Shown: positions 1 to 45,160, numbered from the stretch's first letter. The stretch: 45,160 bases of DNA from Planctomycetota bacterium (GCA_021324515.1 JAJPIY010000081.1:1-45160); one strand, 5' to 3'. Notes: generated by a model not told the origin, from the letters alone. Numbers and translations: made by a program.

Positions 1-15
1 AATTTGGCACAATTC

Positions 16-101
16 CCCCCCCACCCCAACCCTCCCCCACCAGGGGGGAGGGGGCCGTTTTTCTCCCTCCCCCCTGGTGGGGGAGGGTTGGGGTGGGGGG
101 G
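16..101. repeat. Long perfect inverted repeat (37-nt arms, 12-nt loop), GC-rich dispersed-type hairpin
   Basis: Arm 16-52 (CCCCCCCACCCCAACCCTCCCCCACCAGGGGGGAGGG) is the reverse complement of 65-101. Confidence 0.9.
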
Positions 102-291
102 AAAGGGAAAAAATGTCCAATCTCCCCGTGCTCAGTATAACACCTCCGGTAGCGCTACCGGGGGGGGGCACACCCCCCGCTCGCCCTCGGGTCTATACCG
201 GGGTGTGCCCCCTCGCTCGCCGGGGTGCGGACGCAACCGTGCAACCGTGCTCGCCCCAATCGAGTGGCGGGCTAATAAGGACTTATAGCTC

Positions 292-1980
292 ATGAATTCA
301 CGCACACACGTTTCCTTCGACTCGCCCTCGGCGATGCATGATAATAGTCAACACCATGACGCAAGGGACGGTCACGCCGTTTCTCCCTATCGCGCCGAAC
401 CCCTGACCGACTTTAGCCGAGCTGCCGCGCGGCGTGCGATGGACGCCGCTCTGGCCCAGGTGTCGTCGCAGCTGGGCCGCACTTATCCGCCCATCATAAA
501 CGGTCAAGCCGTCCTCACGGCGGCAACCTTCGACTCGCTCAATCCGTCGCACTGTAAGCAGGTCGTCGGCCGCTGTGGGCGATCGAGTGTCGAACAAGCA
601 GACGCCGCTGTCGCTGCGGCCAAGGCGGCGTTTCCGGCTTGGCGTGATACCGAGGCGCCGAAACGGGCCGAGTATTTGTTTCGGGCGGCGCAAGTGATGC
701 GGCGGCGGCGCTTCGAGTTGGCGGCGTGGCAGGTCTACGAATGTGGCAAACCACGGCGTGAGGCCGACGCCGACGTGGCCGAGAGCATTGATTACTGCGA
801 GTTCTACGGTCGAGAAATGCTGCGCTTGGCCCAACCAAGACGGCGCGACGTACCTGGGGAGGACAACGTCTATTTCTACGAGCCGCGCGGCGTCGCCGTC
901 GTCATCGCGCCGTGGAACTTTCCGCTGGCCATTCTCTGCGGCATGACTACGGCCGCCCTCGTTACCGGCAATACCGTGGTCATGAAGCCGGCCGAGCAAT
1001 CCTCCGTCATCGGCGCCAAGCTAATGGAGATATTCCAAGAAGTGGAATTGCCTCCCGGCGTGGTCAACTGTTTACCAGGCTTCGGCGAAGAGATTGGGCC
1101 GGTGCTGGTCGATCATCCTGACGTGACCTTGATTGCTTTCACCGGCTCACGCAGCGTCGGTCTGCACATTAACCGGCAGGCCGCCGAGGTCCGGCCGGGG
1201 CAGGAACAGATCAAGCGGGTCCTCGCCGAAATGGGCGGCAAAAATGCGATCCTCATCGATGACGACGCCGACATGGACGAGGCGGTCCTTGGCGTCGTAG
1301 CCAGCGCCTTTGGCTATGCAGGGCAGAAATGCTCGGCGTGCAGCCGGGTCATTGTGTTGGAATCGGTGCATGATGCCTTTGTCACGCGCTTGATCGAGGC
1401 AACACGCAGCCTGAAGATCGCTCCCGCTGAGGATCCCGGCTGCACGGTCGGCCCGGTCATCGATGCCGAAGCCCACCAGCGCATTGAGAACGCCATCGAC
1501 AAGGGCAAGAACGAAGGCCGGCTTGTCTATGCCGGCGATGTAGGTTCATGGAAAGAAGAGGGCTATTACATTGCGCCCCATATTTTTGATGATGTCGCGC
1601 CCAAGGCGAGCATCGCCCAAGAAGAAATCTTTGGCCCGGTCTTGGCGGTGCTGCGGGCGCGCGATCTCGATCAAGCGTTAGAAATTGCCAATGGTACGGC
1701 CTATGCGCTGACAGGAGGGCTGTTTTCACGCAGTCCGGAACACATTGCCCGCGTCAAGCGTGAGTTCCGCGTCGGCAACCTGTATATCAATCGCAAGATC
1801 ACCGGAGCGCTAGTCGATCGTCAGCCGTTTGGCGGTTTCAAGATGTCGGGTATGGGCTCTAAAGCAGGCGGTCCCGATTACTTGCTCCAGTTCGTCCTGC
1901 CGCGTACTATTACAGAAAATACGCTCCGCCGCGGCTTCGCCCCCGATGTCCACAAGATTGAGTGCGCTATAGAAAATTAA
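292..1980 (+). CDS. pruA: L-glutamate gamma-semialdehyde (P5C) dehydrogenase / aldehyde dehydrogenase family
   Basis: Full-length ALDH fold motifs: APWNFPLAI, TGNTVVMKPAEQSS, FTGSRSVG, LAEMGGKNA, GYAGQKCSACSR catalytic Cys, EEIFGPVLAV, PFGGFKMSG; long N-terminal extension typical of P5CDH. Confidence 0.88.
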   Translation: MNSRTHVSFDSPSAMHDNSQHHDARDGHAVSPYRAEPLTDFSRAAARRAMDAALAQVSSQLGRTYPPIINGQAVLTAATFDSLNPSHCKQVVGRCGRSSVEQADAAVAAAKAAFPAWRDTEAPKRAEYLFRAAQVMRRRRFELAAWQVYECGKPRREADADVAESIDYCEFYGREMLRLAQPRRRDVPGEDNVYFYEPRGVAVVIAPWNFPLAILCGMTTAALVTGNTVVMKPAEQSSVIGAKLMEIFQEVELPPGVVNCLPGFGEEIGPVLVDHPDVTLIAFTGSRSVGLHINRQAAEVRPGQEQIKRVLAEMGGKNAILIDDDADMDEAVLGVVASAFGYAGQKCSACSRVIVLESVHDAFVTRLIEATRSLKIAPAEDPGCTVGPVIDAEAHQRIENAIDKGKNEGRLVYAGDVGSWKEEGYYIAPHIFDDVAPKASIAQEEIFGPVLAVLRARDLDQALEIANGTAYALTGGLFSRSPEHIARVKREFRVGNLYINRKITGALVDRQPFGGFKMSGMGSKAGGPDYLLQFVLPRTITENTLRRGFAPDVHKIECAIEN

Positions 1981-1989
1981 AAGAGACGA

Positions 1990-2098
1990 CCGGGCGGGTT
2001 GGCTATGGTGTGCAGGGAGAGCCTGCAACAAACAAAACACGTCAAGCCGGTTCTCCGGCTGACCCTCTTCTCTGTTCCTGAAACACCAGCCCGCCCGG
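1990..2098. other. Intergenic multi-stem structured element between convergent genes (bidirectional terminator or RNA element)
   Basis: Outer arms CCGGGCGGGTTGG (1990-2002) / CCAGCCCGCCCGG (2086-2098), enclosing hairpins TGCAGG-gagag-CCTGCA (2011-2027) and AGCCGG-ttct-CCGGCT (2045-2060); TTTT follows at about 2101. Confidence 0.6.
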
Positions 2099-2137
2099 CG
2101 TTTTCTCGCGGCGCAGCTTAGGCGACGTAGCCCGCTC

Positions 2138-2740
2138 TCAACGACGACAGCCCAGGAACCCCCACCCGACGCCGACAACTGGCGCCGGCGCTACGTATTC
2201 GACAATGGGTTGCTCAACGATCACGGGTGTGGCCCGGTAGACGGTGCGAACCGGAGTGGGCTGTAAAGCGGTGTCTTGCAAGGCTTGAATGACCCGCGTA
2301 TCTACTCCTTGACGATTGAGCCAAATAATCTGGTCCGCGGTCAGCCGATAGACGACACCGCTGGTGCGGATTTGTTCGATGATCTGTTCGGGCGGCACGG
2401 CATTCTGCGTCATGTGGACGATGTCTTCGAGACTGGGTGCGCGGGCGACGGCTTCCGCCGACGCGGCTTGGACGGCACGCTGGGCTTTTTTGGCTGCAAC
2501 CCCATCGGCGATGGCGCCGCCGATCAGTCCTGCCCCGGCGCCGAGAGCGCCACCTGCCAGGGCTGCCCCCGGACCATGCCCGGCCAGGGCGCCGACGCCG
2601 GTGCCGATAAGGCCGCCAGCCGCCGCGCCGGTGCCAGCCGCCGTCTCACATCCGCTGCTGATGGCCAAGCTCGTCAGCAAGCCAGCCACGAACAGCGTGC
2701 GGACGTAACCCAACGCTTCCGGCTTGCATAGAACTATCAT
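2138..2740 (-). CDS. Glycine-zipper-containing putative lipoprotein
   Basis: Signal peptide plus Cys (LFVAGLLTSLAISSGC), then GAAAGGLIGTGVGALAGHGPGAALAGGALGAGAGLIGGAIADG glycine zipper; start chosen at the ATG preceding the signal peptide. Confidence 0.7.
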   Translation of the reverse strand: MIVLCKPEALGYVRTLFVAGLLTSLAISSGCETAAGTGAAAGGLIGTGVGALAGHGPGAALAGGALGAGAGLIGGAIADGVAAKKAQRAVQAASAEAVARAPSLEDIVHMTQNAVPPEQIIEQIRTSGVVYRLTADQIIWLNRQGVDTRVIQALQDTALQPTPVRTVYRATPVIVEQPIVEYVAPAPVVGVGWGFLGCRR

Positions 2741-3033
2741 GTCCCAACTCCTTCTGCTTCCGAGCATGCCCCGTTTTGCCGGCGCGGGCAGAGCAACCGA
2801 CAAAATGCGACATCGTTGCGGATAGCATAACTCATGCGCATTCGTCAATCTCAGCCGCGTTTCGGCCACGGAACGCCAGAGCGCCTACAACCTCACTCTA
2901 CCCTATCGGTCAAGAGGAGAGGTCCACATAAATCAGGAGCAATCCGTTTGCCTGTCTTTCCCCGTCTACGCCGCGGACCCAAACGGCAGACCGCTTGTAG
3001 GAAAGGCCAAAGCCTGTTAGAACAGGAAATAAG

Positions 3034-3105
3034 GGGCCTATAGCTCAACGGCAGAGCAGGGGACTCATAATCCCTTGGTTGCAGGTTCGAATCCTGCTGG
3101 GCCCA
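3034..3105 (+). tRNA. tRNA with CAU anticodon (elongator Met or lysidine-type Ile2), no encoded CCA
   Basis: Cloverleaf by eye: acceptor GGGCCTA/TGGGCCC, D-arm GCTC..GAGC, anticodon loop CTCATAA in stem GGGGA/TCCCT, T-arm GCAGG-TTCGAAT-CCTGC. Confidence 0.93.
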
Positions 3106-3116
3106 CTATTCGGATT

Positions 3117-3944
3117 ATGAAGAGCAGCTTTATCTTTTTCCCTTTTGACCTGTTTGGCAGCTCTGGCACGAGCGCCGGCGTCACCCTGCTGGCCGACGAA
3201 CTGCGCGAAATTCTCGCCGATAATCGCCGCGAACGGTTGCCGACGCGCGCGCAATGTTATACCGATCAGGTTCGTCTGCGCGAGTTCCACTTTGACACGC
3301 TCGCCGCTTATGCCGATTGGCGGCGCCAGGGCCGGCAAGCCGTGCGGCAAGTGCTGCGCCAGGGCGATTTTCTCTTCTGGATCACAGGCAACCACTTGGG
3401 CGCTCTGCCAGTTTATGATGAACTGGCCAACAGCGGCGAGGATACGCTCGTCGTGCAATTGGATGCGCACCTGGACATTCACCACTTCCGTGATTGCACA
3501 AAGGAGCTTTCGCACGGCAACTTCTTGCTGCATTGTGAGGGAACGCTGCCCCCGCTGATCAATCTGGGCCATCGCGATCTATTGCTAGTACCCGACTACA
3601 TCGGTCGCTATTATCGCTGTACCTTCAGTGCGGCGGAACTGGCCATCGATCCGCAGCCCGCCCTCGACGCGCTGCGTCAAGCAAGGCGCGGCGCCCAGCG
3701 CGTGTTTGTGGATGTGGATTGCGACGTGCTCGATCCGCTGTGCTTCCCAGCAGCGGCACAGCCGGTGCCCTTTGGTTTGTCCGCGTCTCTGTTGCTGCGC
3801 CTGGTAGATGCGATCTGGTCGCCGAACGTGGCGGGACTGATGCTCTCGGAATTCGATCCCAGCCGCGATCGCAACGATCAAAGTCTGGCCATGTTGGTAT
3901 GGCTGCTCGAATACCTACTGTTGCGGCAGCACGAACCGGCGTAA
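3117..3944 (+). CDS. Arginase/agmatinase/formiminoglutamase (ureohydrolase) family protein
   Basis: Metal-binding motifs DAHLD and DVDCDVLDP, EFDPSRDRN near the C-terminus; first motif is GNHLG instead of canonical GGDHS. First ATG at 3117; track ORF opens at a TTG inside the tRNA. Confidence 0.75.
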   Translation: MKSSFIFFPFDLFGSSGTSAGVTLLADELREILADNRRERLPTRAQCYTDQVRLREFHFDTLAAYADWRRQGRQAVRQVLRQGDFLFWITGNHLGALPVYDELANSGEDTLVVQLDAHLDIHHFRDCTKELSHGNFLLHCEGTLPPLINLGHRDLLLVPDYIGRYYRCTFSAAELAIDPQPALDALRQARRGAQRVFVDVDCDVLDPLCFPAAAQPVPFGLSASLLLRLVDAIWSPNVAGLMLSEFDPSRDRNDQSLAMLVWLLEYLLLRQHEPA

Positions 3945-4028
3945 ACCGTCGTCGCCCGTCGTCCGTTGGCTGTCGGCCGTCAAACCGAATGCCAACAACT
4001 CTCAACGGACGGCGGACGACGAACAACG
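3945..4028. repeat. Imperfect inverted repeat between convergent genes
   Basis: CGTCGTCGCCCGTCGTCCGTTGGCTGTCGG ... CCGAATGCCAACAACTCTCAACGGACGGCGGACGACG can fold back with mismatches. Confidence 0.55.
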
Positions 4029-4031
4029 GCG

Positions 4032-4769
4032 TCACGGTTTCTCGAACACCTTGTCATCGAGCTTTTCTGCATATTTCGCCTCAGTGATCTCGCTTTCGAT
4101 GTAGGTCTTGCCGTCGTACTTGATCGTGACCTTACGCGCGGTCATTATGCCATCGACGTCCCGATAGTCGCTGTACAGCGTCTCCGCCGCAACCTCTTCT
4201 CCCCCGCGCAAGGGATCTTTGATGCGTGTTTCCACTTTAAGCAACAAGTAGTTCTCTTTGTCGAAGTACAGGTTGAGGTCGCGGAAACCTCTGTGTTCGA
4301 CGTGCAGACCAATGGCCGGACGATCGTCGATTTTTTCCTCCCCCAGCGGCGACAATTTGTATTCTCGGTCCAGCAGCACCACCAGATGAGAGATCAAGTT
4401 GGCATTGAGTTGTTCGCGCATCTCATCCAATTCTTCCTTGACGCATTCTCGGCTCAGGTCGCCGAACTTGACCCATCCTTTGTCACCGTTGAGGACTTGG
4501 ACCAGTTTGCCCAGTTTGGACTCCGCAACCGTGCGTGAGCGGTCGGGCGCCTGGAGCGAGGTTTCGGTAGTGTACTCCAGGTCGAGAAGTTTGCCCTTGG
4601 TTTTGGTAATGTAGCCTTTGCATTTCGCCAGATTATCACCACCGTGGGCCTTGATGGCACGTGCAACAATTTCCCGCATCTTGGCATCTTCATCCTTATT
4701 GCCGCGGACGGAGAAGATGATGATCCCAAAGACGCAAACAACGCCCACGACTCCCGCGATTTTCCGCAT
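4032..4769 (-). CDS. Hypothetical secreted/membrane-anchored protein, possibly outer-membrane lipoprotein-sorting-like
   Basis: N-terminal TM/signal (IAGVVGVVCVFGIIIF), then beta-rich segments (DLNLYFDKENYLLLKVETRI, YSDYRDVDGIMTARKVTIKYDGK) reminiscent of LolA-like domains. Confidence 0.6.
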   Translation of the reverse strand: MRKIAGVVGVVCVFGIIIFSVRGNKDEDAKMREIVARAIKAHGGDNLAKCKGYITKTKGKLLDLEYTTETSLQAPDRSRTVAESKLGKLVQVLNGDKGWVKFGDLSRECVKEELDEMREQLNANLISHLVVLLDREYKLSPLGEEKIDDRPAIGLHVEHRGFRDLNLYFDKENYLLLKVETRIKDPLRGGEEVAAETLYSDYRDVDGIMTARKVTIKYDGKTYIESEITEAKYAEKLDDKVFEKP

Positions 4770-4888
4770 AATCGGCCTCCACTCCCGAGTGAAAGAAGCA
4801 ACGCTTCCTCCAATAGAGGAAGAGCCCTGTTATTGCCAGATTCGCTCAGAAATGCTAGACCGATTTTTTGCGGGTCTCGTTCAGCCGT

Positions 4889-5962
4889 TCAGCGGGGTTC
4901 GTTGCACGACAACGCCGCCAGCACGGCGTCGGCCACTTCCACAGTGCTGGCGTCGCCACCCAGGTCCGGGGTGCGCGGGGCGCCGGCCTTGAGCACGTCG
5001 GCCACGGCCTTTCGCAAGGCGGCGGCGCTTTTGTCCAGTCCCAGGTGCTCCAACAACAGTCCCGCTGACAAGATGGCCGCCAACGGATTGGCGATGCCCT
5101 TACCAGCGATGTCCGGCGCCGAGCCATGAACTGGCTCGAACATGCTTGGATACGTGCGCTCGGGATTGATATTGGCACTGGCGGCTAGGCCCATGCTGCC
5201 AGTGACGATGGCGCTGAGGTCGGTCAAGATGTCGCCGAACAGGTTACTGGCCACTACCACGTCGAAGGTCTCCGGCTTACGCACAAAATCCATGGCCGCC
5301 GCATCAACCAAAAGCGAATGGGCCTGTACGTCCGGGTAAGCGCGCTGAACGTCTCGGAATACTTCGTCCCACAACACCATGCCGAACGTTTGGGCGTTCG
5401 ATTTGGTAATGGAGGTGACTTTTTTGCGGCGTTTGCGCGCGCCTTCAAAGGCGGCACGCATAATGCGTTCACAGCCGCGGCGTGTGAAGGTGTTGGTCTG
5501 GATGGCGATTTCGTGGGGCGTACCCTGATAAAGTCGGCCGCCAATGGGTGCATACTCGCCCTCGGTGTTCTCGCGATAAACCACCATGTCAATGGAACCA
5601 GGCGCCTTGTCGCGCAACGGCGACTGGACGCCGTCAAACAGGTAAGCAGGGCGAAGATTGACGTATTGATCGAAACGGCGGCGCATGGGCAACAACAGGC
5701 CGTGCAGCGTAATATGATCGGGCACCTCCGGATGGCCGATGGCCCCCAAGAGAATCGCGTCGTGCCGGCAAAGAATGTCCCAGCCGTCGGGCGGCATCAT
5801 TTGCCCCGTTTTTTGATAATGGCTGGAACTCCACGGTAGCCGATTCCACTCAAGGACGGCTTGGTCATGGCGGCGGGCGGCGTCGGCGACCCGGATGGCT
5901 TGCTCGATCACTTCCGGCCCGATACCGTCGCCGCCAATTACAGCAATGCGGAAAGCTGCCAT
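4889..5962 (-). CDS. Isocitrate/isopropylmalate dehydrogenase family; tartrate/D-malate dehydrogenase-like
   Basis: IAVIGGDGIGPEVI start, YRENTEGEYAPIGG, SITKSNAQTFGMVLWDEVF, NLFGDILTDLSAIVTGSMGLAASANINPERTYPSMFEPVHGSAPDIAGKGIANPLA. Confidence 0.88.
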   Translation of the reverse strand: MAAFRIAVIGGDGIGPEVIEQAIRVADAARRHDQAVLEWNRLPWSSSHYQKTGQMMPPDGWDILCRHDAILLGAIGHPEVPDHITLHGLLLPMRRRFDQYVNLRPAYLFDGVQSPLRDKAPGSIDMVVYRENTEGEYAPIGGRLYQGTPHEIAIQTNTFTRRGCERIMRAAFEGARKRRKKVTSITKSNAQTFGMVLWDEVFRDVQRAYPDVQAHSLLVDAAAMDFVRKPETFDVVVASNLFGDILTDLSAIVTGSMGLAASANINPERTYPSMFEPVHGSAPDIAGKGIANPLAAILSAGLLLEHLGLDKSAAALRKAVADVLKAGAPRTPDLGGDASTVEVADAVLAALSCNEPR

Positions 5963-6117
5963 TGTCTGGTTCCTCAAAGTAAGTTATGACCTCTAGCCGC
6001 TTGCCACAGAGCGTGCAGCGGTAGGTTGCGACAATTTAGTCGGTGCGGCAAGCGAGTCAAGTGGCGGGAGACTTCCGCAATGTGGGAGATAGCTGGAAAA
6101 GTCTGGGCTACGACCAG

Positions 6118-6145
6118 AAGGGAACAGTCTTTATCCTGTTCCCTT
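6118..6145. promoter_or_regulatory. Perfect 10-bp hairpin ending 3 nt before a start codon
   Basis: AAGGGAACAG (6118-6127) / CTGTTCCCTT (6136-6145), 8-nt loop; ATG at 6149. Confidence 0.55.
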
Positions 6146-6148
6146 ACA

Positions 6149-6814
6149 ATGGCGGCCCGGATTTTTCCCTTTGCTCTGGTCTGCCTTGCGGCCGGTTGTG
6201 AGAGCAATTTCGGCGTCAGACAGCAGGGCGACCCCCTCTTGGGCATTCATGCCGCGCCCCGACAGCTGGAGCCCTCGACTCCCCCCAGCAACGCAACCGC
6301 CCAGGCAACGTCCGGCCCCATCCCGCCGATGCCGTCTTCATACACGGCGACGGGCACGGCTCCGGTAGCTGGCGGTGAGACGGCTACTCCTGAAAACCCA
6401 CGCAATTTACGCATGGCCGGAGATACGCTCGCCCCGCCCCCTCCCTCTCCTTCTCTGACGGGGGGGAACGGAGCAGGCGCCGCAGCAGCGCGCGGCGCCT
6501 CTCCAGCTGTCAATGTGGGCAATCCCGAACCTGTACCCCCAGTCGGGACCACCGCGAACTTGGCAACTTCCTCTGGGTCCAGCGTATCTGCTGCCAATAT
6601 ACGGACCTATGAAGACGCCCAACAATTCCTGAAACAGCATCATGTCACATGGCAGCGCATGAGCCAGGACGACGGCGAGTGGAAATTTGCTTGCGGAATC
6701 CCCAATCCCAGCAATCCTCACGTGAACAAGACCTACCAAACCAACAGGCCGTTCCCTGATCTTCTGTCGGCGATGCGCGCCGTCATCGCCCAGATCGAGC
6801 AAGCGCCGCAGTGA
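6149..6814 (+). CDS. Putative lipoprotein of unknown function
   Basis: MAARIFPFALVCLAAGC lipobox, Pro/Gly/Ala-rich linker, conserved-looking C-terminal region (TYEDAQQFLKQHHVTWQRMSQDDGEWKFACGIPNPSNP). Confidence 0.6.
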   Translation: MAARIFPFALVCLAAGCESNFGVRQQGDPLLGIHAAPRQLEPSTPPSNATAQATSGPIPPMPSSYTATGTAPVAGGETATPENPRNLRMAGDTLAPPPPSPSLTGGNGAGAAAARGASPAVNVGNPEPVPPVGTTANLATSSGSSVSAANIRTYEDAQQFLKQHHVTWQRMSQDDGEWKFACGIPNPSNPHVNKTYQTNRPFPDLLSAMRAVIAQIEQAPQ

Positions 6815-6816
6815 CC

Positions 6817-9800
6817 TTATCCCCCAACGCCTTTATCCGCCGTCTGAGTGCTCGGTTGCCGCCGACGTTTGCGGCCCCATGTGCGCAGTCCCCGCAGGAG
6901 TAGAAAAATGCGGCTGCCCACCGCGGCGAACATCAATCCCCCTACGACCGCTGTTAACCCCGCCAGGCGCCATCCCATCACACCAACCAGGGCTATTTGT
7001 TCTGGCCAGAATAAGTACAGCCGCGCCGTCAAGAAGGGTAAGAGGGACAAAAGCCACACGATTGCCAGAGCGCCGAGCCAGTATAGGGAAGCCGCGATAG
7101 TTTGGCGCATCTGTTGGCTTTCCTGCGAACGGAGCTGGAGCGTCAACGATTCAGCTCCCGACTCCGTTTGCCATGATACGGGGATGCCGAGCGCTTTCTC
7201 GCAATCTGAAACCCGAAGTCCGAGGTCCGAATTGCCATCGTCCGTTTCCGGTTTCAGATTGCGCATTTCGGATTTTAAAAGGCGGCCTTTGGCTTGCAGG
7301 GCCTTCAACCAATCGGCCAAGCTTTGGCCTTGTGGTCCTGTCCTTTGGCCGACATCGGGGTCAAAGTCGAGCACTTGCTGAGCATGACGCCTGTATGCAG
7401 CGAAGCGTCGCTGGGCAGCAACCCAGGCCGAGAATAGAGCATTGTTCCGCCGTTCTTTGGCCAGATCTTGGCAGATACGGAGTTGAGCGTCGGCGTGCCA
7501 GAGCGCCCGGGCAGCCTCGCGCGCTATGCCTTGCCAATTCGAAGCGCCCTCCAGGTGAGCCTGCCAACCGGGCGGGACCATCACGGTCCCCAGGATCGGC
7601 CCTTGCTCCGCGCCGGCCAACTGCGGGGGGGCTAGGTTGAGACGCTCCAGCGGTTCCGGCGGATCATACAGCCAACGCAAGCGGATGCAGCGCACGCCTG
7701 CTTGACCGGGCAAAGGTACCCATACCCGTGTGGAGCTGGGTTGGAACGGGGTCACTTCGACGCCGTCGATAGCTACGGCGAGAACACGGGCCGGGGCAGC
7801 GAAACGGAAGGTAAGATCGGCTTGCGTCTCATGGCGCAGCCAGCAGCGCATCTTGTGCAGCCAACGCCGGCCGTCCTCAACAGCCGCCCACTGCTCCTGC
7901 AAATAGGTGCGAACAGGAGTCGGGTGTTGCAAACGGACTTGCGGCAGCAAACGCACTTGCCACTCTCCCTCGCCAATGCGCCAGGCTTGTCCATTGGGAT
8001 GTTCCAGTCGTTGCGCGGCTTCCGGCCAGGTCGCTTGCAGCGTCTGGCGCGGCGATTTCAGAGGTCGGAGAGGCCCTTGTGTCTGAACGGTCAGTTCGCT
8101 GCCGACCACGGCCGCAAAATATTCAACCCGCTCGACGCCCTGCACAAGGATTTCCGGCATCCGTATGCCCCCAGCGGCCCTTTCGAGGGGCATGCTGCTA
8201 TGCAGCGTTACCTGATAATGCCCGTGTACACCCGGTTGTAACGGCAGCAGCCAGGACCGCTCTCCCATAGACCGCCGTGGTGCCGGCAAGAGCGCCAAAT
8301 GTCCGGCTTGCACTTCGACTTTCTCTTCCTCCCAATTGCGCAGCCGCAGACGGACTTGGCGTAGCTCGCCGTGCGTGACGGTGTAATCCACCGTGGCCGT
8401 AAAGCGCAACTCCTGGTCGGCCGCCTCAACGAGGGTCAACACCCGTGCGACGGCGTTGGCCGCAGCCTGGATCTGACATTCCAGGTGATAAAACAAATTC
8501 TGCGTCTCAAAAGTAGGCGGACGGTCGGCGTCTGGCGGTTGCTCCGTTCTACCACCTGGCTCCGTCTTGCCCGCCGACGGACGCCGATCGTTCGCCGGGG
8601 AATCGGGCTGCACAGGCTGGAGATTTTGTGTGCGTAGCGCTGCCAAGACAAGGTCGTTGGCGGCAGCTAAACGAAGGCGTGTGTGTTGCTTATTGGCGTG
8701 GAGCAAGCGCGGGCCGTTCAGTTCGAGATGCGGATGGCCAGCGCGGAAGGACAGGGACAGCCAACCGCTCAGATGAATCCGCGTCTTCTTCGTCGTCCGA
8801 TTCAGCCACACCAACAAGCGCGAACCGTTTTGCTTCCATGTTCTCACGTCCTCGCCGACCGCTGTGACAAGAACACAGTGAGGCGGCAGATCCCACTCGA
8901 TGGCGGCCAGGTCTCTGTTGGGTGCCGTGACATCGGCAACGACCTCGATTTCAGCCCGTTGCCTGTTCGCCCGGAGGACGACCTCGACCTCGCCCTGGAC
9001 CACGGGCGGCCTGGGTTCCAGACGCAGAAGCAGTTGAGGCGGCCGATCCGGGGGGATACGGTAAGCGATGCCTTGGAAATTCGCCTCCAGGCTTGGCCCC
9101 CCTAGCCAGTGCGAGGCAAATTCTTTGGTGTCGATGCGCGTGAGGTTTTGCGAGGTCTCGCGTTGAGCGTTCAGGCCAGGTTGGGTGCGATAAGCCAGGT
9201 AATGCGGTCCTCCGGCACGGACGCCGCGCGGCGTCGGCAGGGGCAGAGCTGTCGGCGAGGTCAAAGGTGCGCGCGGCAACAATTCCAGGGTCACTTGGAA
9301 GTCGCCGCTGATGGGATAGGGGAGCTCCAGATAGAGCATACGCTGATTACCGGCGCGCGAGACATGCCAGTCGCGCAGCTGGAAGCGCGCCCGCCAGGAC
9401 GGCCGCGAAAGCGATACGGTGCGCTGGGCATTGGCTGAACTGACCTCCAGTCCGGCGGGTAGGTCTACTTCCAACGTCTTGATCGCTCCTTGCTCGACAC
9501 GATAGCGCAGCCAAGCCGTCAAATGATGGGCTGCGGGACCAAGTTCCCACAGGTAAGCGGCCTGATAGCTTACGCGCAACGGGCGCTTCGGTTGGTACCA
9601 GTGCAGATGCACAGGCAGCGGCGGCGCACCCAGGTCTGCTTCCAAGGATTGGCCATTGTCGTCGTATGTCATCCATTGCGCACCGTTTTTGACCAGTACT
9701 TGCGGCTCGACGGCCCCGTCCGGAACACGCCAAGACAACCGGCTCCGCACCAAGGGGGGAACGGTGAATAGGGCATTGCGGTCCTCTAAGGTGCCGACCA

Positions 9801-12800
9801 CGGGGGCGCGGAAGCGTAGCTCAATCTTATGCCGGCCGCGGCTGCGCACCGGAAGAGAGTACCCTCCTTGCGGCGCGGCCAAGGGAGCGACACGCGCGCC
9901 ATCTACCAACACTTCGCCGACCAACCCAACCCCGACCAGCGGCACGATCAGTGTGGACGGTCCTTCGCTCAGACTGTGCGCAGAAAAAACGGCGGTGAAC
10001 TCAACCTGTTTTCCCTCATCCACGAGTCGCCCTTCGTAGACCGCATCGAGGAGTACCGTCTGTGGTCCACCGGGCGCTAAAGCCGGAGGCTGAGCCAATG
10101 CCTTGAGACGATTGAGGAGATCCACAGGTACTAACACCGTTTGTTTGCCTGGCGTCTCGGCTGATGCGGGAATAAGATAGACGGTGGCAGGCAGCGGCGC
10201 GGCGGCGCGGCCATTCCAGCCAAGAACGCCCAAAATCACCATCCCAGCTATTGCCGCAGAGGACGCGGTGCTTTTCGACGGGCGTGACCGGAGTTGCGAA
10301 CCAGGCGGTGCCTGGACAAGGGTGTTCAGATATTCCAGCACTGCGACCGCGCCGCTCGCCAGCAACGGCCACCAGGCCAGATCGCGCAGCGCTTCGGGCA
10401 GCCACAGTACACCCAAACCAAACAGGCTCAAGGCCGACAGCAGCAGTGCCAAACGGCGTTCCGTCCACCGCCGCTGCAACCAGTACAACAGAACGCACAG
10501 CCACCCCAGCGCGAACCCGAGGACCGTCATCCCCTCCCGGCGCACTACAAGCATCCGCTCTTCCGTCCCACCCGCAACGGGTTCCCATTCACTCCATTCG
10601 CTCCCCTCATAATCGGAACTCAGCGGCCACGACCCAGCTTCAGCCGAGTCGGCGAGGCTTTCGGGGTGCAGCCAACTCCATGCGGACCGGAAACGTCCAG
10701 AAGGATCTTGTCCGTGCTGCGCTGCTTGGTCGAGGGCGTTCTCTACTTCTTCAGAAAGCGGTTCATGCAGCAGCGCACCACGTCCGTGGTCCGTCGTCAA
10801 CAGAAGGGCTGAGCGCCCCAGCACGGCGACCAATTCGCGCTCTACCCACGGCACAGACGAGACGGGCGTCGCGACCATCGTCGCAAGCGGGACCGGCGTC
10901 TCGCTCGTCCAGGACAGTTGCTTAATGGTCAGGCGCGTCTCCGCTTTCACTCCCGCTTCGCGCAAGGCCAAATCGTCAATAATAAGGGGACAGCGGGGCA
11001 TTCCCAAGCGGAGGGTGGGAACGAGAGAAGACATTTCGCTGACCACTTCGCGCAGAGACATCTTTTGATCGGTGTGCCGATCGCGCAGCTCTTGAATGGC
11101 CTGCTTGAGCGCCGCGCGTCTGTTCGCCTGCTGCTCCTCCCGCAATGGATCGAACCGCGTCCACGCAGCGGGGAACTGGAACAACTCAGCAGTATGCCGC
11201 GGCAGCACTAGTTGGGCCGCACCGATCATGCCTGGTAGAGATTGATAACGCCCCGGGTGCAGCGGCATCCATTGGGGTGTTAAACGCCAGATGCGATGAA
11301 AAGCGAGCGGAGCGATTGGTAGTTGGGGGACGGGAGCGTCCAGAGCGCGCCAGAGCAGGCCCGCCGGCAAAAGGCGCGTATAAACGATCTCAAAATAGTG
11401 TCCATTATCTCCCGAAACGGCGTCGGCGCGGAGGGGGACCGGCAATGCCAGTTCGATTGGTCCTTCTTCGTCCTTGGGTGATGACTGGGAACTGGAAATG
11501 AACTGCGGCAGCCAGTGACCGTCGACCTGAACGGCCAACAGGCGTGAGCCAGGGGGCAAACGCAATGGCAGAGTACGTTCTCCCCAATTGGCGATCTGAA
11601 ATGAGAAATGATGCCGTAAGACATCGTCCCTTCCCGCATAGGTGATCAGACGCGCTTTCGCCGCCATTCCTCCGAGCGGTGAGACGTTGGTCTCCCTGGA
11701 GCGGTTATCGGGTTTCTCCGAGCGCTCCGGTGGCGGCATCTCGCTGGAGAGAATGAGGCGGACCTCATTCTGCACATAGCGGAAAGTACGCCAGGGCAAC
11801 GTGCCGCTCTCCGACGAAGACGCCGATTCGTGCAGGCCGACACGATGCACAGGTACAAGACCACTGCCGGTTCGGTGAAGCACGACTTCGCCTTCCATGC
11901 GCTCGGCGCCAAGAACAACCGGCAGCGGCACGTCCCAGCGATTGTCACGGGGTTGCAAGCGGCGTTGTGCATGCAAGCGGAGCGGTTCGTGCAAGCGGAG
12001 CGGCCGGGCCAATGTCAGACGCCATCGTTCACCAGTCGGTCGAACCGCGTGGACGACAGCGGCTTGCAGCGGATGAGGCGCCGCCAGTAGGTGCAAGACG
12101 CTGGATATTTCGGGGACGTACACGCGCTCAGTATGGCGGACGCGGTAGACCGCTGCTTCGTCACTACGCGGCGGCGCTTCGGTGCGCCATTGCCACGCTT
12201 CCCCGTCGCCGGCCGACAGCCATAGGTCGATCGTGTTGGGACTGCCGGCCTCCGCCTCCACCACCACATGCGTTTCGATGACCGCATCGCCTCCCACGAC
12301 AAGGACTGTGCTTGTGCATTTGGCCCGCACGCGCGGTGGACGCGCCCGGACCCGGATTTCTCCGGTTACAGGCTGGCCGCTATAACGATAGTAATACTCT
12401 GGTATTTTTTGCCCCCACGGTCCTTCACTCTCCGGTTCCGTGCGTTCCGCTGTGGTTTGCACCTGAAGATGGAACAGTTGCTCATCGCAATCCAGGGCCA
12501 GAGCGCCCTCGCGGAAGCGCGCCCCCAGTGGTACGGCATCGGGGAAGGGCAATCGTTTTTCCGTGAAGGGGTCAGGTCCAGCTGGCCGCAAATATAGGGT
12601 CAACGTCGGCAACCGCCGCGGCCAATCCGAAGCGCTGCTCCCCAGTTCCGCTTTCAGGTTTCGGAGTTCGGCTTTCCCACGCGGGGAAGGCTCCAGGGGA
12701 TTGCTAAGGTTGACGAAGAGCGTTGTGTTCCCTCCAACTTTGCGGAGGTGCCAGTCGCGCAGCAGCGCAATGGGAGTCAGCTCGACCTTCTCGACATTCC

Positions 12801-14295
12801 AGCCGACAGGCAACAACACCGGCAACTGGAACAGCTGCCCCTGACTCACGTCCCAGCCGATCTGTACTGTCAGGGCCATGCCTCCGGCATCGCAGCGCCA
12901 CCAGGTCAATTGATGGGTAACGAATTCGACGCCGTAGGCTTGCAATTGTGCGGCCGGCCGACGCGGCGAACCGACCGATCCGCCGCCCAACAACGTCAAG
13001 ACCTGTGCCCCCGTGGCGCGGTCGAGGTCCGAAGAAGTGAGCTGAAAACCACCAGCGGACCAACTTTCAATACGCAAGTCAGGATGAAGCCAGAGCGTGA
13101 GTGTCTCGCCGCGCGAAACGCTGTTGATTAAACGCAGACCAGGACTGCGCCAGACAATCGGCCGCGATCCGCCGGTCCCATTATGCAGCGGCGCCAGGCA
13201 ATGAACTTGCCACGTCCCGGCGCGTACCGGCCCCCGCAGCCGGATCGTTAAACGTGCGGGTTTGCCCCCCTCGCCAGACTGGAACGCATAACCGTCCACT
13301 TCAGGGCCGATAACATCGCGGGGACGTAGTTCTGAATCACATTCGCAAATTAGTTCACGGACGCCGCGCGACAGGCTGTCTAGCGTCAGCTCGAACGTGG
13401 CGTCCAGTCCTTCAGGAGACAACTTCTGTGTGGTCTTCTGGTGAACAAAAGGAACTGGCGGTGCGTCGATACCGGCGTCTGGACGGTCGATGGGGTGAAT
13501 GCGAATATCGATGCGCTGGCGATCGACGTGCTGGTGCCCCCCACAAACGATCCTCCACCGGCGCAGGTCTGTGACATCCGCTTCATGCGGGCCAGATAGC
13601 AGGGCGCCGTCGTTGAGGACGGAGACGGCGCGGCCAGCAGGTACGTCCAATTCCACAAGGGCGACGGGACAAGGGGGCATCTCCAGATGGAATTGCAAGC
13701 CTTCCGGGCTTGCCTCAGCCCGCGCTGACCAATCTAACGATACGGTTCGCTCACCCGGCGTTTCCACGAGCAGCGCCGGGGTCTTGCCGTCGAAGGCGGC
13801 AATCAGAGCGTCGCCGTTCTCAAAGCGCGCCTGCCGCAAGGCGAGATTGAAGGGCTGCAAATTCAGCAGGCCCGGTCCTGGCCCGGCGTGGACCAGCTTC
13901 CACTGCCCTTCACCGACGAGGCTGTCCTCTTTGAGCATGGCATGATAGCGTGCTTCCAATAGCTGAGGGGGAGGCTTGCGAGTCCTCGCCTGTACCGCAC
14001 GCTTGACCAGGGCATCGAATTCGGCGACAGGCAGACGCACCAGCACGCCCTCCTGAACGCGCTTCAACTCCTCTGGCAAACGCTCCGGCGGCAGGAACAG
14101 CCGACGAAATGCCGGCATCCCTTCCTCCTCTTCGCTATGACAAGGAACCAGGAAGAGGAGAAGACAAAGCGGTGCGGAGACAAGGCAACTCCAGGCCAAC
14201 ACACTACCCAGACTAGAGAGAACGCACGGGGCCTTGCCGGGATCGAGAAGCGGTCGCTGCTCCCACCTTGATCGCGCTTTGTCGCTTCTCGTCAT
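6817..14295 (-). CDS. Giant (2492 aa) membrane-anchored protein with two tandem copies of a beta-rich architecture, each followed by TM segments
   Basis: Uninterrupted 7.5-kb ORF; N-terminal TM (SCLVSAPLCLLLFLV), mid-protein TMs (FALGWLCVLLYWL, ALLLSALSLFGLGVLWL), C-terminal TMs (LYWLGALAIVWLLSLLPFL, AGLTAVVGGLMFAAVGSRIFLLL). Confidence 0.85.
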   Translation of the reverse strand: MTRSDKARSRWEQRPLLDPGKAPCVLSSLGSVLAWSCLVSAPLCLLLFLVPCHSEEEEGMPAFRRLFLPPERLPEELKRVQEGVLVRLPVAEFDALVKRAVQARTRKPPPQLLEARYHAMLKEDSLVGEGQWKLVHAGPGPGLLNLQPFNLALRQARFENGDALIAAFDGKTPALLVETPGERTVSLDWSARAEASPEGLQFHLEMPPCPVALVELDVPAGRAVSVLNDGALLSGPHEADVTDLRRWRIVCGGHQHVDRQRIDIRIHPIDRPDAGIDAPPVPFVHQKTTQKLSPEGLDATFELTLDSLSRGVRELICECDSELRPRDVIGPEVDGYAFQSGEGGKPARLTIRLRGPVRAGTWQVHCLAPLHNGTGGSRPIVWRSPGLRLINSVSRGETLTLWLHPDLRIESWSAGGFQLTSSDLDRATGAQVLTLLGGGSVGSPRRPAAQLQAYGVEFVTHQLTWWRCDAGGMALTVQIGWDVSQGQLFQLPVLLPVGWNVEKVELTPIALLRDWHLRKVGGNTTLFVNLSNPLEPSPRGKAELRNLKAELGSSASDWPRRLPTLTLYLRPAGPDPFTEKRLPFPDAVPLGARFREGALALDCDEQLFHLQVQTTAERTEPESEGPWGQKIPEYYYRYSGQPVTGEIRVRARPPRVRAKCTSTVLVVGGDAVIETHVVVEAEAGSPNTIDLWLSAGDGEAWQWRTEAPPRSDEAAVYRVRHTERVYVPEISSVLHLLAAPHPLQAAVVHAVRPTGERWRLTLARPLRLHEPLRLHAQRRLQPRDNRWDVPLPVVLGAERMEGEVVLHRTGSGLVPVHRVGLHESASSSESGTLPWRTFRYVQNEVRLILSSEMPPPERSEKPDNRSRETNVSPLGGMAAKARLITYAGRDDVLRHHFSFQIANWGERTLPLRLPPGSRLLAVQVDGHWLPQFISSSQSSPKDEEGPIELALPVPLRADAVSGDNGHYFEIVYTRLLPAGLLWRALDAPVPQLPIAPLAFHRIWRLTPQWMPLHPGRYQSLPGMIGAAQLVLPRHTAELFQFPAAWTRFDPLREEQQANRRAALKQAIQELRDRHTDQKMSLREVVSEMSSLVPTLRLGMPRCPLIIDDLALREAGVKAETRLTIKQLSWTSETPVPLATMVATPVSSVPWVERELVAVLGRSALLLTTDHGRGALLHEPLSEEVENALDQAAQHGQDPSGRFRSAWSWLHPESLADSAEAGSWPLSSDYEGSEWSEWEPVAGGTEERMLVVRREGMTVLGFALGWLCVLLYWLQRRWTERRLALLLSALSLFGLGVLWLPEALRDLAWWPLLASGAVAVLEYLNTLVQAPPGSQLRSRPSKSTASSAAIAGMVILGVLGWNGRAAAPLPATVYLIPASAETPGKQTVLVPVDLLNRLKALAQPPALAPGGPQTVLLDAVYEGRLVDEGKQVEFTAVFSAHSLSEGPSTLIVPLVGVGLVGEVLVDGARVAPLAAPQGGYSLPVRSRGRHKIELRFRAPVVGTLEDRNALFTVPPLVRSRLSWRVPDGAVEPQVLVKNGAQWMTYDDNGQSLEADLGAPPLPVHLHWYQPKRPLRVSYQAAYLWELGPAAHHLTAWLRYRVEQGAIKTLEVDLPAGLEVSSANAQRTVSLSRPSWRARFQLRDWHVSRAGNQRMLYLELPYPISGDFQVTLELLPRAPLTSPTALPLPTPRGVRAGGPHYLAYRTQPGLNAQRETSQNLTRIDTKEFASHWLGGPSLEANFQGIAYRIPPDRPPQLLLRLEPRPPVVQGEVEVVLRANRQRAEIEVVADVTAPNRDLAAIEWDLPPHCVLVTAVGEDVRTWKQNGSRLLVWLNRTTKKTRIHLSGWLSLSFRAGHPHLELNGPRLLHANKQHTRLRLAAANDLVLAALRTQNLQPVQPDSPANDRRPSAGKTEPGGRTEQPPDADRPPTFETQNLFYHLECQIQAAANAVARVLTLVEAADQELRFTATVDYTVTHGELRQVRLRLRNWEEEKVEVQAGHLALLPAPRRSMGERSWLLPLQPGVHGHYQVTLHSSMPLERAAGGIRMPEILVQGVERVEYFAAVVGSELTVQTQGPLRPLKSPRQTLQATWPEAAQRLEHPNGQAWRIGEGEWQVRLLPQVRLQHPTPVRTYLQEQWAAVEDGRRWLHKMRCWLRHETQADLTFRFAAPARVLAVAIDGVEVTPFQPSSTRVWVPLPGQAGVRCIRLRWLYDPPEPLERLNLAPPQLAGAEQGPILGTVMVPPGWQAHLEGASNWQGIAREAARALWHADAQLRICQDLAKERRNNALFSAWVAAQRRFAAYRRHAQQVLDFDPDVGQRTGPQGQSLADWLKALQAKGRLLKSEMRNLKPETDDGNSDLGLRVSDCEKALGIPVSWQTESGAESLTLQLRSQESQQMRQTIAASLYWLGALAIVWLLSLLPFLTARLYLFWPEQIALVGVMGWRLAGLTAVVGGLMFAAVGSRIFLLLRGLRTWGRKRRRQPSTQTADKGVGG
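7200..7263. repeat. Inverted repeat (14-nt perfect arms) embedded in the giant CDS
   Basis: CGCAATCTGAAACC (7200-7213) / GGTTTCAGATTGCG (7250-7263), with TCCGAA-like repeat content between. Confidence 0.8.
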
Positions 14296-14328
14296 GGTCC
14301 TAGCTCCTTGTCTCCTTGTCTTCAGTCG

Positions 14329-17300
14329 TTATCCCACATGAGGCGGCGGCGCATCGACGGTGGAGGGTTCGCCACTGGGCGGACGCGGAGACGGACTTTT
14401 ACGGATCAGTGAGGAACCGGCCCGGCCCCGGCTGAAACTCGGCAGGAAGACAATCTGTCGGCGATAGCGCTGGTGCATCAGCCATTGCACGCCCACGACG
14501 GCCAAGAGCACCACTGCGCCCGGCTCACAGCCGTAGATAAGGGCGAACAGCAGCGTCGGCCGAAATAATACAGCAATAGCGATCGCCAAAGTAAACAAAA
14601 TGAGCAGCGGCCAGAACCAGGCGGCCAGGCGGCTTCCCTCCTGGCCATGCACCCGCGCCCCCCCATACAGTCCCAAACCGACGACCGACAATCCCAGCGA
14701 GCAAACCAGCAGCCATGCCAGCTGCGGAGCGTGGGTCAGGACAATGGGCACGTTCGGGGCTTGCCAACACACCAGTGCAGCCGATTCATAATCACGCCGC
14801 CACTCCGGAGGTACAGAGAGCTCGGCAGCCAATAATAACCAGCCGCGCCGCGTCCAGATGCGCTCCACGCCCGGCGCGCTTTCCGGCGCCAGCAACACTC
14901 GATTGGGAGGAAGGCTCACTTGCCAGCAAATCGGCGCCCCGGTCGCCCGAAGTATCTGAGGCGGCTGCAAAGTGGTGTGCAAGGGGCTGCCACTGCTGCG
15001 ACCCGGCGGCGACTGAAAAAACACTTCTAAGATGCTAGAAGGGTTAGCCGGACCTTGATTGTCATTAGCGTTTCCGGTTTGTTGCCGGTCTCCCAGAGGG
15101 GGAAGGTGTAAACGAGCAATGGCGCCGCCGCCACTGTTTTCACCTTGATCATTGACGACGACGGGGATGACCTTGTGGCCATTGAACGAGAACTGAGCGT
15201 TCAGGGTAACGACGGGGGCGGGCATGAGAAGGTCGAGATGTCGATCGGTGATTTGGCGGAGCCGAAAACTCGCCTGCCAACGCTGAGTGCCGCCTTCTTC
15301 TAGCTGTACGCGCATTAGCGCTCGCTCAACGAGGGCGGAAAAGCCTGCCGCTTGCTCGCTCAGAACGAGCCGCAGAGGCGTATTGAACTTGGCTGTGCGC
15401 AGCACTAACATCGGCAAAGCGCGGTCTTTGACCTCTTCGATGCTCTGTTCTTCCCAGCGGGGGCTGGCCACGCGCGGCAGAAAGCCAGGTTCGCTCCAGA
15501 TGCGGACTTTGAAATCCCCTGTCGTTGCCTGTTCCAGCGTTACCAACGGCACCAAAAGAGGCTCTCCCTTGCGCGGCGTTCGGTCTTTTTCTCCCAGACG
15601 TGTCGTATAGTGCAGCAGCAGGCGCCACTCTTTTCCGCTTTCCTTCGTTGGCACGGGGAGGCGAAGCCTCCCAGGGGACAGACGGTCGGCGTCAGCCGGC
15701 TTGTCGGCTTTATCAGCTAGCTGACGCTGCTCGTCCGCCAAAGATTCGGTCCTTAACGAACGTAGGTCTTGTCCTTGCTCGTCTTGGATGTGCAACGTAT
15801 CGCCGAGGATTGCCGGAACGCGCAGGGTCACAAAAGACGGCGGCGTCGGCGGCAGTTGGAGCCGCAGTTCGTGGCGCACTTCGCCGCGGTGGCCGTTCAG
15901 TGTCAGATCTACCACCGCTGTCACACGCAGCTCCGGCCGGTAAGGCCGCCAGCTCACGTCGATCCCCAATTCTTCTCCTAACACGCCGCGGCAGCGCCAC
16001 GTCTGTTCATTGGGCCGCGGCTGCCTGGTTAATTCCAGACTGCTTTGTTCAACATTATTCAGGACCACCTCCACATCCGCAGGCGCTTCGATCTTCACTT
16101 CGCACGATTCGATGGTTCCCTGAGGCTGCGGCAGCTTCAGAACGGCATGCTCTTCTGCCTTGTAACTCGCTTTATAGCGTCCCTCCAACCGCTGCGCTTG
16201 GGTAGGTGCTTCCCGGAGAAGGGCGGAAGGGACCGTCACCCAGCGCGGAGGGCTGGTTGGGGGCATCAAAACGTTTTCGTCGGCAGGCTCCCAATTCGGC
16301 GGCACGAAGATCTTGAGCGGCTCCACGTCCGCCCATTTCGTCGCGGGAGCGATGGTCGTGGTAACATGCCAATAAGCCCTTTGGCTTGCCAGGGAACTAC
16401 TCTCCTCCGCTTTGGACGAAGCCTTATGGAGCGTCAAGGTATGCGATACGCGCATCCTCATCTGCACAGGCACTCTGACCGCTTCCAGATCCAGCCAAGA
16501 GAGCGATTGAGGGCCTGTGGCCGCCGTTGGCCCTTCAACCAAGGGGATATTGCTGTAAACCAGAGTCGCCACCGTAGCTGGGACATCTCCTTTCGATTCT
16601 TCTGTTTCTAGACGGCGCAGCTGCATATCGCCGTGTCCTCGATAATCGAGGTGCAGACTGCGTACTTGATTGCGCACCAGGACGGTCCCCGTTTGACGGG
16701 CGGCATCGAAGACAAAGAACGGACCAATGGGCATCGCGGAGCCGCGCGGCGACAAGGGTAACAGGGGCGACTTCACTTGGACATGAAGCGGATCGCTCCG
16801 CGCTTCCTTCAGATAAATGGTCCGCAGTGAGGCAAAGGCATATTTCTTATCGTCCGTTTCCATGCGATGTTCGATGGGGGCCTCTTTATCGGACGCAAGC
16901 ACTTTGATCTCTGCGTTGCGTGGCACAAGCAGACGCCAAACTTTCGTCGGTGCTCCTTCGGCTGTTAAGCTCAAATCTGCCTGGGTAGTCAGTCCTACAG
17001 CATCGAGCCGCGCTTGAATGCGTCCTTCGGCTATCCGTAGCGGCTCGCCCACCGAAGGGCGTGCTTCCTTCCATGACAAGTCGAGTTTGTCAACTGGCCC
17101 AAGGCCGGGACTGCCGCGGAGGTGATTGTTTTTTAACTCCAGACCTGGCAATTGTAGATCTTTGAGCAGTTGGCCGCCGAGGCGAACGTCCGTACAGTTG
17201 CTTGGCAGGTCCAATTCCAGCTGCGTTATGACTGCACGCGGCAGCGTTAGCTCGAACCCCCGGCTGCTACCTTCGCGCCCAACCAGCGGCACCAACAGAT

Positions 17301-17880
17301 CGAGCTTGACATGATATTCTCCCGCCTTATCGAGACGCACCAGAAAGCCGCCCGTGTTGGAACGGCGGATCTGCGCCATGTGTCCATCCGTCTGGGCCGA
17401 AGATGCGCCTGCTTGTGAGCACGCCAGGGACACCAGCGTATCGGCCCGTTCCGCCGTACCGCTGAATTCGGCTTCCAGGCGGACGGCCCCGGCCTCCACT
17501 TTGCCGCGCAGAAAACAGCGCGTGGGGGGCACGGCATTTTCATTCTTGGGATTTTCGATCTGCTTTTTGAGTTTGTCGATCTGATCGAGCAGTTCCTGAT
17601 ATTTCTCCGGCCGGAGAATAACTGCCTTGGGGAGAAGATCGAGCGTTTCGTTGGCCTGGTCGCAAAGGATGATTACAGCATCGGCGGGCAACATGGTCCC
17701 TGGCTTGGCCGAGGCACGTTCTCCGCCGCCTTGCCGAGAACTACGGCCCTCGCCCTTATTTTCGTTTGCCTTGGCGGGAACCGATTGCTTAACGGGAGTC
17801 GGCTCCTCAGCGCGCAACGATAAGGTCAGCGTCGTACTCAGAAGCAGCCAGATGAAATATCTGCCTGGCGCGGACGACAT
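14329..17880 (-). CDS. Large (1183 aa) secreted/membrane protein, probably paralogous to the halves of the 2492-aa neighbour
   Basis: Signal peptide (YFIWLLLSTTLTLSLRAEE), VILRPEKYQELLDQIDKL motif, beta-rich body, C-terminal TM cluster (LAWLLVCSLGLSVVGLGLYGG, WPLLILFTLAIAIAVLF). Confidence 0.82.
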   Translation of the reverse strand: MSSAPGRYFIWLLLSTTLTLSLRAEEPTPVKQSVPAKANENKGEGRSSRQGGGERASAKPGTMLPADAVIILCDQANETLDLLPKAVILRPEKYQELLDQIDKLKKQIENPKNENAVPPTRCFLRGKVEAGAVRLEAEFSGTAERADTLVSLACSQAGASSAQTDGHMAQIRRSNTGGFLVRLDKAGEYHVKLDLLVPLVGREGSSRGFELTLPRAVITQLELDLPSNCTDVRLGGQLLKDLQLPGLELKNNHLRGSPGLGPVDKLDLSWKEARPSVGEPLRIAEGRIQARLDAVGLTTQADLSLTAEGAPTKVWRLLVPRNAEIKVLASDKEAPIEHRMETDDKKYAFASLRTIYLKEARSDPLHVQVKSPLLPLSPRGSAMPIGPFFVFDAARQTGTVLVRNQVRSLHLDYRGHGDMQLRRLETEESKGDVPATVATLVYSNIPLVEGPTAATGPQSLSWLDLEAVRVPVQMRMRVSHTLTLHKASSKAEESSSLASQRAYWHVTTTIAPATKWADVEPLKIFVPPNWEPADENVLMPPTSPPRWVTVPSALLREAPTQAQRLEGRYKASYKAEEHAVLKLPQPQGTIESCEVKIEAPADVEVVLNNVEQSSLELTRQPRPNEQTWRCRGVLGEELGIDVSWRPYRPELRVTAVVDLTLNGHRGEVRHELRLQLPPTPPSFVTLRVPAILGDTLHIQDEQGQDLRSLRTESLADEQRQLADKADKPADADRLSPGRLRLPVPTKESGKEWRLLLHYTTRLGEKDRTPRKGEPLLVPLVTLEQATTGDFKVRIWSEPGFLPRVASPRWEEQSIEEVKDRALPMLVLRTAKFNTPLRLVLSEQAAGFSALVERALMRVQLEEGGTQRWQASFRLRQITDRHLDLLMPAPVVTLNAQFSFNGHKVIPVVVNDQGENSGGGAIARLHLPPLGDRQQTGNANDNQGPANPSSILEVFFQSPPGRSSGSPLHTTLQPPQILRATGAPICWQVSLPPNRVLLAPESAPGVERIWTRRGWLLLAAELSVPPEWRRDYESAALVCWQAPNVPIVLTHAPQLAWLLVCSLGLSVVGLGLYGGARVHGQEGSRLAAWFWPLLILFTLAIAIAVLFRPTLLFALIYGCEPGAVVLLAVVGVQWLMHQRYRRQIVFLPSFSRGRAGSSLIRKSPSPRPPSGEPSTVDAPPPHVG

Positions 17881-17914
17881 GGACGCTTCCTCCTGCTTCT
17901 CTTATAAGATTATG

Positions 17915-18622
17915 TCACACGCTCTTCGGATTGCCGTGGGTCATGTACCAATCAACTGCTTCTTCAGCGCTCAGCGTTCGACATTCCGCACTCAGCCAAC
18001 CCAGACAACTCGCATGGGGGCGGAGTGCCTCCATCCAGCGTAGCTCGTCGGCATCCTCTCCCAATTGACCGAGTACGAGAAAACCGAACCGATCTGCCTG
18101 TTCCCACACACCAAGGCTATTCACGGCTACGGGAGCGATGAGTAAATTATATCCTGTTTGGCGCAACTGTGTCGCCTCTTTGTCAGAACAAGCAGTGATT
18201 TTGTGGCTGCGCAGCGCCAGCGGCCGGCCATTGACAAGCAAGCTGCGCCCTTTCTTCTGCAACAAACGCAGTCCGTGGCTGATGGTGACGCAATCGCAGC
18301 GCTGACCGTCTTGCCATAATTCAATCGGCCCTTGATAGAGAAAAGGACATTGCGGCTCCCAGAAGCTGGCCTCGGGAATGATCGCGCGGACAGTCAAACC
18401 GGGCGAGTGGGGCGGTGTCAGCGTCCCGAGAGAGGACGGTAGAGGACGTAGTGGATAAGCCACCTCAATGGTGCTGGAATAAAGGCAGCGCGGCCCCACG
18501 AGCCGACCACGCACTTCGGTCGTCGCCGTGTGATATTCGGGCGATACCGTGATCCAAACTTCTGCTGATAGCGGGTCCAGGGAACGATCATGTACCTCAA
18601 TGCGGCGAATGCGGTTCTTCAT
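17915..18622 (-). CDS. Small protein resembling non-catalytic parts of glycoside hydrolase family 2
   Basis: EASFWEPQCPFLYQG and SLLVNGRPLALRSHK resemble the GH2 LWSPExPxLY and FxxNGxPxxLRG motifs; no obvious GH2 catalytic region. Confidence 0.55.
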   Translation of the reverse strand: MKNRIRRIEVHDRSLDPLSAEVWITVSPEYHTATTEVRGRLVGPRCLYSSTIEVAYPLRPLPSSLGTLTPPHSPGLTVRAIIPEASFWEPQCPFLYQGPIELWQDGQRCDCVTISHGLRLLQKKGRSLLVNGRPLALRSHKITACSDKEATQLRQTGYNLLIAPVAVNSLGVWEQADRFGFLVLGQLGEDADELRWMEALRPHASCLGWLSAECRTLSAEEAVDWYMTHGNPKSV

Positions 18623-18703
18623 ACCAGCGGCCTCGACAAGGCAACAGAGGTGTCGGCGGTATGCAGAGCAACTTCTGCTGGTTCCTTGCTTAGTCCCCTC
18701 GAT

Positions 18704-21700
18704 TCACTTAAACAGTTGTTCTGCTTGGCGGCGTAGCAAATCCAGTTGGAGGCGCTGTATCCACGGTAGGACGGCGGTATCCGGCGCAGCCAGAGCGATG
18801 GTGGCTTTTGCCAACCCTTGCCGCGCTTCCTTCAGCGCCCCCATGCGCTGCTGCACCAAGGCCAACCACAGCCATTCGCGTGCGCAGGGACGACGGCCGT
18901 GCAACTCCCGCGCTTGGTTCAGGCGGCGAACAGCGGACGCCAAATCACCGGCGCGGAACAGGGCCGCTCCCAGCGTGCAGAGATAATCCGGATCGTCCGG
19001 CGCGCGTTCGACGGCCTGTTTCGCCAACTCCACCAGCCGCTCTGCCGGAACACCGGGATCGGCCGCCAGCACGCCCGTCCAAGCAATCAAGTAGGCAATA
19101 CGCTCGCTGGCTTGGGTTTCAGGCTGATAGAGTTTCACCAGTTCGGTGCAGGCGTGGCGGTAACCGGTGAGGTCGCCTTCGCGCAGAAGCAGAGCGGCGT
19201 AGAGACACCACGCTTCGGGTTCTTGCGGAGCGCGGCGCACGACTTCAGCGAAGTCGGCACCGGCTTGCTTCCAGTGCCCCATCTCGGCCTGCACGCTGCC
19301 GCGCCGGGCATGATACAGCCAATGGTCCGGCCCTTGCTCAATCAACTTGTCCAGGTGCCAGAGAGCGGCGCTCCAATGCCCGCCGCGGGCACATTCTTCG
19401 GCGGTTTGGCGGTGCCAGGCCATGACGTAATCGGCGGAGAAGTGGAAGAAGTCGCCTCGTGTCTGCCGCAGTATCCTCCACAAGTCTTTCAGTTCATCCC
19501 GTGCCAAGGGCACCACATCGCGATGTTCATCGAGACGACTGCCCGTGAGCAATTGGGCAAGACGCACCAAGTCCTCGACGGCAGAGTCCGTCAAGGGCAA
19601 GTCCCAAGACCAGACGGCGCCGGCTGGCCCGGTGGTGAGCAGGCTTCGGCCATCGGCACTGAAACGCACTTGTCGGACGGGCCAGGGGTGTTGCAAAGGC
19701 GGTGTCAGCGTTTGGCCGCTCTCGGCATCCCAGACACGCGCCGTCTGATCGAAACTGGCCGTGGCCACACGCCGACCATCGGGGCTGAAGCGGGCCTGCA
19801 CCACAGTGCCGTTGTGTTTAAACGGCGGCACCAGCATCTTTCCGCTGACAATGTCCCAGAGACAGGCCATGTTATCATCGCCGGCCGTTACCAAACGCCG
19901 ACCGTCCGGGTGGAAATCGGCGAACCAGATGGTGCTGGCGTGCTTCAAGAGCGGGCCGATCGGTGCCCCGCTCTCGGCGCTCCACACGCGCGCCGTCTGG
20001 TCCGTACTCGTTGTCACCACGCGGCGGCCATCGGGGCTGAAAGCCGCGTAGGTGATCTCCCCGTGATGCGCCAAGGGCGGAGTAACAGGTTCGCCGCTGG
20101 AGATAGCATAAACACGCACGGTGTTGTCCTTGTTGATCTTGAGGACGAAGCGGTCATCTGGGCTGGTGTGTTCGGCGACTGGGGGGGTCTCTGGGCCCTG
20201 GGATTCCAGGTAGCTCATGCGCAAATCGCGGTCCACGCGATGGCGGAACACCACGTCTTCATTGACGACCTTGGCCCGGTGACGGCAGGCGACGTCCCAG
20301 AGACATACGGTGCCATCATCGCTGGCCGTGGCCAGACGGCGGCTGTCGGGACTGAAAGCCACGCGGTTGATGCTGCCGTTGGCCCGCAAAGGCGGGGTGA
20401 GGGCGGCCCCGGTGGTGGCGCTCCAGACGCGCGCGCTATTATCGTCTCCGGCAGTGGCCACATGGCAACCGTCGGGGCTGAAAGCAGCCCAGCGGATGAG
20501 GCTCTTGTGCTGTAGTGGTTCTACCAGGGGTTCGCCGTCGAGGACGCGCCAGATCCGAACCGTGCCGTCGTCGCTGCCAGTCAGCACGCGTTGTCCGAAG
20601 GGACTGAAAGCCACCAGAGTAACGCGCTGGCGATGGCGCAAGCGGCGGCCGACGGGTGTGCCGTCAGCCACGTCCCAGACCTGGGCGGTGGCATCGGCGG
20701 CGCCACTGATGATGCGTTTGCTGTCCGGGCTGAAGGCGAGGCATAGCACGGCGCGATCGTGGGAAAGAACGATGGGCGTGGCTTTCCGCGTGGCCGCATC
20801 CCACAAATGGACCAGGCCGTCGTCGCCGGCAGTCGCTAGCCAACGGCCATCCGGGCTGAAAAGGGCCTTGTTCACCGCGCCGCCATGGGCGAGTTCGCCG
20901 GCCAGCGGTTTGCCAGTAGCCGCGTCCCAGACACGGGCCGCCTTGCCGCTCGCCGTTGCCACTTGTCGGCCGTCCGGACTGAAGTCGATGCCGCGCAGCT
21001 CGCCTCCAGGGCGCAGCACGACCGGGGTGACGCCGGACTCGCCAAGGTCCCAAATACGCGCCGCGCCGTCGCGGCTGACGACAGCGAGGCGTCGGCCGTC
21101 GCGGCTGAAAACCGCCAACTCTACCGGACTGCCGGTACTCAACGGCGCAAATACCTCTTGTCCCGTCCCACTATCCCACAAGTAGACTTTCCCTTCATCG
21201 CCGGCCGTGAGGAGGCGGCTGCCATCGGGACTAAAGCACGTCTCGTTGACGGCACCTTCGTGGATCCACAATTGTTGCGGTCGGGGTAATTCCTGGAGCA
21301 GAGCAGCGATGCGCTGGCGGTGCATTTCTTCACGTGCCGGAGTGCCCGCGTCCAGGCGCAGCGCTTCGGTGAACCACAGCAAAGCTGCGAAGCCGTCGCC
21401 CGTGTTCAGGGCGCTGGATCCCTGGACGATGTGCAAACGAACGAGGTTGTGCCGGCTCTCGGCCAGGGCCTGTTCCAGTCGGACGTGATAAATTCCTCCT
21501 AACGTCAGCAGCGCCAGCGCCGCCATGATGAGGATGCCGAACACAGCGGCCTTGGTTGGGTGACGGCGCATCCATTTGACGGATCGGCCCCACCAACCAG
21601 TCGGGCGCGCTTCGATCGGTTGATTACTGAGAAAGCGATGGAGGTCTTCGGCCAAGTCTTCGGCGCTGGGGTAACGGCGGGCCGGATCTTTTTCCAAACA

Positions 21701-22771
21701 CTTCAGGCAAATGGTCTCCAGATCGCGCGGTACCTTGCGGTGCAATTGCGACGGCGGTAAAGGATCTTGCGCCACCAGTTTGCGGAGAGTGGTCAGCGAA
21801 CTATCACTCTCGAAGGGCGGCCGGCCAGTCAACATCTCGTAAAGGATCGCCCCCAGGCCATAGACATCGGTAGCCGGACCAATAGCGTGGGTGCGCGCCT
21901 CGGCCTGTTCCGGGGCCATGTAGCTGGGCGTGCCGAGAATGGCGCCGGTACGCGTCTGCGACTGGACATCGAGATGTTTGGCCAGGCCGAAATCAGTGAT
22001 TTTAGGGATGCCGTAAAGATGAAATGCTGCTTGCGTTTCAGCGTGCAGGCTGTCCGCACCGGAGACGTGCTCGGCCGGGGTCGCCAGCAGGACGTTGCCC
22101 GGCTTGAGATCGCGATGAATGATGCCTTTCTGATGAGCACTATGCATGGCCAGGGCGAGCAGGCGGACGAGATGAGCCGCCAGCCGCGGCGGCTGCGGCG
22201 CCCCGGTGAGCTTCTGCGCCAGCGTGCCACCATCCACGTATTCCAACGAGAAGAACGGACAGCCGTTGTGTTCACTGATCTCGTAGATCTGCACGATATA
22301 AGGATGTTGCAGGCGGGCGACGGCTTCCGCCTCGGCGCGGAAGCGCTCCAGCTGCTGTGGATCGGCATTGGCGCCGGCCAGGATCATCTTGAGGGCGACG
22401 AGACGATTCAGTTTGAGCTGCCGCGCTTTATAGACCACGCCCATGCCGCCGCGGCCTAACTCGCCGAGAATTTCATAACCGGGAATGTGCTGCGATAACA
22501 CTGGTGCGCCGCCCTCTTCGTCCTCCTCCGGAGGACGAGGCAGGGTCGCACGGGTCGAGGCTGTGTCGCCCGGCGGTGCTCCCTGTCCTTCTCCTCCCAA
22601 ATGGGGAGGAGAAGGAGGAGACGGTTGGGGTTGATAGTCGAGCGTCTGTGGGAAAGGGAGAGTGGCAGGGATCGGAGCCAGTCCACAGATAGGACATACC
22701 GGCATTGTGGAAGTCGGTTGGTCCTCACAGTCCCACTGATGGCCGCGCGGGCAGGTCAGCGACAGGGCCAT
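18704..22771 (-). CDS. Serine/threonine protein kinase with N-terminal Cys-rich ribbon, TM helix, about 13 WD40 repeats and TPR-like C-terminus
   Basis: CPRGHxW..CPICG ribbon; GRGGMGVVYKARQ, VALKMI, IIHRDLKPGNVLL, ITDFGLAK, GTPSYMAPEQ; TM (AVFGILIMAALALLTLGGIY); repeated FSPDGRR..TAxDDxxxRVWDAxTG; C-terminal helical repeats. Confidence 0.95.
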   Translation of the reverse strand: MALSLTCPRGHQWDCEDQPTSTMPVCPICGLAPIPATLPFPQTLDYQPQPSPPSPPHLGGEGQGAPPGDTASTRATLPRPPEEDEEGGAPVLSQHIPGYEILGELGRGGMGVVYKARQLKLNRLVALKMILAGANADPQQLERFRAEAEAVARLQHPYIVQIYEISEHNGCPFFSLEYVDGGTLAQKLTGAPQPPRLAAHLVRLLALAMHSAHQKGIIHRDLKPGNVLLATPAEHVSGADSLHAETQAAFHLYGIPKITDFGLAKHLDVQSQTRTGAILGTPSYMAPEQAEARTHAIGPATDVYGLGAILYEMLTGRPPFESDSSLTTLRKLVAQDPLPPSQLHRKVPRDLETICLKCLEKDPARRYPSAEDLAEDLHRFLSNQPIEARPTGWWGRSVKWMRRHPTKAAVFGILIMAALALLTLGGIYHVRLEQALAESRHNLVRLHIVQGSSALNTGDGFAALLWFTEALRLDAGTPAREEMHRQRIAALLQELPRPQQLWIHEGAVNETCFSPDGSRLLTAGDEGKVYLWDSGTGQEVFAPLSTGSPVELAVFSRDGRRLAVVSRDGAARIWDLGESGVTPVVLRPGGELRGIDFSPDGRQVATASGKAARVWDAATGKPLAGELAHGGAVNKALFSPDGRWLATAGDDGLVHLWDAATRKATPIVLSHDRAVLCLAFSPDSKRIISGAADATAQVWDVADGTPVGRRLRHRQRVTLVAFSPFGQRVLTGSDDGTVRIWRVLDGEPLVEPLQHKSLIRWAAFSPDGCHVATAGDDNSARVWSATTGAALTPPLRANGSINRVAFSPDSRRLATASDDGTVCLWDVACRHRAKVVNEDVVFRHRVDRDLRMSYLESQGPETPPVAEHTSPDDRFVLKINKDNTVRVYAISSGEPVTPPLAHHGEITYAAFSPDGRRVVTTSTDQTARVWSAESGAPIGPLLKHASTIWFADFHPDGRRLVTAGDDNMACLWDIVSGKMLVPPFKHNGTVVQARFSPDGRRVATASFDQTARVWDAESGQTLTPPLQHPWPVRQVRFSADGRSLLTTGPAGAVWSWDLPLTDSAVEDLVRLAQLLTGSRLDEHRDVVPLARDELKDLWRILRQTRGDFFHFSADYVMAWHRQTAEECARGGHWSAALWHLDKLIEQGPDHWLYHARRGSVQAEMGHWKQAGADFAEVVRRAPQEPEAWCLYAALLLREGDLTGYRHACTELVKLYQPETQASERIAYLIAWTGVLAADPGVPAERLVELAKQAVERAPDDPDYLCTLGAALFRAGDLASAVRRLNQARELHGRRPCAREWLWLALVQQRMGALKEARQGLAKATIALAAPDTAVLPWIQRLQLDLLRRQAEQLFK
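22586..22616. repeat. Perfect 13-bp-stem hairpin within the kinase coding sequence
   Basis: TCCTTCTCCTCCC (22586-22598) / GGGAGGAGAAGGA (22604-22616), 5-nt loop; encodes part of the SPPHLGGEGQG linker. Confidence 0.85.
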
Positions 22772-22886
22772 AATTCGGTCCTCGCAAGATGCCAGGAGCT
22801 ACCATCCATTGTGGCGGACGGAAAAAGGCGGTCAAGGCGAGCCTCGGCCCCAACATCCTCGACAGCTCTCCGCCCAGAGCGCATGG

Positions 22887-25800
22887 CTAGGTTCCGAAAT
22901 CATCCCTCCGTCCGCTTTCTTTCTCGTGTTCCTCATCTTCCTCGTCCTCGGTGAGGATGCTTGGCGCCTTGAGGAGTGGATCATTCTCGACGCGCAAGCT
23001 CTGTATATGTTCCTTGCCGTCTACCGTGAGAACAATGCGGTACATGCCGGGCGGAGCAGGGTCTTGCCCCGGACCACGGCTGCGGCCCTGACCGCGCGGC
23101 TCCCGCGGACTGCGCGCCAGGTCCCACATCAAGCGATGGAGGCCCGGCGCCATTTGCTCTTTTTTCACGGGCAGTTCGCGTACTGTTCGGCCAGTGTAAT
23201 CGACGATTTTGAGCTGGATGTTTTCAGCCTTCTTGCTCAAGGAATAGTAAATTTGCGCTCCGGAAGGGGGATTTTCTCCGATGAAGCGATGGTTGCCGGA
23301 GCCGTAGGGCGTGCCGCGCGCTGGTTCGCGCCGCCAGCGCATCGCCGTTGTCGGCTTGTACAACGTCGCTTCGGTCTTGAGGGTTTCCGGTTTCATCTGC
23401 CGCAGCGGCGTCACGTCCAGTATCCACAAACTGCGGCCGTGCGTCGCCGCCACCATCTCGCCATTGGACGGATGCTGGACCAATTCGTGGACCGCCACAG
23501 TCGGCAGATTGTTATTGATCTTGGTCCACACACCACCGCGGTCGATCGATACCCATACACCGAATTCGGTACCCAAATACAGGACATTTTGGTTTTCGAT
23601 GTCTTCACGCAGCACGCGGGTGGTTCCCATCGGCAGATTGCCGCGCAGCGATTTCCACGTCTGGCCGAAATCCTCCGTGACGTAAACGTAGGGTGCATCG
23701 TCATCGGAGCGATGAGCGTCGAAAACGACGTAGGCCCGGCCGTCGGTGAAACGCGACGGTTCGATACTGGCCACCCACCGTGGACCGGGCAAGCCAATCT
23801 TGGCAGTGACATTGGTCCACTTAGCGCCGCCGTCTTGCGTCACCCACACGTAGCCGTCGTCGGTGCCGACGTACAGCACGTTAGGATTACGCGGTGACTC
23901 GGCCAGAGCGCTAGCTGTGCCGCGTTTGGTGCGACTGATCTCCGGTGAAATCACCTGTAAATCATCGCCTTTCTTGACCGAACGAAATACATAGTTGCCG
24001 CCACAATAAAAAATCTGGGAATTGTGGTTGGACAAAATAAACGGCGTGTTCCAATTGAAACGATAGGGCGGTTGGCCGCGTACATCGCGCGGTCGAATAG
24101 GGGTGAATTCGCCGGTGCGAATATTGCGCCGACTCATGCGCCCATCCTGCGATTCGTAGTACACAAGGTCCGGATCCTGTTGATCGACACGACAGACAAA
24201 GCCGTCGCCGCCGCCCACCAGAATCCAATCCTCGTTGATTGGTCCCTGTCCATCGAGTGTATGGCTCGGGCCACCCCAGCTACCATTATCTTGCAAGCCG
24301 CCATAGACTCGATATGGCTGCCGTGAATCGATTGATACGTGATAGAATTGACCGATCGCCATGTTGTTGAGGTACTCCCAATGGGCCATGCGATCATAGG
24401 TCACGTAAAAGCCGCCGTCCGTGCCCAGCAGCATGTGCCGGCTGTCGCGCGGATCGATCCACAGAGCGTGTTGATCGGCATGAAAAGCGCTCCTATCTGT
24501 CTTGAACGTCTTGCCGCCGTCTTGAGAGCGATATAACTCGATACCCAGAACATACACATATCTGTCGTCGGTTGGATCGACGCGGACTTGACTAAAATAC
24601 ATAGGACGTGGATTAACGCTATTGACGCGAGTCCATGACTCGCCGCCGTCGGTCGATTTATAAAGTCCGCCATATTCAAAGCTATTAGGCCCCTGCTGGT
24701 CCTGCACGTTCTCACGCTGTCCTCCGTACCAGAAACTATAAGGCCGTCTTGGGTTTTCTTGGCCGGATGGCGGACGCCACACGATTGTCAGGTGTAATTC
24801 TTTGTTTTCCTTGCCGCGCAGGACTTGGACCGTTATCTTATCGCCGGGATTATGAGCGCGGAACAACTCGATGACTTGCTGGAAATTTTTCACCTCTGTT
24901 TTGTCGATTTTCTGAATGATGTCGCCGGCTTGCAATCCGGCTTTTTCAGGCTCACTCCCTGGCAAGACACGCTCGATGCGTACGCCATTGCCAGCCTCTT
25001 CGCCGCGGAAACCCAGAGGTAAGAATTGCCTTCCTCCTGCCCGTCCTGACTCCGGACGTCTACCCAGCGTCACAGAAATGTCGCGTATTTCCTCCGTACG
25101 CACAATCGTCAGGGTCATTTTGTCGCCGATTTTGTGCGTTCGGATCTGCTCGACCAGGTCTTCATACTTGCCGATGGGCTTCTTGTCTGCGGCCTTAATA
25201 ATGTCACCGACTTTCAGCCCCGCTTTGGCGGCGGGGCCGGCCGGCGTGACTTGCGTCAGTTTCACACCGCCCTCTGCGTCTTCACCAGTAACGCCCAGGT
25301 ACACTGGGTTTGGCGGCGTACCCATGCCGATCTTTTCACAATCAATAATGGCGTACACCACATGCGGATCTCTGCGGGAATAATCAAGCCCAATGCGCCC
25401 CAACTGGCAGGTCGGTAATCCTTTGGTCAGTTTCCGGAACGACTTGCCTCCATCGGTCGTTTTGTAAATGGCGCTGCCTGGTCCCCATTTCTTGATGGGA
25501 TCATAAGCGTCGTAACCATCTTGCAGCGGCGGCTCGCCGCGATGGCTATCGAAGCCGTCACGCATTCGCTCCCAGGTCGCCACTAACAGGGTCTCTGGAT
25601 CTTCCGGGTGCATCTTGATGTCGATGACGCCTGTCTTGTCATCGACATAAAGGATTTTCTCCCACGTTTTGCCGCCATCCGTAGTCTTGAACAAACCACG
25701 CTCTTCATTGGGGCCATACAGTCGGCCCAGCGCCCCCACATATACGATGTCCGGATTTTTGGGATGTACAACAATGCGGCCAATCTGGAACGATTTCCTG

Positions 25801-26354
25801 AGTCCCATGTTCTTCCACGTCTTGCCGCCGTCGGTTGATTTATACACACCATCCCCATAGGAGACGGAGTTGCGTGGATTGTTCTCGCCCGTACCAACCC
25901 AAACAATGTCTTTATTTGAGGGGGCCACGCATACGTCACCAAGGGACACGGTCGCCTCATGGTCGAATTGGTGCTCGAAAGTGACACCGTTGTTCGTGGT
26001 TTTGAGCAATCCGCCGGAAGCAGTTGCCACCCAGTAGATAGTGGGATCGGCTTCATACACCGAAAAGGCGACGATGCGTCCCCCCATCGCCGCTGGGCCG
26101 ATGCAACGCCACGTCAGTACCTTGGTCCATTCAGCAGGAATTGGCGCCGCCGTGACGGAAGGAGTTGCTGGAATGCGCCGTAGCTCGTCGAGTTTTTGCG
26201 TCAGCTCTTTAATTTGTCGTTCGATATCGGCGATCTGTTTCTCGCGGGAGACTGTCTCTTCAGCCGCAGGCCCAGAGATGCCGAGCAGTATGACCAGCGA
26301 TGCCGTCAGGATGGCCCGCAGGGGCCAGAAAGCGAACGAAATGCGCGAAATCAT
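22887..26354 (-). CDS. BNR/sortilin-like beta-propeller protein with two inserted PDZ domains
   Basis: Signal peptide (MISRISFAFWPLRAILTASLVILLGISGPAAEE); repeated KSTDGGKTWK/KTTDGGKTWE BNR motifs; two PDZ-like units with AGLKVGDIIKAADKKPI and AGLQAGDIIQKIDKTEV. Track ORF extends to 26399. Confidence 0.88.
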   Translation of the reverse strand: MISRISFAFWPLRAILTASLVILLGISGPAAEETVSREKQIADIERQIKELTQKLDELRRIPATPSVTAAPIPAEWTKVLTWRCIGPAAMGGRIVAFSVYEADPTIYWVATASGGLLKTTNNGVTFEHQFDHEATVSLGDVCVAPSNKDIVWVGTGENNPRNSVSYGDGVYKSTDGGKTWKNMGLRKSFQIGRIVVHPKNPDIVYVGALGRLYGPNEERGLFKTTDGGKTWEKILYVDDKTGVIDIKMHPEDPETLLVATWERMRDGFDSHRGEPPLQDGYDAYDPIKKWGPGSAIYKTTDGGKSFRKLTKGLPTCQLGRIGLDYSRRDPHVVYAIIDCEKIGMGTPPNPVYLGVTGEDAEGGVKLTQVTPAGPAAKAGLKVGDIIKAADKKPIGKYEDLVEQIRTHKIGDKMTLTIVRTEEIRDISVTLGRRPESGRAGGRQFLPLGFRGEEAGNGVRIERVLPGSEPEKAGLQAGDIIQKIDKTEVKNFQQVIELFRAHNPGDKITVQVLRGKENKELHLTIVWRPPSGQENPRRPYSFWYGGQRENVQDQQGPNSFEYGGLYKSTDGGESWTRVNSVNPRPMYFSQVRVDPTDDRYVYVLGIELYRSQDGGKTFKTDRSAFHADQHALWIDPRDSRHMLLGTDGGFYVTYDRMAHWEYLNNMAIGQFYHVSIDSRQPYRVYGGLQDNGSWGGPSHTLDGQGPINEDWILVGGGDGFVCRVDQQDPDLVYYESQDGRMSRRNIRTGEFTPIRPRDVRGQPPYRFNWNTPFILSNHNSQIFYCGGNYVFRSVKKGDDLQVISPEISRTKRGTASALAESPRNPNVLYVGTDDGYVWVTQDGGAKWTNVTAKIGLPGPRWVASIEPSRFTDGRAYVVFDAHRSDDDAPYVYVTEDFGQTWKSLRGNLPMGTTRVLREDIENQNVLYLGTEFGVWVSIDRGGVWTKINNNLPTVAVHELVQHPSNGEMVAATHGRSLWILDVTPLRQMKPETLKTEATLYKPTTAMRWRREPARGTPYGSGNHRFIGENPPSGAQIYYSLSKKAENIQLKIVDYTGRTVRELPVKKEQMAPGLHRLMWDLARSPREPRGQGRSRGPGQDPAPPGMYRIVLTVDGKEHIQSLRVENDPLLKAPSILTEDEEDEEHEKESGRRDDFGT

Positions 26355-26386
26355 GGTTGCGTCCTCGTGTATGGCACTCCTGTGTG

Positions 26387-27904
26387 TCACTGTTTCCAAA
26401 TATAATACACTGGTAGGCCCAGTAAGACGATGACCATGCCGGGCCAGGTCGTCATTGGTCGATATACTACCAGGACTGCGACAATACTAATCGCGCCGAT
26501 GAGATACAGTGCCGGTACTATAGGATAGCCGAACGCCCGATAGGGGCGTTGGGCGTTGGGGCGTTTGATACGCAAGCGATAAACGCCAGCGATGGTCAGG
26601 ACGTAGAACAACAGCGCCGCCGAGATGATGTAATCGAGCAGGTCGGAGTATAGGTTGCCGTAGGTCTTTTCGTGGACATTATAGGTCCGCGGCAGTACGA
26701 GTAAGACAGCCCATCCCCCTTGCACGATCAGCCCCCAGGCAGGCACGCGGGCAGCATTGAGGCGCCCAGCGCGGGCGAAGAACAAGCCATCGCGGGCCAT
26801 CGCATAATAGGCCCGCGCTCCGGCCAAGATCAAGCCATTATTGCAGCCGAACGTTGAGATCATGATGGCGGCGGCCATCAACGGCACCCCGAAGCGAGGG
26901 AATATCCGCGCCAGCATGACCGTGGCCACGCGGTTGTTTTCCGCTTGCTGAATGTCCTCAAACGGCAGCGTCACCAGGTAGGCGAGGTTCGCCAGCAAGT
27001 ACAGCAGAAGGACCGAGGACGTGCCCAGGGCCAGCGCCAACGGCAGGTTGCGGCGCGGCTGGCGAACCTCGCCGGCGATGAAGGTCACATTGTTCCAGGC
27101 GTCTGAAGAAAACAGCGAACCTGTCTGCGACTCGCACAAAGCCACGAACAAACCAAAAGCGGTCGCCGCCGTCAACCCGCCGCCCAGGTCGGTCAGCTTG
27201 CCGCGCGGCGTCCACAGGTCGCCGAAGTTCGCACTTACCGCCTCGGCATTCCAGCCGAGTATCAGGCCCACGCCAATCAGGCCCAGCAGCGCTCCGGTCT
27301 TGGCCACGGTGAACAGGTTTTGCACAAGTTTGCCATAACGCAGTCCGCAAACGTTCGTTGCCGTCAAGAAAAGGATCATCAGCATGCCGACCAACTGCGC
27401 CGTGGACAGTGATAAGGCGTAGCCGGGGGTCAGGTGCCACGGACCTAGAAGATACTTTTCCTCCGAGATAATCGGCCACAAGGTGCCGGCGAAGCGGGCG
27501 AAGGCCACGGCCACCGCTGCAATGAAGCCCGTTTGGATGACGAGGAACAGCGTCCACCCATAGAGAAACCCCAGAAGCGGCGAAAACGCCTCGCGCAGAT
27601 AGAGGTATTGGCCACCGGCCTGCGGCATCATAGCGGCCAATTCGCCATAGGACAAAGCAGCGCTAACGGTCAGGACGCCGGTAATCAGCCAGGCGACGAG
27701 CAACCAACCGGGGCTGCCCAACTGTCCAGCCATTGTCGCCGGCACAATAAAAATGCCCGAACCGATCATCGAGCCTACTACGACCATCGTGGCATCAAAG
27801 AGGCCCAGGCCGCGATGAAATTCCGTATCCAGACCAGCGTTTCCTGCTGTGCTTTCGTCCGCAGGGGGGATGGGCGTCTCGCTGGTCGATGCTCCGTTGT
27901 GCAT
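26387..27904 (-). CDS. APC-superfamily amino acid permease
   Basis: LGLFDATMVVVGSMIGSGIFIVPA start, multiple TM helices, WNNVTFIAGEVRQPRRNLPLAL. Confidence 0.9.
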   Translation of the reverse strand: MHNGASTSETPIPPADESTAGNAGLDTEFHRGLGLFDATMVVVGSMIGSGIFIVPATMAGQLGSPGWLLVAWLITGVLTVSAALSYGELAAMMPQAGGQYLYLREAFSPLLGFLYGWTLFLVIQTGFIAAVAVAFARFAGTLWPIISEEKYLLGPWHLTPGYALSLSTAQLVGMLMILFLTATNVCGLRYGKLVQNLFTVAKTGALLGLIGVGLILGWNAEAVSANFGDLWTPRGKLTDLGGGLTAATAFGLFVALCESQTGSLFSSDAWNNVTFIAGEVRQPRRNLPLALALGTSSVLLLYLLANLAYLVTLPFEDIQQAENNRVATVMLARIFPRFGVPLMAAAIMISTFGCNNGLILAGARAYYAMARDGLFFARAGRLNAARVPAWGLIVQGGWAVLLVLPRTYNVHEKTYGNLYSDLLDYIISAALLFYVLTIAGVYRLRIKRPNAQRPYRAFGYPIVPALYLIGAISIVAVLVVYRPMTTWPGMVIVLLGLPVYYIWKQ

Positions 27905-27911
27905 GTTTGCC

Positions 27912-29201
27912 TCACTCCGGCAATGGTTGGCCGCGCGTCTCCGGGGCGAACCAGATGACGACCAGACCGGCGAGATAAATCAAGCTAATAACGGCCCCGG
28001 CTTGGGCATATTTACCTGGAGAGACATTGTAGAGCAAATGACTCATGACGAGCGCACCGCCCGCCGCGATAATGCGGCCGAAGTTGTAGCCAAAGCCCTG
28101 GCCGGTGGCCCGTACGCGCGTGGGGAACAACTCCGGCAAATACAGCGGCAGCCAACCATAGAACGAAGCTGTGAAGAACCCGGTCAAGCCGATCACCAGT
28201 AACAAGCCCCCATCCAGGTTCGCTTCCTGGTCCGAGGGCAAGTACCAACGAAACAGATAGGCACAGATCAGAAGCGAGCCGAGACTAAGGCCAAAGTAAG
28301 TGCGGCGGCGGCCGAAGGTGTGAGCGAGCAGCGCCCCGCTCATGGCCCCGAAGCAAGCGCCGAGGGCCGAACTGGCCTGGGCATACAGGCTCCATTCCTG
28401 CTGTCCGCTCACCGCCTTGATCCACAAGGGGATCATCGAGGCGACGGCCCCCCAGGTGGCGATCAAGGGGATGCCGCTCAGCGTGGCCGCCAGGAGGCTG
28501 CGCCAGCGCAGGGCCGGCGTGAAAATGGCGGCCATTCCCGGCCGCGGCCCCGTTTGAATAGCGTGTTGCCATTTTGCGGATTCTGGTACGAAGACACGCA
28601 AGAAAAAGGTCAGCAGGGCGGGAAAGGCGCAGACGCCGAATACCCAGCGCCAGCCGCCGGCTCCCACCGGCACCAGGCGGTCCACAAGCCAAACCGTGGG
28701 CACCGTCAGCAGGAAACCGATGTTGGCCGCAGCACCGATCAGTCCCGCCAAGAGCGGCCGCAGCGTCTGCGGCCAACTTTCCATGACCAGGGCGACACCC
28801 AGCGACCATTCGCCGCCCATGCCCAACGACGCCAAAAAACGCAAGGCCGCCAACTGCCAGGCGTTCTGCGCCAGACCACACAGGGCCGTAAAACAAGCGT
28901 AGCTGAGCACGCACAGCACCATAGCGCGGACGCGGCCCAGCCAATCGCCCAACCAGCCGAATAGCCAGCCGCCCATCGCAGCACCGACCAGAAAACTCGC
29001 CGCCAGGCCGGCGTTCCAGGCACCGATCGTCCCTTCGCCCTGTCCTCCGGTCTGCTGTACCTGAAGGACCTCGCTCAGGGCCGGATGGCCGACCACGCCC
29101 AGCACGCCTTGCTCGAAACCATCGAACATCCAGCCCAACAGCGCCGCCGCCAAGGCCATCCATTGTCCGCGATGGATCTGCCGCAGTTCTGCACCGCCCA
29201 T
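27912..29201 (-). CDS. Major facilitator superfamily transporter (organic-acid/sugar-acid type)
   Basis: About 12 TM; GWMFDGFEQGVLGVV, GWLFGWLGDWLGRVRAMVL, LGMGGEWSLGVALVMESWP, LPELFPTRVRATGQGFGYNFGRI. Confidence 0.9.
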   Translation of the reverse strand: MGGAELRQIHRGQWMALAAALLGWMFDGFEQGVLGVVGHPALSEVLQVQQTGGQGEGTIGAWNAGLAASFLVGAAMGGWLFGWLGDWLGRVRAMVLCVLSYACFTALCGLAQNAWQLAALRFLASLGMGGEWSLGVALVMESWPQTLRPLLAGLIGAAANIGFLLTVPTVWLVDRLVPVGAGGWRWVFGVCAFPALLTFFLRVFVPESAKWQHAIQTGPRPGMAAIFTPALRWRSLLAATLSGIPLIATWGAVASMIPLWIKAVSGQQEWSLYAQASSALGACFGAMSGALLAHTFGRRRTYFGLSLGSLLICAYLFRWYLPSDQEANLDGGLLLVIGLTGFFTASFYGWLPLYLPELFPTRVRATGQGFGYNFGRIIAAGGALVMSHLLYNVSPGKYAQAGAVISLIYLAGLVVIWFAPETRGQPLPE

Positions 29202-29362
29202 ATCCGCGCCGCCTTTCTAACTGTCTCCTGTGGGGAACCTTACGAAAACCAGCATAGCGGTTACTGCGGCAGCGTCCAGGAAATCCCTGGAAATAGCCCT
29301 CGCCGTGCTCTAGGATGTTAGTAATCCTACCGTGATCTCGCCTCCTACCAGGACGCCTTGCT

Positions 29363-32300
29363 ATGAACAACCTTCGCTGTGTTTTCTTCCTGACCATGCT
29401 GACGACGGCCCTATGGTCCCCCGCGCTCCCTGCTCAGGGCTTCACGCCCGAAGAAGCCCTCCGGCGCATGAAAGTTGCCGACGGTTTCGAGGTCAAGCTC
29501 GTCGCCAGTGAACCGGCCATCCGCCAGCCGTTGACGATGACTTTCGACGAGCGTGGCCGCTTGTGGGTGCTTCAGTATCTTCAATATCCCCATCCCGCCG
29601 GATTGAAGCCAGTCAAGGTAGATGAATTTCTGCGTACCGTTTATGATCGTGTGCCGGAGCCGCCGCCAAAGGGGCCGCGCGGGGCGGATCGTATCACCAT
29701 CCTCGAAGATCCCGACGAAAACGGCCGCTATCGCAAAGCCAAGGATTTCGTGACCGGCCTGAACCTCGCCTCCGGTTTGTGCCTGGGCGACGGCGGTGTT
29801 TACGTATTGCAGGTTCCTTATCTACTCTTTTACCCCGACCGCAACGGGGATGATGTGCCGGATGGCCCGCCGGAAGTGCTGTTGAATGGTTTCGGCATGG
29901 AGGACGCCCATGCGGTGGCTAACTCATTGCAATGGGGGCCAGACGGCTGGCTCTATGGCGCCCAGGGCAGTACCGTGACGGCCAAGATCCGCGGCCTCGA
30001 ATTCCAGCAGGGCATCTGGCGCTATCATCCGCGGACCAAACGCTTCGAACTGTTCGCTGAGGGCGGCGGCAACACCTGGGGACTCGATTTCGACGAACAG
30101 GGCCAGATCATCGCCGGCACCAACTGGGGCGGCTTCGCCATGCTGCACCAAGTGCAAGGCGGCTATTACGTCAAGGGCTTCAGCAAGCATGGTCCGTTGC
30201 ACAATCCACATACTTACGGGTACTTCCAGCACATGCCCTGCCAGCATTTCAAAGGGGGGCACGTCACCTGCGGCGGCATCATCTATCAGGGCGGTGCTTA
30301 CCCCGAGGCGTTCCGTAACGTGTACATCGCGGGAAACCTCCTTTCCAACGCTCTTTACTGGTATACTCTCGAACGCAAGGGGTCGAGCTTTACGAGCCGT
30401 TTCGGCGGCGATTTCCTGGTGGCCAACGATACCTGGTTTCGTCCGATCGATTGCCTGGTCGGCCCGGACGGCGCCGTTTATGTCGCCGACTGGTATGACA
30501 AGCGCGCCAATCACGTCGATCCTGTCGATAATTGGGACCGCACCAATGGCCGAATTTACAAGATCGTGGCCAAGAGCCAACGGGGTGGCGTGAGCGCCCC
30601 GAAAAGCCAAACTCGGGGTGATCACGCTATCTCGCTTGCCAAGCTATCGAGCAAGGAATTGATCGCACTGCTCGACCATCCCAACAATTGGCAGCGGCGC
30701 GAGGCCCGGCGCCTCCTGGGCGAGCGGCGCGATGCTTCGGTGTGGCCGGTGCTCCGAAAGTCCGTACTCGCGCATGATGGCCAGCTAGCGTTGGAATCGC
30801 TGTGGGCACTGTACGTAAGCGGCGGATTCGATGAGGCATTCGCGCAGCAGTTGTTCGATCACACCAATGAGCACGTCCGAGCCTGGAGCGTGCGTTTGCT
30901 TGGGGATGCGAAGCAAGTGTCCGTCCCCACGCGCGAACGACTGGTCGCCCTGGCGCGGCGGGAAACAAGTCCGGTGGTGCGCAGCCAACTCGCCTGTTCG
31001 AGCAAGCGTCTGCCGGCCGCCGATGGTTTGCCAATCGTCCGGGAGCTGTTGCGGCACTCCGAAGATGTAGACGATCCGTATATTCCGCTATTGCTCTGGT
31101 GGGCCGTCGAAGACAAGGCCGTTGCTCACCGCGATCAAGTGCTCGCCCTTCTCGACGCACCGGACGCTTGGCGGCTGCCGTTGGTGAAACGTTTCTTGCT
31201 CGAACGTTTGGCTCGTCGCTATCTGGCCGAAGGCGGCAAGACTGACCTGGAAACGTGTGCTTATCTTTTGGAGCAGGCGCCCGGACCCGAAGAGCGCGAG
31301 CTACTGCTGAGCGGCATGGACAAGGCGCTGGAAGGCCGGCTGCTGACCGAGGCACCGCCGGTTTTCTCCAAGACCATCGTGGGCCTATGGCGGCGTTCGC
31401 CGGATTCTCCTGTCTTGCTCCGCTTAGCTGTGCGCCTGGGGGAGGCAGAAGCCCATTCTCATCTGCTCAAGCGAATTGCGGACGCCAGAGTCTCGGAAAA
31501 AGAGCGAATACTGCTTGTCGAATTGCTCGACCAGGTCGGTAAGGCCGAGAATGTGCCGCTATTGCTTGATCTGCTCGCTACAGCGAAAACCGACGCCCTG
31601 CGCGGGGCTGTTTTGTCGGCATTACAGTCGTTCCCGGATGCGCGCATCGCTGAGCGCGTGTTGGCGCTCTATCCACGTTTATCGCCGGCCTTGCGCACGC
31701 GCGCGCAAGGATTACTCGCCAGTCGGCCGACCTCGGCGCTTGCTCTGCTACAGGCCGTGGACACGGGGCGGATCGCGCCGCGCGATGTCCCCTTGGACCG
31801 ACTCCAGCGTCTGACGACGTACAAGGACGAGCGCCTTGCCAAACTCATCGCCAAGCACTGGGGCACGGTTGCACCGGCGACGGCAGGCGAGAAAATCTCG
31901 CGCATCCGCAGCATTAACCTGATTCTGTCGCGCGGCGGCAAAGGCGACCCGGCCAACGGCCGATTGCTTTTTCAAAAGAACTGCGCCGTTTGTCATACTC
32001 TGTTCGGCGAAGGCAACAAGGTCGGTCCCGACCTGACTAGCGCCGATCGCAAAAACCGCGCGTATCTCATCACGCAAATCGTCGACCCCAGCGCCGTCAT
32101 CCGCGCCGAATATCAGGCGTTCCACATTGAAACGAAGGACGGTCGTTCGCTGTTTGGTCTGATCGTGGAAAATACGCCAGGGGCCGTGACGCTGGTGGAT
32201 AGCAAGAACGAGCGCACCCTCATACCCCGCAGCAAGATCGAGCAGATGGCACCGGCGTCCGTATCGCTGATGCCGGAGAAGATCCTCGATCCCTTGACCG

Positions 32301-32389
32301 ATGAGGAGTTGTGCGATCTGTTTAGTTATCTGCAAAGCGATGGGCCAGAGTCGTCGAAGGCAGATGCTGCCATAAAAAGAAGGCGGTAA
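29363..32389 (+). CDS. PVC-type heme-binding (CxxCH) dehydrogenase-like protein with HEAT-like repeats and C-terminal cytochrome c domain
   Basis: Signal peptide; GFEVKLVASEPAIRQPLTMTFDERGRLWVLQ, NSLQWGPDGWLYGAQGS, IDCLVGPDGAVYVADWYDKR; helical repeats; CAVCHTLFGEGNKVGPDLTSADRKN. Confidence 0.92.
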   Translation: MNNLRCVFFLTMLTTALWSPALPAQGFTPEEALRRMKVADGFEVKLVASEPAIRQPLTMTFDERGRLWVLQYLQYPHPAGLKPVKVDEFLRTVYDRVPEPPPKGPRGADRITILEDPDENGRYRKAKDFVTGLNLASGLCLGDGGVYVLQVPYLLFYPDRNGDDVPDGPPEVLLNGFGMEDAHAVANSLQWGPDGWLYGAQGSTVTAKIRGLEFQQGIWRYHPRTKRFELFAEGGGNTWGLDFDEQGQIIAGTNWGGFAMLHQVQGGYYVKGFSKHGPLHNPHTYGYFQHMPCQHFKGGHVTCGGIIYQGGAYPEAFRNVYIAGNLLSNALYWYTLERKGSSFTSRFGGDFLVANDTWFRPIDCLVGPDGAVYVADWYDKRANHVDPVDNWDRTNGRIYKIVAKSQRGGVSAPKSQTRGDHAISLAKLSSKELIALLDHPNNWQRREARRLLGERRDASVWPVLRKSVLAHDGQLALESLWALYVSGGFDEAFAQQLFDHTNEHVRAWSVRLLGDAKQVSVPTRERLVALARRETSPVVRSQLACSSKRLPAADGLPIVRELLRHSEDVDDPYIPLLLWWAVEDKAVAHRDQVLALLDAPDAWRLPLVKRFLLERLARRYLAEGGKTDLETCAYLLEQAPGPEERELLLSGMDKALEGRLLTEAPPVFSKTIVGLWRRSPDSPVLLRLAVRLGEAEAHSHLLKRIADARVSEKERILLVELLDQVGKAENVPLLLDLLATAKTDALRGAVLSALQSFPDARIAERVLALYPRLSPALRTRAQGLLASRPTSALALLQAVDTGRIAPRDVPLDRLQRLTTYKDERLAKLIAKHWGTVAPATAGEKISRIRSINLILSRGGKGDPANGRLLFQKNCAVCHTLFGEGNKVGPDLTSADRKNRAYLITQIVDPSAVIRAEYQAFHIETKDGRSLFGLIVENTPGAVTLVDSKNERTLIPRSKIEQMAPASVSLMPEKILDPLTDEELCDLFSYLQSDGPESSKADAAIKRRR

Positions 32390-32585
32390 GTGAGCAAAGA
32401 GCGAATCGTGGCCCTATTTGCTCCAGTATCTGTACCGGCACGCCAGTCTGGACGTTGGTACAGTCGGTCGGCTTCATCCAAGCTGCGGAGGGACGCCGAA
32501 GAAGAAAGAGTCCTCGCCGCCGAGCGTCAGCATGCCCCAGGCAGACAAGGAGTGCTAACCCCCCACCCTAACCCTCCCCCACAGG

Positions 32586-32614
32586 GGGGGAGGGAAAAGT
32601 CCGCCAGTCCTAAG
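32586..32614. repeat. Dispersed repeat copy 1
   Basis: GGGGGAGGGAAAAGTCCGCCAGTCCTAAG; 28/29 identical to 42963-42991; preceded by CCACCCTAACCCTCCCCC. Confidence 0.9.
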
Positions 32615-32700
32615 GGGGTAGCACCAAGTCCGCCTTGGCGCTATCCCCCTTCTTGACATACCTCCTTTGGCCGACGCTCCGGGAGATAAAAGACGGCTCG

Positions 32701-34203
32701 CTAATCGCGTGACGACTTGAGCAACACATAGTTTGTGCCCCCTTGGGGCGTCTCGATTTGCAACAGTACACCCTTGTCCAACGAGGCAGCCTCGATGGCG
32801 TCGCGTAGCCCTTTTGCAGACGCGATCGGTTTCTTGTCCACTTTGGTAATGAGCATACCCCGGCGTAAACCCGCATCGTCGGCGGGGCTGCCCTGCTTGA
32901 CGGCAGCGATGACGGCCCCCTTGGCCTGTTCACTGTAGCCTAGGCTGTCGGCCACGTCCGCTGTCAGATCGACTGCCTCGATGCCAATCTTGTCGATGAC
33001 GACGCCGTCCGACTCGCGTTCCATGCGGCGGGGCAACGGTACGCGCGTGGTGCCGTACTTGCCGGGCTGTTCCTCGATCGTCACCTGGAACGTTTTGGCT
33101 TGCCCATCGCGCAGGACTTGCACGGCGATGGTCTTGCCAACCGGCAGACGCGCGACGATCATCTGCAATTCACGGCCGTTGGCGATGGGTTTATTGTCCA
33201 GCGCCGTGATAACATCGCCATCTTTCAATCCGGCCTTGGCGCCCGGCGTGTCCTCGAAGACGCGCGTGATTAGCACGCCATGTTCACCTTGCCGAAGTCC
33301 CAGGCGGGCGGCAATGTCCGGTTCGGTGATGTCCTTGACTTGCACGCCGAGATAGCCGCGCCGTACCACGCCTTCTTTGAGCAATTGCGGCATGATGGTC
33401 TTGGCGATGTTGCTGGAAATGGCCAGGCCCACGCCCTGCCAGCCACCGCTACGGCTCTTGATGGCCGCATTGATGCCAATGACTTTACCGTCCAGGCTCA
33501 CCAGGGGCCCGCCGCTGTTGCCAGGATTGATGGCGGCATCGGTCTGCAAGAAGTCTTCATACATATTCAGCTGCAAACTCCGGCCCTTGGCGCTGATGAT
33601 GCCGTGCGTCACGGTCCCTGTCAGCCCAAAGGGCGCCCCAATGGCCAGCACCCGATCGCCAATCTGCATGGCGTCGCTGTCGCCTAACTCCAGAAAAGGC
33701 AGGGCGCCTGGCGCCTCAATGCGGACGATGGCCAGGTCCGTCTTGGGATCGGTCTTCACGTCCTTGGAGGTAAATTTGCGCCCGTCACTTAATTGCACCG
33801 TAACTTGACTGGCCCCATCGACAACGTGGAAATTGGTCAAGATGACCCCCTGGGGATCGACGAGGAAACCGGAACCAAAGCCGCCGCGCGGCATGGGTGA
33901 ATCGTCGTCATCGCCGAATTCAAATTCAAAGGGGAAATCGAAGAAGCGGCGGAATTCCTCCGGCAGGCCCTCCATCGGCATCGGCACCCGGCGACGGCCT
34001 TTGCGGGCCGGGGCCGGCTGGGCCTTCGAGTCAATGCTGACCACGGCCGGTAACACCTTCTTGACCACATCTCGGTAAGACGTTAGCTCTTTCGGGATGC
34101 CCGGGACGGCCTGGTCCTGGCCTTTCAGCAATGGCCCTGCGAGGAACGTGCCGACTATCCCGCCCAGCACCAGGCAACAGACGATCAAGGAACAGCGCTT
34201 CAT
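32701..34203 (-). CDS. HtrA/DegP-like trypsin-type serine protease with two PDZ domains
   Basis: Signal/TM N-terminus; catalytic TNFHVVDGA, DLAIVRIE, NPGNSGGPLVSLDG; PDZ motifs GAKAGLKDGDVITALDNKPI and DDAGLRRGMLITKVDKKPI. Confidence 0.95.
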   Translation of the reverse strand: MKRCSLIVCCLVLGGIVGTFLAGPLLKGQDQAVPGIPKELTSYRDVVKKVLPAVVSIDSKAQPAPARKGRRRVPMPMEGLPEEFRRFFDFPFEFEFGDDDDSPMPRGGFGSGFLVDPQGVILTNFHVVDGASQVTVQLSDGRKFTSKDVKTDPKTDLAIVRIEAPGALPFLELGDSDAMQIGDRVLAIGAPFGLTGTVTHGIISAKGRSLQLNMYEDFLQTDAAINPGNSGGPLVSLDGKVIGINAAIKSRSGGWQGVGLAISSNIAKTIMPQLLKEGVVRRGYLGVQVKDITEPDIAARLGLRQGEHGVLITRVFEDTPGAKAGLKDGDVITALDNKPIANGRELQMIVARLPVGKTIAVQVLRDGQAKTFQVTIEEQPGKYGTTRVPLPRRMERESDGVVIDKIGIEAVDLTADVADSLGYSEQAKGAVIAAVKQGSPADDAGLRRGMLITKVDKKPIASAKGLRDAIEAASLDKGVLLQIETPQGGTNYVLLKSSRD

Positions 34204-34577
34204 GATCGACCTCCTCTCAACCTCCAGCGAGCGGAGTTGCGTCAGCGCCCCAAGCAGCTAGCCCTTGAATAGCGCGCACGCAACTCCACGCGCCGCCCAT
34301 CACGATCTCTCTAGCAATCATGCCCACAGGGCCGCAAGCTCGTCAAGAGGACTGCGCGTTGTCCCAAGGAGTAATCAGGGTCGTCCTACTGCTGCGCGGT
34401 ACCCCAAAACCATGGAAATGGCCGCTGGCTGAACAGACCAAAACTGGGTCTGCTTCTTCATCGTCAAAACGCCCTAACTGTGCAAACTGTGCAAGATGAA
34501 TCTGATTCAGGAAGGGTGCCCCTGGACCTTGGCGAACGGGGTTGCACCCGGGGGCGAGCGGGGGTGCGTTATACATA

Positions 34578-34679
34578 GGCGAGCGGGGGGTGTGAACCCC
34601 CCGGTTGTGCTACCGGGGGGTTCTTGGTTCGACCGGGGGGTTCTTGGTTCGACCGGGGGGGTCACACCCCCCGCTCGCC
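34578..34679. repeat. GC-rich inverted repeat (27-nt arms, one mismatch) enclosing 20-bp tandem repeats
   Basis: GGCGAGCGGGGGGTGTGAACCCCCCGG (34578-34604) / CCGGGGGGGTCACACCCCCCGCTCGCC (34653-34679); ACCGGGGGGTTCTTGGTTCG twice (34612-34651) plus partial third. Confidence 0.9.
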
Positions 34680-34877
34680 TTGGTTCGGGGGCGAGCAGCG
34701 ACATTATGCCCACGAAAGGTCGGCAAGCCGGGCGATCACGGCGGAATGGACCTCTCTGATCTTCACGTATTATTTACTAGACGTTCCGGAAGCGGCATGG
34801 ACAATAAGGTATGGGCTTCAAATGCCCGCCCCCTGCAAATGGATTTCTCTTTTCTCTTTACTGTGAGGAGCTTCCAC

Positions 34878-37355
34878 ATGCTTCAGCAAAGCGCTCTCGC
34901 CGTCGGATTGTCCTTGCTGGTTCTCACGGGTCTGTCCGCCGAAGACAAACCATCGCGACCCGGCCTGACCGAAAAGGGTTTTGTCCTGCCCAACGGCTGG
35001 ACCATCACTCCGGCGGGCCGACAGATTACCTTGACGGACTTACCGTTAAACATTCGGCCGCTGGCCGATAGCAAGCACGTCCTTGTGGCTACCAGTGGTT
35101 ACAACCAGCATGAATTATCGCTGATCGAATTGGCCAGCGGGCGCGTGCTAGACAAGCAGATAGTCAAGCAAAGCTGGTTCGGTCTGGCCCTGACGCCAGA
35201 CGAGAAACATCTGTGGTGGTCTGGCGGCGGTGCAGGCGTGTTGCACAACTACGAGCTGAGCGATCATCAGCTAAAGCGCACGGGCATAGAGGAACCATCG
35301 CTGCCGAAACGGGACGAGAAAAGTGCCAAGAAAGAAAAACCTTCTTTCAAGAGCGGCCTTCTCCTGGACCCTGAAAGTGGCGTGCTTTATTCTCTAGACA
35401 TCAACGCAGGGACCATCGCTGCCATTGATCTCAAGACCAACGAAACGCGAACAGGAAAGCTCGGCGGCCGACCCTATGACGTGGTGCGCAGCCGCAACGG
35501 CGCCCAACTTTACGTTTCCGATTGGGCCGGCCGAGCCATCTTGGCCGTCGATCCGAAAAGCCTGCACGTCGTCGCCCGCATTGCCGTCGGCGAGCACCCC
35601 AATCAAATGGTCGTACATCCCAAAGACGACCGGCTATTCGTCGCCTGTGCGTCCAGCAATTGCGTCAGCGTCCTTGACACGCGGCGTGGCGTTGTCATCG
35701 AGACCATCTCGACGAGCTTGTTCCCGCGCGCTCCGGAGGGAAGCACGCCAGATGCGCTGGCATTGGCGCCGGATGGCGAAACGTTGTTTGTCGCCAACGC
35801 CGACAATAACTGCGTCGCCGTCATCGACGTGGCCGTTCCCGGCAAGAGTCAGGTCAAAGGTTTCATCCCCACTGGCTGGTATCCCACCGCCGTCGCTGTC
35901 ACGCCGGATGGCAAGACGCTGCTCGTTGGCGTCGGCAAGGGCAATCAGACGCGGCCCAATCCTATCGACAAAAATACCAAATACGACAAAAGCATTCCTG
36001 ATTATCGCCGATTGCCGTTTCCTTACATCGGCATAACGCTGAGCGGCGCCCTCTCCATCGTTCCCATTCCCGATAATAAGGAATTGATGAAATATACCGC
36101 TACTGTCTATCGCAATTGTCCGTATTCTGACAAATTGCTGACGGCTTCGCCGCATCCCGACACCACGGTCATTCCCAGCAAACCCGGCGAGCCGTCGCCC
36201 ATCAAATACATCATCTACATCATCAAGGAAAACCGCACCTACGATCAGGTGTTCGGCGACATCAAGGAGGGCAACGGCGATCCGTCGCTGGTGATGTTCG
36301 GCGAAAAAGTGACGCCGAACCATCACAAATTGGCCCGCGAGTTCGTGCTGCTCGACAATCTGTATTGCAATGGCCAAGTGTCGCGTGACGGCCATCCCTG
36401 GTCCACCATGGCCTACAACACCGATTACATCGCCCGCGATTGGCATTTGACCTATTCCAACCGCAAGGGTGTGGACGATGACGACGAGGGCCACCTCTCC
36501 AACGCGCCGTCTGGCTACCTGTGGGATGCTTGCCATCGGGCCGGCCTGAGTTATCGCAGCTACGGCGAATACGGCAAGCGCGTTAGCAGCGGCGACGGTG
36601 GCGACAAAATGGAGGCACGCGTGCCCGGCCTGGTCGGACACATCTGCCCCGATTACGGCGTATCCAAGATCAAAGGCCAACGCATCCGCGACACCGCGAA
36701 CGTGGAAATTTTCTTAAAGGAATACCGCCAATTCGACAAAGAAGATAAAATGCCTCGCTTTATCATCATGAGCTTGGGTGAAGACCACACCACAGGTACG
36801 ACTCCGGGTACGTACACGCCGCAAGCCTGCGTCGCCAGCAACGACCTGGCCTTGGGCCGGCTCGTCGAGGCAGTCAGCCATAGCCGATACTGGAAGGAAA
36901 CAGCCCTTTTCGTCATCGAGGACGACGCTCAGAACGGCCCAGACCACGTAGACGCACACCGCACCGTCGGCCTGGTCATCAGCCCCTACACCAAGCGCCA
37001 CAGCGTCGACAGCACGCAGTACAGCACCGTGAGCATGATCCGCACCATCGAACTGATCCTCGGCTTGCCACCTTTGAGCCAATACGACGCCGCCGCCCGG
37101 CCCATGTATGCTTGTTTCACCGACAAACCCGATCTCACACCGTACACACACGAACCGGCGCGCATCGATCTGGAAGCGAAAAATACGGCGAAATCGTATG
37201 GCGCCTCTCGCTCCAGCCGCATGGATTTCAGCGACTACGACCGGGTCGACGATTTCGAGCTGAACGAAATCCTGTGGCGCAGCATCAAAGGCGTCGATGC
37301 CCCGGTCCCGCCGACCGTGCGCCGCGCCATCGCCAACCGTCCCGTGTCCCGATGA
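34878..37355 (+). CDS. YVTN/YncE-like beta-propeller fused to a phosphoesterase (alkaline phosphatase/phospholipase C-like) domain
   Basis: Signal peptide from MLQQSALAVGLSLLVLTGLSA with GAGGAG-like SD upstream; propeller motifs (HPNQMVVHPKDDRLFVACASSNCVSVLDT, ALAPDGETLFVANADNNCVAVIDV); IIYIIKENRTYDQVFGD, DGHPWSTMAYNTDYI. Confidence 0.88.
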   Translation: MLQQSALAVGLSLLVLTGLSAEDKPSRPGLTEKGFVLPNGWTITPAGRQITLTDLPLNIRPLADSKHVLVATSGYNQHELSLIELASGRVLDKQIVKQSWFGLALTPDEKHLWWSGGGAGVLHNYELSDHQLKRTGIEEPSLPKRDEKSAKKEKPSFKSGLLLDPESGVLYSLDINAGTIAAIDLKTNETRTGKLGGRPYDVVRSRNGAQLYVSDWAGRAILAVDPKSLHVVARIAVGEHPNQMVVHPKDDRLFVACASSNCVSVLDTRRGVVIETISTSLFPRAPEGSTPDALALAPDGETLFVANADNNCVAVIDVAVPGKSQVKGFIPTGWYPTAVAVTPDGKTLLVGVGKGNQTRPNPIDKNTKYDKSIPDYRRLPFPYIGITLSGALSIVPIPDNKELMKYTATVYRNCPYSDKLLTASPHPDTTVIPSKPGEPSPIKYIIYIIKENRTYDQVFGDIKEGNGDPSLVMFGEKVTPNHHKLAREFVLLDNLYCNGQVSRDGHPWSTMAYNTDYIARDWHLTYSNRKGVDDDDEGHLSNAPSGYLWDACHRAGLSYRSYGEYGKRVSSGDGGDKMEARVPGLVGHICPDYGVSKIKGQRIRDTANVEIFLKEYRQFDKEDKMPRFIIMSLGEDHTTGTTPGTYTPQACVASNDLALGRLVEAVSHSRYWKETALFVIEDDAQNGPDHVDAHRTVGLVISPYTKRHSVDSTQYSTVSMIRTIELILGLPPLSQYDAAARPMYACFTDKPDLTPYTHEPARIDLEAKNTAKSYGASRSSRMDFSDYDRVDDFELNEILWRSIKGVDAPVPPTVRRAIANRPVSR

Positions 37356-37475
37356 TGATCGCGCCGGCTCACAGGGCCGGCAGCGCGCCCCTGATCGCCG
37401 CCGCGCCGAAAGCATTTCTGGACGACTTAAGCGCCGAGCGCCAAGGGGCGCGTCTCGACGTAACTTCGTTGGTTC

Positions 37476-37533
37476 GCCGCGAGCCGTAAGCGAGCGCGGG
37501 AATGTCCCGTGCCTCTCGCCTACGGCCCGCGGC
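37476..37533. repeat. Imperfect GC-rich hairpin in an intergenic region
   Basis: GCCGCGAGCCGTAAGCGAGCGCGGGA ... TCCCGTGCCTCTCGCCTACGGCCCGCGGC, near-complementary arms. Confidence 0.65.
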
Positions 37534-37698
37534 AAAACGAAGCAGTTTTTTCCAAACCCTCTGCTGCGGACCCTCGCTGTTGAATAGGCAACTGCACAGG
37601 GGGGCATTGGCAACTGCACGGGGACGAACCGCGTCCCTAAAATAAGGCCGTATCCGACCGCAGATTGGTCCTCTTTTTCTACACCGCGAGGTTCGCAT

Positions 37699-40600
37699 AT
37701 GAGCACACATCGATGGGTCACTGGTCTCGTCCTGGCGTTTCTCGCTTCTTCAACCGCCGGGGCTGGCGACGGCAATCGGCTGGCTTATCTCGACGAAAGC
37801 GATCCCTATTATGTCTCACGAACGTTTCCGCGCCTCATTACGCCGCAATGGGTCGGTGAAGACGGCGTAGAAGCAGTGGTCGTTCTCGCCATCGATGATA
37901 TGCGCGATCCGGAAAAGTACGAGAAATTCCTGCGGCCCGTTTTGCAGCGGCTCAAACGCATCGACGGACGAGCGCCTGTCAGCATCATGACCAATCAGGT
38001 CGATCCGCACCACCCTCGTTTGCAGACATGGCTCAAAGAAGGGCTTAGCCTGGAAACGCATACGATCGACCATCCCTGCCCGTTTTTCAAAGGCGGCGAC
38101 TTTGCCAAGGCGCGTTCCACCTACGAGCGCTGCGTTGATTTGATGTGCGAAGTCCCTAATGGCCGGCCTGTCGCCTTTCGGATGCCCTGTTGCGATTCGC
38201 TCAATACGCCCAGTCCGCGTTTCTATGCCGAGATATTCAACCGCACTACGGCCAAGGGGAACTTCCTCACGATCGATTCCTCGGTGTTCAACGTCCTCAC
38301 CTCGGACGATCCAGAGTTGCCGCGCGAGTTGGTGATGGACCAAGATGGTCAGGACCGCTTCCGCAAGTATCTGCCCCGGGACCGCACCTTCGTCAACACC
38401 ATCGAGAACTATCCGTACCCCTACGTGCTGGGCCGACTGTGCTGGGAGTTTCCCTGTGTCATGCCCAGCGATTGGGTCGCTCAGCACCGCCATCAGCCGA
38501 ACAATCCCATCACCGTCCGCGATTGGAAAGCGGCCCTGGACATCACCGTCCTCAAGCGCGGCGTTTTCTGTCTGGTGTTTCATCCGCACGGCTGGATTGG
38601 CAAGGAACAGATCGTCGATTTCATCGATTATGCCGATACGAAATATGGCAAAAAGGTAAAGTTTCTCACCTTCCGAGAGGCGCAGGATCGCTTGGACAAG
38701 TATCTGCTAGGCGGCCAAACGCTTCGCGCTGCGGACGGTGGCGACAATGGTGTGCGCTTGCTCGATCTGGATAATGATGGATACCTTGATGTGGTCATTG
38801 GCAATGAGAAGGTGAAGCAGACCCGGCGCTGGTCGCCGAAATCACGGACGTGGACCATCGGTGACTTTCCCTTGTCGCTGGTAAATAGTGGAGCGCGGTT
38901 CGGCGTAATACGTGCGGACGGGAGTGCTTCGTTGTTGGTACAGAACGAATCGGTCGCTGGGGCATGGCATTTCACGGAGGGCAAATGGGTGGAAGACAAA
39001 GCACTTCTCGCCGGGTTAGAAGTAGAGGGGCGGAAAATCTTCACCAGAGAAAAGGGCCAAGACCGCGGCGTGCGCCTGCGCGATCTGGAGGGTGATGGCT
39101 GCTGCGAACTGATTGTCAGCAACGACAGAGAACAGGCAATTTTTCGCTGGGAGAAGAATATCTGGAAGAAATTGCCCTTCACGCTGCCCGAAGGCACGGC
39201 CCTCGTCAATGCCGCAGGCCAAGACAACGGCTTGCGCTTTGTCGATATCGATGAGGACGGCCATGACGATGTTCTGTTCTCCAATGAAGATCGCTTTTCT
39301 CTGCATTTATTTTCGTCGATGCAAGCCGGCTGGTCGCACCGCGTATTGTCCGGCAAGCGCGGAGATCCAGGCGAGTTGCCGCCCCTCGCGCTCCGGGGAA
39401 CGAACAACGGCGCCTGGTCCCATTCGCGGCATATCTGGTGGAGTAATGAGCGCACGCCTCTCCTGCCGGACCATGTAGAGCGCCGCTCGTTCAATGCTTT
39501 GCTCGCCAATGTGACCCCTCAAGCGAAATCACCGCAAGCATCCCTACGCTCCATCCGTACTCGACCGGGATTTCAGGTCGAGCTGATGGCTTCAGAACCG
39601 CTGGTGCAAAGTCCGATCGCCTTCGCCTGGGGACCGGACGGCAAGTTCTGGGTCGTGGAAATGGGCGATTATCCCTTGGGGTTGGACAACAAGGGCAAAC
39701 CCGGCGGCCGCATCAAGTATCTCGAAGACACCGACGGCGACGGGCGCTACGATAAGGCCACTGTCTTTGTTGATGGTCTAAGCTATCCGACCAGCGTATT
39801 GCCTTGGCGCAAGGGTGTGTTGGTAACGTGCGCTCCGGAGATCTTCTACGCCGAGGACACCAAGGGGACGGGCCAAGCCGATGTGCGTGTGCCGCTGTAC
39901 ACCGGCTTCGCTCAGGGCAATCCGCAGCATCGTGTCAATAGCCTCATTTGGGGTCTCGATAATTGGATTTATTGCGCCAACGGCGACAGCGGCGGGGGGA
40001 TCCAGTCGGTCAAGACTGGCGAAAGCATCCATCTAAACGGCCGCGATTTACGCATCCGGCCTGATGAGGGGGCCATCGATGCCCAGACAGGACAAACGCA
40101 ATATGGCCGCAGCCGCAACGATTGGGGCGACTGGTTCGGCTGCAACAACAGCAATCCGCTGTACCACTTCGTTCTCGCCGACCATTACATCCGCCGGGAC
40201 CCTCATCTGGCCGCTCCCGATGCGCGTGTGTCCGTGTCGGTGACGCCGGGCGCTTCGGCTGTCTTCCCGATTAGCCGAACGCTGCCACGCTTCAATGATC
40301 CACACGCCGCCAATCACTTCACGTCGGCGTGCAGCGCCATTGTCTACCGTGATGAGCTGTTCGGCCCCGCGTTCTCCTCCAGCACTTTTGTCAGCGAGCC
40401 GGTCCACAATCTGATTCACCGCGAGGTCTTGAGTGCCAAGGGCGTGACTTTCACCAGCCGCCGTGCTGCGGACGAGCCGGATTGCGAGTTTTTGGCCTCC
40501 AGCGACAATTGGTTCCGGCCCACGTGGCTCCAGACGGGGCCGGATGGAGCGCTGTGGGTGGCAGACATGTATCGCGCTGTCATCGAGCATCCTGAGTGGA

Positions 40601-42807
40601 TCCCTATGGATTGGCAGAAACGCCTCGACTTGCGGGCCGGTGCAGATAAAGGGCGCATCTACCGTGTTTATCCGGTCGGCGCCAAACTCCGAAGCATCCC
40701 CCGCTTGGATCGGCTCGCTACGGCAGGGCTGGTCGCTGCTCTCGATAGTCCCAACGGTTGGCAGCGCGACACAGCCCAGCAAATGCTCCTGTGGCGCAAG
40801 GACACCGCTGCCGTGCCGCTCTTGGAGAAGATGACAACCGACTGTCAGCGGGCGCTCGGCCGGTTGCACGCCCTTTGCACGCTCGACGGACTCGGCGCGC
40901 TGACGCCGGCGCTCTTGCGGCGTGCATTAAACGACCCACATCCTGGCGTCCGCCGCCATGCGGTACGGCTATGTGAGGGACGGCTGGCGAAAGCACCGGA
41001 GTTAGGTGAGGAACTCGTGAAGCGCATACACGATGACGACCCGCACGTCCGTATGCAGTTGGCGTACACGCTTGGCGAATGGGACGATGCACGGGCCGGC
41101 GAGGCGCTGGGGCGGTTGGCGTTGTGTGATGCTGACGATCGCTATATCACGGCGGCGGTGCTGAGTTCGGTTCATCGCAAGAATTTTGACCGCGTGCTGG
41201 GGACGGTGATGAAGAGCAGCGAGAAGCCCCCGCCCGCGTCTCTGTTGGAGAAATTACTACGTTTGGCTAACGCTCTGGGCGACACCAAGGCGTTGGCCAC
41301 GCTCCTCAAAACGATCGGCACGCCAGCGAAAGATCGCTATGAGTCCTGGCAATTCACCACGCTGGCCGGACTTCTCGATGCGCTCGATGAGCGCAACACA
41401 CCGTTGGTGCAGCTGCACAAAGACGGAGACCCGGAATTGCAAGCCGCGCTCCAGCAAGTGTCCGGCCTATTCGCGGCAGCACGGGCCGTGTTGGCTGACA
41501 AACGAGCGGCGCCGGACGATAAGCTGCGGGCCATTCGCCTCTTGGGCCGAGGATTGGATCATCAGCAGGAAGACATGACTGCACTAGCGGAACTGCTGGT
41601 GCCGCAGACGCCGGATGAGTTGCAAGCCGCCGCCGTGGCCGCGCTGGGCCGGCTCCATTCGCCGCGCGTGCCGAAACTGTTGCTACACGGCTGGAAGACG
41701 TTTGTGCCGGCGCAGCGGCGACAAGTGCTTGGCGTCCTCTTTAGTCGTGACACATGGCTGTCCGCAGTTCTTGACGCGCTGGAGAACAAAACCATCGCGC
41801 CGTCCGAGATCGACGCCGCTTTGCGACAACGGCTACTGGAGCATCGCTCTGCCGAGGTACGCCGCCGGGCTACCAAGATCTTCGCCGATACCCTCAACCC
41901 AGATCGGCAAAAGGTGATAGACGCTTATCAGTCGGTGCTGTCTCTGCACGGCGACGCCAAGCGCGGGGCCGAGGTATTTCGCAAGAATTGCTCTGTCTGC
42001 CATCAGCTAGGCGGCGTCGGCAATGCCGTTGGACCGGACCTAGCCTCGCTGGGCGACAAATCGCCGCCGGCGCTCTTGATCGCCATTCTCGATCCCAATA
42101 GGGCAGTAGAGGCGCGGTACGTCGCGTACACAGCCGTCACCAAGGGCGGCCTCACGTTCACCGGCGTGCTCGCGGCCCAGACCGGCAACAGCATCACCCT
42201 CGTCGGCCCCGATGGCAAGCACAACGTCCTCCTGCGCAGCGACCTCGAAGAACTGACCAGCACCGGCAAGTCGGCGATGCCCGAAGGACTGGAAAAGGAG
42301 ATCAAGCCGCAAGACATGGCCGACCTGATTGCCTATGTCCGCGTCCAGGGGCCACAGCTTCAACGCAAAGAATTCGCCGGCAACAAGCCGGAACTGGTCC
42401 GTCCCGCCGCCGACGGTTCGTTGCTCCTCACCGCGGCCAACTGCGCGATTTACGGCCCCACCGTAGTGCTAGAAAAGCAGTACGGCAATCTCGGCTACTG
42501 GACCAGCACGGACGATCGCGCCGTCTGGACGATCGAGGTGACAAGACCGGGCCGCTACGCTGTGTGGCTGGACTGGGCCTGTCCTCCGGACCTGGCCGGT
42601 AAGAAATTCCTGCTGCAAGCCGGCGCCCATCAAACAACGGGTAGGGTGGAATCAACAGGCAGTTGGGACAATTACCGGCAAGCCAAAGTCGGCGAGATCG
42701 TGTTGACGGCAGGACGGCAACAGGTAACGTTTCGCTCGGCAGGGCGGATATTCTATCCATTAATTGATCTGAAATCGGTAAAACTTGTGCCAATGGCAGG
42801 AGACTGA
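37699..42807 (+). CDS. 1702-aa multi-domain protein: polysaccharide deacetylase-like, FG-GAP/VCBS-like repeats, PVC-type dehydrogenase propeller, HEAT-like repeats, cytochrome c (CxxCH), C-terminal carbohydrate-binding-like domain
   Basis: VLAIDDMRD / ETHTIDHP / RMPCCDS NodB-type motifs; DLDNDGYLDVVIGNE, DLEGDGCCELIVSND, DIDEDGHDDVLFSNED; FQVELMASEPLVQSPIAFAWGPDGKFWVVEMGDYPLG; NCSVCHQLGGVGNAVGPDLAS; C-terminal TGSWDNYRQAKVGEIVLTAGRQQVTFRS. Confidence 0.9.
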   Translation: MSTHRWVTGLVLAFLASSTAGAGDGNRLAYLDESDPYYVSRTFPRLITPQWVGEDGVEAVVVLAIDDMRDPEKYEKFLRPVLQRLKRIDGRAPVSIMTNQVDPHHPRLQTWLKEGLSLETHTIDHPCPFFKGGDFAKARSTYERCVDLMCEVPNGRPVAFRMPCCDSLNTPSPRFYAEIFNRTTAKGNFLTIDSSVFNVLTSDDPELPRELVMDQDGQDRFRKYLPRDRTFVNTIENYPYPYVLGRLCWEFPCVMPSDWVAQHRHQPNNPITVRDWKAALDITVLKRGVFCLVFHPHGWIGKEQIVDFIDYADTKYGKKVKFLTFREAQDRLDKYLLGGQTLRAADGGDNGVRLLDLDNDGYLDVVIGNEKVKQTRRWSPKSRTWTIGDFPLSLVNSGARFGVIRADGSASLLVQNESVAGAWHFTEGKWVEDKALLAGLEVEGRKIFTREKGQDRGVRLRDLEGDGCCELIVSNDREQAIFRWEKNIWKKLPFTLPEGTALVNAAGQDNGLRFVDIDEDGHDDVLFSNEDRFSLHLFSSMQAGWSHRVLSGKRGDPGELPPLALRGTNNGAWSHSRHIWWSNERTPLLPDHVERRSFNALLANVTPQAKSPQASLRSIRTRPGFQVELMASEPLVQSPIAFAWGPDGKFWVVEMGDYPLGLDNKGKPGGRIKYLEDTDGDGRYDKATVFVDGLSYPTSVLPWRKGVLVTCAPEIFYAEDTKGTGQADVRVPLYTGFAQGNPQHRVNSLIWGLDNWIYCANGDSGGGIQSVKTGESIHLNGRDLRIRPDEGAIDAQTGQTQYGRSRNDWGDWFGCNNSNPLYHFVLADHYIRRDPHLAAPDARVSVSVTPGASAVFPISRTLPRFNDPHAANHFTSACSAIVYRDELFGPAFSSSTFVSEPVHNLIHREVLSAKGVTFTSRRAADEPDCEFLASSDNWFRPTWLQTGPDGALWVADMYRAVIEHPEWIPMDWQKRLDLRAGADKGRIYRVYPVGAKLRSIPRLDRLATAGLVAALDSPNGWQRDTAQQMLLWRKDTAAVPLLEKMTTDCQRALGRLHALCTLDGLGALTPALLRRALNDPHPGVRRHAVRLCEGRLAKAPELGEELVKRIHDDDPHVRMQLAYTLGEWDDARAGEALGRLALCDADDRYITAAVLSSVHRKNFDRVLGTVMKSSEKPPPASLLEKLLRLANALGDTKALATLLKTIGTPAKDRYESWQFTTLAGLLDALDERNTPLVQLHKDGDPELQAALQQVSGLFAAARAVLADKRAAPDDKLRAIRLLGRGLDHQQEDMTALAELLVPQTPDELQAAAVAALGRLHSPRVPKLLLHGWKTFVPAQRRQVLGVLFSRDTWLSAVLDALENKTIAPSEIDAALRQRLLEHRSAEVRRRATKIFADTLNPDRQKVIDAYQSVLSLHGDAKRGAEVFRKNCSVCHQLGGVGNAVGPDLASLGDKSPPALLIAILDPNRAVEARYVAYTAVTKGGLTFTGVLAAQTGNSITLVGPDGKHNVLLRSDLEELTSTGKSAMPEGLEKEIKPQDMADLIAYVRVQGPQLQRKEFAGNKPELVRPAADGSLLLTAANCAIYGPTVVLEKQYGNLGYWTSTDDRAVWTIEVTRPGRYAVWLDWACPPDLAGKKFLLQAGAHQTTGRVESTGSWDNYRQAKVGEIVLTAGRQQVTFRSAGRIFYPLIDLKSVKLVPMAGD

Positions 42808-42962
42808 GCCAGCACGTCACGGCGCTTAGGAGATCAGGGCCGTTTGGGAGGACGCCCACGGCGTGGAGGTCGCGGCCTGGAGGGAAGCATCCGAGCAAAG
42901 GCGGCGAGATGACTCAGACCGTCACCGTAAGGGCTAACAGACAAAACTCCCTCCCCCCTTGT

Positions 42963-42991
42963 GGGGGAGGGAAAAGTCCGCCAGCCCTAAG
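42963..42991. repeat. Dispersed repeat copy 2
   Basis: GGGGGAGGGAAAAGTCCGCCAGCCCTAAG; pairs with the copy at 32586-32614. Confidence 0.9.
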
Positions 42992-43242
42992 TGGTGTAGA
43001 GGAGAGCGGCTCAGAGCGAGCCGTCGAACGCTCGTCCGCCAACCGCTACGGCTGTACCCTTTCGGCGAGGACTTCCACGGCCATGTCGGAAATATAAGCG
43101 CGGCGGAGGATGACCGTCCCTTCCCCCTTGTCCACGTGCCGCCCTCGGGGTGCGGACGCCACCCCGTTCGCCAAAGTGTCCAATCTCTCCGTACTCCGTA
43201 TAGAGTACGGCGATTGAAAGGGTTTTGGATAAGTCCGCTGTC

Positions 43243-44385
43243 TCAACTGGTCCTTCCGAAACGCTGGATGCTAAACATGCGGATGGGCAGTTCCGTGCGG
43301 CCGTGGTCGGCGAGGTCTGCAAGGATTTCGCCAACCACCGGAGCGAATTTGAAACCGTGGCCCGAAAATCCCGCCGCCAGCGCCACATTAGCATGATCGG
43401 GATGCAGATCAATGACGAAGTGGCGATCCGGCGTCAGTGTGTAGACACATACCGAGACGCGGCGGCACGGTCCATCGATCAAGGGCAGGTATCGGCGCAG
43501 GAAAGAGCGGATCGTTTCTTCATCTTGCGGTTGGACGGCCCGATCGATCTCCGAAGGATGCCTCCATTCGGGCGCTCCGTAATGCTGGGCTACTTTGGCG
43601 CCGTTGCTGTTGAGCACGGGGAAACCATAAAAATGGCCCTGGGGCGTGTCCGCGATGTAGAGCGGGAAAACATCGCGGCGAAACAAGCGGTCGTCGCGCG
43701 TGCCGAACCACTGTACCACCTGACGCATGACACGGAGGAACACTCCCTGTTGCGCCAGCAATTGCCCCGCCCACGGGCCGGCGGTGATAATCAGACGCGC
43801 CGCCGTGTAGCGATCTGTCGTCGTTTGCACCGTCGCTTCACGTTCGTTCGCTTGCCAGGAGACGACCGGCTCCATGTCCTGAATCGTCGCTCCCAATCGC
43901 ACCGCTTCGCAGATATGGGCCTGAACGCAATCTTCGACATACAGAAATCCCGCCGAGCGTTCTAGCACGCCCACGTAGCCGTCATCAAAACAAAAGGGCG
44001 GGAAGCGTTGCTGTAGCTCTGCTGCGCTCAGTGCCTCCACCGGCAGATGATGTTGGGCCGCCGACGCGCGGACGCCGGTAATCATCGAGCTATCAGTACG
44101 GCCAATCGACAGACACGGACACTCCGTCAGGAGATGAACGCCTTGTCGCTGCTCCAGGTCGTACCAACGCTCGAAGGCGCGGCAAACCAGAGGAACATAA
44201 TCGGGATGTTCATAGTAGGCTTTGCGGATGATGCGCGTATGGCCGTGCGAGCTGCCGCGATCGTGACCCAGCGCGAACTGCTCCAAGGCCAAGACACGCC
44301 GGCCGCGCCGTGCCAATTCGCACGCCGCCGCCGATCCCATGCCACCGACACCGATCACGATCGCATCGAAAATATGCGGACTCAT
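43243..44385 (-). CDS. solA: Monomeric sarcosine oxidase / N-methyl-L-tryptophan oxidase family FAD enzyme
   Basis: N-terminal FAD motif FDAIVIGVGGMGSAAACELARRGRRVLALE, HDRGSSHGHTRIIRKAY, VSVCVYTLTPDRHFVIDLHPDHANVALAAGFSGHGFKFAPVVGE. Confidence 0.9.
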   Translation of the reverse strand: MSPHIFDAIVIGVGGMGSAAACELARRGRRVLALEQFALGHDRGSSHGHTRIIRKAYYEHPDYVPLVCRAFERWYDLEQRQGVHLLTECPCLSIGRTDSSMITGVRASAAQHHLPVEALSAAELQQRFPPFCFDDGYVGVLERSAGFLYVEDCVQAHICEAVRLGATIQDMEPVVSWQANEREATVQTTTDRYTAARLIITAGPWAGQLLAQQGVFLRVMRQVVQWFGTRDDRLFRRDVFPLYIADTPQGHFYGFPVLNSNGAKVAQHYGAPEWRHPSEIDRAVQPQDEETIRSFLRRYLPLIDGPCRRVSVCVYTLTPDRHFVIDLHPDHANVALAAGFSGHGFKFAPVVGEILADLADHGRTELPIRMFSIQRFGRTS

Positions 44386-44401
44386 TGTCGGCCCTTTCGT
44401 T

Positions 44402-45142
44402 TCAACAGTACACGAACGGCCCGAACCGATCGCGCAAGCCCTGTTGCTCCGCCGTCCCAATATCATTGCGCTGCAAATCCATACGTACCAGGCGCGGCAA
44501 CGTTGCCGAGGCGATCAAGGTACGCGCCCCAACGGGGGTAATGCGGTTGGCCGTAAGAGTGAGCCGCCTTAGCTGGGAAAGCGTCTCCGATTGGGCCAGC
44601 GCTCGTATTCCTTCATCACCGATCCCATTGAACCACAGATAAAGCGCTTGCAAGCGCGTCCAGGAAGAAGAGGCCAGGGCAGCGACCCCGGCATTGCTGC
44701 TGACGTTCCGGGAAAGATTGAGAGAGAGCAATTCTCGCAGCGTTGGCGCTTCGGCAAGGGCCTTCACTCCGGCGGTGAATATGTGATTGTGTCCCAGGCT
44801 GAGGCGCATCAAGCGCGGCAATGCGGGCCAATCGCGTATCATCAAGGCACCTGTATCGCCCAGAAGGTTGCAGTCCAGACACAGCGTCTCCAGTTGTGGC
44901 AGCAAACGGCCCTGGGCAAGTATGCGCACCACCTCGTGCGTCAGACGATTGCCGCTCAGATTCAATCGCGTCAGGTTCGTCAACGATGAACAGTTTGCCA
45001 GAATGCGCACCGCATCCAGAGTTAAATCTGTACATTCAAGATGTAATTCAGATAAATTCTCCATGAAGGGCGATTCGAGGAAGCGTTGTAAACCGTCGAT
45101 ACCTAAAGGAAAACCCAAATGCAAGCATCGCAGACCTGCCAT
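44402..45142 (-). CDS. Leucine-rich repeat protein, 5' end probably beyond the window
   Basis: Tandem RNase-inhibitor-type LRRs (LTRLNLSGNRLTHEVVRILA, LMRLSLGHNHIFTAGVKALAEA, LQALYLWFNGIGDEGIRALAQS); frame stays open to the window edge upstream of the first ATG. Confidence 0.85.
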   Translation of the reverse strand: MAGLRCLHLGFPLGIDGLQRFLESPFMENLSELHLECTDLTLDAVRILANCSSLTNLTRLNLSGNRLTHEVVRILAQGRLLPQLETLCLDCNLLGDTGALMIRDWPALPRLMRLSLGHNHIFTAGVKALAEAPTLRELLSLNLSRNVSSNAGVAALASSSWTRLQALYLWFNGIGDEGIRALAQSETLSQLRRLTLTANRITPVGARTLIASATLPRLVRMDLQRNDIGTAEQQGLRDRFGPFVYC

Positions 45143-45160
45143 GTACGGTGACTGAATAAC

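Follow-up and report, generated by a model that had tools for sequence, protein, structure and literature searches.

In this study, two adjacent giant genes of a Planctomycetota bacterium were shown by profile-profile comparison to encode three diverged copies of one architecture, which together form one paralogous family. The three copies, designated S, N and C, lie within a 45,160-nucleotide stretch of DNA (the window; GCA_021324515.1 JAJPIY010000081.1:1-45160), which belongs, as a single contig, to a planctomycete genome of 4.9 Mb that is 92% complete. Moreover, each copy is itself, judging from the internal repeats of its profile, a tandem array of approximately five related domains, a feature added here to the original prediction. 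The whole is best explained as a non-enzymatic, membrane-anchored scaffold or binding complex in the cell envelope, a reading to which we assign a rough probability of 0.55, and the anatomy of the units alone is held with high confidence.

Gene pair and homology of the three units

The gene S (14329..17880, minus strand) encodes unit 1 as a protein of 1183 aa, and the giant gene (6817..14295, minus strand) encodes units 2 and 3, N and C, fused in a protein of 2492 aa; S is the upstream member of the pair because both genes lie on the minus strand. The two ORF lengths, the common direction and the spacing of 33 bp (14296-14328) were all as read in the original prediction. At the sensitivity of the protein search, which returned a single match, a second copy of the giant was absent from its own genome. 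The dN/dS values against the nearest genome were approximately 0.20-0.22 for both genes, and both are under purifying selection. The nearest named relative found was Planctomycetota bacterium isolate Centralia_MAG_199, the sole match of a pattern search with P0001.

Homologues were collected from 59 related genomes at E <= 1e-3, which yielded the giant in 41 and S in 34 of them, and unit profiles were built from 37-40 homologues with N defined as giant residues 1-1215 and C as residues 1340-2492. Direct BLASTP similarity was weak, with a best E of 2e-4 for one half of the giant against the other and of 0.11 for the giant against S, and such pairwise searches were set aside as proof of homology, being too feeble to decide. 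The profile comparisons, in contrast, were significant in all three pairs (N vs C, E = 2e-33; N vs S, 4e-35; C vs S, 1e-39), and alignments built separately gave E = 4e-36 for N vs C and E = 1e-40 for C vs S, whereas decoys with reversed or shuffled columns always stayed at E >= 0.001. All three profile pairs were co-linear over approximately 790-840 columns, which extended from a helix motif through the fifth repeat (D5) and stopped before the transmembrane (TM) cluster. Thus, the proposals that the giant consists of two tandem units and that its halves share one architecture with the 1183-aa protein were borne out, the E-values of this three-way comparison ranging from 1e-33 to 1e-40.

The shared region opens in every unit with this motif (N, VRLPVAEFDALVKRA; C, VLVPVDLLNRLKAL; S, VILRPEKYQELLDQI). 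The PExxxELL-type motif that had been predicted in each unit is real, although the spelling given for one copy, EEFDALV, was not, the actual letters being VAEFDALV. The consensus is LPRxEFE in N, VxLxPExY in S and VLVPxxLL in C, and overall the motif is of the class of a short [VL]P-x-E-[FY]-type helix, one per unit; unfused relatives show it twice, as in TVYIPYDELERVFEKEGRGVFLPYAEFIKLW. In S, a putative signal peptide (MSSAPGRYFIWLLLSTTLTLSLRAEEP, residues ~1-24, 17809..17880, minus strand) coincides with model helix 6-20 and with a strong N-terminal hydropathy peak in orthologues, and it is followed by the helix motif AVILRPEKYQELLDQIDKLKKQ (residues 86-110, 17551..17625, minus strand), where the profile alignment with C starts and where the model places a helix at 91-109. 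In N, hydropathy indicates a signal peptide or signal anchor at residues ~25-48 (14152..14223, minus strand), and the helix motif LVRLPVAEFDALVKRAVQ at residues ~82-104 (13984..14052, minus strand) marks the start of the profile alignment and corresponds to helix 31-46 of the modelled piece. The C motif, VLVPVDLLNRLKALAQ, likewise stands at the start of the profile alignment (residues ~1384-1402, 10090..10146, minus strand).

Repeated domains and predicted topology

Each unit profile aligned with itself out of register, and single-domain slices recovered the other repeats. The repeats are approximately 160-200 aa long with about five per unit, which amounts to approximately 15 related domains per operon. 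Their starts lie near residues 118, 280, 474, 650 and 857 of S, near 111, 282, 458, 655 and 881 of N, and near 74, 235, 427, 610 and 789 of C, to which 1339 is added for giant numbering. In S, the repeats D1 (118-279), D2 (280-473), D3 (474-649), D4 (650-856) and D5 (857-1040) occupy 14761..17529 on the minus strand, where the model is beta-rich as well and the boundaries are approximate. Those of N (D1 111-281, D2 282-457, D3 458-654, D4 655-880, D5 881-1030; 11206..13965, minus strand) are supported by profile repeats, the model, Foldseek and an in-register profile of the M1 aminopeptidase N-domain, and those of C (D1 1413-1573, D2 1574-1765, D3 1766-1948, D4 1949-2127, D5 2128-2249; 7549..10059, minus strand) by profile repeats and homology to N and S. 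In addition, N contains a mixed helix and strand region ahead of its TM cluster (residues ~1031-1250, 10546..11205, minus strand), which was drawn from model secondary structure of partly low confidence and has no counterpart in the S model.

The original prediction had placed TM clusters in the middle and at the C-terminus of the giant, and hydropathy located them at residues ~1257-1359 and from ~2404 or 2407 to 2460, respectively. The C-terminal cluster of S comprises three predicted helices (residues ~1044-1144, 14449..14751, minus strand; hydropathy ~1044-1129, model helices 1053-1144), and three peaks were also counted in 36 of 37 S homologues. The middle cluster (residues 1257-1359, 10219..10527, minus strand) combines three helices with a signal-like segment, SAAIAGMVILGVLGWNGRAAAPLPA, that opens the C unit; four peaks occur here and in 30 of 40 homologues, and the fourth segment reads like a signal peptide at the very site where an unfused C gene starts with one. 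The cluster that closes C shows two peaks (6916..7086, minus strand). Since four crossings is an even number, both ectodomains of the giant would lie on the same side of the membrane, and this topology, as drawn from hydropathy, is supported but not proven. In genus g17 (L080 and other g17 genomes), the giant is only approximately 1500-1750 aa long, the C unit retains only about half its length, and the C-terminal TM cluster was not detected in the shortened C unit of L080, which suggests that C is not always anchored. The signal peptide, the large non-cytoplasmic domain and the C-terminal TM helices, as read from sequence and hydropathy, agree with the earlier assignment to a planctomycete membrane or envelope family, and the term cell-surface is narrowed to a membrane anchor with exposure to the periplasm or the exterior.

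Distribution and gene order

The N profile matched 67 of 73 genomes of the order, each at least 90% complete, and was without a match in the other 6; in a sample across the phylum Planctomycetota, it matched 56 of 147 genomes. S and the giant were co-directional and adjacent in all 35 loci in which both were mapped. Several S/giant pairs share exactly 4 bp, as is seen with translational coupling; larger overlaps are an artefact of choosing the longest possible ORF. Furthermore, four genomes of one family of the class (G045, G050, G054 and G146; for example, loci L116 and L121) contain the pair at a further locus, where the giant measures approximately 2700 aa.

The S-N-C order is kept across the order, the class and the phylum. 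In two families outside the class (loci L112 and L127), the three units are encoded by separate genes lying side by side, and each of these begins with a signal-peptide-like segment of its own. The proposal of duplication and fusion thus holds for the existence of three paralogous units but not for a recent local duplication, against which the conserved order speaks; the term fusion suits the giant, whose units are separate in those two families, although an ancestral fused gene may instead have split to give the separate genes. In 14 distant loci that lay outside profile training, of which L116-L117, L120 and L121 come from the same class, 34 of 38 units best matched the profile of their own position (chance expectation, one third), which suggests that the S, N and C types are most likely older than the radiation of the phylum. 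A plasmid search with an unfused S unit gave zero matches. The unfused N-type gene of G068 (L127:8521-12777, plus strand) contains a type IV pilin/GspG-like segment at residues 985-1080, between TM helices (NCBIfam E 1.7e-7), which was not seen in the other scanned homologues.

Family searches and neighbouring genes

No family in Pfam or NCBIfam matched S or the giant or covered the units, and no Pfam family recurred in more than one sequence among 114 unit sequences (37+40+37). Searches of PDB sequences with single proteins, profiles and homologues returned no convincing chain, and neither a Pfam or NCBIfam peptidase match nor the metallopeptidase catalytic domain of M1 aminopeptidases was found. 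The earlier statement that no catalytic domain is recognisable is consistent with all of these searches, none of which gave a recurring match. Among the near-invariant residues, which include the start Met, G, P and W predominate and Y, A, L and T are few, whereas D, E, H, K, R, S and C are absent. This composition argues that catalysis by the units is unlikely. An enzyme whose catalytic domain has diverged beyond recognition, for which residues 1031-1250 of N (seen in the N model but missing from that of S) and the low-confidence model parts would leave room, is accordingly the least probable of the alternatives, given the structural character of the near-invariant residues, Pfam families that match at most one of the 114 sequences and profiles that find no convincing PDB chain.

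Neighbouring genes were considered as a clue to function and rejected because they differ between distant genomes. A prolyl-oligopeptidase-like gene occurs in 7 of the family's loci and one resembling inositol monophosphatase in 5 loci, and no third partner gene near the pair was common to distant loci. Since the neighbours vary in this way, nothing beyond S, N and C seems to belong to the conserved unit. Several other genes of the window were recorded. A 235-aa protein just upstream of S (17915-18622, minus strand) weakly resembles a non-catalytic domain of family 2 glycoside hydrolases, and its relatives are also upstream of S in L061 and L064. A serine/threonine kinase fused to WD40 repeats follows (18704-22771, minus strand); related kinases near the pair in L066, L075 and L112 may merely mirror the abundance of such kinases. 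Farther on are a sortilin/BNR-type repeat protein with two inserted PDZ domains at residues ~370-450 and ~470-540 (22887-26399, minus strand) and a 1702-aa protein (37699-42807, plus strand) that, from inspection by eye, seems to combine a part like polysaccharide deacetylases, a repeat region, a propeller of the sorbosone-dehydrogenase kind, HEAT-like repeats and a cytochrome c motif.

Fold of the repeated domains

The AlphaFold models of S (mean pLDDT 76, pTM 0.40) and N (mean pLDDT 80, pTM 0.47) both show the motif helix followed by beta-rich domains, after which the S model adds TM helices. In Foldseek searches against the PDB, ribophorin I/Ost1 of the human and yeast oligosaccharyltransferase (OST) ranked first for both models, with E down to 7e-11, followed by integrin alpha with long alignments and whole-chain TM-scores of 0.08-0.15 of the query. 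Matches to the M1 family (LTA4H, ERAP1/2 and, for N only, a TFIID chain) spanned approximately 200-260 columns, which is the size of the M1 N-domain; those to LTA4H and ERAP had E of ~1e-4 over ~200 columns. The Foldseek probability was 1.00 for Ost1, LTA4H and ERAP, the queries being predicted models. The low whole-chain TM-scores, approximately 0.1 of the query, reflect the poorly predicted relative placement of the domains (pTM 0.40-0.47), so that single-domain similarity alone is meaningful.

Moreover, a profile of 24 M1 N-domains of the phylum, found via PF17900 (Peptidase_M1_N), aligned in register with D1-D5 of N, with D1, D2, D3 and D5 of C, and with D1, D2, D4 and D5 of S, meeting the repeat starts within approximately 5 residues. 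The best E was 4e-4 against at least 0.27 for the reversed profile, each match being weak (probability <= 35%); the signal is carried by the concordance of register across repeats, which are homologous and hence non-independent tests. A fold of the M1 aminopeptidase N-domain/ribophorin I (Ost1) type is thus supported but not proven for the repeats by models and profiles, and the fold itself is probably a known one.

Discussion

We propose that the three paralogous subunits S, N and C would build one envelope complex, with N and C in one chain. A signal sequence would export each subunit, whose approximately five beta-sandwich domains would form a rod outside the cytoplasmic membrane, anchored in it by two to three TM helices clustered at the C-terminus. 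The middle cluster of the giant, with its three helices and internal signal-like helix, would put both giant rods on the same side as the S rod. The domains would be of the M1-N/ribophorin I (Ost1) type without the enzyme, and the complex would serve as a non-catalytic scaffold or binding platform. The structural near-invariant residues, the lack of a recurring Pfam family and the varied neighbours together favour such a non-enzymatic complex, for which both the scaffold role and physical contact between S and N-C are inferred. Tentatively, the set may even be a phylum-typical envelope machine with no counterpart in other bacteria, in which three paralogous membrane subunits carry nothing but approximately 15 M1-N/ribophorin-like domains in tandem. 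Such a machine might span the periplasm, organise the invaginated membranes or handle proteins that are exported.

One narrower form of the preferred explanation is a bridge between the inner and outer membranes or a periplasm-shaping scaffold tied to the unusual planctomycete envelope, which we regard as possible at somewhat longer odds. Long arrays on a membrane anchor in three paralogous subunits would suit this role, as would a wide occurrence in a phylum whose cell plan includes heavily invaginated membranes (PMC8567305); however, no outer-membrane or peptidoglycan-binding domain was found in the Pfam and NCBIfam scans, and the set occurs in just 56 of the 147 sampled phylum genomes. Membrane-coat-like proteins that combine a beta-propeller with alpha-helical repeats have been described in Planctomycetes, Verrucomicrobia and Chlamydiae (PVC; PMC2799638). 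The present proteins resemble them in being large and in belonging to a phylum with complex membranes, but differ in their beta-sandwich repeat models, signal sequence and TM clusters.

A role resembling that of an integrin leg, in which the proteins would touch other cells or surfaces as a surface adhesin or receptor, is unlikely. The units share with the integrin alpha ectodomain a membrane-anchored chain of beta-sandwiches, which yields the long Foldseek alignments, but any beta-sandwich chain would give such matches, the whole-chain TM-scores are low and there is no sequence similarity. Unlike integrin alpha with its N-terminal seven-bladed beta-propeller, the units have no recognised propeller head or other ligand-binding head; P0001 and P0002 matched no propeller family, and in the models a short helix precedes the beta-sandwich repeats. 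Adhesins turn over fast, and conservation in nearly a whole order is atypical for them.

Rather more doubtful still is a bacterial counterpart of ribophorin I, which would hold exported or glycosylated polypeptides at a translocon or glycosyltransferase in the manner of Ost1. Ost1, which binds glycosylated peptides, consists of one TM helix and a pair of similar beta-rich domains in the lumen (PMC7226087), and it is the top Foldseek match of both models; like it, the units are modelled as tandem beta-rich, non-catalytic domains on the non-cytoplasmic side of a membrane anchor. However, each unit has approximately five domains and two to three TM helices, with three units per operon, and no sequence-level match exists, Pfam ribophorin being absent from the 37+40+37 unit sequences at E 0.01. 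An OST-like role, at which the fold hints, was rejected since a match to STT3 (PF02516) is absent from the window's genome (92% complete), and no glycosyltransferase or translocon gene is conserved beside the pair. Fold alone does not fix function, as M1 peptidases share it. The likeness to the M1 aminopeptidase N-domain comprises fold similarity and the weak in-register profile similarity, but unlike M1 aminopeptidases the units give no PF17900 match with HMMER, lack a metallopeptidase domain and carry the domain in tandem.

In the part of the literature that was searched, no paper joined Planctomycetota with ribophorin and none described these units, and the main-text passages of the T. immobilis and G. 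obscuriglobus proteome papers named no such protein; the S-N-C architecture is undescribed in the literature and curated families searched. The S-N-C set is found in nearly all close relatives and in much of the phylum, and it is therefore probably a basic, unstudied component of the cell envelope.

In conclusion, a conserved 11-kb operon that lacks a family model and an assigned function was found in more than 90% of the order's near-complete genomes and in over one third of the phylum sample. Its named parts, namely three units, approximately five repeats in each, the S-N-C order and an unfused form, make of hypothetical giants a defined candidate complex, for which tagging, deletion and imaging are feasible in tractable planctomycetes. 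The link to ribophorin and the M1 N-domain is relevant to how that fold evolved, and, if a role in shaping the envelope is true, the complex would bear on the organisation of planctomycete membranes.
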